A stretch of 64,000 bases of DNA. Origin: Halomonas socia. Its GTDB lineage: Bacteria; Pseudomonadota; Gammaproteobacteria; Pseudomonadales; Halomonadaceae. Position numbers and translations under genes: made by a program. Shown here in pieces: positions 1-64,000 of the stretch. The notes beneath the pieces were generated by a model that was not told the DNA's origin, searched no databases, and saw only the letters and a list, made by a program, of their open reading frames with translations. Positions within the stretch are counted from its first letter, which is position 1. Every line of letters starts with the position of its first letter. The DNA is taken from assembly GCF_010977575.1 (NCBI RefSeq), contig NZ_CP048812.1:1984001-2048000 (forward strand), given 5' to 3'.

Positions 1-1345
1 CCAGGCTCGGCCCGATGGTGCGTTCCTGCACGAAGTAGATGGGCGCGGCCAGCGAGCCGGAGCGCAGCAGCAGGGCCAGGTCGGCGGCCTCGGTGGGCGA
101 GTCGAGCCCGGTGATGCGGAAGCTGTTGCCCAGTGCGCTTTGGATGGTCGCCAGGCTGATCAAACCGCGCTCGGTGTAGGGCTCGCGCACCTCCACCTCT
201 TCGCCATCCTCGATCACCGTGGTGGTACGGGTGTTGTGCTCGATGAACAGCACCGCCATGTTACGGCCGATATTGGTGCGTGTGGCGCGGTTCATCAGCG
301 TGCCGCCAGTGCCGTCGAGGTTGATATTGACCTGTGGGCGGCCGTTCTCGTCGAAGCTGCGGTTGGCGTTGGAGACACTGTCGCCGGTGAGGATCACGTC
401 GCGCATCAGGTCGGCGGTGCGCGTCTCGTCGTTGCGGAAACTGAACGACTCGGTCTCGTTATCCGGTGTATCGGGGCGCGCCTCGAGGCGGAATTCGAGG
501 TTAGCAGTGGCGCCCACCACGCGCTTGGCGGCGGCGGTGTCCTGCACGCCGGGCAGTTCGACCACGATGCGGTCGGGGCCCTGGCGCTGCACCATCGGCT
601 CGGCCACGCCGAGCTCGTCGACGCGGTTGCGCAGGGTGGTCAGGTTCTGGTTGACCGCATAGTCCTGCAGCTCGTTGACCGCCTGGTCGGTCATGGTCAT
701 CACCAGGCTGGCGCCGCGGCCATCGCCCTGGTTGCTGTAGTCGAAGTCGGGGAACTCGCGGCTGATCAGGGTACGGGCGCGGTCGCGATCTTCATCGTTG
801 ATGAAGGTCAGCATCAGGTCACGGCCGTCGATCTCGGTGTTGCGATAGCGGATCCGCTCGCCGCGCAGCATCTCGCGCATGGCGCTGGCGTTGACCTCGA
901 GGCGCTGCTCCACGGCGGCGTCCATATCCACTTCGAGCAGGAAGTGCACCCCGCCGCGCAGGTCGAGACCCAGAGTCATCGGCGAGGCGGCCAGGTTCGA
1001 CAGCCACTGGGGCGTCGACTCAGCGAGATTGAGGGCGATGACGTAGTCGTCGCCATCGATGATGTCGCCGATCAATTCGCGGGCGGCGTGCTGATCGTCG
1101 GCCTCGGTGAGGCGGATCAGCACCGCGTCATCGCTGATGTCGGTGGCGCTGACGGTGATCCCGGCCTCATCGAGGGCAGACTGGATCTGTTCTAGCTGCT
1201 GCTCGTTGATCGGGGCCTCGCTGCGGGCGCTGCTGATCTGTATGGCGGGGTCCGCCTGGAACAGATTGGGCAGCGAGTAGATCAGGCCCACGACGAGTAC
1301 GAGAAGTATGAGCAGATACTTCCACAGGGGATATCGGTTGAGCAT
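1..1345 (-). CDS. secD: Protein translocase subunit SecD (C-terminus beyond window)
   Basis: SecD is the inner-membrane partner of SecF that helps SecYEG complete protein export using the proton gradient. Translating the minus strand from the ATG at 1345 gives one N-terminal membrane segment (KYLLILLVLVVGLIYSLPNL), then the large periplasmic domain with the SecD signature GLDLRGGVHF and later the VELPGVQD and RNRVDELGV motifs. The frame is open to the window edge, so the last membrane segments are missing. It is the distal gene of the queA-tgt-yajC-secD run, the usual gammaproteobacterial order, and secF would be expected next, outside the window. Identity is secure. Confidence 0.95.
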   Translation of the reverse strand, partial: MLNRYPLWKYLLILLVLVVGLIYSLPNLFQADPAIQISSARSEAPINEQQLEQIQSALDEAGITVSATDISDDAVLIRLTEADDQHAARELIGDIIDGDDYVIALNLAESTPQWLSNLAASPMTLGLDLRGGVHFLLEVDMDAAVEQRLEVNASAMREMLRGERIRYRNTEIDGRDLMLTFINDEDRDRARTLISREFPDFDYSNQGDGRGASLVMTMTDQAVNELQDYAVNQNLTTLRNRVDELGVAEPMVQRQGPDRIVVELPGVQDTAAAKRVVGATANLEFRLEARPDTPDNETESFSFRNDETRTADLMRDVILTGDSVSNANRSFDENGRPQVNINLDGTGGTLMNRATRTNIGRNMAVLFIEHNTRTTTVIEDGEEVEVREPYTERGLISLATIQSALGNSFRITGLDSPTEAADLALLLRSGSLAAPIYFVQERTIGPSL

Positions 1346-1480
1346 GCAGGCCCTGCCTTGTAGCTGACTGACGGCGACGCTGACGCAGTGACGTGGCGTA
1401 TACCAGAAGGGTTCGGCGCTTGGACAGGTGCTGCGCCCGAGGGTTCGCTCGGACGCGGCACGCTGATGGTGCACCGCAAA

Positions 1481-1813
1481 TCAGATGGACTTGAGGGTGC
1501 CCTTGGGCAGCACGGCGGCCACGGCGTTCTTCTGCACGTTGATCTCGGTGCCTTCGGCGACTTCCATGGTGAAGAACTCGCTGTCGTCGCTGACCTTGGT
1601 GATGCGACCCAGCACGCCACCGCCGATCACCACTTCATCGCCCTTGGAGAGGCTCGAGACCAACTGCTTGTGCTGCTTGGCCCGCTTGGCCTGCGGGCGC
1701 CACAGCAGGAAGTAGAAGATGGCCACGAAACCGACCAGCATGATGATCTGGGCCATACCGCCACCGGCGGCGCCGCCTTCGGCATAGGCCGGCGAGATGA
1801 AGAAGTCCAGCAT
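1481..1813 (-). CDS. yajC: Sec translocon accessory subunit YajC
   Basis: Small single-pass inner-membrane protein that associates with SecDF. The 110 residues hold an N-terminal membrane helix (about residues 18-38, GGGMAQIIMLVGFVAIFYFL) followed by the family hallmark RPQAKRAKQHK and a cytosolic beta-rich domain (SLSKGDEVVIGGGVLGRI). Length is normal for the family. It lies 135 bases upstream of secD and 53 bases downstream of tgt on the same strand, so it is very probably cotranscribed with both. Confidence 0.95.
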   Translation of the reverse strand: MLDFFISPAYAEGGAAGGGMAQIIMLVGFVAIFYFLLWRPQAKRAKQHKQLVSSLSKGDEVVIGGGVLGRITKVSDDSEFFTMEVAEGTEINVQKNAVAAVLPKGTLKSI

Positions 1814-1866
1814 GAGACGTTATCTCCTGAGAAACGAAAGGTTACGGCAAGGGTCAGCGCGCCGCG

Positions 1867-3021
<1,155 letters not shown>

Positions 3022-3041
3022 TCACTGAGCGGCTTGGCGAC

Positions 3042-4082
3042 TCAACGCGTCTTGCGCGTCAACAGCATGGCATCGCCGTAGCTGAAAAAGGCGTAGCGCT
3101 CGGCCACCGCCTCGCGGTAGGCGGCCATCATGGTGTCATAGCCGGTAAAGGACGACACCAGCATTAGCAGCGTCGACTCCGGCAGGTGGAAGTTGGTGAT
3201 CAGGGCGTCGACGCACAGCCACTCATAGCCGGGGTAGATGAAGATATCGGTCTCGCCGCGATAGGGTGCAATCTCGCCGCTGCCACTCTTCTGGCACGCC
3301 GACTCCAGGCAGCGAACGCTGGTGGTGCCCACCGCGATCACCCGCCTGCCGGCGGCGCGGGCGGCCTGTACCTTGGCGCAGGCGGTCTCGTCGACCTCGA
3401 TCCACTCGCTGTGCATATGGTGGTCGCGAATATCGTCGGCGCGCACCGGCTGGAAGGTGCCGGCGCCGACGTGCAGGGTCACGAAGGCGCTCTCCACGCC
3501 CTTGTCGGCCAGTGCTTCGAGCAGCGGCTCATCGAAGTGCAGCCCGGCGGTGGGCGCGGCCACCGCGCCATCGCGGCGCGCATAGACGGTCTGGTAGCGC
3601 TCGCGGTCGGCGAGCTCGTCCTCGCGGGTGATATAAGGCGGCAGTGGCATATGGCCGTGGCGCTCGAGCAGCGTGATCATCGGCGTCTCGCCCAGGAAGC
3701 GCAGCTCGAACAGCGCCTCGCGGCGGCCCTCGACCACGGCGCGCACGTCACCCTCGAAGATCAGCTCGGTGCCCGGCTTTGGCGACTTGCTGGCGCGGAT
3801 ATGCGCCAGGCCGCGGTGAGCGTCCAGCGGGCGCTCCAGCAGCATCTCGACCTTGCCGCCGCTGGCCTTGTGGCCGTGCAGGCGCGCCGGAATCACCCGG
3901 GTGTCGTTGAACACCAGCAGATCGCCAGGCTCGAGTAGTGCGAGCAGGTCGGGGAAGCGGCGGTGGCTGAGCTCGCCGCTGGCGCCGTCGACGCACAGCA
4001 GACGACAGTCGCTGCGCCGCTCGGAGGGATAGCGAGCAATCAGCTCCTCGGGGAGGTCGTAATGGAAATCGGCACGCAGCAT
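3042..4082 (-). CDS. queA: S-adenosylmethionine:tRNA ribosyltransferase-isomerase
   Basis: QueA transfers the ribosyl part of SAM to preQ1-modified tRNA, making epoxyqueuosine, the step after Tgt. The protein shows the family N-terminus ([19 protein letters not shown]), the [14 protein letters not shown] motif and the [15 protein letters not shown] and VGAGTFQPV motifs. The start [10 protein letters not shown] matches the family; an in-frame ATG nine bases further out (4091) is an alternative. First gene of the queA-tgt-yajC-secD run; 35-53 base gaps separate the following two genes. Confidence 0.95.
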
Positions 4083-4198
4083 GGAAGCCATGACTCACAG
4101 TGATAGTGACATCGATACCTTGCCCACAGCCGCCGACTCGACCGCCTGGACAAGCGGCACAGGATACCCGTTTCACTGCGCAAAGTCAGGCCGCCCGA

Positions 4199-4226
4199 TT
4201 GACCTGCCAAGCGGCCCACGTATAAT
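4199..4226 (+). promoter_or_regulatory. Sigma-70 promoter of tRNA-Leu
   Basis: A -35 box TTGACC (4199-4204) and a perfect -10 box TATAAT (4221-4226) are 16 bases apart and end 12 bases before the first base of the tRNA, so transcription would start within the last few bases before it. Confidence 0.75.
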
Positions 4227-4238
4227 GCATCGCGCGTT

Positions 4239-4325
4239 GCCGGCGTGGCGGAATTGGTAGACGCAGCGGATTCAAAATCCGCCGGGTGCAAGCCCTTGTC
4301 GGTTCGAGTCCGACCGCCGGTACCA
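4239..4325 (+). tRNA. tRNA-Leu (anticodon CAA)
   Basis: The 87 bases fold as a class II tRNA. The acceptor stem is GCCGGCG paired with CGCCGGT (a terminal G-U pair), the anticodon stem GCGGA/TCCGC encloses the loop TTCAAAA (anticodon CAA), a long variable arm follows, then the T arm with GGTTCGAGTCC. CCA is encoded. The tRNA is convergent with the adjacent island integrase and is the presumed attachment site. Confidence 0.95.
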
Positions 4326-4331
4326 GTTAGA

Positions 4332-4364
4332 AAACAGTCGCTTACGAGCGGCTGTTTGCGTTTC
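4332..4364 (+). terminator. Rho-independent terminator after tRNA-Leu
   Basis: An 11-base-pair stem (4332-4342 with 4347-4357, one G-T pair) with the tetraloop TACG is followed by GCGTTTCT. It overlaps the last bases of the convergent integrase gene. It may act in both directions. Confidence 0.7.
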
Positions 4365-5406
4365 TACCCTCCCTATTTCTAGTGTGTGGTCGCAGTTTGG
4401 TCGCAGTTTGGTCGCAGAAGGCCCCGCTCAAGCTCGGCAGGCGGGAGCCGATATCGTCCAGCCCCGCATCGAACATGTGCGAGTAGCGGCTGGTGACGAT
4501 CAGGCTGGAATGCCCCAGCAGATCGCGCACCGTGGTCATGCTCTCGCCGGCCTGTGCCAGCATGCTGGCATAGCTGTGGCGCAGGTCGTGAAAGCGCAGA
4601 TCGGGCCGCCCCACGGTCTGGCGAGCATGTTCCCACACCGTTCGCAGCCGATGATAGGTGGTAGCGAACGGTAGCTCCTCCAGCCATGCCCGGGCGTCTT
4701 CCGGTACCGGCACCACCCGGGCCTTGCCGCTTTTCGTCTGGTCTGGTCGCAGCAGGATGCGACCACCTTGGACGTTCTGCGGGTCCAGAGCCAGCAGCTC
4801 TCCCTGGCGCAGCCCGGTGAGCGCTGCCAGGGCGATCACCCGCTTCTCGACAATCGAGTGATCGGGGATGGCTTTTAGCAGCTGACCTACCTGCTCGATG
4901 GTCAGGTACACATGCCGTTCGTTCTTCGGCATCTTCTTACGGATCTTGTCGCCCAGGGGGCGATCCAGCCATTCCCATTCCCGATAGGCAAGGTTCAGCA
5001 CCCGCTTGATCACCTGCAGATGATTGTTGATGGTGCTCTGCGCTCGCCCTTGCTTGCGAAGGTCTCGGGCCATTTCGCGAGCCTTGTCGACGCTGTCCAT
5101 TCCGAGCAGTACCCGGTCGCCCATGTAGCGAGTCACCGGGCGGATGGCCTTCGTCTGGCTAGCCACGTCGTACTCGTCGATCCATCTTTCGAGCCCCTCA
5201 ATGAAGGTGCGCCGCGGTTGGCGCCCCATCGCCTCACCCTGGAAAGCCGCTTCGTTCAACTCTGCCTGGCGCTTCGCTGCGTACTCTCGCGCCTGCCGCT
5301 CCCCCTCTCGATCCCCCGTAAACGATCGTTGATGTCGTTGACCGTGGTACGTTTCCGTGACCACCCACCGGTTCCTTTTTTCCCTGTATCTGACTGTGAT
5401 TCCCAT
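4342..5406 (-). CDS. Tyrosine recombinase (island integrase)
   Basis: Site-specific recombinase that would insert and excise the island at tRNA-Leu. The 354 residues have an N-terminal arm-type domain (about 1-60), a SAM-like core-binding domain (70-160) and the catalytic domain. The full catalytic set is visible: R200 (TGLRQGEL), K225 (TKSGK), H273 and R276 (HDLRHS), H299 (GHSS) and Y308 (SRYSHM). The 3' end lies 16 bases from the tRNA CCA. Its start overlaps the upstream excisionase-like gene by about 150 bases, which is unusual. No second copy of the tRNA end was found in the window, so the far attachment site is probably outside it. Confidence 0.93.
   Translation of the reverse strand: MGITVRYREKRNRWVVTETYHGQRHQRSFTGDREGERQAREYAAKRQAELNEAAFQGEAMGRQPRRTFIEGLERWIDEYDVASQTKAIRPVTRYMGDRVLLGMDSVDKAREMARDLRKQGRAQSTINNHLQVIKRVLNLAYREWEWLDRPLGDKIRKKMPKNERHVYLTIEQVGQLLKAIPDHSIVEKRVIALAALTGLRQGELLALDPQNVQGGRILLRPDQTKSGKARVVPVPEDARAWLEELPFATTYHRLRTVWEHARQTVGRPDLRFHDLRHSYASMLAQAGESMTTVRDLLGHSSLIVTSRYSHMFDAGLDDIGSRLPSLSGAFCDQTATKLRPHTRNREGRNANSRS
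4388..4417. repeat. 11-bp tandem repeat at the integrase 3' end
   Basis: Unit GGTCGCAGTTT occurs 2.7 times in a row. It lies in the integrase coding sequence (encoding about QTATKLR) 60-90 bases from the tRNA end. Such repeats near an attachment site can be arm-type integrase binding sites; that role is inferred. Confidence 0.6.
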
Positions 5407-5600
5407 GTTTCGCGTTCCTCAGGCTGAGGGCCGCGCTTGCAGCTCTCAGCGTACCTCTCCACTGCGCTCCGCTCAAAGCGAACCGCACTGCCGATTTGAA
5501 CGAAGCCGATGCGGTGCTTGTTGCCGTACACCCAGCTGATGCTCATGCCCAGCCATTCAGCGACCTGATAGGGCCGTAGTAGTGCCTTGGTCATGATCAC
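5256..5600 (-). CDS. AlpA-like helix-turn-helix protein, probable excisionase
   Basis: A 114-residue protein whose first 55 residues form a winged-helix DNA-binding domain of the AlpA/MerR-like excisionase kind (LRPYQVAEWLGMSISWVYGN ... IGSAVRFERSAVERYAE). Such proteins sit next to integrases and steer excision. The last 50 residues are charged and low in complexity and are encoded opposite-frame to the integrase start, so the functional protein may be shorter. The N-terminal fold is clear; the excisionase role comes from context. Confidence 0.7.
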   Translation of the reverse strand: MIMTKALLRPYQVAEWLGMSISWVYGNKHRIGFVQIGSAVRFERSAVERYAESCKRGPQPEERETWESQSDTGKKGTGGWSRKRTTVNDINDRLRGIERGSGRRESTQRSARQS

Positions 5601-5806
5601 TGCCTCGTATTAACCACGTTATGGCTGGATGGTCGCAGGCTGTTATCGGCTTCAGAACAGCAGTGCATAAAGCATGGAAAAGATTATCAGGCCTGGGTGT
5701 TGACTTTTTTGCTCTCTTGTGATTATAAGGGAGTAAAGCGCATTGAAAGAACGTGACTTATTGGCAGCCCCCTGGTGGCATTGGATGAAGTAAGGATGAT
5801 AAATTC

Positions 5807-6553
5807 ATGATTTTTGAGCCTAGCCCGTTCGGTCCCCGTGAAACAGATTCCGATGACGTATTTCCGGATTTTTGTAGTTTATGGGATCAGTTGAGAGAGC
5901 TCTCGGATCTTTTGCGTCATCTAAATCAAGAGATTGAAGTCATGTCGACCGATAGGCTTCGTGGCATTTTAGAAGATATTGAGAAAGGCGGTGTTGATCC
6001 CGAAGAAGACTGGAAAATTGAACTCGAATCTCTTTCCTCTAGCCGCGCTTTGTATAAGAAACGGACCGAGCATTTTTTGGCTGCTGAAAGGCAGGTTGTT
6101 TATTTTCAGGTCCTCTTTAATAAAAATCACACAATAGAAGCTTCAGTTCTAAAATCAGCCGAAAAAAAAGAATTCTACTTTCGTCTACATGCCAAGTTGG
6201 CAAATTGCTTAGTATGGGGGTGTTGGCATTATTATGTCTCTTTGAGTACTCATGCATCATTGAAAAAAAATGCTAATAACAAAGCGGAAAATGCTGCTCG
6301 TGTTCAAGCAGCTTGGCGCGAAGATTCCGAGGCTCTCTTGCGTACCTTAGTGAGGGGGCGTCTAAAAAAGCGTCCACATTACGGTTGGCCTAGCCGAGAT
6401 AAAACTGCTGTGCGTATTGCTACTTCTTTAGAGCCCTTCCTCAATGAGTTGGAAATCGATATTTCAGAAAGAGGGAATGATCTCATTCATCGGATTGATC
6501 TGATGATTGGTGATGATCTCACTCTTAAACGCATTCATATGGAAAATAGCTGA
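5807..6553 (+). CDS. Hypothetical protein
   Basis: No family recognised. The 248 residues look cytosolic, with two helical, probably coiled-coil stretches (around residues 27-60 and 65-100) and a basic segment RGRLKKRPHYGWPSRD near residue 185. A purine-rich AAGGATG lies upstream of the ATG. The gene is markedly more AT-rich than the core genes to the left, a sign of transfer, and stands alone between the excisionase and the DUF3987 gene, which is convergent with it. Confidence 0.6.
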   Translation: MIFEPSPFGPRETDSDDVFPDFCSLWDQLRELSDLLRHLNQEIEVMSTDRLRGILEDIEKGGVDPEEDWKIELESLSSSRALYKKRTEHFLAAERQVVYFQVLFNKNHTIEASVLKSAEKKEFYFRLHAKLANCLVWGCWHYYVSLSTHASLKKNANNKAENAARVQAAWREDSEALLRTLVRGRLKKRPHYGWPSRDKTAVRIATSLEPFLNELEIDISERGNDLIHRIDLMIGDDLTLKRIHMENS

Positions 6554-6673
6554 CAGCCTAAGTTGGCAGGAGGATCATGCGATGAGAGGCTCGCAAGCCC
6601 CTCATCTTACTTCCATAAAAAATAATAATTCCGATCATCTCGTCTGATAACGAGCATCAGTTAAATCTATAAA

Positions 6674-8284
6674 CTATATAACCCCTGAAAGTCCAGCGCT
6701 TGGTACGGTCTGGGCTTGTGGCTGTGGAGCGAACGGCTGGCAAGGCGTCAGGTCTAAAACTGTAGTCTTTCCATTCACGAACTGCATGACTTGTCCGTGG
6801 GCTTGTAGTTCCTCAATCGCAGCCAGCAGCCTGTCGCGATTGCGCAGTGGGTTTGGGCAGCGCTGACGGACCCAAGTGCGGGTTAGGCAGCGAACTCCAC
6901 GGTTCCGGTGACCTTGAAGCCAGTTATTGAGTTGCTGGGCATCCCGGCAAACCTGAGGTATCGGCTGGAACACTTCATGGAATATCACGGAGGACCAGTT
7001 GCACAGATCTATTGCCTGCAGGAGCGTCTCGGTAGTAATGGGGCCATCATGACCTTCGAAGAGGTGCAAATTTGCAGAAACGCGAGCAGCCATTTCAGCC
7101 AATTTCCCAGCATGATCTTGACTGTGCTCGAAGCGTCCTCCTGGCCTGTTTTCTGCTTCTATCTCATTGTAGTATTGAATCCAACAGAGTGCCGCTTCAT
7201 CACTGAAGCTGTGTGTCATGGGTTCCGTGTCAGGAGCAGTCAGTAAGAGGCGGTTTTCGCGCGCCAGTGTTTCCAAACGCCGCTCGGCTTCTCGCCATGC
7301 CTCCCAGATAGGATGTGGGGCATTAGGATCCAAGAACCGTTGCCCGCTCAATGGCAACGGTTGAATCACCAGAAGACGTGCATAAAAGCCAGCTTCTCTC
7401 ATCTCTTCACCCCGACTTTCCAAGTGGCTCTGTAGGACGCCGGGCTGTGTCATAGCCAAAAGGCCCAAGCTGACATCATCCAATTCCAGTGGAGGTTGGT
7501 TGACACGATCTACGGTGGTTCGGTCTCCGCTGAGAAGAGCATTTAGTTTTCCAAAGGCCTTGAACATTGCGCTATCAAACAGGGTTTTTCCTTCAGCAGT
7601 GATGAGGCTAGCACTGGGCATTTCCTTGGCGAGGTGTGTGAATAGGGAAGCATCAGTGGCATCCTCGAAGGCTAGGCGAAACCGGCGAGGCTTTGTGGGT
7701 CTAATTTTCTTATGTTCATCAAGTTTATGCTTAGTCTCACCTACTGGAAGCCCCTTGCTGTGCTCGCGTTTTATAGCACGCAGGAGCCCTTGACGCTCCG
7801 CATCCCATTCCGCTAGCTCTGTCTCATATTCTTCCATGCGCTTATTGCGCTCCTTACGCTCCTCACGTTCGACTTTCAGCAACGCTGCAAGCAGCAGCTT
7901 TAGAAGCGTTGATTTTCGTCCTCCAGAGGCGACAATAATCAAAATCGCGAGGCTGATTTGCTTAGTCTGGGAATTGGGTAGTGCCAGGCGATGGCGTCCC
8001 TGGCAGGAGGTGCTGATCACTGACAGCAATGCGTACATCACCATGTCTATTGGCACTTGCATGTGTTGACTAATCTCACGTGCTGAGCGCATGAACAGCG
8101 TATCAGACGGTCCAGTCAAATGGATCTGGCCAGGGGGGAGCAGCAGGGAAGAGCGTGGTTCCATAGGGTAGGCCATGAGGCGTCTCCGGTGGTTGGTGAA
8201 ATGCCGAGCTTCTGGCTCGACATCGTCACGGTAGAGAAGCCTGTCAAAGGCCCACAGGTCTGTGCTAAATTCACTGTGCTCCAA
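6674..8284 (-). CDS. DUF3987 (YfjI-like) island protein
   Basis: Matches the DUF3987 family of P-loop proteins found in genomic islands and prophages, often where replication genes sit. The P-loop is ASGGRKST (about residues 119-126), preceded by the family segment MQVPIDMVMYALLSVIS and followed by a charged coiled coil (about 135-185). FEDATDASLFTHLA and LITAEGKTLFDS are further family segments. Length (536) is normal. Function is not established; a helicase-like or replication role is only inferred. Confidence 0.75.
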   Translation of the reverse strand: MEHSEFSTDLWAFDRLLYRDDVEPEARHFTNHRRRLMAYPMEPRSSLLLPPGQIHLTGPSDTLFMRSAREISQHMQVPIDMVMYALLSVISTSCQGRHRLALPNSQTKQISLAILIIVASGGRKSTLLKLLLAALLKVEREERKERNKRMEEYETELAEWDAERQGLLRAIKREHSKGLPVGETKHKLDEHKKIRPTKPRRFRLAFEDATDASLFTHLAKEMPSASLITAEGKTLFDSAMFKAFGKLNALLSGDRTTVDRVNQPPLELDDVSLGLLAMTQPGVLQSHLESRGEEMREAGFYARLLVIQPLPLSGQRFLDPNAPHPIWEAWREAERRLETLARENRLLLTAPDTEPMTHSFSDEAALCWIQYYNEIEAENRPGGRFEHSQDHAGKLAEMAARVSANLHLFEGHDGPITTETLLQAIDLCNWSSVIFHEVFQPIPQVCRDAQQLNNWLQGHRNRGVRCLTRTWVRQRCPNPLRNRDRLLAAIEELQAHGQVMQFVNGKTTVLDLTPCQPFAPQPQAQTVPSAGLSGVI

Positions 8285-8402
8285 ACAAGCTGTTGTATTG
8301 ACTTTTCGTATAATTCATGTTCCCAGAAGCCAGTTCTCCATCGCCCGCGCTTCTCACCCGTTGATAGTCTTGCTACTCCTAGCAAAACAAGCAGTGCTCT
8401 AG

Positions 8403-9976
8403 CCCGAATATTGCACCAGGCATGAAAAAAGCGGCTGAAAATCGGTTATAATTCAAGAGCCTAACCAAGAATTAGCCGACACAGCCGCCATGACAAAATG
8501 TACCACGCCCACCGCCACCTTTCCACGCTGCAAAGGCCGTCAGATCACCGCCAGCTTCGATGGCGGCGAGGTCACCTCTGACGGTGGCATCCTGCTGCTG
8601 CGGCAGCTCGACCGCGAGATGGGCCTGACCCGCGCTATCGCTCGCCGGCTGAGTGATGACCGCGATCCTCAACGCTGCCTGCATCGCACCGAAACCCTGG
8701 TTCGGCAGCGCGTGTTTGGCCTGGCGCTGGGCTACGAGGATCTCAACGACCACCAGGCGCTGCGTCACGACATCGCCCTGCAGACCGCCGTCGATACCGA
8801 CGGCGTGCTGGCCAGCCAGTCCACGCTGTGTCGCTTCGAGCAGCAAGCCGATCGGGACTGGGCGGTCACCATCCACGAGGAAATGATCGAGCAGTTCATC
8901 CGCTCGTTCCGGCGGCCACCCAAGAAGCCGCTCTACCTCGACTTCGATGCCACCGACGACCGGGTGCACGGCCAGCAGCTCGGGCGGCACTTCAACGGCT
9001 ACTACAACCACTACATCTTTCTGCCGCTGTTCGTGTTCTGTGGCGATCAGCTGCTGGTCAGCTACCTTCGCCCGGCCTACCGAGATGCCGCCCACCACGC
9101 CGGCGCCATTCTTGCCCTGCTGGTTCGGCGGCTGCGCCAGGCGTGGCCTGAGGTAAAGGTCGTATTCCGCGGCGACAGCGGCTTCTGCCGCCCGCTGATC
9201 CTCAGTTGGTGCGAGCGCCACGGTGTCGACTACATCGTCGGCCTCGCCGGCAACCCGCGGCTGGCCAAGCTAGCCCTGGATATCGACTACGAGTCAGCTA
9301 TCCGCTTCGAGAAGACCCGTGAGAAGCAGCGAGTCTTCGGCTTCATCGAGTACGCCGCCAAGAGCTGGAAGAAGCGCCGACGAAAGGTGGTCGTCAAATC
9401 CGAGACCAGTTGGCGTGGCTTCAACACCCGCTATGTGGTCACCAGCCTGCGCGGCTGCAGCGCCGAGTGGCTCTATGACCACCGCTACTGTGCCCGAGGC
9501 GAGATGGAGAACCGTATCAAGGAGCAACAGTTCCTGTTCTCCGACCGCACCAGCTGCCACGAATGGTGGCCCAACCAGTACCGACTGCTGCTCTCGGGGC
9601 TGGCCTACCTACTCCTGGAGCGGCTGCGTCGGGTTTACCTCAGGCGCACAGCCTTCGCCCAGGCCCAGGTCAACACCCTCCGCCTGAAGCTGCTGAAGAT
9701 CGGCGCTGTCATCACCCGCAACACGCGCACGATTCGGCTGATGTTGAGCAGCCAGTACCCGGAGCAGGACCTCTTCCTGAAGCTGGCCAGCAAGCTGGTG
9801 CCGGGATAGCGCCGCGGCGTGCTGTCCCCGGCACAGAAAACACATGGGGGTTGGGGGCAGTGCGTCCTGAGCGCAGAAAATTGATCAAGAAATAGCCAAT
9901 CTCAAGCCCGTAGCGCCAATGTCTTCACCGAGCCTGAGATCTGGGAGCGTCTGGCCGGCCCGGTGCAACATCCGGG
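8403..9976 (+). mobile_element. Intact IS1380-family insertion sequence
   Basis: A 1574-base element with near-perfect terminal inverted repeats: the left end begins CCCGAATATTGCACC and the right end, read inward, begins CCCGGATGTTGCACC. It is flanked on both sides by CTAG (8399-8402 and 9977-9980), read as the 4-base target duplication. One transposase gene fills it. A second, truncated left end of the same kind lies at 13929-13983, also bordered by CTAG. It sits between the DUF3987 and Gp2-like genes and interrupts nothing visible. Confidence 0.85.
8490..9809 (+). CDS. IS1380-family transposase
   Basis: DDE transposase of 439 residues, full length for the family. The N-terminus has the characteristic FDGGEVTSDGGILLLRQLD. 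The likely catalytic acidic residues are in LDFDATDD (about 150), VVFRGDSGF (about 228) and the ARGEMENRIKEQQ motif (about 335). The C-terminal RLKLLKIGAVITRNTRTIRL is also typical. No frameshift, so the element may be active. Confidence 0.92.
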   Translation: MTKCTTPTATFPRCKGRQITASFDGGEVTSDGGILLLRQLDREMGLTRAIARRLSDDRDPQRCLHRTETLVRQRVFGLALGYEDLNDHQALRHDIALQTAVDTDGVLASQSTLCRFEQQADRDWAVTIHEEMIEQFIRSFRRPPKKPLYLDFDATDDRVHGQQLGRHFNGYYNHYIFLPLFVFCGDQLLVSYLRPAYRDAAHHAGAILALLVRRLRQAWPEVKVVFRGDSGFCRPLILSWCERHGVDYIVGLAGNPRLAKLALDIDYESAIRFEKTREKQRVFGFIEYAAKSWKKRRRKVVVKSETSWRGFNTRYVVTSLRGCSAEWLYDHRYCARGEMENRIKEQQFLFSDRTSCHEWWPNQYRLLLSGLAYLLLERLRRVYLRRTAFAQAQVNTLRLKLLKIGAVITRNTRTIRLMLSSQYPEQDLFLKLASKLVPG

Positions 9977-10081
9977 CTAGCCGTGGCAGTAAAGCAAACC
10001 GGCATCAGCATGAGAAAAGACCGGACAAGGCTGAGGTAATTGTCGCTAGACATAGGTCTTGTGGATGGGGCAGGGAGATGG

Positions 10082-10768
10082 CTACCTCCGACTCCCATCA
10101 AAACAGCGTATGCCCTGAGCAATCGGCTTAGAGTAGGCCTTGCACAGGTAGCTGGCGGCGTAGAACACCTGGGCGAAGGTCACTGCGTCATCGCGGTGCA
10201 GGCAGTACACGTAGGGTTGCTGAGTCAGCTTATCTTTTGCGACATGAACCCTCCCTGCCATGGCGTGGTGGGGCCAGTCGATGGCCCAGCTCCACGCCCG
10301 GACGCAGCGGTGATAGAGGTTGTCCAGCTCGTATCCCCCGTCGAATGAGGGAGAGAAGCAGCCCAGCGAGCAAAAGGCGTCGTAGTTGAGCAGCAGCAGC
10401 AGGTGGTAGTGGGGCTTGGGGCTGGCGTCCTGCTCTCGGGCCCACAGGTAGCGGATCTCGGTGTGGTACTTGGTTCCTGCTGCTTTGAGCTCCTGTCGTA
10501 GTGCATAGAAGAACTGGCCAAGGCAGGCATTGTCGGCGTGTATCGGTCCCACCGGCATGGCCTGAGGAAAGCGCAGGTCAAGGCGAAACGCCAAGGTGCG
10601 GTTCTGCTGGGAGGTGGTGTGCTGGAGTACCCGCAGGGTGGTCTCCAGATAGTTCTCGATCAGTGGGCCAAGTTCATGCTGCTGGGCCGGTAGCCCTTGG
10701 TACCAGCTCTCGTAGTAGAAGCGCAACTTGGGATTGTTGGGATCGCGCTTGGGGCCTGGCAATTTCAT
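10082..10768 (-). CDS. Inovirus Gp2 / YagK-YfjJ-like protein
   Basis: Resembles the inovirus-type Gp2 family, relatives of rolling-circle replication initiators with an HUH nuclease fold. The metal-binding pair is visible in PHYHLLLLLN (H120, H122) and a candidate catalytic tyrosine is Y207 in ASYLCKAYSK. Length (228) fits the family. A GGAGAA-type ribosome site lies just upstream. In islands these proteins often occur without other phage genes, and no capsid or morphogenesis genes are seen here. Family is fairly secure; actual nicking activity is inferred. Confidence 0.75.
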   Translation of the reverse strand: MKLPGPKRDPNNPKLRFYYESWYQGLPAQQHELGPLIENYLETTLRVLQHTTSQQNRTLAFRLDLRFPQAMPVGPIHADNACLGQFFYALRQELKAAGTKYHTEIRYLWAREQDASPKPHYHLLLLLNYDAFCSLGCFSPSFDGGYELDNLYHRCVRAWSWAIDWPHHAMAGRVHVAKDKLTQQPYVYCLHRDDAVTFAQVFYAASYLCKAYSKPIAQGIRCFDGSRR

Positions 10769-11156
10769 GGGGTTCTCCTTGGGTGTTATTCAGGACACGC
10801 GCGCACACGGCTCTCTCCGCCGTGAAGCGGTGGCTGTAGGGTGGTCATGGGTGGGGTGTGGGTCTGTCATCGCTGGCCCCCTCGATATGGGCCGCATGGA
10901 GATCAAGGGACATCAGCGCTCATGCGCAGCGCTGTGGGGTGCTGGTCAGTAGGGGGCTTTTATGGGATTCGCCTCTGGTAAGGCGATTCACTAACGTGAA
11001 CTGATCGCCATGGCGTCGTCCGCCATCATGTCGTTGTGATTACTCCTGTCGGTATCGTGATTTGCATGGCCTTGGTTGCCATGCCTCTTCCTGTGGTGAT
11101 GTTTCCCTTATCGATAATGATCTTCTCTGATCTCTTCCTATGGAGGGTCGGAGGCT
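10769..11156. other. Intergenic region without a recognised gene
   Basis: About 390 bases between the Gp2-like gene and the recombinase. No convincing coding sequence, RNA or strong hairpin was seen. It must hold the promoter of the Gp2-like gene. Confidence 0.5.
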
Positions 11157-12074
11157 ATGGTAGGCCTCCTCCCTCAGGGGGTATCTCTCTTACTCCTCTG
11201 CTCTGTTATTACTATTGGGTATTGTTTAGCTATCGCATATTACTATTACCGTCACAATACTGATCCTGATGGTGGCATCAGCCTTGTTCGAGGTGCGATG
11301 GTTGATCATGTACGTGTTGACGAAGATATCTCAGAGTTCGAAAAAATAATTCCATTTAATCAGAGAGATAACGAGAAAGCCGGCAAGCTCAAAGCATTGT
11401 GCATGCCAGTAAACTTTAATTGTGACCTATATCGCCCCTGTGACCTGAGCACTCTCCGTCGGAAAGTACACCAAGTCTTTCAAGTACTCAGAGACAACTG
11501 GGAAAGCTTCACTCGAGAGAATTATCTCGCATGCATTCTTCTGCTCGTTCTAGGAGTACGCAAGATCGAGCTGATCGAGGCCCAGTGGTCAGAATTCGAC
11601 CTGAAGGGCAATCAGTGGAACCTGTCCGGGGAGCGAAGCAAGACAGGCTGGGGAATGGCGATTCCTCTGCCTCCGCAGGCTGTCAGCTGGCTGGAAGAAC
11701 TCAAGATCCGCGCCTGCGGCTCGCCCTACGTCTTTCCCAGCCGCCGCAGCAGCAAGCGACCACACATGGGCAAGGACACCCTGAATCGCGCGATTTCAAA
11801 GCTGTTCGGTCGGGAGCCGCAACCAGAGAACAAAATGGGGAATATCGCCGAGTTCACCGTGCACGACCTGCGACGTACCTGCCGCAGCTTGCTGGCCGCC
11901 GCTGGCGTACCGGGACATGTGGCGGAACGGTGCCTGAATCACAAGCTCAAGGGCGTTGAGGGCATCTATGACCGACACGACTACTTCGTGGAGCGGAAGG
12001 ATGCGTTAACCAAGGTGGCAGAGTTGGTGGAGCCTGCCATTAACGATATCCAGGAAACTTGTTTGGGAAGCTGA
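11157..12074 (+). CDS. P4-type tyrosine recombinase, catalytic part with odd N-terminus
   Basis: From about residue 100 this is the catalytic domain of a P4-like integrase. R (VLGVRKIELIEAQW), K (RSKTGW), HDLRRT, the CLNHKL histidine and Y (YDRHDYF) are all present. The normal N-terminal arm-binding domain is absent. In its place is a hydrophobic stretch (LLLLCSVITIGYCLAIAYYYY) and a segment without family resemblance, so the gene is probably a chimera or truncated and the real start uncertain (an ATG at 11298 is an alternative). A 27-base sequence found again at 38298 lies at the junction (11424). It may be a remnant of a second integrated element. Confidence 0.65.
   Translation: MVGLLPQGVSLLLLCSVITIGYCLAIAYYYYRHNTDPDGGISLVRGAMVDHVRVDEDISEFEKIIPFNQRDNEKAGKLKALCMPVNFNCDLYRPCDLSTLRRKVHQVFQVLRDNWESFTRENYLACILLLVLGVRKIELIEAQWSEFDLKGNQWNLSGERSKTGWGMAIPLPPQAVSWLEELKIRACGSPYVFPSRRSSKRPHMGKDTLNRAISKLFGREPQPENKMGNIAEFTVHDLRRTCRSLLAAAGVPGHVAERCLNHKLKGVEGIYDRHDYFVERKDALTKVAELVEPAINDIQETCLGS
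11424..11450 (+). repeat. 27-bp repeat, left copy
   Basis: Begins GACCTATATC and ends GTGACCTGAGC. It matches 38298-38324 at 25 of 27 bases in the same orientation. It lies inside the recombinase reading frame exactly where similarity to integrases begins. Confidence 0.7.
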
Positions 12075-12131
12075 CCATTCCCCATCAAATACCAGTGGCA
12101 CTACAGGCAGGGCCTTACAGGCGTCTAAAGC

Positions 12132-12226
12132 ATTCACAAAGCGATGCTCAGCGTATTGAAGCTGACACCGAAGTACTTAGCCACCTCAGTCTTGGTGATC
12201 TCGGGATCATTGAGAATCGCCCACGC
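12132..12226 (-). pseudogene. Recombinase C-terminus remnant
   Basis: Minus-strand translation gives AWAILNDPEITKTEVAKYFG followed by VSFNTLSIAL and a stop, the helix-turn-helix tail seen in serine recombinases and resolvases. Nothing upstream continues it: at its 5' side it runs into an IS3 fragment. Identification rests on about 30 residues. Confidence 0.4.
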
Positions 12227-12296
12227 TCCCAACCGAGGGCTCGATGCCAGCATCCGCCAAACGCTCCATATATCGAATCGAGACATATTGCTTAGG
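12212..12296 (-). mobile_element. IS3-family transposase (OrfB) fragment
   Basis: Minus-strand translation reads QYVSIRYMERLADAGIEPSV followed by GSVGDS, a highly conserved stretch of IS3-family OrfB integrases, then breaks off at the resolvase-like remnant. Only about 28 codons remain. Confidence 0.65.
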
Positions 12297-12311
12297 TTCA
12301 AGGGGACGTCG

Positions 12312-13629
12312 CTACGTTGGCTTATGGTTCCGAGGATAGTAGTTCTTCGAGCACTTCAGCAGGAGTTTTCCAACCCAGTGTTTTGCGAGGCCTGCTGTTG
12401 AGGGGGGTCGCCACAGCATCAAGCTCATGCTCGGAGTACCTGCTGATGTCGGTCCCCTTGGGGAAGTATTGGCGCAGCAGACCATTGGTATTTTCGTTGG
12501 TCCCGCGCTGCCAGGGACTTCGTGGGCCACAGAAGTAGATCGCCAGGCCCGTATCAATCTGTAGCTGCGCTTGTTGTGCCAGTTCTGCCCCTTGATCTCA
12601 GGTCAGCGATCTGCGCATCTGTTCGGGCAACATCGCTACCTTCACAGCAATGGCATCGCGTACGGCTTCGGCCCCATGTCCGGCGAGTGCTGGCCCGTTC
12701 TTGGCTCGGGCACCGGAGCCGTGGTCTGGCATGGGCAGCAAGTGCAGCAACAACGTGAACCGTGTCATGCGTTCAACGAGGGTGCCGATCGCCGAGCTGT
12801 TCAGACCGATGATCAGGTCGCCCTCCCAGTGGCCGGGGACGGCAACCTCCGCCGGGCGCTGGCTGATCATGACCTCCGGAGTGTTTGCCTCGTTGCCGAC
12901 TCCTCGCGCGAGGCACCCGCAACGCCAGGCCAGTGCGCAGGCACGCGGATAGCTCGCGACGCAGTGCGCCTCTGCCTTGAATGTAGAGGGCTTGATAGAT
13001 CGCTTCGTGATAAATCCTCACCGTTTCATCATCCGGGAAGTCGACCCGCAATCGCCGGCTGATCTACTCCCGGCTCCAGCTGGTCCCCAACGTCGGTCGG
13101 CTCGGCGACCATGTCGCCGTCCCCTCCAGGGGATGCTGAGGCCGGGAATGGTCCTACCCTCAGCATCGGTCACCACGCCGGCGAAGCGTGATTGCACGTA
13201 CGCCTGAAGCCGATCATTCTTGACGAGCTTGGAAGCCTTGAGCCGTTTAGCGGCCCGCTCCGCTTTCCACTGTGCGACCGAGGCCCGATACTCCAGCATC
13301 CCACCCCGGGTGACAGCATTGCGACGCAACTCGCGCGAGACTATCGACGGCGACCGCCCCAGGCAGCGGGCGATCTCGCGAACGCCATGACCCTGAGCGC
13401 GCAACAGCGCCAGTTCTTCGCGCTCTGCGAGCGACAAATAACGCCCTGACTGCGGCGTCAAGTTGGCCGGTGCCACCCCTCCTGCCTCGCGGAACCACCT
13501 TGATCCCTCCGACTGCGATACACCACACGCCAAGGCTGCGTCCTCACTCGATAGTCCCTCAGTAATGCGCTTCCAGAACGCGCGCTTGGCATCCCGCTGA
13601 TTGACGCCCGGTCGGCCAGGCGAACGCAT
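12312..13629 (-). pseudogene. IS30-family transposase, multiply broken
   Basis: Read 5' to 3' on the minus strand, IS30 similarity runs through four frames. The N-terminus has SLAEREELALLRAQGHGV then REIARCLGRSPSIVSRELRR; next comes [20 protein letters not shown], then [20 protein letters not shown], then the tail PRSPWQRGTNENTNGLLRQ and SRPRKTLGWKTP. A TGA interrupts the segment between LRRSLT and DQGAEL, where IS30 proteins carry tryptophan. It cannot make an active transposase. IS3 fragments lie on both sides. Confidence 0.8.
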
Positions 13630-13635
13630 CGGTGC

Positions 13636-13928
13636 CCGCCCCGTCTGTCGGGAGTGTCGGCGACTCATATGACAACGCGCTGGCCAAGACGGTGATCGGG
13701 TTGTTCAAGAAGGAGGTAATCCGCCGAAGCGGGCCATGGCGGCACCTGGAGGCCGTTGAATTCGCCACGCTGGAGTGGCTCGACTGGTTCAATCATCGAC
13801 GGCTCTTGGAGCCGATCGGTAACATGCCGCCGGCCGAACGAGAAGCGCTGTATTATGAGCAACAGGGTCAGGCCAAGAAGGCGGCCTGACTCAAACTAAC
13901 AGGTCTCCGAGAAAGCCGGTATGGTTCA
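13636..13928 (+). mobile_element. IS3-family element, 3' end
   Basis: The last 80 codons of an IS3-type OrfB (PSVGSVGDSYDNALAKTVIG, then FATLEWLDWFNHRRLLEPIG) end in a stop at 13889, followed by the terminal inverted repeat that finishes GGTTCA at 13928. The 5' part is missing at the IS30 remnant. The right end is joined directly to an IS1380 fragment. Confidence 0.75.
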
Positions 13929-13983
13929 CTTGAATTATAACCGATTTTCAGCCTCCTTTTTCATGCCCGGTGCAATATCCAGG
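13929..13983 (-). mobile_element. IS1380 left-end fragment
   Basis: Read on the minus strand this repeats the first 55 or so bases of the intact element at 8403 with a few substitutions (terminus CCTGGATATTGCACC) and ends where the IS3 inverted repeat begins. CTAG follows at 13984, as at both ends of the intact copy. So an IS1380 copy once inserted here and was later cut down by IS3. Confidence 0.8.
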
Positions 13984-14074
13984 CTAGTGCAGACTTGATA
14001 AAGCGGACGCTTGATTGTGATACCTTCGGTCCGATGCCGTCGCCGTCGATCGTTGCGATATTGTATTCCTCCAT
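13984..14074 (-). pseudogene. Isopropylmalate/tartrate dehydrogenase-like gene, 5' stump
   Basis: The start (MEEYNIATIDGDGIGPKVSQ, then SSVRFIK) is the NAD-binding N-terminus of the isocitrate/isopropylmalate dehydrogenase family. It closely resembles the intact gene at 22612-23697 (MAKYDIAVIEGDGIGPEITQ). After about 28 codons it is cut by the IS1380 fragment at a CTAG. It lies 19 bases beyond the aldehyde dehydrogenase stop and was presumably the fourth gene of that operon. Confidence 0.8.
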
Positions 14075-14093
14075 GCTGTTTCCTCCCGACCAC

Positions 14094-15575
14094 TTACCAA
14101 TTAGTCGCCACGTATTTGGCTTCCATAAACTCCAGCATTCCGTGATGCGCGCCTTCACGACCAAGGCCGGACTGTTTGACGCCACCAAAAGGGGCTGCTG
14201 GGTCTGAGACCAAGCCACGGTTGAGAGCGACCATGCCCGCCTCGAGCTGTTCGGAGAGTTTCAGCCCACGAGATAGGTCGGAGGTATAGAGATAGGCCAC
14301 CAGTCCGTATTCAGTGTCATTGGCACGGGCAATTGCGTCCGCGTCGTCTTGGAAGGTGTAGATTGGAGCTACTGGGCCGAAGATCTCTTCCCGAGCAATG
14401 CGCGTTTCCGTTGGCACGTTTGAAATCACTGTCGGAGCGTAGTAAAAACCCGGCTGGTCCAGCCGCTTACCACCGCAGACCACGCGCGCTCCCTTTTCGA
14501 CCGCCTCGTCAACAAGCGCCTTGACTTTCAAAACTGTCTTCTCGTTTATGAGCGGTCCGCAATCGGTTTCGGGGGAGGTACCCTGGCCGATCCTTAGCGC
14601 CGACATGCGCTCAGCAAGCCTTGTGGTAAATGCCTCAGCGAGGCTTTCATGCACGATGAAGCGATTGGCTGCAGTGCAGGCTTCACCTCCATTGCGCATC
14701 TTAGCAATCATGGCTCCTTCGATAGCTTCGTCCAGATCAGCATCGGCACAGACCACGAAAGGCGCATTGCCCCCTAGTTCCATCGACGAATGGATTACCT
14801 GATTGGCCGCCTGCCGTAGCAGCACGCGGCCAACTTCGGTAGAGCCGGTGAATGACAGCTTCCGGACACGCGAATCATTGAGCATGGTATTGACTACCGG
14901 GGCGGTGGTCGAACTGGTGATTACGTTCACTACCCCGTCTGGCACCCCTGCTTCGCCGAAGAGTTCGGCTAGGGCGTAGGCGGTGAGCGGCGTTTCGGTT
15001 GCCGGTTTTAAGACGCAGGTGCAACCCGCCGCCAGTGCTGGTGCAATTTTCCGGGTCGCCATGGCCGCAGGGAAATTCCACGGTGTGATCAGCACCGAAA
15101 CGCCGATCGGCTGATATTGCACCATGATGCGGTTCGCACCGCTGGGGGCAACTCCCAGCTCACCGGTGCCGCGCACCGTTTCTTCTGCGAACCACCGAAA
15201 GAACTCAGCGCTATAGGCAATCTCACTTTTAGCGTCGCGCAGCGATTTACCGTTCTCGAGCGAGATAAGCTCCGCCAGTCGATCAGCATCGCGGGTCATC
15301 ACCTCGAAGCACCGGCGAAGAATCTCAGCGCGTTCGCGGGCCGGGGTGGCAGCCCAGCCCGAAGCAGCCCCCGCAGCGGCATCGACGGCGCGCGTCGCGT
15401 CGGCTTCAGAAGCATCAGCCACCGTTGTGATCTGCTCCTCAGTGGAGGGGTCGAATACAGCGATCGGGGTGTCTCGCTCGCCTGAGACCCACTTACCGCT
15501 AATAAAGAGATTTTTTGGCAAGTTGTTTATATCAAGCACGGGTGACTTCCTTACCTGGGGATTCTCCGTCGGCAT
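14094..15575 (-). CDS. NAD(P)-dependent aldehyde dehydrogenase, succinate-semialdehyde type
   Basis: Oxidises an aldehyde to the acid; closest in pattern to the GabD-like succinate-semialdehyde dehydrogenases. Catalytic residues are N167 (TPWNFPAAM), E266 (MELGGNAPF) and C300 ([12 protein letters not shown]); the nucleotide-site [10 protein letters not shown] is near 241-250, and the C-terminus has [15 protein letters not shown]. Length (493) is normal. Its start overlaps the end of the iron alcohol dehydrogenase by 44 bases, so the two are almost certainly cotranscribed. Together they could take a hydroxy-acid through its semialdehyde to a diacid. The substrate is inferred. Confidence 0.88.
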
Positions 15576-16776
15576 CTAGCGCCGCCTGAAGGATGCCCGC
15601 TACACCTTGTGTGGTCAGCGGGCGGGGATTGTTATTAGCGAGGCGGGCAGCATCGAGGGAGCGCTCCGCGATCCAAGCCACCTTGTCTGTGGTCACACCG
15701 ATTGCCGACAGATTGCGCGGCAGACCGATCCGGATGACGAGCTCGCGCACCGCCTGAACCAAGGCCTGGGCGGCCTCGGCATTTGAAGTGTCACTCCCGG
15801 CAACGCTGATGGCACGAGCGATCTCCGCAAAGCTATCCTCAGCTTCCTTCACGTTGTACTGCAACACATGCGGCAGCAATATCCCGATTCCCAGCCCGTG
15901 GGCGGTGTGGGTTAACGCACCGAGAGGATATTGGATTGCATGCGCCGCAGAGGTGCCTGCGCTGCCGAATGCGAGTCCGGCAAGGGTCGAGCCCAACATC
16001 AATGCGGCACGAGCGGTTCTATCCTCGCCATCGTCCACAGCATCGGCCAGATGTGCGTACATCAGCCGGATCGCTCCGAGCGCATTATGGTCCGAAAGAG
16101 CATTCTTACCGATGAAGACGCGCTCAAAGGCGGTTGCCGGCCCGGTATCCTGACGCATCGCGGTGAAGGCCTCGATCGCATGGGTCAGTGCGTCGATTCC
16201 TGACACAGCTGTGAGCCCTGGCGGGCAGGTGACAGTCAATTCGGGATCGCAGATGGCAACATCTGGAATTAGCGCGGGATCTGATATGCCAACCTTGAGA
16301 GCTCGATCCTTATCACCAAGAACGGCCACCGGTGTTACCTCCGAGCCGGTGCCTGAGGTAGTGGGAATGGCGATGACGGGTAGCGTTGGGCTTTCGACCT
16401 TGAACTCACCATACAGCGCCGTAAGGTCGTCATAGCCACTGAGGGCGAGACTCACTAGCTTGGCTAGGTCCAGGCAACTACCGCCCCCGAGCCCGATAAT
16501 AACGTCCGGCGCAAATTCGCGGTGCGCATTAGCGCAGGCGTAGACGCAGGTTACCGGAAGCTCGGGCTCGGTGCCGTCGAACACACGCACCTCGACCCCC
16601 GCCTGGCGCAGTCCGGCCTCGATTCGGACCACTAGGTCGGACCCGCCAAGCCGCGCGTCGGTGCAGAGCAGCGCCTTGCGCCCATAATCTCCAGCGATAT
16701 GGGGCAGCGCATCGACTTGCCCTGCGCCAAATAGGATGCGGCCCGGTGATCGGATGAGTCCGTAATCAAAGTGCAT
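15532..16776 (-). CDS. Iron-containing alcohol dehydrogenase
   Basis: Group III metal-dependent alcohol dehydrogenase. The NAD-binding GLGGGSCLDLAKL, the IPTTSGTGSEVTP motif and the metal-ligand region (GIDALTHAIEAF, AHAIQYPLGA, HGLGIGILLPH) are all present. Length (414) fits 4-hydroxybutyrate or maleylacetate-reductase-like members. It follows the Ldh-family gene with a 2-base gap and overlaps the aldehyde dehydrogenase. Oxidation of 4-hydroxybutyrate to succinate semialdehyde, taken over by the next enzyme, would fit the pair but is a guess. Confidence 0.87.
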   Translation of the reverse strand: MHFDYGLIRSPGRILFGAGQVDALPHIAGDYGRKALLCTDARLGGSDLVVRIEAGLRQAGVEVRVFDGTEPELPVTCVYACANAHREFAPDVIIGLGGGSCLDLAKLVSLALSGYDDLTALYGEFKVESPTLPVIAIPTTSGTGSEVTPVAVLGDKDRALKVGISDPALIPDVAICDPELTVTCPPGLTAVSGIDALTHAIEAFTAMRQDTGPATAFERVFIGKNALSDHNALGAIRLMYAHLADAVDDGEDRTARAALMLGSTLAGLAFGSAGTSAAHAIQYPLGALTHTAHGLGIGILLPHVLQYNVKEAEDSFAEIARAISVAGSDTSNAEAAQALVQAVRELVIRIGLPRNLSAIGVTTDKVAWIAERSLDAARLANNNPRPLTTQGVAGILQAALDADGESPGKEVTRA

Positions 16777-16778
16777 GT

Positions 16779-17795
16779 TCAGAACTCCAAATCATTGTTT
16801 TCAGCAAGGGCACAGATCGTTCGCCATATCTCAGGATCTGGCTCGTATCCGGCCTCGAGGCGTCGGATGCGCTCCGCACCGGCACGGTCGCCGGGAATGG
16901 CCACCGGGCGGTCCGGATCGGCGGCTGGCATGTTGCGGATCGCGTCGAGATAGGCCGAAACAGGGGCAAAGGCGCCCGAGGCGGGCTCCATAATGATAAA
17001 GACATCCCCCTTATTGCAGGCCATGTCATCATCCAACGTGCCCTTCACATCAGTACCGAGCGCCGAAGCAGTAAGCGCGCCTACTAGTACCTCGAAGCCC
17101 AGCCCTAAGGCATAGCCCTTAGGGCCGCCGAACGGGGCAATGGAACCGTTCGTTGCAACAGCGGCATCGTTGGTAGCATTGCCCGCTTCATCAAGTGCCC
17201 AGCCGTTAGGAATGGCTTGTCCACGGTTGGCGTGATCGTGCAGTTTGCCCATGGAGACAAGACTCGTGGCCATATCCATCACGAAGGGCTGCGGATCGGC
17301 GGGTACACCGATGGCTATGGGGTTGGTGCCGATCATGGCCTGTCGCCCGCCCCAGGGATGTACCAGCGCTTCGCTCGTAGTGAGTGCGACTAGCACCTTG
17401 CCACGCTCGGCGACCTTCCGGGCATACCAGGCGAGCATGCCGAGATGGTTGCAATTTCGAATCGCCGAGAGGGCCACTCCCGTCTCGCTTACGCGCTCAC
17501 AAAGGGTATCGAGTGCAGACATGGCAACTACGGGGCCAAGTCCATTCTGCCCATCAACCGAAAGAAAGGCACTGCCACGCCAGTTTTGCTGCCCGGTCGC
17601 TGCTGGCTCCGCTACGCCGGACTTGATCCGAGCAACCAGCCTAGGGAGGCGCAGCAAACCATGAGACGCATGGCCACGCAGCTCGGCCTCAAGGAGAAGG
17701 TCGGCCTGAACCGCCGCGAAATCAGGCAAAACGCCGGCTCGGATTAACGCTTCTTCCGCTGTTCTCCTAATCTCTTTAATAGGTATTAAAGGCAT
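16779..17795 (-). CDS. Ldh-family (malate/L-lactate/sulfolactate-type) oxidoreductase
   Basis: NAD(P)-dependent oxidoreductase of the family that includes malate/L-lactate dehydrogenase YiaK and ComC. Motifs: RGHASHGLLRLPRL (about 39-52), the catalytic-region IRNCNHLGMLAWYARK (about 112-127) and IGTNPIAIGVP. At 338 residues it is full length, the only one of four family members in the window without a break. It starts the minus-strand operon Ldh - Fe-ADH - ALDH - truncated dehydrogenase, divergent from a GntR regulator. The 2-hydroxy-acid substrate is unknown. Confidence 0.85.
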   Translation of the reverse strand: MPLIPIKEIRRTAEEALIRAGVLPDFAAVQADLLLEAELRGHASHGLLRLPRLVARIKSGVAEPAATGQQNWRGSAFLSVDGQNGLGPVVAMSALDTLCERVSETGVALSAIRNCNHLGMLAWYARKVAERGKVLVALTTSEALVHPWGGRQAMIGTNPIAIGVPADPQPFVMDMATSLVSMGKLHDHANRGQAIPNGWALDEAGNATNDAAVATNGSIAPFGGPKGYALGLGFEVLVGALTASALGTDVKGTLDDDMACNKGDVFIIMEPASGAFAPVSAYLDAIRNMPAADPDRPVAIPGDRAGAERIRRLEAGYEPDPEIWRTICALAENNDLEF

Positions 17796-17882
17796 TTCAT
17801 ATTTCCGATCGGATCCTGTATAATTTTAAGAGCCTAGCCTCGATACAGCCCCGGTGTCAAGGAAAAAATGAGGAGCACAGAA

Positions 17883-18587
17883 ATGACTCGATTTATATAC
17901 TCGGACTCGGGAGACACTGCCCAAAGCCGCCTAAAGACCAGAAACGCAATGGGAGAAGACGTTTATGAAGTGCTGCTATCACAGATCATCTCGCTTAAGA
18001 TTGCGCCTCAAGAGCGGATTTCAGTCGATTCGCTTGCCCGTGAGCTTGGGGTATCGCAAACCCCGATCCGAGCCGCACTAATCCGCCTGGAAGCCGAAGG
18101 GCTCGTCGTCAAGAAACACAATGTAGGTTACAGTGCCGCGCCTACTCTGAGCGCTCGTGACTTCGAAGAAATCTATGAGATGCGCATGTTGCTCGAGCCA
18201 GCCGCAGCCGAGATAGCGACTCGAAATATGAACGATACGGTGGCGCAAAGATTGCAGCAAGCACATGACAGAATGTGCGAATTAGAAAGCGAGCAGACGA
18301 AAAGAAGTTACAGCAAGTTTGCCCGTTTCGACGCTGAGTTCCATGCCATTATCGCCGAAGCCTCGGGAAATTCCCTCATCGTAGATACTCTCGGCCGCCT
18401 TTTAACCCATACCCATCTGTTCCGCTCTCGCCGTCACTCCGCTGTCACACGCGAAGCCGTGTCCGAACACAGCACACTGCTCAATGCAATGTTGAGAGGA
18501 GATGCCGCTGGCGCCAAATGGGCAATGGCCGAACACATCAATCATTCTCGGGAGAGGATTGTGCCGTTCACCGAAGCGGGTCTTTAA
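17883..18587 (+). CDS. GntR-family regulator (FCD domain)
   Basis: Transcription factor with an N-terminal winged helix (VDSLARELGVSQTPIRAALI then RLEAEGLV) and a helical FCD ligand-binding domain (FEEIYEMRMLLEPAAAEIA, FDAEFHAIIAEASGN, VSEHSTLLNAMLRGD). The ATG at 17883 is preferred because GAGGAG lies 8 bases upstream; an ATG at 17868 is possible. It is divergent from the Ldh/Fe-ADH/ALDH operon and probably represses it until an acid metabolite binds. It is a clear paralogue of the GntR at 24177. Confidence 0.9.
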   Translation: MTRFIYSDSGDTAQSRLKTRNAMGEDVYEVLLSQIISLKIAPQERISVDSLARELGVSQTPIRAALIRLEAEGLVVKKHNVGYSAAPTLSARDFEEIYEMRMLLEPAAAEIATRNMNDTVAQRLQQAHDRMCELESEQTKRSYSKFARFDAEFHAIIAEASGNSLIVDTLGRLLTHTHLFRSRRHSAVTREAVSEHSTLLNAMLRGDAAGAKWAMAEHINHSRERIVPFTEAGL

Positions 18588-18755
18588 TCCTAGACATTTC
18601 ACCAGTGCCGCGAGTCTGGCCCGCTGCGTCAGCAGGCCAGCTTTTCAACCTATCTTGAGTGGAAGTCGATCATTATGTGGTCGATTCTCCGACGTGCGAG
18701 ACGCACTACCCCCTACCCCGCTTTTTATGCCATGCTGGGGAAAGCATCGGTGCGA

Positions 18756-19054
18756 TTATTCCAAAACCAGTTTCCGAGTCAGTATAAGGAACACGGCCAG
18801 ATTGAGATAGTGGCTGCTCAGCACCAGGCGGACACGTCGGGTATACAGATCACCACGCCAGCGACCTTCAGCAACTTCAGCCACAGGGTGGTGACATGGG
18901 CCGTGGCATATGTGGTGAGTTTCAAGTAAACTTGACACAGCCGTTCCAATAGCAAGTAAGCCAGACCTGCCAGCAGCAGCCGGTACTGGTTGGTCCACCA
19001 TTCATGGCAGCTGGTGAAATCCGAGAACAGCCACTGCTGCTCCTTACTTGTCAC
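18756..19054 (-). pseudogene. IS1380-family transposase remnant
   Basis: Two overlapping frames match the C-terminus of the intact transposase at 8490: SKEQQWLFSDFTSCHEWW, then NQYRLLLAGLAYLLLERL and LWLKLLKVAGVV, then after a frame change RRVRLVLSSHYLN. No start and no terminal repeats were recognised. The 170 bases between the GntR stop and this remnant show nothing. Confidence 0.8.
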
Positions 19055-19060
19055 AGCCGA

Positions 19061-19315
19061 TGTAAAATTGCACCCCGAGAGTTGGACACCTAATCCAACC
19101 TTCGGGGTGTTTCTATGAAGAAACGGTACGACTAGGGGGTCAAGCTGCTGGTTGTGCAGCAGTGTTTATGTGAGGACACCAGCCTATTGGAAGTGGCTCT
19201 CCAGCATGGCCTGGATCACTCCCTGGTACGGTAATGGAGGGAGGGCTACCGGCAGCATGGCACGCTAGGGCTGCGCAATAAGTATAGCCACTGCAATCGG
19301 CCACAAACCGGCTGA
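19061..19315 (+). mobile_element. IS3-family (IS150-like) left end with dead orfA
   Basis: Starts with a terminal-repeat-like TGTAAAATTGCACCCC and encodes from 19115 an OrfA-like MKKRYD, then after a TAG GVKLLVVQQCLCEDTSLLEV and ALQHGLDHSLVR, another stop, then RQHGTLGLRNKYSH. Two in-frame stops make it non-functional, and no orfB follows. Confidence 0.75.
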
Positions 19316-19349
19316 TGGGATGTTTGTAGCCGGTCAAGAAAGATAGTAT

Positions 19350-19808
19350 CTAAGACCAGATACTACCGGTCGGTAGCCTGACACTCAGCACCTCGGTGAA
19401 CGCCACATAGAACACGCCAATCAGCAGCGCCATGATTGGCACCCACATTATCAGGCGGCGTGCGGATACTGACATCTCTATCCGAGCCAAGAACCAGGTA
19501 AAGCCAAAGAAAGCGATGGCCGTGGCCATCAGAAAGCCTATCAAGCCGATCGCATACCACCAGGCGAAGAGTATCGCAATAGCGATAACCAAACGAAGCG
19601 GACTACCCTCGATCTCGATCTGGCGCTCGGCGGGCTTGACGAAGGCCTTGACGACCAGCGCCAGCGCCACCAGCACGGTGAGAATGATCATCGCACGCGG
19701 AAAGACGATGCTGAGGCGCCCCATCTCCTCACGCGGTAGCCACAATAGCGCGGCGAACGCCAAGCCAAGGATACCTGCGGCCAAATCGGTATTAAGGCGC
19801 ACTATCAT
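19350..19808 (-). CDS. tctB: TTT transporter small membrane subunit TctB
   Basis: The 152 residues form four predicted membrane helices, as usual for TctB, the poorly conserved small subunit of tripartite tricarboxylate transporters. The first two are around LAAGILGLAFAALLWL and IILTVLVALALVVKA; the second pair is around AIAILFAWWYAIGLIGFLMA and IMALLIGVFYVAFTEVL. The start overlaps the tctA stop by 4 bases, so translation is coupled. Order tctC-tctA-tctB differs from the C-B-A order of the second TTT operon in the window. Confidence 0.85.
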   Translation of the reverse strand: MIVRLNTDLAAGILGLAFAALLWLPREEMGRLSIVFPRAMIILTVLVALALVVKAFVKPAERQIEIEGSPLRLVIAIAILFAWWYAIGLIGFLMATAIAFFGFTWFLARIEMSVSARRLIMWVPIMALLIGVFYVAFTEVLSVRLPTGSIWS

Positions 19809-21373
19809 GGCTTACCCTCCTCTTTAGGATTGACCCTGTCGGGGTTCTCATCGGGGGTGGTCTTGGCCATGCGGCCGCTGCGCTCCAGCCAGCTGGGCAA
19901 CAAGGATGTCGCGGCGCTGAGCAGCACCAGAGCTACCAGCACCTTGGATAGCGGGTTTTCGACCAGGCCCAACCAAGGAATAGGATCGGCGATGGAAATC
20001 AACATGGTCTGCACATAGCCGTTTTCAGCGATGATACCCAGGATCAAGCCCAGCACGATAGGCGCCGCACGGATGCCGATTAGTCGCAGGAAGTAGCCGA
20101 TCGTGCCCAGCAGCAGCATTAAGCCCACGTCCAAAAAGCTGTTGCGCAGCGCATAGGTCCCGAGGATCGTGACCATGACGATGCTCGGAAGCATGAAATA
20201 GAACGGCGTCTTGACCACCACGCGGTGGATCAGACGACCACCCAGCAAGCCAACCGGCAACAGGAATAGCGCGGCAAAACCCATCGAGAGGACGAAGCCG
20301 TTGGTCAGCACTCCGGTCTCGGTGAACAAATCGATACCCGGGCGCAGGCCATGCATCAATAGCACGCCGAGGATGATGGCATCCGCCGGCGCGCCGGGAA
20401 TCCCCAACGTCAACAGCGGCACCATGCTGCCGGCCACCATGACGTTGTTACTCGATTCCGAAGCGACCACGCCATCGACATTTCCCTTGCCGAAGGAGTC
20501 CGGCTTGCCGGAGAAACGCTTGGCTTCGTTATACGCCACCAAGCTGGTGACATTACCACCGGCACCGGGAATGATCGCGATGATCTGCCCAATGATGCAT
20601 GATCGAATCAGATTGACAGGCTTACCGAAAATGTGCCGACTCATTTTGCGGAAGGCGATACCCACGCCACCCTCAAGCTTGCCGCTCTCCGGCAGAGCTC
20701 CACGTCCCTGGGACGCCATCGAGAGAACCTCCGGTACCACGAACAACCCAATCAGCGCCACGATCAGCTCGATGCCGCCTTGCAGCGCCGGGATACCAAA
20801 GTTGAATCGCGTCTCGCCACCGACCGGCGAGACACCGATGGTGCTCAACAATATGCCGAAGCAGCCACCCAACAGCCCTTTGAGCAGCGAGCCACTCGAC
20901 AAGCTGGCAACCAGCGTCAGGCCCAACATCGCCACCCAGAACATCTCCGCCGGGCCGAATACCACGGCCAGCCGGGCCAACGGAGGCGCCAGAAGCAACA
21001 GGAAGGCGACCCCGACTATCCCCCCAACCACCGAAGCAATGGTAGCTGCGACCAAGGCTTCATAAGCCTTGCCCTGACGCGCCATGGGGTAGCCATCGAA
21101 CGTCGTGGCAATTGACGATGGAGTACCTGGCGTATTGATGAGGATGGCGGTGAAGGCACCGCCATAAATCGACCCCATGTATACCGCACCCAGCGCCATC
21201 AAGCCTTGCAGGGGCGACATCGTGAAGGTAAAGGGCAACAGCACCGCCAATGCCATGGTGGCGGTCAGACCAGGCAGCGATCCGATAAAAAGCCCAGCGG
21301 TCACGCCCACCAGGATCGTAAGCAGGCCCTCGAATGTCAGGATCGACATCAGGGCTTGAAAAAACATTTCCAT
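19805..21373 (-). CDS. tctA: TTT transporter large membrane subunit TctA
   Basis: Large permease subunit of a tripartite tricarboxylate transporter. The 522 residues have about 12 membrane segments and the family signatures GLFIGSLPGLTATMALAVLL near residue 30, GSIYGGAFTAILINTPGTP near 68-86, GIIPGAGGNVTSLVAYNEAKR-type loop near 290 and GIPGAPADAIILGVLL. It works with the TctC binding protein encoded just upstream. The cargo is probably a carboxylate related to the neighbouring dehydrogenases. Confidence 0.92.
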   Translation of the reverse strand: MEMFFQALMSILTFEGLLTILVGVTAGLFIGSLPGLTATMALAVLLPFTFTMSPLQGLMALGAVYMGSIYGGAFTAILINTPGTPSSIATTFDGYPMARQGKAYEALVAATIASVVGGIVGVAFLLLLAPPLARLAVVFGPAEMFWVAMLGLTLVASLSSGSLLKGLLGGCFGILLSTIGVSPVGGETRFNFGIPALQGGIELIVALIGLFVVPEVLSMASQGRGALPESGKLEGGVGIAFRKMSRHIFGKPVNLIRSCIIGQIIAIIPGAGGNVTSLVAYNEAKRFSGKPDSFGKGNVDGVVASESSNNVMVAGSMVPLLTLGIPGAPADAIILGVLLMHGLRPGIDLFTETGVLTNGFVLSMGFAALFLLPVGLLGGRLIHRVVVKTPFYFMLPSIVMVTILGTYALRNSFLDVGLMLLLGTIGYFLRLIGIRAAPIVLGLILGIIAENGYVQTMLISIADPIPWLGLVENPLSKVLVALVLLSAATSLLPSWLERSGRMAKTTPDENPDRVNPKEEGKP

Positions 21374-21447
21374 AAGAGGGGCCTCGTCTAGTCTCGCCTA
21401 CGCACCACCTATGCGCCTTGCCTATCTATCGACGTCATACGGCTATG

Positions 21448-21477
21448 CCCGGCCTCGTAACAGGTTACAAGGCCGGG
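21448..21477 (-). terminator. Intercistronic hairpin between tctC and tctA
   Basis: Two stacked stems, CCCGGCCT with AGGCCGGG and inner GTAAC with GTTAC, form a strong hairpin 16 bases after the tctC stop and 75 before the tctA start, without a long T tract. Such hairpins commonly stabilise or partly terminate transcripts so the binding protein outnumbers the membrane subunits. Confidence 0.6.
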
Positions 21478-21492
21478 GGGTCGCAATAGTCG

Positions 21493-22452
21493 TTATTCTT
21501 CCTGGACGTCTTCAAGAATGGGTTGGTAGGCAGTCTCTAGCTCTCCTATTATCTCGTCGGCTTCCTCACCAGTGATGTTTGTCATGACAAAGCCAAGCGG
21601 CTCTTGCTGCTCGGTAATACGCTCATTGGTCTCGGCGAAGGCATCTTCAAGCTTGGTGATCACCTCGTCCGGCGTACCCTTTGGCACTGCCACTCCACGG
21701 TAAGCACCGCCCACGATGTCATAGCCCTGTTCCCTGAAGGTCGGCACGTCCGGCAGTGCCGGAACCCGCTCCTCCGAAGACACTGCCAGCACGCGGCCGG
21801 TGTCTTCCATCTGCACCCCGAGCATGGTGTAGTCGAGGAGCCCGGAAACATGGTTGCCCTGCAACGCAGCCGGCAGCGGCCCAGTGCCCGAGAAGGGAAC
21901 GTAGGTCAAATCGATGCCGGCCTCGCGCTCCAGGCGCAACACGTCCAGATGGCTACCGCTGTAGGAGCCACTCCCGGCCAGCGTGACTACCCCGGGGTTC
22001 TCTTGGGCGAACGCAACCAGCTCATCGAGCGTTTCGAAGGGGCTATCCTCAGACACAATCAAGGCGGTGGGCGTGAAGTGATAAAACGACACGATCTCCC
22101 AGTTATCGGTCTCATAACCGGCATTGTTGCGCATGATCGGCTGGGCAATAATGTGCGGAATGTTGACGCCGATCATTTCATATCCGGTCGGCTCGGCGCC
22201 GCTCTGAAACTGGCTCCAAGCCACTGCACCGCCGCCGCCGGGGCGGTGAGATACGTTGACATCCGTACCTAGAATTTCCTCAAGGTGAGGTTCCTGAAAG
22301 CGCGCCGTGGTATCCGATATGCCACCCGGATCAAAAGGGATCGTGTAGGTGATCGGCTGCTCGGGGTATTGCTGAGCGGCAGCCACACCAGGCACCACCA
22401 AGGCCGCCAGGATGGATAGTGAAACAACCCACTGAGTTGTAGTGATCTTCAT
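21493..22452 (-). CDS. tctC: TTT transporter periplasmic binding protein TctC
   Basis: Extracytoplasmic solute receptor of the Bug/TctC type. A Sec signal peptide ends near AAAQQYPEQP (about residue 25), followed by the family pattern YTIPFDPGGISDTTARF, the PGGGGAVAWSQF loop and YVPFSGTGPLPAALQGNHV. The ATG at 22452 is chosen because CAGGAG lies 8 bases upstream and the signal peptide then starts correctly; an ATG at 22503 would add 17 residues. It is upstream of tctA-tctB on the same strand. Confidence 0.92.
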   Translation of the reverse strand: MKITTTQWVVSLSILAALVVPGVAAAQQYPEQPITYTIPFDPGGISDTTARFQEPHLEEILGTDVNVSHRPGGGGAVAWSQFQSGAEPTGYEMIGVNIPHIIAQPIMRNNAGYETDNWEIVSFYHFTPTALIVSEDSPFETLDELVAFAQENPGVVTLAGSGSYSGSHLDVLRLEREAGIDLTYVPFSGTGPLPAALQGNHVSGLLDYTMLGVQMEDTGRVLAVSSEERVPALPDVPTFREQGYDIVGGAYRGVAVPKGTPDEVITKLEDAFAETNERITEQQEPLGFVMTNITGEEADEIIGELETAYQPILEDVQEE

Positions 22453-22611
22453 GACGTTCTCCTGTTTTTTATCTTTGGAATAAGCCGAATTATTGCTTGT
22501 CATGTCGTTAACTCCGTCGCGATTAATCTTATTGAACTTAAGTCTGACGAAAAACTTAGCGTAACTTTCTTACAACCAAGAAAATGAAAGACTTTACTTT
22601 ATAATTAGGGC

Positions 22612-23697
22612 TCAACCAACTGCGCTACAAATAGCGCCTGTAATTTCAGAGCAAGTGGCGTTACCCCCAAGGTCACGAGGTATAATTTCTCCTTTTGCCA
22701 AGACTTGTTCCACTGCCGCCTCAATACGCCTTGCGGCATCATTTAATGTATTATCCATATGGCGGTCTCCCATCCAGCGAAGCATAAGGGCAGCTGAGAG
22801 GATAGTGGCTATGGGACTTGCTACATTCTGGCCAGCGATATCGGGTGCCGAACCATGTGCTCCCTGAAAAAGGCCATGGAAATCACCTAGCTCTGCAGAA
22901 GGAGAAATCCCCATACCTCCTACGGTGGCCGCGCCAAGATCCGAGATAATATCGCCGAACATGTTTTCTGCAACGATCACGTCATAAAAATCAGGACGTT
23001 TGATCATATGGACCGTGATAGCATCGGCGTAAGCATAGTCAATTTCGATACCGGAGTAATCTTTGGCCACTTCGTCACAAACCGCTCGGAAAAAGGCATA
23101 GCTGCGAAGAATATTAGCCTTATCACAGACTGTGACCCGGCGCTTGCCGTCACGCAGTGCTCCATTACGTTTTGTAGCTAAGTCGAAAGCAAACCTCGCT
23201 ACGCGCTCTATCCCCTTACGAGTGACGACGAGTGTGTCTGTAGCAACCTCTTCTCGAAGGACTATACCCCCACCGCGGCTAGCATATAGCCCCTCAGTAT
23301 TCTCTCGAATGATGACATAGTCGATTGCTACAGTATCATCTGTATTCAAAGGAGAATGAACACCCGGGTAAAGCTTGATAGGTCGCACATTCGCAAAAAG
23401 ATCGAGTTGGAAACGAAGCTTTAGATGTAGGTCATTACCGACTTCAGTGCCGTCTGGGTATGTCACCCCGGGCAGTCCCGCTGCGCCATGCAAAATTGCA
23501 TGGGACTGTTGGCATACCTCAAACGTCTCTTGCGGTAGCACTTCTCCTGATTTCTGAAAGTGGCTAGCTCCTCCCTCTACGGTTAAGAAGTTCAAGCAAT
23601 CGCTGCTACAAACTGTACGCAGCACAGAGAGCGTAGACTGCGTGATCTCCGGACCAATACCATCACCTTCGATGACTGCAATATCATATTTAGCCAT
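22612..23697 (-). CDS. Isocitrate/isopropylmalate dehydrogenase-family enzyme
   Basis: NAD(P)- and metal-dependent beta-decarboxylating dehydrogenase (isopropylmalate, isocitrate or tartrate type). Motifs: IEGDGIGPEITQ at the N-terminus, the substrate-arginine region LKLRFQLDLFANVRPIKLYP, VIIRENTEGLYASRGG, the lysine in VTVCDKANILR and the metal-binding DVIVAENMFGDIISDLGA. The segment GAHGSAPDIAGQNVASPIAT shapes the cofactor site. At 361 residues it is full length. It sits between a broken Ldh-family gene and tctC, so its substrate is probably a hydroxy-dicarboxylate delivered by that transporter. Which one cannot be told from sequence alone. Confidence 0.85.
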   Translation of the reverse strand: MAKYDIAVIEGDGIGPEITQSTLSVLRTVCSSDCLNFLTVEGGASHFQKSGEVLPQETFEVCQQSHAILHGAAGLPGVTYPDGTEVGNDLHLKLRFQLDLFANVRPIKLYPGVHSPLNTDDTVAIDYVIIRENTEGLYASRGGGIVLREEVATDTLVVTRKGIERVARFAFDLATKRNGALRDGKRRVTVCDKANILRSYAFFRAVCDEVAKDYSGIEIDYAYADAITVHMIKRPDFYDVIVAENMFGDIISDLGAATVGGMGISPSAELGDFHGLFQGAHGSAPDIAGQNVASPIATILSAALMLRWMGDRHMDNTLNDAARRIEAAVEQVLAKGEIIPRDLGGNATCSEITGAICSAVG

Positions 23698-23723
23698 TCA
23701 GGCTTATCTCCTTCAGAGCATCG

Positions 23724-24085
23724 TCACTGCCGAATACTTCTGACCATTCCGTTGCGACGATGGCGATTAGGTTTGTATCGAGCGTTGCCGTTCATCCACC
23801 CCAGAGCATCAAAAGCGACGACCGGATCTAAGCCACGCTGGCCATTAACCTGCAGATGGCCCCCGCAACAACCAGAGATACCGCTTGTCGTCGGACCCGT
23901 AACGACATTATGAATGCGTTCAATAACCCTTGGCAGGCGGAGTAGTCCCTGAGAGAAGTGCTCCCGCACGGCACAGCTTCTAGTAGCAGATCTGTCTGAA
24001 TAGCTGCATTAGAATCAGGGATAGTTACGTTCTGCAACGCACACCTGCTGAGCTCTTCTGCTTCTTGGGCACTAGGCATTGGCAA
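23724..24085 (-). pseudogene. Ldh-family oxidoreductase, 5' remnant
   Basis: The first part reads AEELSRCALQNVTIPDSNAA then IQTDLLLEA; the second, in another frame, reads SQGLLRLPRVIERIHNVV and QVNGQRGLDPVVAFDAL. Together these match residues 13-90 of the intact Ldh at 16779. The frame change equals one missing base. After about 120 codons similarity stops, so unlike other breaks here this gene is really truncated. It lies directly upstream of the isopropylmalate-dehydrogenase-like gene. Confidence 0.75.
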
Positions 24086-24100
24086 TTCCTATTTAACATC

Positions 24101-24122
24101 CGATACGATATACGATATACTG
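24101..24122. promoter_or_regulatory. Candidate GntR operator with repeated ACGATAT
   Basis: The run CGATACGATATACGATATAC between the two divergent units repeats ACGATAT twice and contains overlapping palindromic elements of the GATATATC kind expected for FCD-type GntR proteins. Position between the Ldh remnant and the GntR gene supports an operator role; this is inferred. Confidence 0.4.
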
Positions 24123-24176
24123 CACCCTAGGCGGTTTGCCATCATTAGGTCAAGTTCCACTTTGGTAGTAGAAAAC

Positions 24177-24901
24177 ATGGAATACACGCTAAAAACGAAG
24201 ACCCAGAAAGCTAATGCGGACATTCCGCACAAATTAACGCGACGCTCCTCACTAGGTGATGAGGTTTATGATACTCTGCTAACACAATTGATTTCCTTGA
24301 AAATTTTACCCGGCGAGGGGATCTCCGTCGATGCTCTGTCCCACGAGCTTGGCGTTTCTCAAACCCCTATTCGGGCAGCCCTAATTCGGCTAGAAGCTGA
24401 AGGACTGGTGGCGAAAAAGCATAACTTTGGCTACAGCGCTGCACCGATGCCGACTCGCGAAAAGTTTAATGAGATATATGAGATCCGCTTGTTGCTTGAG
24501 CCACACGCAACAGCAAAAGCAGCAAAGAATATGACGGATGTCTTGTGGAATAGGCTGCAAGAAATAGCTGAAAACATGGTCAAGCTGGCGGAAGGGGAAG
24601 GAGGGCCAAGTCCACCTATGGCAAGTTCGCGCTCCAAGATGCTTTGTTTCATTCCCTCATTGCTCAGCATAGCGAGAATGCCATTCTTACCGGTACCTTA
24701 GATCGTCTCTACACACACATGCACCTCTTCAGGCTGCGCTTTCATACTACTGTAACCGAGGAGGCTGTCCATGAGCATGCGCTGATTATCACAGCGCTTG
24801 GCGCAGGTGATCCTGCCGCCGCCAGCACTGCTATGAAACATCATATCCTTTCATCACGTGCCCGTATGCTTCCTTTCTTTGAAGCCCTCGAGCAGAAATA
24901 A
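24177..24901 (+). pseudogene. GntR-family regulator (FCD) with one frameshift
   Basis: Paralogue of the regulator at 17883: the DNA-binding part (VDALSHELGVSQTPIRAALI then RLEAEGLV) is almost identical. Around 24590-24620 the frame breaks. The FCD domain continues in a second frame as STYGKFALQDALFHSLIAQH, then AVHEHALIITALGAGD, and ends at 24901. Inserting one base in the purine run near 24600 restores a full-length protein of about 240 residues. It may thus be a sequencing artefact rather than a dead gene. It is divergent from the dehydrogenase/TTT operon and upstream of a second Ldh gene and rraA. Confidence 0.8.
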
Positions 24902-24920
24902 TTACCCAAGGATTTACATA

Positions 24921-26017
24921 ATGACACAACTAGATACGCCTATTGCTCTGCCTCTTATCGAAGAAGAGGATTCTTATCGGATCAGGGCCGATGACCTTGA
25001 GCATCTTGTTGCTGCTATTTTGAGAAAGTTAGCGTGCCGCCTACAGATGCCCAGATCATCGCCCAAGCCTTGGTGGAGGCTGATTTACGAGGGATGAATT
25101 CACATGGGATTTTGCGCTTACCTATTTATATCCACCGCCTCCAGCAGGGAGGGTTCTCCCCGATTTCCAACTTTGATATCGTTAAGGAAACCCCTTCAAC
25201 ATCCTTGATAGATGGCGGAAATGGCCTTGGCGCAGTCCTGACTACGCAGGCGATGGACCTTGCAATTTCCAAGGCGCAAAAAAGCGGTATTGCAGCAGTT
25301 GGCGTGCGCAACAGCAATCATAACGGAGAAGGTGCGCTATACGTCTCGCGCGCTGTTCAGGCTGGAATGATCGGCATTGCTACTACGAATGCTTCACCAA
25401 TCATGCCAGCCTGGGGCGGAACAACTCCAATTACAGGCCCCTTACCTCTTGCGGTCGGTGTTCCAACTGATAAAGCTGATCCCATCATCCTCGATGCAGC
25501 TCTCGGGATGAGCTCACGCGGCAAAATCCTTTACTATGCGGAGAAAGGGCTGGAGCTCCCGCAGGGCTGGCTTGTCGATGCTGATGGCAACCCTACAACA
25601 GACCCTAACTGGATCAACAAAGGCGGCTGGATCCTACCTATCGGCGGTCATAAGGGCTGGGGGCTGATCCTGATTTGCGAAATTCTAAGCGGATTGCTAA
25701 CCGGCGGAGCATTTGGCCGCGAGTTAACAAATCTCTACGACGATGCGGCTACACCACAGCGCAATGGACATTTTGTAATTGCTATCAATGTCGAGTCATT
25801 CATCAGCACCGACTCCTTTAAGCAGCGTATAGATAAATATATTTGCGAGATGAAATCCTCAGACTTGGCTCCAGGCGTCGATGAAATTCTAATGCCCGGA
25901 GAGCTCGAAGCGCGGCGACGCAGGCAGCAATTATCCAAGGGAATATCACTCAACCGAAAGGTTGTCGACAACGTTATTAGTCTTGGGAAAGAGTTAGGTA
26001 TCTTTATTTCCGCCTAG
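24921..26017 (+). pseudogene. Ldh-family oxidoreductase with one frameshift near its start
   Basis: The ATG at 24921 has an AAGGA ribosome site and begins RIRADDLEHLVAAILRKL, the expected family N-terminus. It then leaves frame near 25030. The remaining 327 residues continue in another frame from PPTDAQIIAQALVEADLRGM, with NSHGILRLP, VGVRNSNHNGEGALY and GGHKGWGLILICEIL. One extra base near 25030 gives a normal 365-residue enzyme. Initiation at the GTG at 25034 is the alternative but would drop an N-terminal helix. Downstream is rraA-like, 15 bases away. Confidence 0.8.
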
Positions 26018-26032
26018 AGAGGAGCGTACTGC

Positions 26033-26755
26033 ATGTCTACAGACACCAAATTAATGGATTCTAGTCAAGAATCGCTCGTTTCTCGCTTACAGCGCCTAGA
26101 CAGCGGCCTAATCAGCGATGTTCTCGATGAAGCGGGATGGCCAAACCACTCGCTATCTTCGATACTCAGGCCGCTCTTTCCTGGGGCTCGCATTGTAGGA
26201 CGGGCAGCCTGCGTACGCGGTGAATCTTTATGCCGAGGTAACCATTCGCCCAAGACTTTACCGGCTGGAGATCTAGAGTCAGTAGTAGAAGATGAAACCG
26301 TCCTTGTACTAGCTTCGGATGGGTACACTACTGCCTCCCCAATCGGAGGGATCGTCTCGCGTAGCCTCATGAAGAATGGTTGTTGCGGTATAATAACTGA
26401 TAGTGCTGTTCGCGATAAAGATGAGATTATAGATTTGGCGTTTCCAGTCTTCGCTGCTGGCCTCTCGCCAGTGAATGCAGCACGACGCTGGCATTTTGTG
26501 GAAGCCAATATTCCTGTGACGCTGCCAGGCCAGACGTCTTTTCACGTTACTATTCATCCAGAAGATCTCCTACTTGCAGATAATGATGGAGCAGTTGTTA
26601 TTCCTGCTCAATTTTCCCAACAAATAATAGAGGATGCAGAGGAATTGAAACTAATTGAATCTAAAATAGTTGCAGCAATGGACAATGGGGTTTCGCGCTC
26701 CGAGGCATTTAAGCGATATCCTCGATTTTGCCATGTAAGGCCAATATCGTTTTGA
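26033..26755 (+). CDS. RraA-family protein (aldolase/hydratase-like)
   Basis: Belongs to the RraA/HMG-aldolase family. The conserved core is visible as SRSLMKNGCCGIITDSAVRD, where the final D and R-D pair bind metal and oxaloacetate-like substrates, followed by FPVFAAGLSPVNA and ADNDGAVVIP. Catabolic members cleave 4-carboxy-4-hydroxy-2-oxoadipate or decarboxylate oxaloacetate. Given the dehydrogenase neighbours a catabolic role is far likelier than RNase E regulation. Length 240 is normal. Confidence 0.8.
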   Translation: MSTDTKLMDSSQESLVSRLQRLDSGLISDVLDEAGWPNHSLSSILRPLFPGARIVGRAACVRGESLCRGNHSPKTLPAGDLESVVEDETVLVLASDGYTTASPIGGIVSRSLMKNGCCGIITDSAVRDKDEIIDLAFPVFAAGLSPVNAARRWHFVEANIPVTLPGQTSFHVTIHPEDLLLADNDGAVVIPAQFSQQIIEDAEELKLIESKIVAAMDNGVSRSEAFKRYPRFCHVRPISF

Positions 26756-26760
26756 ATAAT

Positions 26761-26792
26761 CCCGCCGCTGCTGCCTAGCAGCCATCGGCGGG
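26761..26792 (+). terminator. Strong hairpin after the RraA-like gene
   Basis: CCCGCCG pairs with CGGCGGG, enclosing a second stem GCTGC/GCAGC with a CTA loop. No T tract follows, so it is a transcript-end stabiliser or a weak terminator. Confidence 0.5.
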
Positions 26793-26867
26793 TTAGAGTC
26801 CTGGATTCATAGAAGGGCGGTCTCAATGACCAAGTTCAACACCTGACCCATCAGGTATCGTGTTGCC

Positions 26868-27776
26868 ATGACTCACTGCTACCACCACCTCACTGCTGAA
26901 GAACGAGCTGCCATCATGCTGATGCGGGCGCACCACTCGATCCGGGCCATTGCACAGCAACTGGGACGGTCGCCCAGCATCATCTCGCGGGAACTGGCAC
27001 GCCACACAGTCAGGCCTGACAAGCCCTATGACGCCAGTCTCACCGGGCATCGAGCCAGACTGTCCCGCCACCGACCTCGCCGTCGATCCAAGCTGCATCT
27101 CGATGGTGAGCTGTTCGAATTGGTGGTCTATCTGCTGCGCAAGTACTGGTCACCACAGCAGATAGCTAGCACACTGAAAGCTATGTCACCTGACGATGCT
27201 GACCGCCGGGTCTCACACGAAGCGATCTATAATGCGCTCTACGTCATGCCTCGCGGCTCCCTCAAGAAGGAGCTGATCGCCTGTCTGCGACAGGGCAAAG
27301 GTAAGCGACGTCCTCGTAGTCGTGAAACGGTCTCGGACCTAGTCAGCATCCATCTGCGGCCGCCCGAGATCGAGGATCGGCTGATGCCGGGTCACGGCGG
27401 CCGCCATCGGCTTCAGTGACAAGCTCAATCAGGTACCCAGGTCACTGCGCCTGTCCATGACCTACGACCAAGGCAGGGAAATGGTGAAGCATGCCGAGAT
27501 CACGCAGAAGGCCGGCACCGCGATCTACTTCGCTGACCCGCACAGCCCATGGCAGCGTGGTTCCAAGGTGATGGCCGCCCCCTCAAAACCAATGGTCTGT
27601 TACGCCAGTACCTACCGAAGGATACTGACCTGTCAGTCTACAGCCAGGAAGAACTCGATGAGATCGCTGACTCACTGAATACACGGCCGCGCAAGACACT
27701 GGATTGGCGTATGCCGCTGGAAGTCTACGCCGAGGTGCTCAAGAAATCCGTCGCTGGCCCGAGCGCCCTTCAATAG
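26868..27776 (+). pseudogene. IS30-family transposase with internal deletion
   Basis: The N-terminal part is well preserved (LTAEERAAIMLMRAHHSI, RAIAQQLGRSPSIISREL, VSHEAIYNALYVMPRGSLKK) up to RLMPGHGGRHRLQ at 27419, where the catalytic domain is lost. The C-terminal part resumes with SMTYDQGREMVKHAEITQ, AIYFADPHSPWQRGS and, in another frame, TNGLLRQYLPKDTDLSVYSQ and RPRKTLDWRMPLE. The 230 bases from here to the DapA-like gene show no gene. Confidence 0.85.
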
Positions 27777-28004
27777 CGTTGCGCTTGGAACTTGAGGCCG
27801 CTCACCAAGCAGCATATGGAATGAGTGGACACCGCCAAGCCTAACAATGAGGCCTGCATGAACCATCCGACAAATGGGGCCAGTTCACAGCTTTCCGCCG
27901 TGCGCCTCATCACCGCACCCTGCCAGCAGGGGGGATCGTCCCAGCATTTCCCCCAGGCGCTCCAATGGGGCCCGTGGCGTCGGCATCCGGCATCAAGCGC
28001 CGAT

Positions 28005-28910
28005 TTACGATCGCACCTCAGGGATCCCGAGTGCACCAGCCCGCAGCTCCTGTTTTAGGGCCTCCAGCCGGTCATCAGGGAGCGGCCAGAACGGTGGACG
28101 AACGTTTTTCCAGACGGGCTGCTGCCGTTCTGATGCAAGCAGGGCCTTCATCGCCGGCACGGGGTTGAACGCCTGAATGCGCTGCCGGAAGTCGGTCAGT
28201 GCGGCCTGCCGCTCGTCGGCGTCAGACTCCTGCCACCCGTCGTACGCGGTACGAATGGCGGCTGCATTGATATTGGCGGTGGCAGTGATGCAGCCGGCCC
28301 CACCAGCGCGCATCGTCTCGAGCAGAAAAGGCTCGGAGCCACAAAACACCGCAAGGCCTTCATGGGCGCGGATAAGCGCCAACGTGTTGTCTTGGTCACC
28401 CCCGCTGTCCTTGATTCCGACTATTGCGGGAATGCGCTCGCGCAGCCGGCCTACCAGGTCCACGGAGAATCCGACACCGGCCACGGGGGGAATGTGATAG
28501 AGATGCAGGTCCGCCTCGTATGGTCCGATGCGCTCCACCAAGGCTTCGAAATGGGCAATGAGGCCCTCATCCGTCGGGTTCTTGTAGAAGAACGGCGGCA
28601 GCATGAGAAGATCACGACAACCGCTCTGCAGCGCATGCCGCGCAAGCGAGGCGGACTCGGTGATGGAGCATGTGCCAACTCCCACCATTAGCTTCTGCGC
28701 CGGAACTCCGAGGTCAATGATGGCATCAAGTGCTTGCCGCCGCTCGTCCGCGCTGAAGGAGACAGCCTCTCCAGTAGTACCGAAGAGGACCACCCCATGG
28801 CAACCCCACTCAAGAAGCCAGTTCACGTGCTCGGCGAACCGGACGGTGTCAATGCTGAGATCCTCGCGAACAGGCGTAAGCGTTGGCGATAGGAGTCCGT
28901 TGCGCATCAT
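28005..28910 (-). CDS. DapA/NAL-family aldolase
   Basis: Class I aldolase/lyase of the dihydrodipicolinate synthase family. The substrate loop GTTGEAVSFSADERR, catalytic tyrosine in DLHLYHIPP and Schiff-base lysine in IVGIKDSGGDQDN are visible; length 301 is typical. Members cleave or form pyruvate-containing sugar acids such as 2-keto-3-deoxygluconate. As the last gene of an operon with two sugar-acid-dehydratase-like proteins, cleavage of a 2-keto-3-deoxy acid to pyruvate plus an aldehyde is the natural reading; the exact sugar is unknown. Confidence 0.85.
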   Translation of the reverse strand: MMRNGLLSPTLTPVREDLSIDTVRFAEHVNWLLEWGCHGVVLFGTTGEAVSFSADERRQALDAIIDLGVPAQKLMVGVGTCSITESASLARHALQSGCRDLLMLPPFFYKNPTDEGLIAHFEALVERIGPYEADLHLYHIPPVAGVGFSVDLVGRLRERIPAIVGIKDSGGDQDNTLALIRAHEGLAVFCGSEPFLLETMRAGGAGCITATANINAAAIRTAYDGWQESDADERQAALTDFRQRIQAFNPVPAMKALLASERQQPVWKNVRPPFWPLPDDRLEALKQELRAGALGIPEVRS

Positions 28911-29019
28911 GGGTAAGATATCCCCCCTTTAGTTTCTCTCTCAGTGGTCAGCCGACCCAAGGCGGGGAAGCCCGCGCAGGCTGCCGCGTCGAATTCGCCC
29001 GGCTGGGCTGTTTACTACG

Positions 29020-30144
29020 TCATTGCGGGTAATGCGGGCCCACGTACTGCTCCAGTGCTGCTGGGTCAAACGAGAAACCCAGCCCGGGGCGATCCGACAG
29101 CAGCAAGTGACCATCCCGATCCTCGAGTTGCACGTCGATGAGGCGCCGGAAATTCACAATATGATCGTCCGGCATGAACTCCACGTATGTCGCGTTCTCA
29201 GCACTTGCCACCAAGTGCACGTGCAGGTCGTGCCACGCGTGCGGCGCCACGCCCACCCCATAGCTCGCCGCGGTGGCCGTGATCTTTCGGAACTCGGTAA
29301 TGCCGCCGCAGACAATTGCATCGGGCTGCAGGATCGCCGCCGCGCCTTTGTCGAGCAGCTCCTTGAAGCGCCAACGCCCGGCCTCGACCTCGCCGGTTGC
29401 CACCATTATCGGGGTTCGCTGCGCGAGAGCAGCATGGTTGTCTATGTCATCGGGCAGGAAAGGCTCTTCGATCCAGTACGGATGATAGGGCTCGAAGCGC
29501 TCGATGTATTCCATCGCGCTGGGGAGGTCTCGCCAAGCGTTATTGGCGTCAAGCATCAACCGGACATCAGGACCGATCGCCTCGCGAACCAGGCGTACGC
29601 GCTCCTCGTCCCCGGCAGGACTCACGCCACCCACCTTCATTTTCACGGCGTCGTAGCCCGCCTCCACGAACGCGCGCATCTCCTCGACCAGATCGTCGTT
29701 GGACTTGCCCGCGAGGTAGTACCCGCCGCTGCCATATGCCGGCACACGATCCAGTGCCGCGGCACCGAGGTACTTGTAGAGGGGCAGGCCTGCGTCGCGG
29801 GCATTGAGATCCCACAGGGCTATGTCCACCGCGCTCAGCGCGCGCATCACCGCGCCGGCGCGGCCGATCAGAAGCGTTTCCTGATAAAGATCGTGCCAGA
29901 TCCCCTCCACGCGCAGGGAGTCATCGCCGGTAAGGCGCGGTGCGAAGATGTCGTTCACCGTCGCGACCAGCAGGCTCCCAGAATTATTCACCGCATAGCT
30001 GAACCCGATACCTACGTGGCCATCGTCCGAGGTGATCCTGACCAAGCAGTACTCACGCATATATACTGTACGCGTCGAGAACGTAACGGGCCGCTCCAGC
30101 GGAACCCGCGCCAAGAATGCTTCTACTGTACTGATCTTCGCCAT
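29020..30144 (-). CDS. Enolase-superfamily (mandelate racemase type) sugar-acid dehydratase-like enzyme
   Basis: Mandelate racemase/muconate lactonizing family barrel of 374 residues. The capping domain is N-terminal. The general base pair is KMK (YDAVKMKV), the metal ligands are D (LMLDANNAW), E (YWIEEP) and E (VATGEVEAG), and a catalytic histidine is in GVAPHAWHDLHVHL. This pattern is typical of acid-sugar dehydratases that make 2-keto-3-deoxy acids. It precedes the DapA-like gene by 110 bases and follows an Ldh-family gene. Substrate unknown. Confidence 0.85.
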   Translation of the reverse strand: MAKISTVEAFLARVPLERPVTFSTRTVYMREYCLVRITSDDGHVGIGFSYAVNNSGSLLVATVNDIFAPRLTGDDSLRVEGIWHDLYQETLLIGRAGAVMRALSAVDIALWDLNARDAGLPLYKYLGAAALDRVPAYGSGGYYLAGKSNDDLVEEMRAFVEAGYDAVKMKVGGVSPAGDEERVRLVREAIGPDVRLMLDANNAWRDLPSAMEYIERFEPYHPYWIEEPFLPDDIDNHAALAQRTPIMVATGEVEAGRWRFKELLDKGAAAILQPDAIVCGGITEFRKITATAASYGVGVAPHAWHDLHVHLVASAENATYVEFMPDDHIVNFRRLIDVQLEDRDGHLLLSDRPGLGFSFDPAALEQYVGPHYPQ

Positions 30145-30245
30145 TGTCTAGCTCCTGCCCTTCTGTGTTGTGCCGAAGTAACTCACGCATGTATCCAATC
30201 CAGGGTCAGCCAGAAACCCGCAGCTTCCCGGACGTGCCTGCTGGT

Positions 30246-31329
30246 TTAATCGAGATAGAACTGCACTCCCACCGCGCTTGCCAGCTCGCGAAGCTGCTTG
30301 ATGAGCTCAGGAGCGAGGGGGACGCCCTCTGTGCGGCGCTCCCGCTCGGTCGCATTTTCGATGTCACCGGGCATCAGCACTGGATGCATAGGATCCGCGG
30401 CCGGGGTCTGGCGAAGCGTGGTGACCAGGTCTTCCACGTCCCCAAAGAACGCACCGGCACCGCGATAGATCGTCGGGTCGATAGCAAGGAAAAATGCCCG
30501 ATGTTGTCGCCACCATTGGCCTTCGGGCGCCCTGTGGCCGGAAACATGCCACCAGGCAATGTGCCTGAAAGAAAATGAACCAACAGCGAGATACCGTACC
30601 CCTTGTGCGCACCGACAGGGGTAAGCCCTCCCTCGCCACCGTCATAGACGAGGTGAAAGCCCTCGTGGGGATCGGTCACCGGCTGACCTTTGCCATCCAC
30701 CACCCAACCTTCAGGCAGGGGGTGGCGTTGAGGTGGTGCATCCTCACGCTGTTGCCTGCGGCTGTTGAGGTGGCTATGTCGAAGACCACCGGCGGCCCGT
30801 CGCGACGGGGGATGGCGTAGGCAATGGGGTTGGTGCCGAGAGCTGCGCGGGAGCCTCCCGGCGGGACGACACACACGACCTTGCTCGAGGTGGACGCAAG
30901 ACCAATCATGCCGGCCTCGGCGATGCGCCGGGCGTAGTAGCCGGCGGCCCCGAAGTGGTGGGAGTCGCGCACGGTCACTGCGGCAAGCCCCATCGTCCTG
31001 GCCTTCTCGATGGCCATGTCCGTTGCCTGAACCGAAACCGCGAAACCCAGGCCACCGCGTCCGTCGAGCAGTGCATGTGTGGGGCCGTCCCGCTCGACCT
31101 TGGGCTTTTCGCCGGTGAGGTGAAATTTGCCGGAGTCGATCCAGCGACTGTACAGGGCAAGCAGTGACACGCCGTGCGTGTCGATGCCGCGCACGTCTGC
31201 GTCCACCAGAGCATCCGCGCTTACCTGCGCGTCGGATTCGTCCAGGCCCCACGCGGTCAGAATCGCCGTGGACTGACGGTGCAGTATCTCCATCGGGTAG
31301 CGCACCCGGTCGTCGGCTGTATCGTTCAA
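30246..31329 (-). pseudogene. Ldh-family oxidoreductase with two frameshifts
   Basis: The first frame covers the N-terminal two thirds (DADVRGIDTHGVSLLALY, VTVRDSHHFGAAGYYARR, LGTNPIAYAIP). Near 30722, at a run of five C, the protein continues in a second frame (LPEGWVVDGKGQPVTDPHEG, VGAHKGYGISLLVHFLSG). Near 30487, at a run of five T, a third frame carries the end (FFGDVEDLVTTLRQTPAADP, MHPVLMPGDIE). Each break is cured by one added base, giving about 360 residues, normal for the family. Sequencing error or recent decay are both possible. It lies between the FAH and dehydratase genes of the same operon. Confidence 0.8.
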
Positions 31330-31356
31330 TTCACGTCTCCTCTTTCTGTGCGCATC

Positions 31357-32268
31357 TCAAACGACACTGTTCTCGAGCACGCCCAGTTTTGTGATTTCCA
31401 TCCGCAGCTGATCCCCGGGCGTGAGATACCGCGGCGGATCACGGAAATGGCCGACACCAGCAGGAGTTCCCGTTGCAATCACATCGCCGGGATCGAGTGT
31501 CATGTATTGGCTGATGTACGAGAGTAGGTAGGGCACTGGGAAGATCATGTCCGCGACAGAGCCTTCCTGCATAAGCTGGTCATTGACCCAGCAGCGCAGC
31601 TTCAGCGCCCCCGGGTCGGGGATCTCATCACGAGTGACCAGCCATGGCCCTATTGGCGTGAAGGAATCCATGCTCTTGGCGAACGAGGTCTGTGGCGGCG
31701 AGACATCGAACTGAAATTCCCGCGCCGAGACATCGTTCAGGATCGTGTAGCCGGCGACATGATCAAGCGCCTCCGCTTGTGGCACAGCTTTCATTGGCCG
31801 GCCGATGACCACCGCCAGTTCGTGCTCCCAGTCGAGCTTGGTAACGCCGGTGGGGCGTATGATTGCAGCACCAGGACCGACTACCGAGGACGTGGCCTTG
31901 AGGAATAACCGTGGGCATCCCTGCCGCGCGAGGCCACCTTCTGCGGCGTGCTCACCGTAGTTGCGACCCACTCCGAGAATCTTGCCGGGCGCGTCAAGGG
32001 GCGCTAACAGACTCACTGCCTCGATTGCCGTCGAGTGCGACGCTCCAGTCTCATCGAGCGCGTGGCGCACCACGTCGTCGTCCGCCCCGCCCCGGGCGAG
32101 GAATGCGTTCATGTCAGCAGGAACATAAGACGCGGCTTGGGACCGCGCATCCACCGCCCCGGTGGCCTGGAGAAACATCTCTACCGCTTTGCGGAGATCG
32201 ATGACCCGCTCACCGGCACGCGCGACCAGCATGTCGCCGTGAGCGGTCTCGATGCGACCCAATTTCAT
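31357..32268 (-). CDS. Fumarylacetoacetate hydrolase-family protein
   Basis: FAH-family enzyme of 303 residues; members hydrolyse or decarboxylate diketo acids. The active-site and metal residues appear in KILGVGRNYGEHAAE, LDWEHELAVVIGRPMK (E-x-E pattern), GYTILNDVSAREFQ and KSMDSFTPIGPWLV; the C-terminus GDVIATGTPAGVGHFRDPPR is classical. In non-phosphorylated L-rhamnose or L-fucose routes such an enzyme splits 2,4-diketo-3-deoxy acids made by a dehydratase and a dehydrogenase. The dehydratases and Ldh gene alongside make that kind of role plausible here. Confidence 0.88.
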   Translation of the reverse strand: MKLGRIETAHGDMLVARAGERVIDLRKAVEMFLQATGAVDARSQAASYVPADMNAFLARGGADDDVVRHALDETGASHSTAIEAVSLLAPLDAPGKILGVGRNYGEHAAEGGLARQGCPRLFLKATSSVVGPGAAIIRPTGVTKLDWEHELAVVIGRPMKAVPQAEALDHVAGYTILNDVSAREFQFDVSPPQTSFAKSMDSFTPIGPWLVTRDEIPDPGALKLRCWVNDQLMQEGSVADMIFPVPYLLSYISQYMTLDPGDVIATGTPAGVGHFRDPPRYLTPGDQLRMEITKLGVLENSVV

Positions 32269-32336
32269 GTATGCCCCACTCTCAACTTCGCTCCTCCCTT
32301 CACCATCAGGCGCACCGTTACTCTGCTGCCGTCCAC

Positions 32337-33863
32337 TCAGCCATCCTCCGCAACAGTTCCCCCAGGTCTGCCGGAACGACGCAGCGATATCTCCCGATAA
32401 ATCGTTATCACAACGGAAAGCGCGGAGAGGACCATGAACGCGATGCTGACCGGACTGGAGAGGAAATATTCGAAGAGTGTCATGTCCCGTGCGCCGGCCA
32501 TGGTCGCGGCGCGCGAGACATTACTCTCGGCCAATGGCCCAAGAATGATGCCAAGCACCACCGGCGCGAGCGGGTACTTGGCCTTGATCAGAATGTAGCC
32601 GAAGATACCGAGCGCCAGAGCGATCCATATATCGGCGAGCGATCCGCGATACGTTACTGCGCCCACCATGGTAAGCGCAGCGATAACCGGGGCTAGGATC
32701 CCGTTCGGCACTAAGGCTACGCGCGCGACATAGCGCAGGCCGGTGAAGGCCAATACGAGAAATGCGGCGTTGGCCAGAAAGAGGCTGAGGATGAACGGAT
32801 AGAGGACATCCGGATTGGTTTCGAAGAGCCTCGGACCGGGGATCAGCCCGTGGATCAGCAGCCCGCCCAAAAGCGCCGCAGTGACGGCATTGCCGGGAAT
32901 GCCGAGTGTTAGCATCGGGATCAGGCTACCGCCAACGACACCGTTGTTGGCTGTCTCCGAGGCGATCACCCCTTCGACGTTGCCCTTGCCGAACGTCTCG
33001 GGATGCTTCGATGCGCGCTTGGCCTCGTTATAGCTGATGAACGAGGCAATATCAGCGCCTGCGCCGGGCAGAGTGCCAACAAATGTACCTATCACCGCGG
33101 AGCGAACCGAAGTGAACTTGTGTCCTAAAAGCGCCTTCACCCCTGGCAACAGGGAGCCTACAGACTGAATCCGGCGCTCGCTGCTATGGCCGGTTTGCTC
33201 GGCGAGGCTGAGCACCTGCGAAATCGAGAACAGCCCCACTAGGCCGACGACGATGGGGATACCGTCATAAAGAGCGGATGAGCCAAAAGTGAAGCGCAGC
33301 GAACCGGTCACCGAATGCGCGCCGACAGTCCCGAGCACGAGCCCTAGCCCCGCCGACACCAGCCCCTTGAGCACCGAGCCGGTGCCGAGCGCGCCGACGC
33401 TTGTCATCCCAAAGATCACGATCCAGAAGAATTCCTGGGAGCCTATCTCGAGCGCCCAGCCAGCTACCAGTGGCGCCCCAAAAAGTAGGACCAGAACACC
33501 TACCTGACCGCCGACGAAGGACGAAGTGACTGCCGCGCCAAGCGCGGTGCCGCCTTTGCCTTGGCTCGTGAGGGGGTAGCCATCCATCATGGTGGCCACC
33601 GCCGCAGGCGTACCAGGGACATTGATGAGGATCGCCGAGATTGAGGCGCCGTAGAGGGCCCCGCAATACACCGCTCCGAGGAATACCAATGCGGTGGTGG
33701 GTTCCATGCTGAAGGTAATCGGCACCAGCAGTGCGATGGAGAGCGTCGCCGATAGCCCGGGGGTGGCACCCAGGACCGTTCCAAGCAGCGCCCCGCAGGC
33801 CGCCACTAGAACCATCAGCGGCGCGAACACTACCGGAAGGGCCTTAAGCAGACTCTCAATCAT
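32337..33863 (-). CDS. tctA: TTT transporter large membrane subunit TctA (second system)
   Basis: A 508-residue multi-spanning permease with the TctA signatures GTVLGATPGLSATLSIALLV, GALYGASISAILINVPGTPA, GTLPGAGADIASFISYNEAK and LGIPGNAVTAALLGGLLIHG. It is clearly diverged from the TctA at 19805. It completes a transporter with the split tctB genes and the tctC gene upstream in the same operon. Confidence 0.92.
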   Translation of the reverse strand: MIESLLKALPVVFAPLMVLVAACGALLGTVLGATPGLSATLSIALLVPITFSMEPTTALVFLGAVYCGALYGASISAILINVPGTPAAVATMMDGYPLTSQGKGGTALGAAVTSSFVGGQVGVLVLLFGAPLVAGWALEIGSQEFFWIVIFGMTSVGALGTGSVLKGLVSAGLGLVLGTVGAHSVTGSLRFTFGSSALYDGIPIVVGLVGLFSISQVLSLAEQTGHSSERRIQSVGSLLPGVKALLGHKFTSVRSAVIGTFVGTLPGAGADIASFISYNEAKRASKHPETFGKGNVEGVIASETANNGVVGGSLIPMLTLGIPGNAVTAALLGGLLIHGLIPGPRLFETNPDVLYPFILSLFLANAAFLVLAFTGLRYVARVALVPNGILAPVIAALTMVGAVTYRGSLADIWIALALGIFGYILIKAKYPLAPVVLGIILGPLAESNVSRAATMAGARDMTLFEYFLSSPVSIAFMVLSALSVVITIYREISLRRSGRPGGTVAEDG

Positions 33864-33924
33864 GTCAATCCCCTCTTCGCAAAATTGCGTGTCAGTCTTG
33901 GGCAGCCGCGGCCCCTCAGGTGGT

Positions 33925-34164
33925 TCAAACGAGTACGCCCCGGGGAAGCCCCACCCCGAGCAGGACTTCCATCACGGCGTAGAAAACGGTGAGCGTGCCG
34001 GCGGCGACACCGAGCAGAACGTGAATCTTCCGGATACCCATGAAGGCCATGTGGCCAACCAGGTATGCAAAGGTGGACACGAAAAAACCGAGATAGGTGA
34101 TCCCCAACCCATAGGCGCCCAGTATCGCGATGCTGATGAGCACATTCAGGTATCTGCCTCTCAT
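33925..34164 (-). CDS. TctB-like subunit, C-terminal half
   Basis: Short protein of 79 residues from the ATG at 34164 (MRGRYLNVLISIAILGAYGL) with two or three membrane helices and the TctB-like ending LLGVGLPRGVLV. This is the second half of a normal TctB. Its ATG overlaps the TGA of the preceding half in an ATGA arrangement, so it could be translated by coupling as a separate polypeptide. A single added base upstream would instead fuse the two halves (see the adjoining entry). Confidence 0.7.
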   Translation of the reverse strand: MRGRYLNVLISIAILGAYGLGITYLGFFVSTFAYLVGHMAFMGIRKIHVLLGVAAGTLTVFYAVMEVLLGVGLPRGVLV

Positions 34165-34361
34165 GAGCGATTCTCCGGGAAAATTAGTCGCATGATTACG
34201 ACTAACAGGCTGAGCAGAGCGAAGGCGATTAGCACCCATTGCGGCCAGTCGGCAGCGCCGCCGCGAAAGGAGAACGTCTCCACGTACGCGGCAACGGCCC
34301 CGATGACGAAGAGCAACGCAAGCACGCCGTCGAGTCCTAGTCGCCTGACAAGTGCTCTCAT
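34161..34361 (-). CDS. TctB-like subunit, N-terminal half
   Basis: 66 residues (MRALVRRLGLDGVLALLFVI ...) with two membrane helices and the WPQWVLIAFALLSLLVVIMR segment, matching the first half of TctB. It ends at the cytosolic loop where the other half begins. With one extra base in the TTTTCCC run near 34182 the two join as RLIFPGESLMRGRYLN and give a normal 144-residue TctB. Whether the split is real or an artefact cannot be settled here. Confidence 0.7.
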   Translation of the reverse strand: MRALVRRLGLDGVLALLFVIGAVAAYVETFSFRGGAADWPQWVLIAFALLSLLVVIMRLIFPENRS

Positions 34362-34428
34362 AGTTTGACCCTCAATTGCGTGACGGAAGGAGCCGAGTAA
34401 AGCAGGGATGACGGCGCGCCGGTAGACG

Positions 34429-35439
34429 CTACTCTAGGTAGCCGCCTTCTTCGAAGTACTGCAGCAGCATGTTGACATTGTTGTCTTGCTCGGCCATGTC
34501 CTCGCCGAATGCCTCGCCGATGCGCGGCTCAACCAGCGTCATATTGCGCGCTCGTGCATCCTCCTTGTATGTAGGATTGTTGAACACCTGCTCAAAGGCA
34601 TCCCGATACAGGGCGAGAAGGTCCTCCGGCAGGCCATAGGGGGCGGCGAAACCACGCGAAGCCGCAAAATCGCTGGCCTCCACCCCGAGAGACTCCTGGA
34701 CTGTGGGTACGTCGGGGATCATTTCGTAGCGCTCCGACTGAAAGATCGCTGCGTCCTTGGCTACGTCCTCGAGCTGCACATAATCGAACGTGTTACCGAC
34801 GGTTATGTCGATCTCGCCGTTTCGCAGCGCGCGGTTTGCATCACTGCCGCCGGGATAGGGGGTGAAGGTGAACTCTGCGCCAGTGACATCCTGCAGCCCG
34901 TATAACGCGAGTTGATCGTCAGAGAGTGGCCCCTGGGCACCTACGATGACGCTGCCCGGTTGCTGCTTCACCGCCTCGAGCGCTTCGGCAAGCGTGTCGT
35001 ACGGGGAGCGCTCACCGAGAATGATGACGTTGGCGTCGACGACATTGAGCCCGAGCGGAATGAAGTTCTCGAGCCACGGCTCGAACTCCACATCGCGGGT
35101 GGCCTGCAGCAGTGGGATGTGGGGGAGGTTCATGAGCCCAATGGTCTGACCGCTTGGCTCCGCGGTCGCCAGCTCCGTGGAACCGATCTCGGTCCCCGCA
35201 CCAGGGAGGTTCCTCACCACAGTGGAGACGCTCTGGCCGCTCATCTCCTCTACCACCTCCTCCCAGTACGGCATCGTCACGCGGACCAGGGCGTCACTCG
35301 AGCCGCCAGCGCTCGCGGCGACAATGACGTCGACAGTGGAGGGGACCTCAACGGATGAGTAGTCCGCGCTCTGAGCGTGAGCGGCGCCTGTGGCCACCGA
35401 CGTGGCGACAGCTAGGATTAACGTGCGTGTAATCATCAT
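34429..35439 (-). CDS. tctC: TTT transporter periplasmic binding protein TctC (second system)
   Basis: Bug-type solute receptor. A signal peptide (MMITRTLILAVATSVATGA, cleavage near AHAQSADY) is followed by VDVIVAASAGGSSDALVRVT and the NLPGAGTEIGSTEL loop typical of the family. The ATG at 35439 follows CGGAGAG; an upstream in-frame ATG at 35508 would spoil the signal peptide. It lies downstream of a dehydratase-like gene and upstream of tctB-tctA, so the dehydratase substrate is probably the cargo. Confidence 0.9.
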   Translation of the reverse strand: MMITRTLILAVATSVATGAAHAQSADYSSVEVPSTVDVIVAASAGGSSDALVRVTMPYWEEVVEEMSGQSVSTVVRNLPGAGTEIGSTELATAEPSGQTIGLMNLPHIPLLQATRDVEFEPWLENFIPLGLNVVDANVIILGERSPYDTLAEALEAVKQQPGSVIVGAQGPLSDDQLALYGLQDVTGAEFTFTPYPGGSDANRALRNGEIDITVGNTFDYVQLEDVAKDAAIFQSERYEMIPDVPTVQESLGVEASDFAASRGFAAPYGLPEDLLALYRDAFEQVFNNPTYKEDARARNMTLVEPRIGEAFGEDMAEQDNNVNMLLQYFEEGGYLE

Positions 35440-35570
35440 GATTCTGCTCTCCGATTCTTGTTGGGGTATAAGCTTGGGCGCCCGATTCCCGGCGCACTCA
35501 CTCCGCATGGCGGAGCTTTCAGGGGCTTGCGCCCACTACCGCCTTAGTGCTTGTGAGTCAGGTTGGGGAT

Positions 35571-36689
35571 TCACCCCGCGTTCTCTCTTGCGAACCGCTG
35601 CGTAGCGTCAGCACGGACCTGGACACCAAGCCCCGGCTCCTGCGGCACCTGGATAATCCCATTGACCGGCTTCGGAAGGGCGGTCTCGAAGAAAGCTTCA
35701 AAGGGGTTTTCCAGGTACATGTATTCGTGGATAAGAAAAGGGGACAGCGCGGCTGACAACTGCAGAGTTGCGGCCATGCAGATCGGCCCCGAGGCACCGG
35801 TGTGCGGCGCGACCTTAATCCCGAAGCTCTCTGCCAGCGCGGCGATCCGACGAACGCCGGTGAAACCGCCCGCGCGGGTGATGTTCGGCTGCGCGACGTC
35901 AATCAATCCATCTGCAATGAAGTCGCGAAAGCCGGCCGTCGTGAACTCCCCCTCACCGAGGGCGATCCGCACGGCGCTGCCTTGTCGAATACGCCGATAG
36001 CCCGGCAGGTCATCGAGAAACGTGGGCTCCTCCAGCCAGTACACACCGTGCCGTTCGGCCTCGCGGGAGAGCGCAATGGCTTCGGCCGCATCGAAACCGC
36101 TGTTGGCGTCCAGCATCAGGCGCACGGCAGGGCCGATGCTCTCGCGCACCGCCTCAATGCGCCGTATGTCCGTATCGAGATCCCCAGCGATCTTTATCTT
36201 GATGGCGTCGTAGCCCTCCGCGGCGAGCGCAGCGGCTTCCTTCGCCATGCTTTCGGGGGTGTCGATGAGAATAGAAGAAGCGTACGCGGGGAGGGACGTG
36301 CGGGCACTGCCCATCATTAGACGCGAAACAGGCTCGTCGAGCTTCTGGCCGAGCAGATCCCAGAGTGCAATGTCCACCCCGCTGATGGCCTCAATGAGAA
36401 AACCGCGCGAGTGGCCCCGGGTGCGCAGCGTCGCGTACATGTCGTCCCAGATCGCCTCGACGGCGAAGGGATCCTTTCCGAGCACAACGGGCGCCAACAG
36501 ATCCTCTACTACCGCCTTCGTCACCCGCGTGCCCTTCCGCGCGATGGCCTCCCCGTAGCCGACCGTACCATCGTCCGCGGTCACGCGCACAAGCACGGCG
36601 TTCAGGGTATCCATTGTGGCCGTGGCTATCTTCCAGGGCACACGGAGCGTGCCCTCGATCTCAACAGCAGTCACTTCGACGACTTTCAC
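35571..36689 (-). CDS. Enolase-superfamily (mandelate racemase/muconate lactonizing) enzyme
   Basis: First gene of the second catabolic operon. The barrel residues are KIK (YDAIKIKI), D in LMLDANSGFD, E in YWLEEPTF, E in IALGEGEFT and H in KVAPHTGASG, suggesting dehydration or racemisation of an acid. The start is taken as the GTG at 36689: GGAGGAG lies 6 bases upstream and the protein then begins with the family-like VKVVEVTAVEIEG. An ATG at 36725 would place the ribosome site inside the coding sequence. Not the same subtype as the enzyme at 29020. Confidence 0.85.
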   Translation of the reverse strand: MKVVEVTAVEIEGTLRVPWKIATATMDTLNAVLVRVTADDGTVGYGEAIARKGTRVTKAVVEDLLAPVVLGKDPFAVEAIWDDMYATLRTRGHSRGFLIEAISGVDIALWDLLGQKLDEPVSRLMMGSARTSLPAYASSILIDTPESMAKEAAALAAEGYDAIKIKIAGDLDTDIRRIEAVRESIGPAVRLMLDANSGFDAAEAIALSREAERHGVYWLEEPTFLDDLPGYRRIRQGSAVRIALGEGEFTTAGFRDFIADGLIDVAQPNITRAGGFTGVRRIAALAESFGIKVAPHTGASGPICMAATLQLSAALSPFLIHEYMYLENPFEAFFETALPKPVNGIIQVPQEPGLGVQVRADATQRFARENAG

Positions 36690-37161
36690 TGGCTTCTCCT
36701 CCAGCGGGTTGTAATTGGCCACCACAAATTAGCTACTTGGCGACGCCAACGAGTGGGCGCAAGCCTCTCCTGCGCTGAGGCGCGCTGGTTCGCGCCTGCT
36801 GGATACCTCCGTCTCGATGCAAACCAATATATCGGCTGTGCATACAAAGCTGCAACCTTGATATCTTATACTTTCGTCAATGGTCAAAAATATACTTTAA
36901 AATATTGATTTTAATATAATTTTTACATTACCGTCGGGAGTATTGGGGAAAATAGTGCCCATATCCGATATATCAGTTTAAGATTATTCTGCTCGCTGAA
37001 GCGGAGCTCCGCCCAGGGCACTCGCCGTAGGGCAGCCGCCGTGCACCGGGTCCAGATGCATGGCTGTCGGTCGCCGTCAGCACGGGCCACGCGGGCGCGC
37101 TGATGCCTTTGGCGCCTTGCACAGGCATACTGTTGTCAAAGAAATTCTTACAGGAGGCGGA
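36690..37161. promoter_or_regulatory. Divergent control region with inverted GntR-like sites
   Basis: Between the dehydratase operon and its divergent GntR gene is an AT-rich stretch (36840-36975). CCAATATATCGG at 36824-36835 and CCGATATATCAG at 36965-36976 are near-exact inverted copies about 130 bases apart. They look like paired operators; the binding protein is inferred to be the adjacent GntR regulator. Confidence 0.45.
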
Positions 37162-37914
37162 ATGGCCAGTAGTGGCCCACAATCGCGCGATGCGCAGCAG
37201 ACGGTCTCAGCGGAGATCTACCGCAAGCTTCGCGAGGAGATCGTCACGCTGAAGCGCCCACCGGGAAGCTCTCTATCGGACAAAGAGCTCTCAGCTCGCT
37301 TTCAGGTCAGCCGAACGCCCGTACGAGAGGCGCTGATGAAGCTCGCCGAGGAGGAAATGGTGAGCATCATCCCCTACTCCGGAACATTCGTTACCAAGGT
37401 CCACGCTGAGACACTCCGCAACTCGCAATTCGTCCGCGTGGCGCTGGAGTGCACATCCATTGAGGACGCTCCAACGAACATGACCGCCTCAGGACTATCC
37501 ACTCTGCGCACCATCATCCGGAAACAGGAAGCCGAGATAGGGAAGGCAGATCGCTCAAGCTTCTATCAGCTGGACGAGGCATTCCACCAGCAGCTATTCG
37601 AGATGGCGGGACACGGAGACGCCTGGCCCATCGTGAATCGGGTCAAGGCGCAGCTGGACAGGGCGCGCTACCTCGCCATAACACATGAAAGCCGGCTCTA
37701 CGAGGTGGTTGCAGAACACCGCCGCATTGCCGACGCACTTGAGAAGAGGGACAGCACAGCGTCTCGCGAGGCCCTCCTTGCGCATCTCACCGCCGCGTTC
37801 GAGAGTATCGAGCGCGCGATAACTGCCTACAGAAGCTACTTCGCACACCCCGAGGACAATTCGCTCGCCTCGTCCGGATCCCGGAACCGCCGCCGCGGCA
37901 ATGGACAGCGTTGA
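37162..37914 (+). CDS. GntR-family regulator (FCD domain), third
   Basis: Winged-helix regulator (LSDKELSARFQVSRTPVREA then LMKLAEEEMV) with an FCD-like effector domain (FYQLDEAFHQQLFEMAGHGD, VAEHRRIADALEKRD). The ATG at 37162 follows CAGGAGGCGGA; 34 further in-frame codons upstream lack a ribosome site. It is divergent from the nine-gene acid-sugar operon and presumably controls it. It is not closely related to the other two GntR proteins here. Confidence 0.88.
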   Translation: MASSGPQSRDAQQTVSAEIYRKLREEIVTLKRPPGSSLSDKELSARFQVSRTPVREALMKLAEEEMVSIIPYSGTFVTKVHAETLRNSQFVRVALECTSIEDAPTNMTASGLSTLRTIIRKQEAEIGKADRSSFYQLDEAFHQQLFEMAGHGDAWPIVNRVKAQLDRARYLAITHESRLYEVVAEHRRIADALEKRDSTASREALLAHLTAAFESIERAITAYRSYFAHPEDNSLASSGSRNRRRGNGQR

Positions 37915-38362
37915 GCTAGCCACTCACATCTTGAGTTCCTGAATTCAAGTAATAAGCGCAGTACCTGCGGCGTTGAGTACTCCTGAGTATTCCTCCAAAA
38001 ATACCTGCGCCGCTCTCCATGCGGCCCAGAACGGCTAGCAGGTGGATCTGACGCTTCCTAGGTGGCCAGCGAAACACCTCCCTGTGAGGTCATGATTGGC
38101 TACGTAGCCGTACCATGATCGGCATCCCAATGGATGCCAAGCAATTCCTCATGTATTTCTTACGTTTGGCAAAGGTGGCGTGCAGTGGCGCAGTGGGTAA
38201 TTGAGGAGCAATACGTCCAGCTTATTCGTAACCTGGTCCCGCCAGCCTGCTGCGATACACTCCCGGCCCCCTACCAATACAGCCCTATTTTTTTTGAGAC
38301 CTATATCACCCCTGTGATCTGAGCCCTCCCCGGGCTTAATCCACCGGCACAGGAGTCGTGAT
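37915..38362. other. Intergenic region without a recognised gene
   Basis: About 450 bases between the GntR gene and the recombination module. No coding sequence was supported. It contains the right copy of the 27-base repeat, a run of eight or more T just before it, and the ribosome site of the next gene. Confidence 0.5.
38298..38324 (+). repeat. 27-bp repeat, right copy
   Basis: Matches 11424-11450 at 25 of 27 positions, same orientation, 26.9 kb away. It lies about 40 bases before the first gene of the DUF932/ERF/YqaJ/RadC group. Confidence 0.7.
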
Positions 38363-38677
38363 ATGCCCCCACCCTGCATGCGCTGTGACTCGCAGCGCGT
38401 CATCAACCTCGAGACGGCCCGTAAGCTCGGCATCGCGGCCGGCGCCATGGCTGGGACGCTCAAGGGCGCCTATGCCTCACTGCATGGGCCCGGCAGGCTG
38501 ATACCCACTACCGCGTTCCCGATCGGCCGGGTAGCAGCAGCTGTCATGGCCGGCACCTCAGGCGGTATCGCCGGGGCGGCTGCCGGGCATCGTGTGGTGC
38601 TGCACCTGTTTCCCGCGGGTGAAGGCACGCCCTGGCTTTGCCTGGGCTGCGGCCACGCCTTCCGAGATCTCGGCTGA
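38363..38677 (+). CDS. Small zinc-ribbon-like hypothetical protein
   Basis: 104 residues with a CxxC at the N-terminus (PPPCMRCDS) and another at the C-terminus (WLCLGCGHAF), which could form one zinc ribbon. Between them is a glycine- and alanine-rich stretch (AAGAMAGTLKGAYASL, AAAVMAGTSGGIAGAAAG) able to pack as helices. AGGAG precedes the ATG by 8 bases. Function unknown; it opens the recombination module. Confidence 0.65.
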   Translation: MPPPCMRCDSQRVINLETARKLGIAAGAMAGTLKGAYASLHGPGRLIPTTAFPIGRVAAAVMAGTSGGIAGAAAGHRVVLHLFPAGEGTPWLCLGCGHAFRDLG

Positions 38678-38715
38678 CACGCGCTCTACCGTTCTTCCCA
38701 TCCCATCACATCAGC

Positions 38716-38739
38716 GCCGGCGCCTTGCCGGCTTTTTTT
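38716..38739 (+). terminator. Rho-independent terminator upstream of the DUF932 gene
   Basis: GCCGGC, a 5-base loop, GCCGGC and then seven T, 18 bases before the DUF932 start. It ends the zinc-ribbon gene transcript or acts as an attenuator. Confidence 0.75.
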
Positions 38740-38756
38740 CGTCAAGGAGCTTTTCC

Positions 38757-39725
38757 ATGGCACATCTGATCGAGCAAATGGCTTACGTGGGCGACACCCC
38801 CTGGCACGGCCTGGGGCAGCAGCTGTCGCGTCATCAACCGCTGGCGGTCTGGCGGCAACAGGCCGGCATGGACTGGCACATCGAATCTTCCCCGGTTCGC
38901 TTCATCGCCGATGGCGCGGGGCACCTCGGCAGCATCCACTCCTTCCCTGAGCAGAAGGTCCTATATCGCTCGGATACCCGGGCACCGCTGTCGGTGGTCT
39001 CGCAGCGATACAAGGTGGTCCAGCCCGAGGAGGTGCTGGAGTTCTACCGCGACCTGACCGAGTACGCCGGCTATGAGCTGGAGACCGCCGGGGTGCTCAA
39101 GGGCGGTCGAAAATTCTGGGCGCTGGCCCGCAGCGGCCTGGGCACGGCCTTGAAGGGGCAGGACCAGGTTAACGCCTACCTGCTGCTGGCCACGTCCTGT
39201 GACGGCTCCCTGGCGACGGTGGCGACCCCAACCTCGGTGAGGGTGGTGTGCAACAACACCCTGACTATTGCTGTGGACGGCATGGCCCAGGGCGTGAAGG
39301 TGCCGCACAGCACGGAGTTCAACCCGCAGCGGGTCAAGCAGCAGCTGGGCATCTCGGTCTCCCAGTGGGACGACTTCATGTACCGCATGAGGACCCTGGC
39401 CGAGCGCAAGGTCAGCCAGGAGGAAATCAAGTCCTACTTCCAGTCGGTGATCTGCAACGCCGAGGAGCCGCTGGACGATCCCTCCAAGCTGCCCAACGTG
39501 CGGGCGCTGAACCGCGTCCAGAAGCTCTACCAGGGCGAAGGACGGGGCTCGCAGCTCTGCACGGCCCAGGGCACCGCCTGGGGCCTGCTCAACGCCATTA
39601 CCGAGTACGTGGACCACGAGAAGCGTGCCCGCAGCAACGACTACCGCATGGATTCCGCCTGGTTCGGCCAAGGGGCCAGCCTCAAGGACAAGGCCCTGGC
39701 GTCGGCCATGGCGCTGATCGCCTGA
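38757..39725 (+). CDS. DUF932 protein (phage/plasmid-like)
   Basis: The 322-residue protein matches DUF932, common in phages, plasmids and islands beside recombination genes. The family start is evident (MAYVGDTPWHGLGQQLS), with the core LATSCDGSLATVATPTSVRV and VCNNTLTIAV, and the C-terminal NAITEYVDHEKRARS with DSAWFGQGASLKDKAL. CAAGGAG lies just upstream of the ATG. The role is unknown, but association with ERF and YqaJ suggests recombination-linked DNA processing. Confidence 0.85.
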   Translation: MAHLIEQMAYVGDTPWHGLGQQLSRHQPLAVWRQQAGMDWHIESSPVRFIADGAGHLGSIHSFPEQKVLYRSDTRAPLSVVSQRYKVVQPEEVLEFYRDLTEYAGYELETAGVLKGGRKFWALARSGLGTALKGQDQVNAYLLLATSCDGSLATVATPTSVRVVCNNTLTIAVDGMAQGVKVPHSTEFNPQRVKQQLGISVSQWDDFMYRMRTLAERKVSQEEIKSYFQSVICNAEEPLDDPSKLPNVRALNRVQKLYQGEGRGSQLCTAQGTAWGLLNAITEYVDHEKRARSNDYRMDSAWFGQGASLKDKALASAMALIA

Positions 39726-39757
39726 TCAACAATCATCCCAACCCCATCACGGCATAG

Positions 39758-39790
39758 CGCCCGGCCCACCAAGGCCGGGCGTTTCTGTTT
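39758..39790 (+). terminator. Rho-independent terminator after the DUF932 gene
   Basis: CGCCCGGCC pairs with GGCCGGGCG around a 6-base loop, followed by TTTCTGTTT. Confidence 0.8.
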
Positions 39791-39802
39791 CTGGAGGACT
39801 CC

Positions 39803-39988
39803 ATGTCATCGCCAATGTCATTCGAGATCTGCCGCGCCCTGACCCAACTGACGCGTCAGCTGCTGGGCGCCAATGAACGTGAAACGCAAACCCACGTACT
39901 GGCCGAGGGCCGGGTCTACCGCGTGGTCGTGTCGCTGGAGCCTGTCCCTGCTGAGCAGCTCCATGAAGTCATCAACCGCTACCTGTAA
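39803..39988 (+). CDS. Small hypothetical protein
   Basis: 61 residues, no family recognised. It has a good ribosome site (CTGGAGG 6 bases before the ATG) and sits snugly between the DUF932 terminator and the ERF gene, 10 bases upstream of the latter. That makes it likely to be translated. Confidence 0.55.
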   Translation: MSSPMSFEICRALTQLTRQLLGANERETQTHVLAEGRVYRVVVSLEPVPAEQLHEVINRYL

Positions 39989-39998
39989 GGAGGCCAAC

Positions 39999-40760
39999 AT
40001 GGCAACCACCACCCAACCAACGCATTCATCCAAGCCATCTGGGCATAACGGCCAGGTGCCGGCGGCCCAGCCACTGCAGGAGAGCACCGCGATCATCCAG
40101 GTGATCGAGCGTGCCGCCCTCAACCCCGAGGTCGATATCGACAAGATGGAGCGCCTGCTGCAGATGCAGGAGCGCGTCCTCGACCGTCAGGCGCTGATGG
40201 CCTACAGCGCCGGCATGGCGGCCATGCAGACGGAACTGCCGAGCATTACCGAACGAGGCCAGGGCAACAACGGTGGCTACGCCACACTGGAGGATATCGT
40301 CGACACCGTGCGCCCGATCATGCAGCGCCACGGGTTTGCGGTGAGCTTCCGTATTCAGACCCAGGAGCGTGGTATTCAGGTCACCGGCGTGCTGATGCAC
40401 CAGGGGGGGCATCGCGAGGAGACCAGCATGCTGCTGCCGGCGGACGTCAGCGGCAACAAGAACGCCGTACAGGCCTTCGGCTCATCCACCAGCTACGGCA
40501 AGCGCTACGTGCTGTGCGCGCTGCTCAATATCACCACCCGTGGCCAGGACGACAACGGCCAAGGCGCCGCGCCCCCGATAAAGGTGGTCACGCCGTTCCA
40601 GGCGAGTCAGCTCAAGCAGCTGATCACGGCCTGCCCTGTGACCACCCAGGAGTGGTTCGTCGGCAAGTACGGCGAGGTCGAGCGGGTACCCCGCGACGAC
40701 TTCGACAAGCTGCGCGCCTCCCTACAGAAGCGAGCCTTACCCAACCATCAACGTCATTGA
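39999..40760 (+). CDS. ERF-family single-strand annealing protein
   Basis: Phage-type recombinase that pairs complementary single strands. The family motif ITERGQGNNGGYATLEDIVD lies near residue 80, followed by VRPIMQRHGFAVSFRI and the conserved SSTSYGKRYVLCALLNITTR. AAGGAGG lies 7 bases upstream of the chosen ATG (39999); further upstream in-frame ATGs would run into the previous gene. With the YqaJ nuclease next door it forms a Red-like exonuclease/annealase pair. Confidence 0.85.
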   Translation: MATTTQPTHSSKPSGHNGQVPAAQPLQESTAIIQVIERAALNPEVDIDKMERLLQMQERVLDRQALMAYSAGMAAMQTELPSITERGQGNNGGYATLEDIVDTVRPIMQRHGFAVSFRIQTQERGIQVTGVLMHQGGHREETSMLLPADVSGNKNAVQAFGSSTSYGKRYVLCALLNITTRGQDDNGQGAAPPIKVVTPFQASQLKQLITACPVTTQEWFVGKYGEVERVPRDDFDKLRASLQKRALPNHQRH

Positions 40761-40818
40761 GCGATCGGCGAGGGATACCCCTCGCCGCTATGCCGTGGTG
40801 TCTCGAAGGAGGTTTGTC

Positions 40819-41430
40819 ATGCATATCCTGACACTGGAGCAAGGCACGCCCGAGTGGCATGCCGCACGCCTCGGTATCGTCACCATGTCCGAGCTGAAAA
40901 CCCTACTGGTCAAGGGCAAGGGGCCGGGAGGCTTCGGTACTGGCGCCATCAGCTACATGCATCAGCTGATCGGTGAGCGCATTACCGGCGAGCCCAGCGA
41001 TGGCTTCCAGGGCAATGCCCACACCCAGCGTGGCCATGCACTGGAGCCGATCGCGCGAGAGCTCTACCAGGAAGCCACTGGCCTGCCTCGCCTCGAGCAG
41101 GTCGGCATCATCCTCAACCACGGGGTTGGCTATTCCCCTGACTGCCTGGTGGACAGCAACGGCCTGGCCGAGATCAAGACCAAGCTGCCAAAGTACCAGA
41201 TCGAGCTGCTGCTGGACGGTGAGCTGCCTCAGGAACACGTGGCCCAATGCCAGGGAGGCCTGTGGGTCAGCGAGCGGGAATGGATCGACTTCGTCAGCTA
41301 CTGGCCGGGAATGCCGCTGTTCATGAAGCGCGCCTACCGGGACGAGGCGCTGATCAAGACCATCGCCGAGCGGGTTGAGGCGTTCTACGAAGAAATGGAG
41401 CGCCGCATGGCGCAAGTGATGGCGGCCTGA
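40819..41430 (+). CDS. YqaJ-family viral recombinase nuclease
   Basis: Exonuclease of the lambda-exonuclease/YqaJ kind, 203 residues. Active-site motifs: QGTPEWHAARLGIVTMSEL at the N-terminus, TQRGHALEPIARELYQEATG, the acidic SPDCLVDSNGLAEIKTK (catalytic D and E-x-K) and the HVAQCQGGLWVS helix. The start is taken at MHILTLEQG, preceded by GAAGGAGG. It probably resects double-strand ends for the ERF annealing protein. Confidence 0.88.
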   Translation: MHILTLEQGTPEWHAARLGIVTMSELKTLLVKGKGPGGFGTGAISYMHQLIGERITGEPSDGFQGNAHTQRGHALEPIARELYQEATGLPRLEQVGIILNHGVGYSPDCLVDSNGLAEIKTKLPKYQIELLLDGELPQEHVAQCQGGLWVSEREWIDFVSYWPGMPLFMKRAYRDEALIKTIAERVEAFYEEMERRMAQVMAA

Positions 41431-41441
41431 GGAGAGACACC

Positions 41442-41939
41442 ATGAACCATCGCAAGCTGAGTGCCGGCGAAACCGCCGGTACCTATCGCATCACCGACAC
41501 GGTGACCGAAGCGGAGCTGCTGAGCATCGCCAAGGCCTTCGCCCGTCGCCGGCTGGCCAGAGGACGCAAGATCACCCAGCCAGCACTGGCCTTCGAGTAC
41601 CTGCAGATCCTGCTGCAGGACTACGAGCACGAGGTGTTCAGTGCCATCTTCCTCGACAGCCAACACCGCGTCATATGCTTCGGGGAGCTGTTCCGCGGCA
41701 CCATCGACTCGGCCAGCGTCTACCCGAGGGAGGTCGTCAAACAGGCGTTAGCCTGTAACAGCGCCTCTGTAATACTGGTTCACAATCATCCAAGTGGCGA
41801 TCCCGAGCCCAGCGACGCTGACCGGCGCATCACCCAGCGCCTGAAGGACGCGCTGGGGCTGGTGGAGGTGCGGGTCATCGATCATGTCGTGGTCGGGGGT
41901 GAGGGATGTGCTTCCCTTGTGGAGTTGGGGTACTTGTAA
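41442..41939 (+). CDS. RadC-family JAB-domain protein
   Basis: 165 residues with the JAMM metal site: ELFRGTIDSASVYPREVV and the signature VHNHPSGDPEPSDADRRIT. The N-terminal helix-hairpin-helix of housekeeping RadC is missing, as in the short mobile-element versions. Starts 12 bases after the YqaJ gene and closes the module. Function of the family is not settled. Confidence 0.88.
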   Translation: MNHRKLSAGETAGTYRITDTVTEAELLSIAKAFARRRLARGRKITQPALAFEYLQILLQDYEHEVFSAIFLDSQHRVICFGELFRGTIDSASVYPREVVKQALACNSASVILVHNHPSGDPEPSDADRRITQRLKDALGLVEVRVIDHVVVGGEGCASLVELGYL

Positions 41940-41957
41940 ATCATTTCACTACATAAC

Positions 41958-41990
41958 GCCGGTGCTGCCCTTGGGGTGGCACCGGCATTT
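41958..41990 (+). terminator. Terminator after the RadC-like gene
   Basis: GCCGGTGC pairs with GCACCGGC, with a GC-rich loop and a short ATTTC tail. It separates the recombination module from the toxin-antitoxin pair. The 215 bases after it hold the TA promoter region. Confidence 0.65.
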
Positions 41991-42205
41991 CAAATCGCAG
42001 CTTAATTTTTTGTGAAACAGTCACTAGATGGATGATACTGTGGAATATTAGAGTGATACGGCCCTCTTTAGACTGGTTAACTGATATTGCATCGTTCGAG
42101 CGGAACGCAGGAAGCGATTACCACTGAAGGTCAGATAGTGGCGCTTGCACGAGTGCATGCAAAGATTGAGAATGTATGCATTGAGTGCGGTGGGGGACTT
42201 TGAAC

Positions 42206-42460
42206 ATGGCCATGCTGACTGTACGCAACCTGCCTGACGAGGTGCATCGCGCCCTGCGTGTCCGTGCAGCGCTGCACGGGCATAGCATGGAAGCGGAGGT
42301 GCGTGAGATCCTAGAAGCCGCTGTAGCGCCCGAGGGCCGCGTCAAGCTGGGCTCTCTACTGGCCGATATTGGCCGCCAGGCCCAGCTAACCGATGAAGAG
42401 TTCGCTGCCTTTGGGGATGTCCGCGACAAGACCCCAGCCCGTCCGGCGAACTTCGAATGA
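42206..42460 (+). CDS. FitA-like ribbon-helix-helix antitoxin
   Basis: Antitoxin of a type II pair. The ribbon-helix-helix is LTVRNLPDEVHRALRVRAAL, then HGHSMEAEVREIL; the toxin-binding tail runs to PARPANFE. The ATG at 42206 follows GGGGGA; ATG 42212 is an alternative. Its stop overlaps the toxin ATG in the ATGA style. It likely represses its own promoter together with the toxin. Confidence 0.85.
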   Translation: MAMLTVRNLPDEVHRALRVRAALHGHSMEAEVREILEAAVAPEGRVKLGSLLADIGRQAQLTDEEFAAFGDVRDKTPARPANFE

Positions 42461-42882
42461 TCCTGCTCGACACCAACGTCATCTCCGAACCGCTGCGCCG
42501 GGAGCCAGAGGCCCGCGTCATCGAGTGGATCGATACCCAGCCCTTGGAAACCCTCTTTCTCTCCGCCATCACCGTGGCTGAGCTGCGGGCTGGCATAGCG
42601 CTGCTATCTGCTGGAAAGCGCCGGGCTGGATTGCAAGAGAACCTTGAGAAGCGGGTATTGCCACTGTTCGCTGGGCGCGTTCTGTCATTCGACCTTCCCT
42701 GTACGCAGGCCTACGCGGAGTTGATTGCCAGGGCTCGGAAGGCAGGGCTCGCTATGGCAGCGGCTGATGGCTATCTCGCAGCCATTGCGGCTGCCAATGG
42801 ATTGTCCGTAGCAACGAGAGACACCAGCCCATTTGAGGCGGCAGGCACAGCGGTGATCAACCCTTGGAATGCTAGTGCCTGA
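42457..42882 (+). CDS. FitB/VapC-like PIN-domain toxin
   Basis: PIN-domain ribonuclease of 141 residues. The acidic active-site residues are visible in MILLDTNVISE (D), TVAELRAGI (E), the MAAADGYLAAIA segment (D) and LSVATRDTSPFE (D). Length and pattern match FitB-type toxins. Cotranslated with the antitoxin. It lies directly upstream of the methyltransferase operon and may help keep the region in the genome. Confidence 0.88.
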   Translation: MILLDTNVISEPLRREPEARVIEWIDTQPLETLFLSAITVAELRAGIALLSAGKRRAGLQENLEKRVLPLFAGRVLSFDLPCTQAYAELIARARKAGLAMAAADGYLAAIAAANGLSVATRDTSPFEAAGTAVINPWNASA

Positions 42883-42954
42883 CTTCACGGCCGAACCGCT
42901 TAGCGACGATAAACGCAGCATTCGCCAGAAGGCGAACAGGAAAAATGGCACGTC

Positions 42955-45701
42955 ATGAACGCAGTAGAAATCGAGGCAGCAATATCAGACCTGGCGCTCC
43001 AGCCCTTTGACCCGGCTGAGTTCCCCTATGCCTTTCTGGAAGCCTTCGGCAACAAGGCCACGACCATCAAACGGTTGCGCTCGGGTGCGTCCAACAAGTC
43101 CGACCTGGGCGGCGTGCTGCAGACCAACAATATCCATATCGCTGTTGCTGACGCCGAGGACGTCACGCAAACCCTTGCGGCCCTTAAAGCCAGCCCAGCG
43201 ACCACTCGTGCTAAGGCGCGGTACATCCTGGCAACCGATGGCGCGGACTTCGAAGCCGAGGATCTGGAAACCGGCGAAACTGTTGCTTGTACCTATGAGG
43301 CCTGTCCCGATCACTTCGGCTTCTTCCTGCCCTTGGCGGGCATCACCACCGTCAAGCAGGTGCGCGACAGCTCCTTTGACATCCGCGCTACCAGCCGCCT
43401 GAACCGTCTGTATGTCGAGCTGCTGAAGGAAAACCCCGACTGGGGCACGGAAGAACAGCGCCACGAAATGAACCACTTCATGGCGCGCCTGATCTTCTGC
43501 TTCTTCGCGGAAGACACCGACATTTTTGCCGGTAGCGGCCTGTTCACCGATACCGTGGCCCAGATGAGCGCCAGAGATTCCGCCAACACCCACGAGGTAA
43601 TCAGCGAAATCTTCCGCGCCATGAATACCAAGCAGGCCGAGCGTGCGGCAGCCAACATCCCGCGCTGGGCAGATGACTTCCCCTATGTGAATGGCGGGCT
43701 CTTTTCGGGCAGCGTAGAGGTGCCGCGCTTCAGCAAGATTGCGCGCTCCTACCTGCTGCATATCGGCAGCCTGGACTGGACCCAGATCAACCCCGACATT
43801 TTCGGCTCCATGATCCAGGCGGTCGCGGATGACGAAGAGCGTGGCGCGCTGGGCATGCATTACACCAGCGTGCCTAACATCTTGAAGGTGCTTAACCCAC
43901 TATTCCTGGACGACCTGCACGAGAGGCTGGAGGATGCGAGTGACAACCCCCGAAAGCTGCTCAATCTGCGCAATCGCATGGCCAGAATTCGCGTGTTTGA
44001 CCCGGCATGTGGCTCAGGCAACTTCCTGGTCATCGCCTACAAGAAAATGCGCGCCATCGAAGCCGAGATCAACCAGCGCCGAGGGGAACCGAATCGGCCT
44101 ACCGAGATCCCGCTGACCAATTTCCGGGGCATCGAGCTGCGAGACTTCTCAGCCGAGATTGCCCGGCTTGCCCTGATCATTGCCGAGTACCAGTGTGACC
44201 TGCATTATCGGGGCAAGAAGCTGGCACTGGCCGAGTTTCTGCCGTTGGACTCCCAGAACTGGATTACCTGCGGGAATGCCCTGAGGCTGGATTGGCTCAG
44301 CATATGCCCACCCACAGGAACAGGGGTAAAGCTCCATGCGGATGACCTATTTGATTCACCGCTGGATCAGGCACAGATCGACTTCGAGAACGAGGGCGGG
44401 GAAACCTATATTTGCGGTAACCCGCCTTATCTTGGGTCCAAGAAAAAAAGTAAGCAGCAATCGGATGATATGGCGATAGTTGGGCTATCCAAGGCACAGC
44501 TTTTAGATTATGTCGCGGCATTTATCGTTAAAGGCTTAGATGTAGTCAGTCGAACGGAATGCAGTATGGCGTTAGTGTCTACTAGCTCTATTTGTCAAGG
44601 AGAGCAAGTCTCTCTCCTTTGGCCTAAAATTTTTTCTAAAGCTTCAATCGATTTTGCCTATCAACCTTTTAGGTGGGCAAATTCTGCAGCAAGGAATGCC
44701 GGCGTATATTGCACTATTATTGGCTTGTCAAAAGAAGAAAAAAACCAAAGCGCCTTTATTCTGAGGGTAGCTTAAAGCTTTGCGATAGCATTTCCCCATA
44801 CTTGGTATCGGGCCCAAAGGTTATTTGTACTCCCCGTGATACTCCACTATCCAATCTTTCTAAGATGAAAATGGGGAGTAATGCTGTAGATGGCAAGAAC
44901 CTCATTCTTGAGAGAGAAGACCGTGACTTAATTATTTCTCAATGGCCCGAAGCATCTCGTTTTATACATAAATATGGCGGAACTAAAGAGCTGGTGTCGG
45001 GTATGCATCGCTGGTGCGTATGGGTTGACGATAGAGATTTAGAGGCCGCGCTCAACGTGCCGCCTATAGCAGAAATTATTGAAAATTGTAGAGCTTACCG
45101 CATTAACGCAGGACGAGATGCTCGAAAAGCATCGAAAAGACCACACGCTTTCTGCTATTCAACTTATGAGGAAAAAGAGTTTATTCAGGTGGGAAATACA
45201 ATTGGTAATTCTCTTTCTCATGTTCCAGTTGAAGTTCGTGGTAAAGGTTTTGTTTCCAATCATAATGCATTTACGATATATGGCTTGTGTTTGGTTGAAT
45301 TCTCGGTGATAATTTCTACGTTGCATAAAGTGTGGGCGGAAACAGTTTCGGGCCGACTGGGTAATGGGACGAGATATGGGAATACGGTCGTATATAACAC
45401 ATTCCCTTTTCCTGATTTAACGGAAAAGAATAAGTTTGACCTTTCCCAGTCTGCAGAGCGCATTCTTCTGGAAAGAGAAGCTCACTTTCCTGCCACCATT
45501 GCCGACCTGTACGACCCCGAAAAGATGCCAGCCAACCTACGTGAAGCCCACGAGCAAAACGACGAAGTGCTGGAGCGCATTTACATCGGCCGTCGCTTTA
45601 AGAACGATACTGAGCGCCTGGAAAAGCTATTCGAGCTATACACTAGGATGACGGCTTCCTCTCCCTCGAAAAGCAAGATACAGCGGGGTGCATTCAGATG
45701 A
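42955..45701 (+). CDS. MmeI-like N6-adenine DNA methyltransferase, frame broken at an A7 run
   Basis: A large SAM-dependent adenine methyltransferase of the MmeI-like architecture. The helical spacer NHFMARLIFCFFAEDTDIF is at 173-191. Motif I FDPACGSGNF is at 348-357 and the catalytic NPPY is at 489-492. A target-recognition region and the MmeI-type C-terminus (LYDPEKMPANLREAHEQNDE) follow. The first frame ends at 44775. The rest continues in another frame through 45701; the frames meet at seven A (44738-44744), where an eighth A would give one protein of about 915 residues. The N-terminus lacks a visible D...E-x-K nuclease, unlike MmeI. The recognition region is far more AT-rich than the flanks. 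Its stop overlaps the next gene (ATGA). Confidence 0.85.
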
Positions 45702-46489
45702 GCGGCTACGTGTTCTTTCAAATGTGGGAACCATTCCGACAGTCGCTGATTGCCGGGCACCTCTTCTACATTGAACAAGCGCAAAAGCGTTTGCTATCGC
45801 AGTTTGCCAATATTGAGCACGAGGCTGATATGGCTGCTGAGCGCTGGCTGGAAGAGAATGGCCACCATTTTGATCCAGACCGTCACGACCCGGGGGAGTT
45901 CGAAGAACGGGCGTATGACGCCAGTGTGGAGTTCTATGGACTGATGTGCGACTTGCGTGAGCAAACCAAGCTGAGTGTTGTGGCGGGCATGTACCATGAA
46001 TGGGAAAAGCAGCTGCGGGATTGGCTAGTGAGAGAAATCCAGCATTGGCATCGAGGCTCAAGCGTCAAGCGAGCCGTTTGGAAGGTGCATTTAGGCAAGG
46101 TAATGGACTTGCTGGAAGAGTTGGGCTGGAACGTGCGCGATACAGATTTTTTCCCTCGTATTGATGCCTGTCGACTAGTGATCAATGTCTACAAGCATGG
46201 TGAGGGAGACTCACTGGATGAGTTGAAGAAAAAGTATCCTCAGTATCTGAATGACCCGTTCAGGGAGTCAGAAGAGCCCCATTTCGGCGCGGACTACCTG
46301 GACTTTACTCGATTGAAGGTGACTCCCGAGCATGTTCAAGAGTTTTCGGATGCTATTGTCTCCTTCTGGAAAGCAGTACCTGACAATATCCAAGATCACG
46401 AAGGCTTGTCAGTCCCGGACTGGTTTGCCAAGGCCATGTTGAGTGATCAGCAAGCTGCAAGCTATCAGCAAGGAGGCCCAAATCCATGA
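45698..46489 (+). CDS. Hypothetical protein within the methyltransferase operon
   Basis: 263 residues, family not recognised, predicted helical and cytosolic. A stretch RLVINVYKHGEGD near residue 165 recalls the R...H signature of HEPN-type proteins, but the match is too weak to call. Overlaps by 4 bases both the methyltransferase stop and the RhuM start, so it is clearly part of that operon. Confidence 0.65.
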   Translation: MSGYVFFQMWEPFRQSLIAGHLFYIEQAQKRLLSQFANIEHEADMAAERWLEENGHHFDPDRHDPGEFEERAYDASVEFYGLMCDLREQTKLSVVAGMYHEWEKQLRDWLVREIQHWHRGSSVKRAVWKVHLGKVMDLLEELGWNVRDTDFFPRIDACRLVINVYKHGEGDSLDELKKKYPQYLNDPFRESEEPHFGADYLDFTRLKVTPEHVQEFSDAIVSFWKAVPDNIQDHEGLSVPDWFAKAMLSDQQAASYQQGGPNP

Positions 46490-47496
46490 GCGAGCTAATT
46501 CTCTATACCACGGATGATGGCCGAACCCAGCTTCACCTTCGGGTGGAAGCCGATAGCATCTGGCTAAGCCAGTTGGAAATTGCCGAGCTGTTCCAGACCA
46601 CCAAGCAGAATGTCTCCCTGCACGCAAAAAATATATTTGAAGACAATGAGTTGTCCCCGAAAGCAACTGTCAAGGAATCCTTGACAGTTCAGCCCGAGGG
46701 CAAGCGCCAGGTGAAGCGGCGGATCAGTTACTACAACCTGGACCTGATCCTGGCGATCGGTTATCGCGTGCGCTCGCCGCGGGGCGCGCAGTTCCGCCAA
46801 TGGGCGAGTAGCCACCTCAAGGAGTTCTTGCTTAAGGGCTTCGTGATGGATGACGAGCGCCTGAAGAACCCAGGTGGCTGGGACTATTTCGACGAGCTGC
46901 TGGAGCGCATCCGGGATATCCGGGCCTCTGAGAAGCGCTTCTACCAAAAGGTCCGCGATCTGTTTGCTCTCAGCTCCGACTACAAGGCCCGTGAACAGGA
47001 AACCGCGCTGTTCTTTGCCGAGGTGCAGAACAAGCTGCTCTATGCCGCCACCGGCCACACGGCCGCAGAGCTGATCCTGAAACGTTCAGATCCCAGTCAG
47101 CCCAACATGGCCTTGACCAGTTGGAGTGGTTCGCGGGTGCGCAAGCAGGATGTCATCATCGCCAAGAACTACCTGAGTGCCGACGAGATAGACACCCTCA
47201 ACCGCCTGGTGGTGATCTTCCTTGAGCAGGCAGAGCTGCGGGTCAAGCAGCAGAAGGAGCTGACCCTCGACTTCTGGCGTAACAACGTCGGCAAGATGCT
47301 GGCCTTCAATGACCAGCCCATTCTCGAAGGTGCAGGCTCGGTTAGCCGCGAGAACATGGAGAAGATTGCCCGTGAGCGTTATGAGGTTTTCGACCAGCAG
47401 AGGCGTATTGTGGAGGCAAAGGCAGCCGATGCCGCTGACCTGAAGGAAATCGAACAACTGGAACAAGACCTCAAGCACAAGGACAAGAAGCCCTGA
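46486..47496 (+). CDS. RhuM-family protein
   Basis: Matches the RhuM family: the N-terminal DNA-binding-like LSQLEIAELFQTTKQNVSLH, then AKNIFEDNEL, the KRRISYYNLDLILAIGYRVR core and SPRGAQFRQWASSHLKEFLL. The C-terminal half has ETALFFAEVQNKLLYAATGH and a coiled-coil tail. RhuM was named in a Salmonella pathogenicity island, but most homologues sit in mobile and restriction-modification loci. The 4-base overlap with the previous gene places it firmly in this system. Biochemical role unknown. Confidence 0.85.
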   Translation: MSELILYTTDDGRTQLHLRVEADSIWLSQLEIAELFQTTKQNVSLHAKNIFEDNELSPKATVKESLTVQPEGKRQVKRRISYYNLDLILAIGYRVRSPRGAQFRQWASSHLKEFLLKGFVMDDERLKNPGGWDYFDELLERIRDIRASEKRFYQKVRDLFALSSDYKAREQETALFFAEVQNKLLYAATGHTAAELILKRSDPSQPNMALTSWSGSRVRKQDVIIAKNYLSADEIDTLNRLVVIFLEQAELRVKQQKELTLDFWRNNVGKMLAFNDQPILEGAGSVSRENMEKIARERYEVFDQQRRIVEAKAADAADLKEIEQLEQDLKHKDKKP

Positions 47497-47510
47497 CAGG
47501 TATCGCAACT

Positions 47511-49568
47511 ATGACAAAGATCGTACCCTCTGTTTCCGTCTCTTATGCGAGCAATGGCAGCTCCACCAAATCCAATGCCCTGGGCATGCGGCCCATGCAG
47601 GAACGCGCCTACGAGCGGCGGGGCGAGAAATACCTGCTGATCAAGTCCCCGCCGGCCTCTGGCAAAAGCCGGGCCCTCATGTTCATCGCGCTGGACAAGC
47701 TCCACAACCAAGGGCTCAAGCAAGCCATTATCGTGGTGCCGGAAAAGTCTATCGGCTCCAGCTTCAACGACGAGCCATTGAGCGACTACGGCTTCTGGGC
47801 CAACTGGCACGTGGAGCCAAAATGGAACCTGTGCAATGCACCGGGCTCTGACAACGGCGGCAAGGTAAAATCGCTAGGCGCGTTTCTCGCCAGTGACGAC
47901 CAGGTACTGGTGTGCACCCACGCCACTTTCCGTTTTGGCGTCGATCAGTTTGGCGTTGCTGCCTTCGACGACCGACTGATTGCCGTGGATGAGTTCCACC
48001 ACGTCTCGGCCAACCCCGACAACAAGCTCGGTACCCATCTGGGCGAGTTCATCGCCCGCGACAAGGTACATATTGTAGCCATGACGGGCTCCTATTTCCG
48101 GGGTGATGCCGAAGCGGTATTGGCACCCCAGGACGAATCGTGCTTCGATACCGTCACCTACACCTACTATGAGCAACTCAACGGCTACGAGTACTTGAAG
48201 CAGCTCGACATTGGCTATTACTTCTACTCTGGTTCCTACGCCGATGACATCCTCAAGGTGCTCGACCCGGCTGAGAAGACTATCGTCCATATTCCCAACG
48301 TCAATTCCCGTGAAAGCAGCGGGCAGAAGATCAAGGAAGTCGAACACATCTTCGAGGAGCTCGGTGAGTGGCAAGGCTCTGATCCGGTGACGGGTTTCCA
48401 ACTGGTGAAAATGCCTGGGGGAAGAGTTCTGAGGATCGCTGATCTAGTTGATCAAGAACATCAAGGACGGATACAGGAAAGTCTCAGAGCTCCGTCAATG
48501 AAAACAGACCGGGACTACGTTGACATCATTATCGCGCTGGGCATGGCCAAGGAGGGTTTCGACTGGATCTGGTGCGAACATGCGCTGACGGTGGGCTACC
48601 GCTCCAGCCTGACGGAGATTGTACAGATCATCGGCCGCGCTACCCGGGATGCGCCCGGCAAGACACGGGCGCGCTTCACCAACCTGATTGCGGAGCCCGA
48701 CGCCGCCGAGCAGGCCGTGACGGAAGCCGTCAACGACACCCTGAAAGCCATAGCGGCTAGCCTGCTGATGGAGCAGGTGCTGGCACCGCGCTTCGAGTTT
48801 AAGCCCAAAAACCCCACCAGCGGCCCTCAGGAGGGCTTCGACTATGGTGAAGGGGGCTATGACCCAAGCAAATGCAATATCGGCGTCAACGAGGAAACCG
48901 GCAAGTACCAGGTAGAGATCAAGGGTCTGGCAGAACCGAAAAGCGATGAGGCCACCCGTATTTGCCAGGAAGACCTGAACGAGGTGATTGCCAGCTTTGT
49001 GCAAGACAAAAACACTATCGAGCGCGGCCTGTTCGATGAGGAACTGGTGCCTGAAGAACTCACCCAGGTGCGCCTGGGCAAGATCATAAAGGACCGTTAC
49101 CCCAACCTCGACGAGGAAGACCAAGAAGCCGTTCGACAACATGCCATCGCCGCGCTGAACCTCACTCAGCAGGCCAAGCAGCTACTGGTGGGCGGCGAAG
49201 CCATTGACGTGGGTAGCGATGAATCCAAGCCAAACACGGCGCTGATAGCCGGCGTGCGCAAATTTGCCATGGATGTGCGGGAGCTCGATATCGATCTGAT
49301 CGACCGCATCAACCCCTTCAGTGAGGCCTATGCGATCCTAGCCAAAACCATGAGCGAAGACAGCTTGAAGCAGGTGGCGGCGGTCATCTCCGGCAAGCGC
49401 ACCAGTCTGACGCCAGAGGAAGCCAAGGAGCTCGCCATGAGAGCGGTCAAGTTCAAGAAAGAGCGAGGGCGCCTGCCTTCAATCAGCTCGCAGGATGCTT
49501 GGGAACAGCGCATGGCCGAAGGCGCGGCCGCGTTCGTGCGCTACAAAGACGAGGGCCGTTATGACTGA
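47511..49568 (+). CDS. DEAD/DEAH-type helicase of restriction type
   Basis: Superfamily 2 helicase/translocase of 685 residues. Walker A PPASGKS (47-53), DEFH box (160-163), motif III-like MTGSY (191-195) and motif VI QIIGRATR (372-379) are present. The last 250 residues have no recognised domain. Its stop overlaps the GIY-YIG nuclease start by 8 bases, implying tight coupling. In restriction systems such a motor moves along DNA and activates a nuclease, which is its probable job here together with the next gene. Confidence 0.85.
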   Translation: MTKIVPSVSVSYASNGSSTKSNALGMRPMQERAYERRGEKYLLIKSPPASGKSRALMFIALDKLHNQGLKQAIIVVPEKSIGSSFNDEPLSDYGFWANWHVEPKWNLCNAPGSDNGGKVKSLGAFLASDDQVLVCTHATFRFGVDQFGVAAFDDRLIAVDEFHHVSANPDNKLGTHLGEFIARDKVHIVAMTGSYFRGDAEAVLAPQDESCFDTVTYTYYEQLNGYEYLKQLDIGYYFYSGSYADDILKVLDPAEKTIVHIPNVNSRESSGQKIKEVEHIFEELGEWQGSDPVTGFQLVKMPGGRVLRIADLVDQEHQGRIQESLRAPSMKTDRDYVDIIIALGMAKEGFDWIWCEHALTVGYRSSLTEIVQIIGRATRDAPGKTRARFTNLIAEPDAAEQAVTEAVNDTLKAIAASLLMEQVLAPRFEFKPKNPTSGPQEGFDYGEGGYDPSKCNIGVNEETGKYQVEIKGLAEPKSDEATRICQEDLNEVIASFVQDKNTIERGLFDEELVPEELTQVRLGKIIKDRYPNLDEEDQEAVRQHAIAALNLTQQAKQLLVGGEAIDVGSDESKPNTALIAGVRKFAMDVRELDIDLIDRINPFSEAYAILAKTMSEDSLKQVAAVISGKRTSLTPEEAKELAMRAVKFKKERGRLPSISSQDAWEQRMAEGAAAFVRYKDEGRYD

Positions 49569-50745
49569 TCTGGACGAATTGCGCACCGAGCTGGATGAGT
49601 TCGCCCAGCCCGAAAAGAAGAAAGGCTACTCCGCGTCCGCGCGCGAAGAACGCATCATCGCCGGCTTCGAAGAGATCCAGCGCTTTGTCGAGCAGCATGG
49701 ACACGCCCCCCAGCACGACGAAGACAGAGACATCTTTGAACGGCTCTACGCAGTGCGGCTGGACCGTATACGCGCTCTTGAGGAATGCCGAACCCTGCTG
49801 ACACCGCTGGATCATCAAGGGCTGCTTAGTGGCGACTACGCGGCCGAGGCGGAGCCAGTGGAGGCGATGGACGACGACGCATTGCTCGAAGAACTGGCAG
49901 GAGCTGCCGGACCTCCCGAACTCACTGAACTACGCCATGTGAGGTCTAGTGCCGAGAAACGGGTCGCCGAGGAAATCGCCAACAGGGAGAAGAGTGAGGA
50001 CTTTGAAGCCTTCAAACCGCTATTCGAGCAGGTGGAAAATGAGCTGCGGTCCGGCCTGCGCAAGACTCGCCCATTCGGTAAAAATGCCACTATTGAGGTG
50101 AGTCAGTGGTTCATCTTGGACGGACAAACTGCCTATGTGGCTGATGAGGGTGAAGAATTTGATTCGCCCCAAGGCAAAAAGGATGCGCGCTTGCGGGTGA
50201 TTTTTTCCAATGGCACGGAAAGCAACCTGCTGCGCTTGTCGCTAGTACGGGCGTTATACAAGGACGAAGCAAGCCGCCGGATAACTGAACCTGACGCTGG
50301 TCCCCTGTTCAGTGAGACCTGGGAAGACGACGACATAGAGAGCGGAACTATCTATGTGCTGCGCAGCCTCTCTGAGCATCCGTTCGTGGCCGAACACCGG
50401 GAACTGATTCACAAAATCGGCGTCACTGGCGGTAAGGTGGAAGCCCGCATCGCAAACGCCACGCACGATGCCACCTACCTGCTGGCTGATGTCGAAGTAG
50501 TTGCCACCTACAAGCTCGCCGGCATCAACCGCCGCAAGCTGGAAGCTCTCTTCCATCGTGTCTTTGCGCCGGCGCAGCTTGAGCTGACCATTCAGGATCG
50601 CTTTGGGCACCCGGTGAAGCCTAGAGAGTGGTTCCTGGTACCACTATCAGTAATTGACGAGTCTGTTGATCGGATTAAGGATGGATCTATTACTAGAGTG
50701 GTTTATGATCCGGAGAGTGCTCGGCTCTCCAAGCGTCAAGAGTGA
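49561..50745 (+). CDS. GIY-YIG-family nuclease
   Basis: 394 residues. The C-terminal third is a GIY-YIG nuclease of the T5orf172-like kind: TIYVL (263-267) and HKIGVTGG (284-291) make the two signature strands. A conserved R (296), an E in RKLEALFHRVF (328) and the closing PREWFLV complete the site. The first 250 residues are acidic and helical without a recognised fold. The ATG at 49561 overlaps the helicase stop. It is the only obvious nuclease of this five-gene operon. Confidence 0.85.
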   Translation: MTDLDELRTELDEFAQPEKKKGYSASAREERIIAGFEEIQRFVEQHGHAPQHDEDRDIFERLYAVRLDRIRALEECRTLLTPLDHQGLLSGDYAAEAEPVEAMDDDALLEELAGAAGPPELTELRHVRSSAEKRVAEEIANREKSEDFEAFKPLFEQVENELRSGLRKTRPFGKNATIEVSQWFILDGQTAYVADEGEEFDSPQGKKDARLRVIFSNGTESNLLRLSLVRALYKDEASRRITEPDAGPLFSETWEDDDIESGTIYVLRSLSEHPFVAEHRELIHKIGVTGGKVEARIANATHDATYLLADVEVVATYKLAGINRRKLEALFHRVFAPAQLELTIQDRFGHPVKPREWFLVPLSVIDESVDRIKDGSITRVVYDPESARLSKRQE

Positions 50746-50877
50746 TTTTCCGGCTCGTGAATATTTGTTGTATTGTTGGCAGAGTTCTGGTCAATTTCTA
50801 GCATACAGAATAGTTAGAAATCAGGCAGATAAATAATCTATGCAATTGTTTATTTTTAGTTTAAAGAGGCGTTAGCC

Positions 50878-51624
50878 ATGGCGACGAACAGCAAAATTGA
50901 ATGGACTGAGCAGACATGGAACCCCGTCACAGGTTGTACTAAGGTCTCTCCAGGATGCAAACATTGCTATGCGGAAGTTATGGCCAAACGCCTACAAGCT
51001 ATGGGTGTTCCCGGGTATGAACATGGCTTTGCAAAAGTTAGTTTGATGGAAGAGCGACTTAATCAACCGCGTTATCGAAAAAAGCCAACAGTCTTTTTCG
51101 TAAATTCCATGAGCGATTTATTTCACGAAGACGTGCCAGACTCCTTTATTGATCAGGTGCTTAATACCATTGAGGCTTGTCCTCAACATGCCTTTCAAGT
51201 TCTGACAAAGCGGGCTTTGCGCATGAGGCAATATTTTGAGACTCGGACCGTGCCTGATAATGCATGGCTCGGTGTTTCTGTAGAAGATAAAAGTTATGGC
51301 AAGCCTCGTATTGGTGAGCTCCAAAAAATCCATGCCAAGACTCGTTTTTTATCGGTCGAGCCGCTCCTTGAGGATCTTGGTCAACTTCCGCTGATTGGAA
51401 TAGCTTGGGTCATTGTTGGCGGAGAGTCAGGTTCCAAGGCGCGACCCATGAAAGAGTCTTGGGCTGTTAACATAAAGCGCCAGTGCTTGGCAAACGGAGT
51501 GGATTTCTTCTTTAAGCAATGGGGGACATGGGGGCAGGATGGAGTAAAAAGATCCAAAGCTGCCAACGGTCGCACTTTGGCAGGTCAAACTTGGGATATG
51601 ATTCCAGCGATTGTGGTTTGCTAA
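50878..51624 (+). CDS. Phage Gp37/Gp68-family protein (three-Cys motif)
   Basis: 248 residues of the Gp37/Gp68 (DUF5131) family. The cysteine cluster WNPVTGCTKVSPGCKHCYAE (C20, C27, C30; CX6CX2C) is the three-Cys motif thought to bind an iron-sulfur cluster in a radical-SAM-like way. Family segments FVNSMSDLFHEDVPD, FQVLTKRALRM and GESGSKARPM are present. The next gene, 29 bases on, is its usual partner TcmP. Genes of this pair recur in defence islands; function unproven. Confidence 0.87.
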   Translation: MATNSKIEWTEQTWNPVTGCTKVSPGCKHCYAEVMAKRLQAMGVPGYEHGFAKVSLMEERLNQPRYRKKPTVFFVNSMSDLFHEDVPDSFIDQVLNTIEACPQHAFQVLTKRALRMRQYFETRTVPDNAWLGVSVEDKSYGKPRIGELQKIHAKTRFLSVEPLLEDLGQLPLIGIAWVIVGGESGSKARPMKESWAVNIKRQCLANGVDFFFKQWGTWGQDGVKRSKAANGRTLAGQTWDMIPAIVVC

Positions 51625-51653
51625 GAAATATAACAAACGATGAAGGGCATGGC

Positions 51654-52838
51654 ATGGCTATTGTTCCTGTGGAGTATCTAGGTCGAGAGCAGGCCTTCTT
51701 GAAACACACGATTCTGAAGACCTATCTTGAGCGCCTGTTCATGATCATTGGCAGGCGTGAGATCGTCATAAATTACGTTGATTGTTTTGCTGGTCCGTGG
51801 TCAGAAGAATCACCACAGCTGGACGATACATCGATTGGAATTTCCATTAAGATAATGAAGGATGCGGCGCAATCCCTCAGGAAAGTTTTCGGTAGGGAGG
51901 TGCGATTCAGAGCCCTTTACATCGAAAAAGACCCAGCCGCATACAGAAAGTTGGACCAGTTCCTAACTGTCAACAACCATGCTCCCGTAGAAACCTATAG
52001 CATCTACGGCGACTACATGGAGTACACTGATTATATCGCGAAGTGGACGCAAGGGTGCTTTACGTTTTTCTTCGTTGATCCCAAAGGCTGGAAAGAAGTC
52101 ATCAGTGAAGAAACTCTCAGGCCTCTTCTGGAATTGGATAATGTGGAGTTTCTTATCAACTTGATGTACGATTTTGTTAATCGGGCTGTTAACATTGAGA
52201 CGCTTAATGATCAGATTAAGTCACTTCTCGGTCAATCGCCCAGTTTTACAGGATCTGAATCAGCCATGCAACGCCAGCGGTGGGTGTTGACGAAATACAG
52301 AGAATCAGTAAACCGGTCCTATAGTGGCAGAACCGCATTTGTGCCGGTCGAACGACCAGGTAGAGACCGGGTGCTTTATTTCCTGATATATTTAACCCGA
52401 CACCCAGTTGGCATCAGTGTTTTTAAGGAAGTGGCTGAAGACATGAATATGGTTCAGCGGATCACTCAGGCTGAAACAAAGCTACGTAACCAAGTGGAAA
52501 AATCGCCAACGTCCGATCTGTTCGCAGAGGAACCGGGTTCGATGGCACTGGTCGATACCCACGATAATAGGCTATCAGCTAAGTCTTTCTTGGTTAATAA
52601 ACTATCCGAGCGGCCTCTGCTAATCGACAATGAGTGCTGGGCAGGTTTCTTGGAAGAGACAGACTTCTATCCTTCTGACATTCAGATGGCGATGAAAGAA
52701 CTGATACATGATGGTGTTGTTACAGTTATAGGTAAGGATATCAAAAATATTAAAAGGCGTATTAAAAAGCCAATTAAGCCCGATTGGCCAAGAAAGAGTG
52801 AGAAGTGGGTGATAATTGTGCCAGAATCGCAAAAGTGA
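51654..52838 (+). CDS. tcmP: Three-Cys-motif partner protein TcmP
   Basis: 394 residues matching the family found next to Gp37/Gp68 proteins. The N-terminal half looks like a Rossmann-type methyltransferase fold (YVDCFAGPWSEES, FRALYIEKDPAAYRKLDQF, FTFFFVDPKGWKE). The C-terminal half carries winged-helix-like segments. The ATG at 51654 has GAAGGG just upstream; there is no room further 5' because of the previous stop at 51624. AT-rich like its partner. Role unknown. Confidence 0.85.
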   Translation: MAIVPVEYLGREQAFLKHTILKTYLERLFMIIGRREIVINYVDCFAGPWSEESPQLDDTSIGISIKIMKDAAQSLRKVFGREVRFRALYIEKDPAAYRKLDQFLTVNNHAPVETYSIYGDYMEYTDYIAKWTQGCFTFFFVDPKGWKEVISEETLRPLLELDNVEFLINLMYDFVNRAVNIETLNDQIKSLLGQSPSFTGSESAMQRQRWVLTKYRESVNRSYSGRTAFVPVERPGRDRVLYFLIYLTRHPVGISVFKEVAEDMNMVQRITQAETKLRNQVEKSPTSDLFAEEPGSMALVDTHDNRLSAKSFLVNKLSERPLLIDNECWAGFLEETDFYPSDIQMAMKELIHDGVVTVIGKDIKNIKRRIKKPIKPDWPRKSEKWVIIVPESQK

Positions 52839-53362
52839 AAAGCCAGTTTTTGATGCTGTCTGGGTAATCGCTACAGGGTCACCTGCAGGGCCTGCGGTGA
52901 CTGCTGAAGAGCCGGACACGCCAGGGGTGGACCTGATGCGGATGCGCGGGCAGGTGCTTAAGGTGGCCGCGACACTGTCGCTGCACGCCAGGCGCATCAC
53001 CGTGTACCTCGGCGATGCCGCCGACAGATGGTGGTCCACCTTGCTTTGCTGAAGGGGCTGCCTCGACTAACGGCACTGGTCGCTTCTGCGGCGGCACCCA
53101 CGGCATGCCAATGGCTGCCATGGCACTGCTCTGAAGGCTCCTGGAGAGCCAGCTCTGCGAGGAAGGGACCTCCTTTTCACCTACAGTGAGGCACACGCTC
53201 TGATAGAAGCCGCGCCTCGCTTGACGCAGCGACAACGTTGTATTTTAGAAGCGACGGGGTGTCCGCTCCAGTTAGACCAGTTCATCGATTGCTGATGGTA
53301 ACATCAGGTAAATAATGCTTTGGTGTGTAAAACGAGACCGATAACGAGCAAGGGGAAGGCGT
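52839..53362. other. Intergenic region with a possible transposase scrap
   Basis: About 520 bases between TcmP and the TerB gene. On the plus strand near 52940-53045 a short frame reads RMRGQVLKVAATLSLHARRI then TVYLGDAADRWW, reminiscent of the C-terminus of IS1380/IS4-type transposases, but without ends or more similarity. The base composition jumps from AT-rich to GC-rich at about 52870. No gene is called. Confidence 0.35.
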
Positions 53363-55722
53363 GTGGAAGGGATATGGCTCATCATACTCGCCATTGGGGG
53401 GATCTGGTTCTTAAGCCGCTTGCTCGGGGGAGGCGTGATGGGGGTAGCGGGCACCCTGGAACTCGCTCATCTTCCCCGGAGCGCACAGACGCGAAGCCGC
53501 GCTTCACCATCGAGGTACGCTATGACCGACATGACGAGGACGACGATCCTTTGCCGAATGCGAATGTGACCGCGCAAAGCTGCTGGGTGCCAGCCGGCAC
53601 CAGCAAGGCTGTGCGCGGCATTACCATTACGCGTGGTCGCGTCTTTGTGGGTAGCGGGCTTGCCGCGGGTAATGAATATGGCGTCGAGCCCTCCCTGGTG
53701 AACCCTGATCTGACGGTGGACTTTCCTAGCGCCGATCGTCAGGGGCTCGAGCTTGGCTACTGGCCTCAATACCATCGCATCGGCCCCCAGGCACGAGCGG
53801 GCTACCTGCAGTTCCTGGCCAGCGACCGTGACGATCCGCGCGCCCCGATGGGGTTCGTCTTCCTTTATTTCTACGGGATGGAGCGGCGCCTGCTCGTTGA
53901 TGCTCAGTATCCCGGTATCGATGAGGCGGAATACCAGGATCTGGTTGCCGAGATCGAGCGCTTGTTGATCGTCTACGATCACAGCAGCAGCTTCCGGGGC
54001 TATGCGAACGGCCTGCTCGACTACCTTTGGGTCAAGCGAGCCTCACCGGACAAGCCCGGAGCAGCTCCCACGCTTCGTGATAGACGCCACCATTTGCCTG
54101 TCTCCTTGCAGGTTGACCTTGGGATGTTCTCGACCACTCAGCGCCCCATCCCTGCGGAGTGGGCCTATGCTTGGATTATGCAAGATCCACAGTTTCAATT
54201 CCGGCAGCGCAAGGCCAGCGAGCGCTGTATCGAGGAGTTCCGGGAACTGTTCAAGGCCCTCTATCTGCAGCGCCATGGCGAAGGGCTCGTCGTGAAACCG
54301 AACAAGACAATGATCAAGGCGGAATACAAGCCTGCCAGCCCCGGGCTGCCGTATTTTTCCGAGCCCTTGGATCTGCCGAACATCACCATCCTCAAGGGTC
54401 CCACCGACAAGCTGGCCGCATTGGTCGACTCCTGCTGTGAGCAGCTCGCCGCATACAGCCGCTTCATTGGCCGCCACCCCGATCGCAAGGACAGTCTCGA
54501 AGCGCTCTCGCTGCTGCCGGCAGCGCTTGCCGCCGAGACAAAATCCGCTGACGTTGCAACCTTGGAGGACGCGTTGAGACAGCGTCTGGATAGTCACGCT
54601 TTCTTTAGAGTGCCCTTCTCTGAGTTGGTGTTAGGCGAAGCTGCTGCCAGCGCCAGCAAGCCGAGCGCGAAAAGCATGCGGGGACTGGCCGGGTTATTGG
54701 AACATTCCGGCATTGGCATAGAGCCGGATGCACGCTATACCGCTGCAGTGCCCGACCTAGAAGGCGACTGCATCCTCTTTGCGGTTCAGGGAGAGAGCGA
54801 GCTTCCCCCGAGTGACGATTTCGAGCACGCTGCCGTGGTCATGCGGCTTGCGGGTTTTGTGCTGTACGGGCAGGTCGACAGCCTGACTGATCGACATACC
54901 GCCGTCATCGACGACTTCCTGGGTGGCTTCAGTTCGCTCACGTCCTTGGAGACCCAGCATCTCAAGGCTTATTTCTACTGGGAGATGGGAAGGAAGTCGA
55001 CCCTCGCCGGCATGCGTAAACGCGTGGATGGCATGAGCCATAAGGATCGGGCCGAGCTCGAGCAGGTGCTTGTGAAGTTGGCTAGTGCAGATGGTGTCGT
55101 CGATACCCATGAGCTCAAGAAGCTCAGGCGCACTGCGAGCCTACTGGGCCGGGATCCGGAGGCCTTGTACTCGCAAATCCACTCGGTGATGGCGGAACCT
55201 ACCTTGGTTCGGCCAGCCAGCGCCAACGCCACGGGGTTCCGTATTCCTGATCCTGCGGTTGAGCCGGCCCCGGCGTCATCGAAGCGAAAGCCCCTGGATG
55301 CGGCGGCCATCCAGCACAAACGCCAGGAAACTGAGCACATATCCGACGTACTACATGGGATATTCGGTGAACAAGCTTCGCCAGGTGAAGCTGACAGACC
55401 CGCTGCACCGCATGGGGAGGAGCTCCAGGAAATGCTGGACGGAGCGTCCGGGGCACCGGCCGAGGATGACAGCGCGACTGCCGGGCGCCTGGGCGGGCTC
55501 GACGCAGCGCATCTTTCCCTCTTGGCCGCGATTGCCCAACAAGCGGACGGGCTACCTCGAGGAGAGGCCGAAGCCATGGCTGTTGAGCTGAAGTTGATGC
55601 TGGCAGGTGCCCTGGACCGCATTAACGAGGCCGCTTTCGAGATGACCGATGCCCCTGTTATCGAAGAGGCCGGTGGGGCACTGGTGGTAGACAACGAGAT
55701 TCTGGAGGAGATGAGAGGGTGA
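53363..55722 (+). CDS. TerB-N/TerB-domain protein with N-terminal membrane anchor (frame break)
   Basis: The GTG at 53363, after AGGGGAAGG, starts a membrane helix (EGIWLIILAIGGIWFLSRLL). After about 25 codons the frame breaks in G-rich sequence near 53425-53445. The main protein continues in another frame to 55722 from about GTRSSSPERTDAKPRFTIEV. It contains the TerB-N domain (FVGSGLAAGNEYGVEPSLVN, LEYLWVKR-like NGLLDYLWVKRA), a central helical region, a TerB-like calcium-binding-type domain (about LVKLASADGVVDTHELKKLR) and a TerB-C-like tail. One added base restores an anchored protein of about 785 residues. Its stop overlaps the ATPase start, so the trio is an operon. Confidence 0.75.
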
Positions 55723-57092
55723 TTCGACTACGTGAGCGTGAAAGGCAAGCGATCCTGAATTCCCTTCGGACAGGGGTCGTGCCTCGTGTAGGGCAGCAGC
55801 ATATCCAAGTTGGGCGAGCCGCCGAACTCAAGGCCCTGATTTCGGATATCGCCACTCTCGCTGATGGGGGCTCGGCGGTCCGCTTCATCATCGGGGAGTA
55901 TGGCTCGGGCAAGACCTTCTTTCTCAACCTAGTGGGGTCGATTGCCAGGGAGAAGAAACTGGTGACGGTGTCGGCAGACCTTTCTCCCGACCGCCGCCTG
56001 CATGCTACCAGCGGGCAGGGCAGGGCACTTTACGCCATGCTGATGCGCAATATGGCGACCCGGGCCAAGCCTGACGGTGGAGCCTTGGCGAGCGTCACCG
56101 AGCGCTTTGTCACCCAGGCCCTGCAGCAGGCCGACCAGGCGGGCATCACTCCTGAGGCGGCGATCAAGGAGGGACTCGATAGCCTCATGGAGATGCATGG
56201 CGGCTATGCCTTCGCCGATGTGGTGCAAGCCTATTGGCGGGGCCATGACACTGGAAATGTCGAGCTTCAGCAGGCGGCGATTCAGTGGCTGCGCGGGGAG
56301 TTTAGCACCAAGACCGAGGCGCGTCAGGCGCTGGGGGTCAGGACCATCATCGACGATGCCAACGTCTACCAAAGTCTGAAGTTGATGGCCCGATTTGTTC
56401 GATTGGCGGGATTCGAGGGGTTGCTGGTCACCCTTGATGAAATGGTTAACCTCTACAAGCTCTCCAACAGCCAGGCTCGCAACGCCAATTATGAGCAGAT
56501 TCTCGGCATTGTTAACGATGCCTTACAGGGCAGTACCGAGGGGCTGGGAGTAATGTTCGGTGGGACACCTGAGTTTCTGATGGACCCTCGTAAGGGGCTA
56601 CACAGTTATGAAGCGCTCCAGTCGCGTCTGGCCGAGAACCGCTTCGCCCGAGATGGGTTGGTGGATCTATCTGGGCCTGTGATTCGTCTCACCAACCTCA
56701 CCCAGGAAGACCTCTACCTGCTGTTAGTCAACATTCGACGGGTGTTCGCCCGCGGCGAGTCGGGCAAGGACCTGCTGCCTGATGAGGGTCTCGAGGCTTT
56801 CCTTGACCATTGCCATAATCAGATCGGTGACGCCTACTTCAAGACGCCGCGCAACTCAGTGAAGGAGTTCACTCAGTTCCTCTCACTGCTCGAGCAGAAT
56901 CCGGGTGTGAGCTGGGACAGCTTGGTCAAGAGGGTGGAGGTGGCGTCGGAGTCGCCAGACCAAATTCCCGAGGCCCCTTCGGCTCAAAGTGGTTCACCGC
57001 CACAGGAGGTACCCCCATCACTGGCGTCCACCGGTGATGATGTCACGAAGGGGGATGAGGACGATGACAGCTTTGCGACATTCAAGTTGTAG
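55719..57092 (+). CDS. BrxD-like P-loop ATPase (DUF2791 type)
   Basis: 457 residues. Walker A GEYGSGKT (59-66), Walker B-like LLVTLDEMVNL (about 235) and the sensor segment GVMFGGTPEFLMD are present. The ending (SPPQEVPPSL ... FATFKL) is acidic and disordered. This matches the BrxD ATPase seen in type 2 BREX and in separate TerB-linked loci. It uses a GTG start overlapping the TerB stop. Followed 12 bases later by the helicase. Confidence 0.8.
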   Translation: MIRLRERERQAILNSLRTGVVPRVGQQHIQVGRAAELKALISDIATLADGGSAVRFIIGEYGSGKTFFLNLVGSIAREKKLVTVSADLSPDRRLHATSGQGRALYAMLMRNMATRAKPDGGALASVTERFVTQALQQADQAGITPEAAIKEGLDSLMEMHGGYAFADVVQAYWRGHDTGNVELQQAAIQWLRGEFSTKTEARQALGVRTIIDDANVYQSLKLMARFVRLAGFEGLLVTLDEMVNLYKLSNSQARNANYEQILGIVNDALQGSTEGLGVMFGGTPEFLMDPRKGLHSYEALQSRLAENRFARDGLVDLSGPVIRLTNLTQEDLYLLLVNIRRVFARGESGKDLLPDEGLEAFLDHCHNQIGDAYFKTPRNSVKEFTQFLSLLEQNPGVSWDSLVKRVEVASESPDQIPEAPSAQSGSPPQEVPPSLASTGDDVTKGDEDDDSFATFKL

Positions 57093-57104
57093 GAACGACA
57101 GTGC

Positions 57105-59345
57105 ATGAGCGAGGCCACCTCCAGCAGTTTCACTCGCCTGGATCCCCGTATCCAACGCTGGATATGGCGCCAGCAGTGGGATCAGTTGCGCGACGTGCAG
57201 GAACAGGCCATTCCGGTGGTGCTGGCGGGTGAGCGGGATGTGTTGATTGGTGCCGCCACGGCATCCGGCAAGACCGAGGCTGCCTTCTTCCCCGCGCTGA
57301 CCGGACTGCTCAAAGCCCGGGATGCGGGTCATGCTCCAGCTCCTTTGCTGCTCTATGTGGCGCCCCTAAAGGCTCTGATCAATGACCAGGTTGGGCGGCT
57401 GGAGCTGCTGACCGAGGGCACTGAGCTGGCGCTGACGCCTTGGCACGGCGATGTCTCGACGAGCCACAAGACCCGTTTTGGCAAGCAGCCTGGGGGCGTG
57501 TTGCTCATTACCCCTGAGTCTCTCGAAGCGATGTTCGTTCGGCGGGGAACGGAGATAGCACGGCTGTTCGGTGGGCTTCGACAGATTATCATCGATGAGT
57601 GGCATGCCTTCATCGGCACCGAGCGTGGGATTCAACTGCAGTCCCAGATGAATCGTTTGGAGGTAGTCCTTCAGCGACGTATCCCCCGTGTCGGGCTCAG
57701 CGCCACCTTGGGGGACATGTCACTAGCCGCGAACGAATTGCGGCCGGGCGAAGGACATACCGTCTTCCCCATCGAGTCGACCCATGACGGGCAGGCCTTG
57801 CACGTCCAATTTCGCGGTTACGAGCGACTACCCCCCAAGACAGCTCCTAAAGAAGCAGAGACGCTCAGTCTACAAGGTAAGGACGTCCCGATTGAGGATG
57901 TCACCCATGGCGATGAGTTGGACATTCGTGATCACTTGTTCAAGCACTTGCGTGGGAAATCGAATCTAATCTTTGCCAATCGCAAGCGAGACGTCGAACT
58001 CTATGCCGAGCTACTCAGGCGTAAGAGTCAGGATCAGCGTCTCCCCGAGGAGTTCTTCGTCCATCATGGCTCGCTATCGCGGGATCTTCGTCACCATGTC
58101 GAGCAGTCGCTGAAAGCGGGGAAGCCGCTGAGCGTGGTCTGCACCTCGACGCTAGAGATGGGCGTGGATATCGGCAGTGTCGCCAGCATCGCGCAGATTG
58201 GTCCGCCTCACCAAGTGGCAAGCCTGCGTCAGCGCCTGGGGCGTTCGGGGCGACGGGGAGATCCGGCAGTGCTGCGGCTCTACGTCACCGAGTCGAGCTT
58301 GTCCCCGCATACCCCCTTCCTAGACCGCCTCCGCCCGGGGGTGTTCCAGGCCGCGGCTATGGTCGAACTCCTGGTTGAGGGGTGGTGTGAGCCGCCTCCC
58401 AGCGGTTATCTGCATCTCTCGACGCTGATCCAGCAGGTCATGTCGCTCATTGCCCAGTATGGCGGAGCCTCGGCGAACGACTTGTGGCGCGCATTGATCA
58501 AGTCCGGTCCTTTCCGCCAAGTGAGCCAGGCGCAGTTCATGGCCCTGCTGCGCGCCATGGGGGCGGCTGAATTGCTGGTGCAGTCCAGTGATGGGCTCCT
58601 GCTGCATGGCCCGGTTGGCGAGCGCCTAGTGAACCATTACGACTTCTATGCGGCCTTCTCCGCCCCGGAGGAGTACACGCTCTATCATGGCGCTAAGGTT
58701 ATAGGGAAGCTCCCGATTGATTCTCCCATCGAGACAGGCGGCTTGCTGGTGTTCGCCGGCAGGCGTTGGTTGATCCAGGACATTGATGCCGACCGCAAGG
58801 CTATTTCCTTGGTACCCTCCACAGGCGGCGTCCTCCCGCTTTTTGGCGGCAATGCGGGCTTGATCCGGCGTGAAATTCGTGAACGCATGCGCAGGCTATA
58901 TATCGAGGGGGAGGCCCCAAGGTTCCTCAACCGTGGGGCAGTGCGGCTTTTTGCCCAAGGCGGCACTTTTTTTCGTGAAGCCCAGCTCGAGACAACGTCA
59001 ATTGTCCAGGAAGCGGACCAGACACTGCTGCTGCCTTGGCACAGTGATCAGGTTCTGAATACCCTGGCGCTGCTGCTTCGCCGACTAGGCTTAGCGGCTG
59101 AGCGAGAGGGGGTAGCCGTCACGGTACAGAAAAGCGATATCGACATGGTCCGACAGGGGCTGAAACATGCCATCGCCCATCCGCCAACGTCGGCGGTTGA
59201 ATTGGCTGCGGTAGCGGAGAACAAGATCAACGAGAAGTACGATCAGTATCTCCCCGAAGAGCTGCTGTGCAGTGAGTTCGCCTCGCGCTTCCTCGACCTG
59301 GAAGGTGCCTTGGAAACCGCTGGTGATCTGCTGGTACGTCGATGA
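57105..59345 (+). CDS. BrxHI-like (Lhr-like) helicase
   Basis: Superfamily 2 helicase of 746 residues: Q-motif region, Walker A ATASGKT (51-57), PLKALINDQ (Ia), DEWH box (164-167), VGLSATLGD (III), then STLEMGVDIG and VASLRQRLGRSGRRGDP (V, VI). This Lhr-like layout is that of BrxHI from type 2 BREX. No pglX, pglZ, pglW or pglY genes are nearby, so this TerB/BrxD/BrxHI trio is separate from complete BREX. The operon ends at the IS3 remnant. Confidence 0.85.
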   Translation: MSEATSSSFTRLDPRIQRWIWRQQWDQLRDVQEQAIPVVLAGERDVLIGAATASGKTEAAFFPALTGLLKARDAGHAPAPLLLYVAPLKALINDQVGRLELLTEGTELALTPWHGDVSTSHKTRFGKQPGGVLLITPESLEAMFVRRGTEIARLFGGLRQIIIDEWHAFIGTERGIQLQSQMNRLEVVLQRRIPRVGLSATLGDMSLAANELRPGEGHTVFPIESTHDGQALHVQFRGYERLPPKTAPKEAETLSLQGKDVPIEDVTHGDELDIRDHLFKHLRGKSNLIFANRKRDVELYAELLRRKSQDQRLPEEFFVHHGSLSRDLRHHVEQSLKAGKPLSVVCTSTLEMGVDIGSVASIAQIGPPHQVASLRQRLGRSGRRGDPAVLRLYVTESSLSPHTPFLDRLRPGVFQAAAMVELLVEGWCEPPPSGYLHLSTLIQQVMSLIAQYGGASANDLWRALIKSGPFRQVSQAQFMALLRAMGAAELLVQSSDGLLLHGPVGERLVNHYDFYAAFSAPEEYTLYHGAKVIGKLPIDSPIETGGLLVFAGRRWLIQDIDADRKAISLVPSTGGVLPLFGGNAGLIRREIRERMRRLYIEGEAPRFLNRGAVRLFAQGGTFFREAQLETTSIVQEADQTLLLPWHSDQVLNTLALLLRRLGLAAEREGVAVTVQKSDIDMVRQGLKHAIAHPPTSAVELAAVAENKINEKYDQYLPEELLCSEFASRFLDLEGALETAGDLLVRR

Positions 59346-59403
59346 GTGGAAGCTTGCAGATCGTCCACTGGCTGGGGCGGTCTCCGCCGACAGTCTCGAA
59401 CGA

Positions 59404-59629
59404 TTTGCGCCTTGATCCGCTCCCGCTCGGACGTGGTCGTGCCTTCCCGGCGCCCGGCATCACGTTCGGCCTGACGGACCCAGTGGCGCAACGTCTCCAA
59501 AGTGCAGCCTATCTTGGGGCCAATGGCGTCGATGGTGGCCCACTGTGAGGGGTAGTCAGCCTCGTGGTCAAAGACCATGTGGACAGCGCGCTGACGGACC
59601 TCAGGTGCATATCGCTTGGAAGTGTTCAT
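59404..59629 (-). mobile_element. IS3-family orfA fragment
   Basis: Reads from the ATG at 59629 MNTSKRYAPEVRQRAVHMVF, later CTLETLRHWVRQAERDAGRR and TTSERERIKA, a typical IS3-group OrfA, then loses similarity at about 59404. No orfB follows. It marks the boundary between the defence genes and the LacI cluster. Confidence 0.8.
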
Positions 59630-59703
59630 GGCTCCAACCTCTCAAGATTTGGAGCCTCCGGTAATCCCTGTACGATTCAGGATACGCTAGTCACGGGTAA
59701 CGC

Positions 59704-59761
59704 TTGACAAATAGCTTGGCCTAGCTATAGTGTTGTGCAAAAGCCGATGTATACGTATACA
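59704..59761 (+). promoter_or_regulatory. lacI-family gene promoter with palindromic operator
   Basis: TTGACA (59704-59709) and TATAGT (59726-59731), 16 bases apart, predict a start of transcription near 59738. The perfect 14-base palindrome TGTATACGTATACA (59748-59761) lies just downstream. A bound LacI-type repressor would block its own transcription there. A near copy is at 60837. Confidence 0.7.
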
Positions 59762-59785
59762 CAAAAACGGTTGTTGCTGCTCACG

Positions 59786-60802
59786 ATGGATATTAAGCGT
59801 AAACGAAACAAAAAGCGTCTCAACAGCATGGACATCGCGACTCTGGCGGGTGTGTCGCAAGCTACAGTATCCAGAGTCTTGCAGAACAGTGACAAAGTAC
59901 ATCCTGACACGCGACAGCGTGTACTCGATATATTAAAGCAGACCGACTATGCCCCAAACATCTGGGCACAGGCAATGAAGAACAATCGGTCAGACTCTAT
60001 CGGTATTGTCGTTTCACGTATTACGAACCCGCTCTATCCGGAGATATTGGATATTGTTAGCGAATTGCTGACTAGCAGAGGCAAGCGGATGATTGTTTGG
60101 AATGGGGAAGGCTCTGGTGAAGAGGCGGCTTTGTCAGGGATAGAGCAATCTTTGGTAGATGGCGTGTTGTTCACCACTGCCACCGATAATTCAATTGCTC
60201 TACACCGTGCCTTAGCGTTAGACGCTCCAGCGGTGATGATAAACCGTACCGTGGATTTGCCGGGCTGTGTCTCGGTGACAAGCGACAACTACAGTGGTGG
60301 TGTTCAAGTAGCTGAGTACTTTGTAAAGCATGGGCGCCATCGAATAGGACTTCTGCCGGGCTCTCGAGCGGCCAGTACTCTCCGGGGCCGGGAAGACGGT
60401 TTTCGTAATGTACTGGAGCGTCTCGGAATAGATATATTTGTGCCTAACATCCCTGTGCAGGAGATCTCCCATGGCTACGGGCGGGATGCGATGGCTGCCT
60501 TGCTCCACACGTGTGGCGAAATTGACGCAGTTTTTTGCATCAACGATTTAGTGGCGCTGGGTGCTATGGATGCATTGCTAAAAGTTGGGTTGCGCGTTCC
60601 AGAAGACGTGTGGGTGGTTGGGTTCGATGACATTTCCATGGCAAGCTGGGAGACGAACAGTCTGTCTACAGTGCGCCAGCCGATCGAAACAATGGTTAGG
60701 GAAGGTGTCGATTTGCTTCTAAAACGAATTGACCGAATAGACGAGGAATCCCGTGTCCTTCCTGTGGAGTTTATTCCCCGGAGAAGCACGGCCTACAGCT
60801 AA
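59786..60802 (+). CDS. LacI-family transcriptional regulator
   Basis: Helix-turn-helix MDIATLAGVSQATVSRVL followed by the periplasmic-binding-protein-like effector domain (IGIVVSRITNPLYPEILDIV, DGVLFTTATDNS, VMINRTVDLPG, IGLLPGSRAA, AVFCINDLVALGAMDAL, VWVVGFDDISMASW). The start is set at ATG 59786 because codons further upstream (from 59735 or 59750) would lie across the palindromic operator; a strong ribosome site was not seen. Probable local repressor of the FAD oxidoreductase/dehydratase genes. Confidence 0.88.
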   Translation: MDIKRKRNKKRLNSMDIATLAGVSQATVSRVLQNSDKVHPDTRQRVLDILKQTDYAPNIWAQAMKNNRSDSIGIVVSRITNPLYPEILDIVSELLTSRGKRMIVWNGEGSGEEAALSGIEQSLVDGVLFTTATDNSIALHRALALDAPAVMINRTVDLPGCVSVTSDNYSGGVQVAEYFVKHGRHRIGLLPGSRAASTLRGREDGFRNVLERLGIDIFVPNIPVQEISHGYGRDAMAALLHTCGEIDAVFCINDLVALGAMDALLKVGLRVPEDVWVVGFDDISMASWETNSLSTVRQPIETMVREGVDLLLKRIDRIDEESRVLPVEFIPRRSTAYS

Positions 60803-60835
60803 AGGATAAAGATAACGAAGATAATTGGAGGAAAA

Positions 60836-62193
60836 ATGTATACGTATGCAAAAAAGAAAATAATGAATCTTTAGACTGGAGTTTGAAAGTAGATGTTCGT
60901 AACCAGCCTGATGTGCTTGTCGTCGGCGGCGGTGCGGCGGGAATTGCCGCCAGCTTTGCAGCTGCGCGGGAAGGCTCTACTGTCTTACTAGTTGAGCAGT
61001 TTGGTTCTCTCGGTGGAACTGCTAGCACGACGACACTAGGCAGCATTTGCGGGCTGTTTACAGTCGATGGAGAGGCGGTAAAACCTGTCGTAGAAGGCTT
61101 CGCTAAAACTTTTCTAGCCCTGCTTCGCGATAAATACGATGGCGCGGGCGACCCTGTACGCTGGTTACAAACTGCATCAGTGCCCTACAACCCTTTTCTG
61201 CTCTCGGTCGCAGCGGATGATGTGCTAGAACAAGCTGGCGTCGACGTATTGCTGCATGCCTCTGCCATCGATATCGTGCACGACCGGGACACAAAGAATA
61301 TTGACAGCGTACTTTTCTCGAGTCATTCCGGGATATGGGCTGTGCGTCCAAAGCTCGTTATCGACTGCACCGGTGACGGTGATATTGCAGCGCATGCAGG
61401 AGTGGGTTTTGATCTGGAATTGGACTCACTGCAGTTTCCGACCGCCATGTTCGAATGTACCGGAGTCGATCTTGACACGGTGAGAAAGAACACCCGAGAT
61501 ACTGTTCGGCAATCATTGGAACGGGCGGCGGACGACGGGCACCCCCTACCTCGGCTTTCGGCTGGGATCTTCCCGACCGACCGTGCTACGGCGCATATCA
61601 ACGCTACACGAATCCAAAACCTAGTTACAAAAAAGGCGCCCAATCCCTTAGACGTGGAAGAGATATCTAGCGCTGAAAGGGCCGGCCGTAGACAAGTCCT
61701 CGACTATATCCAGGCCTTTCGGCAGCATATGCCGGGATTTTCGGATGCCCGGATCTCCCATGCGGGTGCGACACTTGGAATTCGGGAAAGCCGACGCATC
61801 CACGGACTTTACACACTTAGTGACGAAGACGTTCTGGGGGCTAGTCGCTTCGAGGATGTAGTGGCATGCAGCGCCTGGCCAGTAGAAGACCATGACAGCA
61901 GCGGGAAAACCAAGTGGGTCTGGATGGAGCCAGGTCAGTATTACCAGATTCCCTACCGCGTTCTAGTACCCCAGAAAGTCAACAACTTACTTGTTGCTGG
62001 GCGGTGCGTATCAGCTACTCATACAGCACAGGCTTCGTTGCGCGTCGTCGCGGTTAGTATGGCGTTGGGTGAGGCTGCCGGCACTGCTGCGGCTCACTGT
62101 GTAGATAGTGGTGTTACACCGGCTGAGGTCAATGTTGAACGCCTTCAAAATCGATTGAAATACCACGGTGCTTTTTTAGGTGATGAGGCATGA
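60836..62193 (+). CDS. FAD-dependent oxidoreductase (frame break near start)
   Basis: Dinucleotide-binding motif VLVVGGGAAGIAASFAA then REGSTVLLVEQFGSLGG, the active-site-like GGTASTTTLGSICGLF and a second FAD contact VIDCTGDGDIAAHAGVG mark an FAD_oxidored-type enzyme. GGAGG (60827-60831) precedes ATG 60836, but that frame stops after 12 codons (MYTYAKKKIMNL). The enzyme's frame is open through the same stretch but has only a TTG at 60883, one base from a GGAG. One extra A in the A6 run at 60850-60855 joins them as MYTYAKKENNESLDW and on. The start is therefore uncertain. Cotranscription with the IlvD-like gene is likely. Confidence 0.8.
60837..60850 (+). promoter_or_regulatory. Second LacI-type operator-like site
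   Basis: TGTATACGTATGCA differs by one base from the palindrome at 59748 and overlaps the ATG region of the next gene. Confidence 0.6.
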
Positions 62194-62230
62194 ACATGAT
62201 GAACAGTATAAGCATAATTAGGAGCCATGC

Positions 62231-63943
62231 ATGAAGAAAAAACTCCGTAGCGTATTTCCGGTAGGGTCGACAACTTGGGCGTTACGCAAAGCGCAATGGC
62301 GTTCTTTAGGGTTAAGTGACGCTGATCTGGAAAAACCGAAGATCGCAATCGTTAACACATCTTCCGAATTGTCAAGTTGTTTTAGTCATTTGGACGGTTT
62401 CAGTAGTATAGTAAAACAGTCGGTACGAAACGCCGGCGGAGTACCGTTTGAGATCAGAACTACAGCACCTAGCGATTTCATTACCAGCTCCGGACTGTCT
62501 GGTCGTTACTTAATGCCATCAAGAGACTTGATAATCAACGACATTGAGGTCGCTGTGGAGGGGGCACAACTGGACGGCATGATCTGCCTTTCTTCTTGTG
62601 ACAAAACTGCGCCAGCACACCTTATGGCGGCAGGCCGTCTAAATATACCCGCTTTCATTCTCCCTTGTGGTTATCAGCAGTGCGGGAAGCTAGCAGGGAA
62701 GTCCGTGGACATTGAGGACGTATTCGAATCCGTAGGCGGTGTGAGCAGTGGCCGAATTACCCAAGAGCATCTTTCATCGATGTGTGAAGTTGCTGTCGGT
62801 AGCCCTGGTGTATGTACCGGGATGGGGACCGCAAACAGCATGCATATCGTCTCCGAAGCACTCGGAATGGCACCGGCGGGAGCAACACCTGCGGCGGCAG
62901 TGGGAAACAAGCTCGCAGAACTTCTCAAGACCAGTGGCGACATTATTATCAGGCTTGTTGAGGAGGATATACGGCCCCGCGATATAATTACTGACGACTC
63001 TGTCCGCAATGCTCTAATCGTTTCGCTGGCAGTTTCGGGCTCTTTAAACGTTGCTCGGCATCTACAGGGTGTGGCCGTCGAAACAGGATTAAGCATCAGT
63101 ATATATGACACACTAGAAACACTGCGTGATCATGTGCCTGTCCTAACAGCAGTCAAGCCTAACGGCGAGACGCGGATCGATCAATTCGAAGCCGCCGGAG
63201 GTACGCGAGAAGTTATCCGACAGCTCGCTCCTTTATTGAACCGCGATGTGATCACAATCGATGGAAAAAGTCAAAATATACCGTTATCAGAAAAGGATGG
63301 TAATGAAGAGAAACAATCGATTATCGGAACTCTTGAAGCTCCGATTTCCGAAGGTCCTTCTCTCCTCCTTGTACGGGGTAACATAGCCGTGGACGGTGCG
63401 TTGATCAAGATTGGCACTCGCTCATTGAGCGAGTTCTCTTTCACCGGTGAAGCCGTAATATTCGAAAGCCAAGAAGACGCTCTTGAAGGGCTCCGTGACG
63501 GGAAAGTTCGGTCCGGCAACGTAGTCGTTCTGCGAGGTCTCGGGCCAGTCGGTGGTCCCGGTGTAGCTTCAGCATCTTGGTTTGTGGCCGCCTTGCACGG
63601 AGCTGGCCTAGGAGAATCTGTAGCCGTTATTACCGATGGTCAGCTTTCCGGTCTCAATCATGGAATTGTAGTCGGGCAAGTTATGCCAGAGGCCGCGACA
63701 GGGGGAGCACTGGGATTGATTTATGACGGCGATACGATCGAAATCGACGCTGTAAAGCAATATATTAACTTGAAAGTATCTGATGCCGAGTTGGCCAACA
63801 GGCCGAATACTTGTCCGATTGCACCACTGCCGACCGACCGTGGATGGTTACACCACTATCGGCATTTGGTTGCTTCACTGAGAGAGGGCGCAGTTTTGAA
63901 AAACCAAGGCTCGAGTCTCAGCGTATCACCAAGCAAAAAATAA
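62231..63943 (+). CDS. IlvD/Edd-family dehydratase
   Basis: Iron-sulfur dehydratase of the dihydroxy-acid/phosphogluconate/sugar-acid dehydratase family, 570 residues. Three likely cluster cysteines are C50 (SSCFSHL), C123 (SSCDKTAPAH) and C195 (GVCTGMGTANSM); ITDGQLSGLNHGIVVGQV and PEAATGGALGLIYDGD are the C-terminal signatures. With a LacI regulator and an FAD enzyme, a sugar-acid substrate is likelier than the branched-chain amino-acid intermediate. The ribosome site is AGGAG 8 bases before the ATG. Confidence 0.88.
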   Translation: MKKKLRSVFPVGSTTWALRKAQWRSLGLSDADLEKPKIAIVNTSSELSSCFSHLDGFSSIVKQSVRNAGGVPFEIRTTAPSDFITSSGLSGRYLMPSRDLIINDIEVAVEGAQLDGMICLSSCDKTAPAHLMAAGRLNIPAFILPCGYQQCGKLAGKSVDIEDVFESVGGVSSGRITQEHLSSMCEVAVGSPGVCTGMGTANSMHIVSEALGMAPAGATPAAAVGNKLAELLKTSGDIIIRLVEEDIRPRDIITDDSVRNALIVSLAVSGSLNVARHLQGVAVETGLSISIYDTLETLRDHVPVLTAVKPNGETRIDQFEAAGGTREVIRQLAPLLNRDVITIDGKSQNIPLSEKDGNEEKQSIIGTLEAPISEGPSLLLVRGNIAVDGALIKIGTRSLSEFSFTGEAVIFESQEDALEGLRDGKVRSGNVVVLRGLGPVGGPGVASASWFVAALHGAGLGESVAVITDGQLSGLNHGIVVGQVMPEAATGGALGLIYDGDTIEIDAVKQYINLKVSDAELANRPNTCPIAPLPTDRGWLHHYRHLVASLREGAVLKNQGSSLSVSPSKK

Positions 63944-63992
63944 AAAGAGGCTGACAAGCCCTAAAAATTGTATAAACTAAAGGAGCACAAAG

Positions 63993-64000
63993 ATGATAAA
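63993..64000 (+). CDS. Start of a further gene cut by the window end
   Basis: ATG at 63993 with AAGGAG 9 bases upstream, 50 bases after the dehydratase stop, same strand. Only two codons are visible; it is presumably the next member of the LacI-controlled cluster. Confidence 0.5.

What the first reader, a model, noticed from the sequence alone, without database searches (positions are those of the whole stretch)
42955..50745. Five-gene operon: MmeI-like methyltransferase without its nuclease, unknown protein, RhuM, helicase, GIY-YIG nuclease
The genes overlap by 4 or 8 bases or are about 15 bases apart, so they behave as one unit. MmeI-type enzymes carry their nuclease (D...E-x-K) in front of the helical spacer, but here the residues before NHFMARLIFCFF show no such motif. 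Cutting may instead be done in trans by the GIY-YIG protein, powered by the SF2 helicase. RhuM and the 263-residue protein would be extra, unexplained parts. I know of no described defence system with exactly this set, though I could not search.
Basis: partly seen in the sequence, partly recalled or inferred. Interest (0 to 1): 0.78.

Follow-up and report, generated by a model that had tools for sequence, protein, structure and literature searches.

The report
Known restriction operon with swappable cargo
This is a known kind of bacterial DNA-restriction operon (methyltransferase, helicase, nuclease) carrying two extra genes in a spot where relatives carry different extras or none, and its methyltransferase gene is split in two in this genome.

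Summary
(1) The MmeI-like gene is two overlapping ORFs here (42955-44775 and 44673-45701), split at an A7 tract; in 40 of 41 relatives the two halves lie in one frame. (2) The core is already described: MmeI-like methyltransferase without nuclease motif + SF2 helicase + GIY-YIG protein is DnmA(YeeA)-YeeB-YeeC, for which a Type I-like restriction system was proposed in 2009. The five-gene set is not a conserved unit. In 31 sampled loci the core keeps order and strand (the nuclease lies off the contig in one). The methyltransferase-helicase junction holds cargo in 16 of 31, against 1 of 30 at the helicase-nuclease junction. Cargo differs between relatives: RhuM, PD-(D/E)XK proteins, YhcG, the 263-aa protein, an OLD-like ATPase and others. 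Here it is the 263-aa protein (PHROG 19541, function unknown) plus RhuM. Three of five RhuM relatives inspected directly follow hsdM in type I operons. Best reading: a Type I-like restriction system with embedded accessory defence genes, predicted off in this genome unless the split is a sequencing error. New parts: the cargo slot and the 263-aa family.

The parts
42955..44775 (+). 5' piece of the DnmA/YeeA-type (MmeI-like) methyltransferase: degenerate N-terminal domain, helical spacer, methyltransferase domain (CGSG, NPPY)
   Evidence: Pfam MmeI_N 2.1e-33, MmeI_hel 2.9e-26, MmeI_Mtase 2.8e-106; PADLOC PDLC03598 positions 26-599; NPP in 41 of 41 relatives
44738..44744 (+). A7 tract where the reading frame of the methyltransferase changes
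   Evidence: intact frame in 40 of 41 relatives
44673..45701 (+). 3' piece of the methyltransferase: target recognition and C-terminal domains, in another frame (homology starts about codon 21)
   Evidence: Pfam MmeI_TRD 6.6e-57, MmeI_C 6.2e-18; PDLC03598 positions 595-910
45698..46489 (+). 263-aa cargo protein, PHROG 19541, function unknown; invariant N-x2-K-H-G-x-G
   Evidence: no Pfam/PADLOC/NCBIfam match; phrog_19541 2.8e-63; alignments
46486..47496 (+). RhuM cargo protein
   Evidence: Pfam Virulence_RhuM 6.1e-111; PADLOC PDC-S05 1.6e-149
47511..49568 (+). YeeB-type SF2 helicase
   Evidence: Pfam DEAD 1.1e-05, just under its cut-off, and ResIII 8.5e-05; Walker A and DExH residues unchanged in 41 of 41 relatives; plasmid relatives up to 84% identical
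49561..50745 (+). YeeC-type protein with C-terminal GIY-YIG/T5orf172 nuclease domain
   Evidence: Pfam MUG113 3.1e-13, T5orf172 2.6e-10; catalytic-type residues unchanged in 39 of 39 relatives

Best explanation
A DnmA-YeeB-YeeC (Type I-like) restriction-modification operon with a cargo slot. The methyltransferase reads an asymmetric site and methylates an adenine (shown for B. subtilis DnmA in print, not here). On unmodified DNA the helicase moves along the DNA and the GIY-YIG protein cuts (inferred). The space between methyltransferase and helicase genes repeatedly receives accessory defence or toxin-like genes (shown here by comparison); in this genome it holds a PHROG 19541 protein and RhuM. 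These most likely act as a second line, like PrrC beside a type I system, released when restriction is blocked or overwhelmed (inferred from context only). Here the methyltransferase is split by a frame change seen in no relative, so methylation and restriction are predicted to be off unless the split is a sequencing error.
For: Core genes in the same order and strand in 31 of 31 sampled loci, nuclease visible in 30. Active-site-type residues of helicase and GIY-YIG protein unchanged. No D...(D/E)xK in the methyltransferase N-terminus: where MmeI has D70-E80-K82 (PMC4833311 passages), the window at an offset of 20 has D50-I60-I62, with positions 60 and 62 hydrophobic in 36 of 36 covered relatives (the offset is taken from the alignment start and is not itself aligned). 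Published genetics: V. crassostreae dnmA and yeeB deletions raised sensitivity to some phages (passage in PMC9973331). Cargo in 16 of 31 methyltransferase-helicase junctions against 1 of 30 helicase-nuclease junctions, Fisher p 2.6e-5 without correction for kinship. Cargo matches Pfam/PADLOC defence or toxin-like families in many loci. RhuM relatives directly after hsdM in 3 of 5 regions inspected. Split.
Against: B. subtilis dnmA-yeeB-yeeC did not protect against three phages or affect plasmid uptake and was called a relic. Nothing was measured in this organism. 15 of 31 loci have an empty slot, and the divergent branch nearly always (9 of 10), so cargo is dispensable. Some counted cargo is doubtful: L055 (83-aa low-complexity ORF) and L078 (131-aa ORF near a contig end). 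The functions of RhuM and the 263-aa protein are unknown.
Confidence: 0.72

Rival explanations
1. The operon is a decaying relic: the methyltransferase now only methylates or does nothing, and the locus persists through neighbouring toxin-antitoxin genes.
For: Methyltransferase split here; B. subtilis locus described as a defunct system; FitA-like/PIN toxin-antitoxin pair directly upstream at 42185-42882.
Against: No other break in the operon: the rest of the methyltransferase frame and the four downstream genes are open; helicase and nuclease active-site residues kept across relatives; V. crassostreae genetics.
Confidence: 0.2
2. The A7 tract is a switch: ribosomal slippage or reversible tract-length change turns the methyltransferase on and off.
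For: The frame change falls on a run of seven A followed by C, and the second piece lies in the -1 frame.
Against: Both halves in one frame in 40 of 41 relatives. RNA 3' of the tract folds no better than shuffles (z 0.29 and -0.60). A second A7 at 44443 in the same gene is read in frame.
Confidence: 0.07
3. A genuine five-component system in which the 263-aa protein and RhuM are required subunits.
For: Tight overlaps of 4, 4 and 8 nt; the same five genes in L006.
Against: 0 of 31 sampled loci carry both; the slot is empty in 15 of 31 and filled with unrelated genes in others; relatives of both proteins occur away from YeeABC.
Confidence: 0.04

Closest known systems
DnmA(YeeA)-YeeB-YeeC of Bacillus subtilis and its homologues (PMC7261158, PMC9973331: passages; section 8 of the latter)
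   Same: Nuclease-less MmeI-like methyltransferase, SF2 helicase, T5orf172/GIY-YIG protein, same order
   Different: Two extra genes between methyltransferase and helicase; methyltransferase split in two ORFs
MmeI (Type IIL)
   Same: Spacer, methyltransferase, target-recognition and C-terminal domains
   Different: No nuclease motif; separate helicase and GIY-YIG genes
Type I restriction-modification operons with embedded RhuM (L089, L092, L093)
   Same: RhuM directly after the methyltransferase gene and before the helicase/nuclease gene
   Different: One-chain MmeI-like methyltransferase instead of HsdM+HsdS; separate helicase and GIY-YIG protein instead of HsdR
PrrC with type I system PrrI (PMC3710099 passages)
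   Same: Proposed logic: an embedded effector as second line when restriction is blocked
   Different: No sequence evidence that the 263-aa protein is a PrrC-like HEPN RNase
Defence genes embedded in other defence systems (Payne et al. preprint 2024; seen only as a citation in PMC12629846)
   Same: Same principle by its title; slot cargo matches several PADLOC PDC families
   Different: I could not check whether it covers the YeeA-YeeB junction or PHROG 19541

Membership tests
DnmA-YeeB-YeeC | MmeI-like methyltransferase lacking D...(D/E)xK | tested here: met
   D50 kept, E and K positions hydrophobic in 36 of 36 covered relatives
DnmA-YeeB-YeeC | SF2 helicase and T5orf172/GIY-YIG gene downstream on the same strand | tested here: met
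   31 of 31 loci with helicase, 30 with nuclease visible
DnmA-YeeB-YeeC | Methyltransferase encoded in one open frame | tested here: not met
   Split in the window; one frame in 40 of 41 relatives. Could be a sequencing error
DnmA-YeeB-YeeC | m6A at one asymmetric site | not testable with these tools
   needs a methylome
MmeI Type IIL restriction enzyme | PD-(D/E)XK nuclease in the same chain | tested here: not met
Type I restriction-modification | HsdM, HsdS and HsdR subunits | tested here: not met
   Pfam/PADLOC give IIG-type and T5orf172 domains; no HsdS or HsdR match
RhuM family | Virulence_RhuM domain | tested here: met
   E = 6.1e-111
HEPN superfamily (263-aa protein) | Rx4-6H motif in an all-helical fold | tested here: inconclusive
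   Invariant N163 and H167 spaced N-x3-H but no conserved arginine just before N; no Pfam or PDB profile match; no structure model
PHROG 19541 (263-aa protein) | Profile match over most of the protein | tested here: met
   24 of 24 members of alignment A3; window residues 7-234

The most novel reading that the evidence does not exclude
The YeeA-YeeB junction is a dedicated exchange site for 'guard' genes. The PHROG 19541 protein is an unrecognised HEPN-like RNase held inactive by the restriction core; it stalls or kills the cell when phage anti-restriction disables that core, with RhuM as a third, protein-directed layer. The same guards are traded among YeeABC, type I systems, Gabija neighbourhoods and prophages.
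Probability: 0.22. Interest if true: 0.65.

Novelty: new variant of a known kind. Interest (0 to 1): 0.42.

Why it matters
The core occurs in 22 of 398 phylum-sample genomes, the window's own included, has no worked-out mechanism that I found, and its B. subtilis version seemed inactive. A cargo slot that changes between close relatives gives natural with/without pairs to test what RhuM and the PHROG 19541 protein do, and a simple way to look for further embedded defence genes.

Tried and rejected
New five-gene system: rejected, because the set is not conserved.

Nuclease hidden in the methyltransferase N-terminus: no motif found. A PDB sequence search with the first 169 residues gave only chance hits; the longer query aligned with MmeI only from MmeI residue 104. 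In one search I first looked at window residues 69, 70, 80 and 82, which use MmeI's numbers without the offset and so say nothing about the motif; one search replaces that. In one search, 14 of 36 relatives show chance matches to the loose motif, nearly all near PDHFGFF...K and not at a conserved place.

Programmed frameshift: no support beyond the A7 tract.

HEPN identity of the 263-aa protein: profile searches of PDB and Pfam found nothing. A search for DUF4145 genes to build a comparison gave 4 places in 3 of 56 genomes and was not pursued.

att repeat for a tRNA-Leu island: no exact repeat of 14 or more bases of the stretch 4270-4400 elsewhere in the window.

Relatives of the 263-aa protein in viruses: none in 'phages', none in viral contigs with the single sequence, 34 loci with alignment A2.

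Catalogue names: PADLOC gave IIG, PDC-S05, PDC-M30 and Shango, none for the 263-aa or GIY-YIG protein and only weak PbeA hits for the helicase. Paper searches whose listings showed no account of this exact set or slot; most listed papers were not opened, and bioRxiv is not held.

Rows dropped: only 26 GIY rows passed a length filter because the query began upstream of the true start; redid this with all 39. One search's 37 methyltransferase rows include truncated ones. L079 was the one row of 41 not in one frame; its C-terminal match was a 117-residue fragment. The tree omits L006, L008 and L078 (helicase incomplete or broken).
Full report
What is there. Searches confirm a same-strand run: methyltransferase, 263-aa protein, RhuM, SF2 helicase, GIY-YIG protein, with overlaps of 4, 4 and 8 nt and a 14-nt gap before the helicase. 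Pfam and PADLOC put MmeI_N/hel/Mtase on the first ORF and MmeI_TRD/C on the second; PADLOC model PDLC03598 is covered at 26-599 by one and 595-910 by the other. So the 'methyltransferase' is two ORFs, 42955-44775 and 44673-45701, in different frames, meeting at an A7 tract, 44738-44744. In 40 of 41 related loci the two halves start in one frame; the exception, L079, has only a fragmentary match. The split was seen in no relative with both halves matched well. It may be real or a homopolymer error; I could not tell. RNA folding beside the tract gives no sign of programmed slippage. None of the 4 other genomes of the genus has the helicase at E <= 1e-60, so there is no close copy to compare.

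The core is known. The helicase matches 264 plasmid records, up to 84% identical, one of them annotated YeeB. PMC7261158 and PMC9973331 (passages; section 8 of the latter) describe dnmA(yeeA)-yeeB-yeeC of B. subtilis. They report that Morgan et al. 2009 saw MmeI homologues without a nuclease motif beside helicase and nuclease genes, and that a Type I-like system was suggested. In B. subtilis single deletions did not change sensitivity to three phages, and plasmid uptake was unchanged without dnmA. In V. crassostreae, deletion of dnmA or yeeB raised sensitivity to some phages. I did not see Morgan 2009 itself nor the V. crassostreae paper.

Why cutting in trans is plausible. MmeI's catalytic residues are D70, E80 and K82 (PMC4833311 passages). 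The window protein has no D...(D/E)xK of the usual spacing in residues 1-150. If the offset of 20 seen where the MmeI alignment starts (window 84 to MmeI 104) holds further upstream, D70 falls on D50 and E80/K82 on I60/I62. Position 50 is D in 30 and E in 4 of 36 covered relatives; positions 60 and 62 are hydrophobic in 36 of 36. That looks like a nuclease domain that kept its fold but lost its active site; the offset is an inference. Meanwhile the GIY-YIG residues are unchanged in 39 of 39 relatives, helicase Walker A and DExH residues in 41 of 41, and methyltransferase NPP in 41 of 41.

The other two genes are cargo. Helicase hits came from a 398-genome phylum sample (22 with a match, own included) and a 369-genome class sample (12, own and one repeat included), giving 31 loci besides the window. 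All 31 have methyltransferase and helicase in the same order and strand; 30 also show the nuclease, off the contig in L078. At the methyltransferase-helicase junction 16 of 31 carry 200 nt or more; at the helicase-nuclease junction 1 of 30 (L075) has an insert. Fisher p = 2.6e-5, uncorrected for kinship. Cargo is commoner in the window's branch (15 of 21 with helicase identity of at least 64%) than among divergent loci (1 of 10; p = 0.002).

Slot contents in those 31: RhuM (L049, L072, L076); PDDEXK_4/PDC-S26 (L052, L058); YhcG/PDC-S02 (L074; L077 assigned by likeness of its start, not scanned); PDC-S67 (L059); a 276-aa protein with a weak DUF4145 hint plus the 263-aa family (L070); OLD-like AAA_15 (L071); a 327-aa protein plus a RelB-type antitoxin gene and its neighbour (L060); 7-kb mixed inserts (L054, L056); short or unassigned ORFs (L055, L069, L078). 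Loci found otherwise, not counted above: the 263-aa gene plus Fic (L009, scanned; L010 by likeness), the 263-aa gene alone (L002, L007), toxin-antitoxin genes (L005, annotated), empty (L003, L004). On a helicase tree of 39 rows, nine slot states need 18 changes; shuffled mean 20.8, as low in 4 of 200 shuffles. So states are only slightly clustered and cargo turns over fast. Among loci with helicases 82-90% identical to the window's, the slot holds both genes (L006), RhuM alone (L049), the 263-aa gene alone (L002) or nothing (L003, L050, L051).

RhuM. Five plasmid relatives were inspected. Three follow hsdM directly in type I operons (Wohlfahrtiimonas, Aliarcobacter, Neotabrizicola), the same position as here; two lie elsewhere. 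PMC3710099 (passages) proposed that RhuM is a toxin in a layered defence with R-M and PrrC-like proteins.

The 263-aa protein. It belongs to PHROG 19541, function unknown (24 of 24 members). It is rarer than the core: 3 of 398 genomes at E <= 1e-8, the own one and two only 23-26% identical. Relatives occur in 143 plasmid records at E <= 0.01, 78 of them Citrobacter, and in 34 virus contigs. They lie near GajA-GajB in Rhizobium, between Mrr-like type IV genes in Roseomonas, and beside a PD-T4-5-like gene in Acinetobacter; others sit beside nothing obviously defensive. Invariant N-x2-K-H recalls the HEPN motif but lacks its arginine; PMC3710099 lists some HEPN families that keep H without R. Its role as a guard or toxin is inference.

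Verdict. The interpretation rediscovers a published idea for the core and overstates the five-gene set. New here, as far as my searches reach (listings mostly, bioRxiv not held): the YeeA-YeeB junction as a fast-changing cargo slot, and PHROG 19541 as one of its cargoes.

Noticed in passing
53320-59345: A complete Shango defence system: SngA, SngB and SngC PADLOC matches in a row.
   Followed up: partly
50878-52838: DUF5131 gene and three-Cys-motif partner TcmP, matching the PADLOC candidate pair PDC-M30, between the restriction operon and Shango.
   Followed up: no
42185-42882: FitA-like antitoxin and PIN-domain toxin pair directly upstream of the methyltransferase.
   Followed up: no
4239-5406: tRNA-Leu with a phage-type integrase gene beside it, a likely left edge of an island; no att repeat of 14 or more bases found in the window.
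   Followed up: partly
38592-41939: DUF932, ERF, YqaJ-like and RadC genes in a row, a set I associate from recall with mobile elements (for the domains).
   Followed up: no
8490-9809: DDE group 1 transposase gene inside the presumed island.
   Followed up: no
L085:6805-13439: A Rhizobium relative of the 263-aa gene lies between a PDC-S33 gene and, one gene further, a GajA-GajB pair.
   Followed up: partly
L056:2748-9798: A 7-kb insert in the methyltransferase-helicase slot includes a reverse-transcriptase domain ORF and an HTH + M78-peptidase protein whose like is also in L054.
   Followed up: no
L093:5482-14737: A type I operon of Neotabrizicola carries RhuM, a Shedu-family nuclease and a HAD hydrolase among its hsd genes, so type I operons take cargo too (as annotated).
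   Followed up: no
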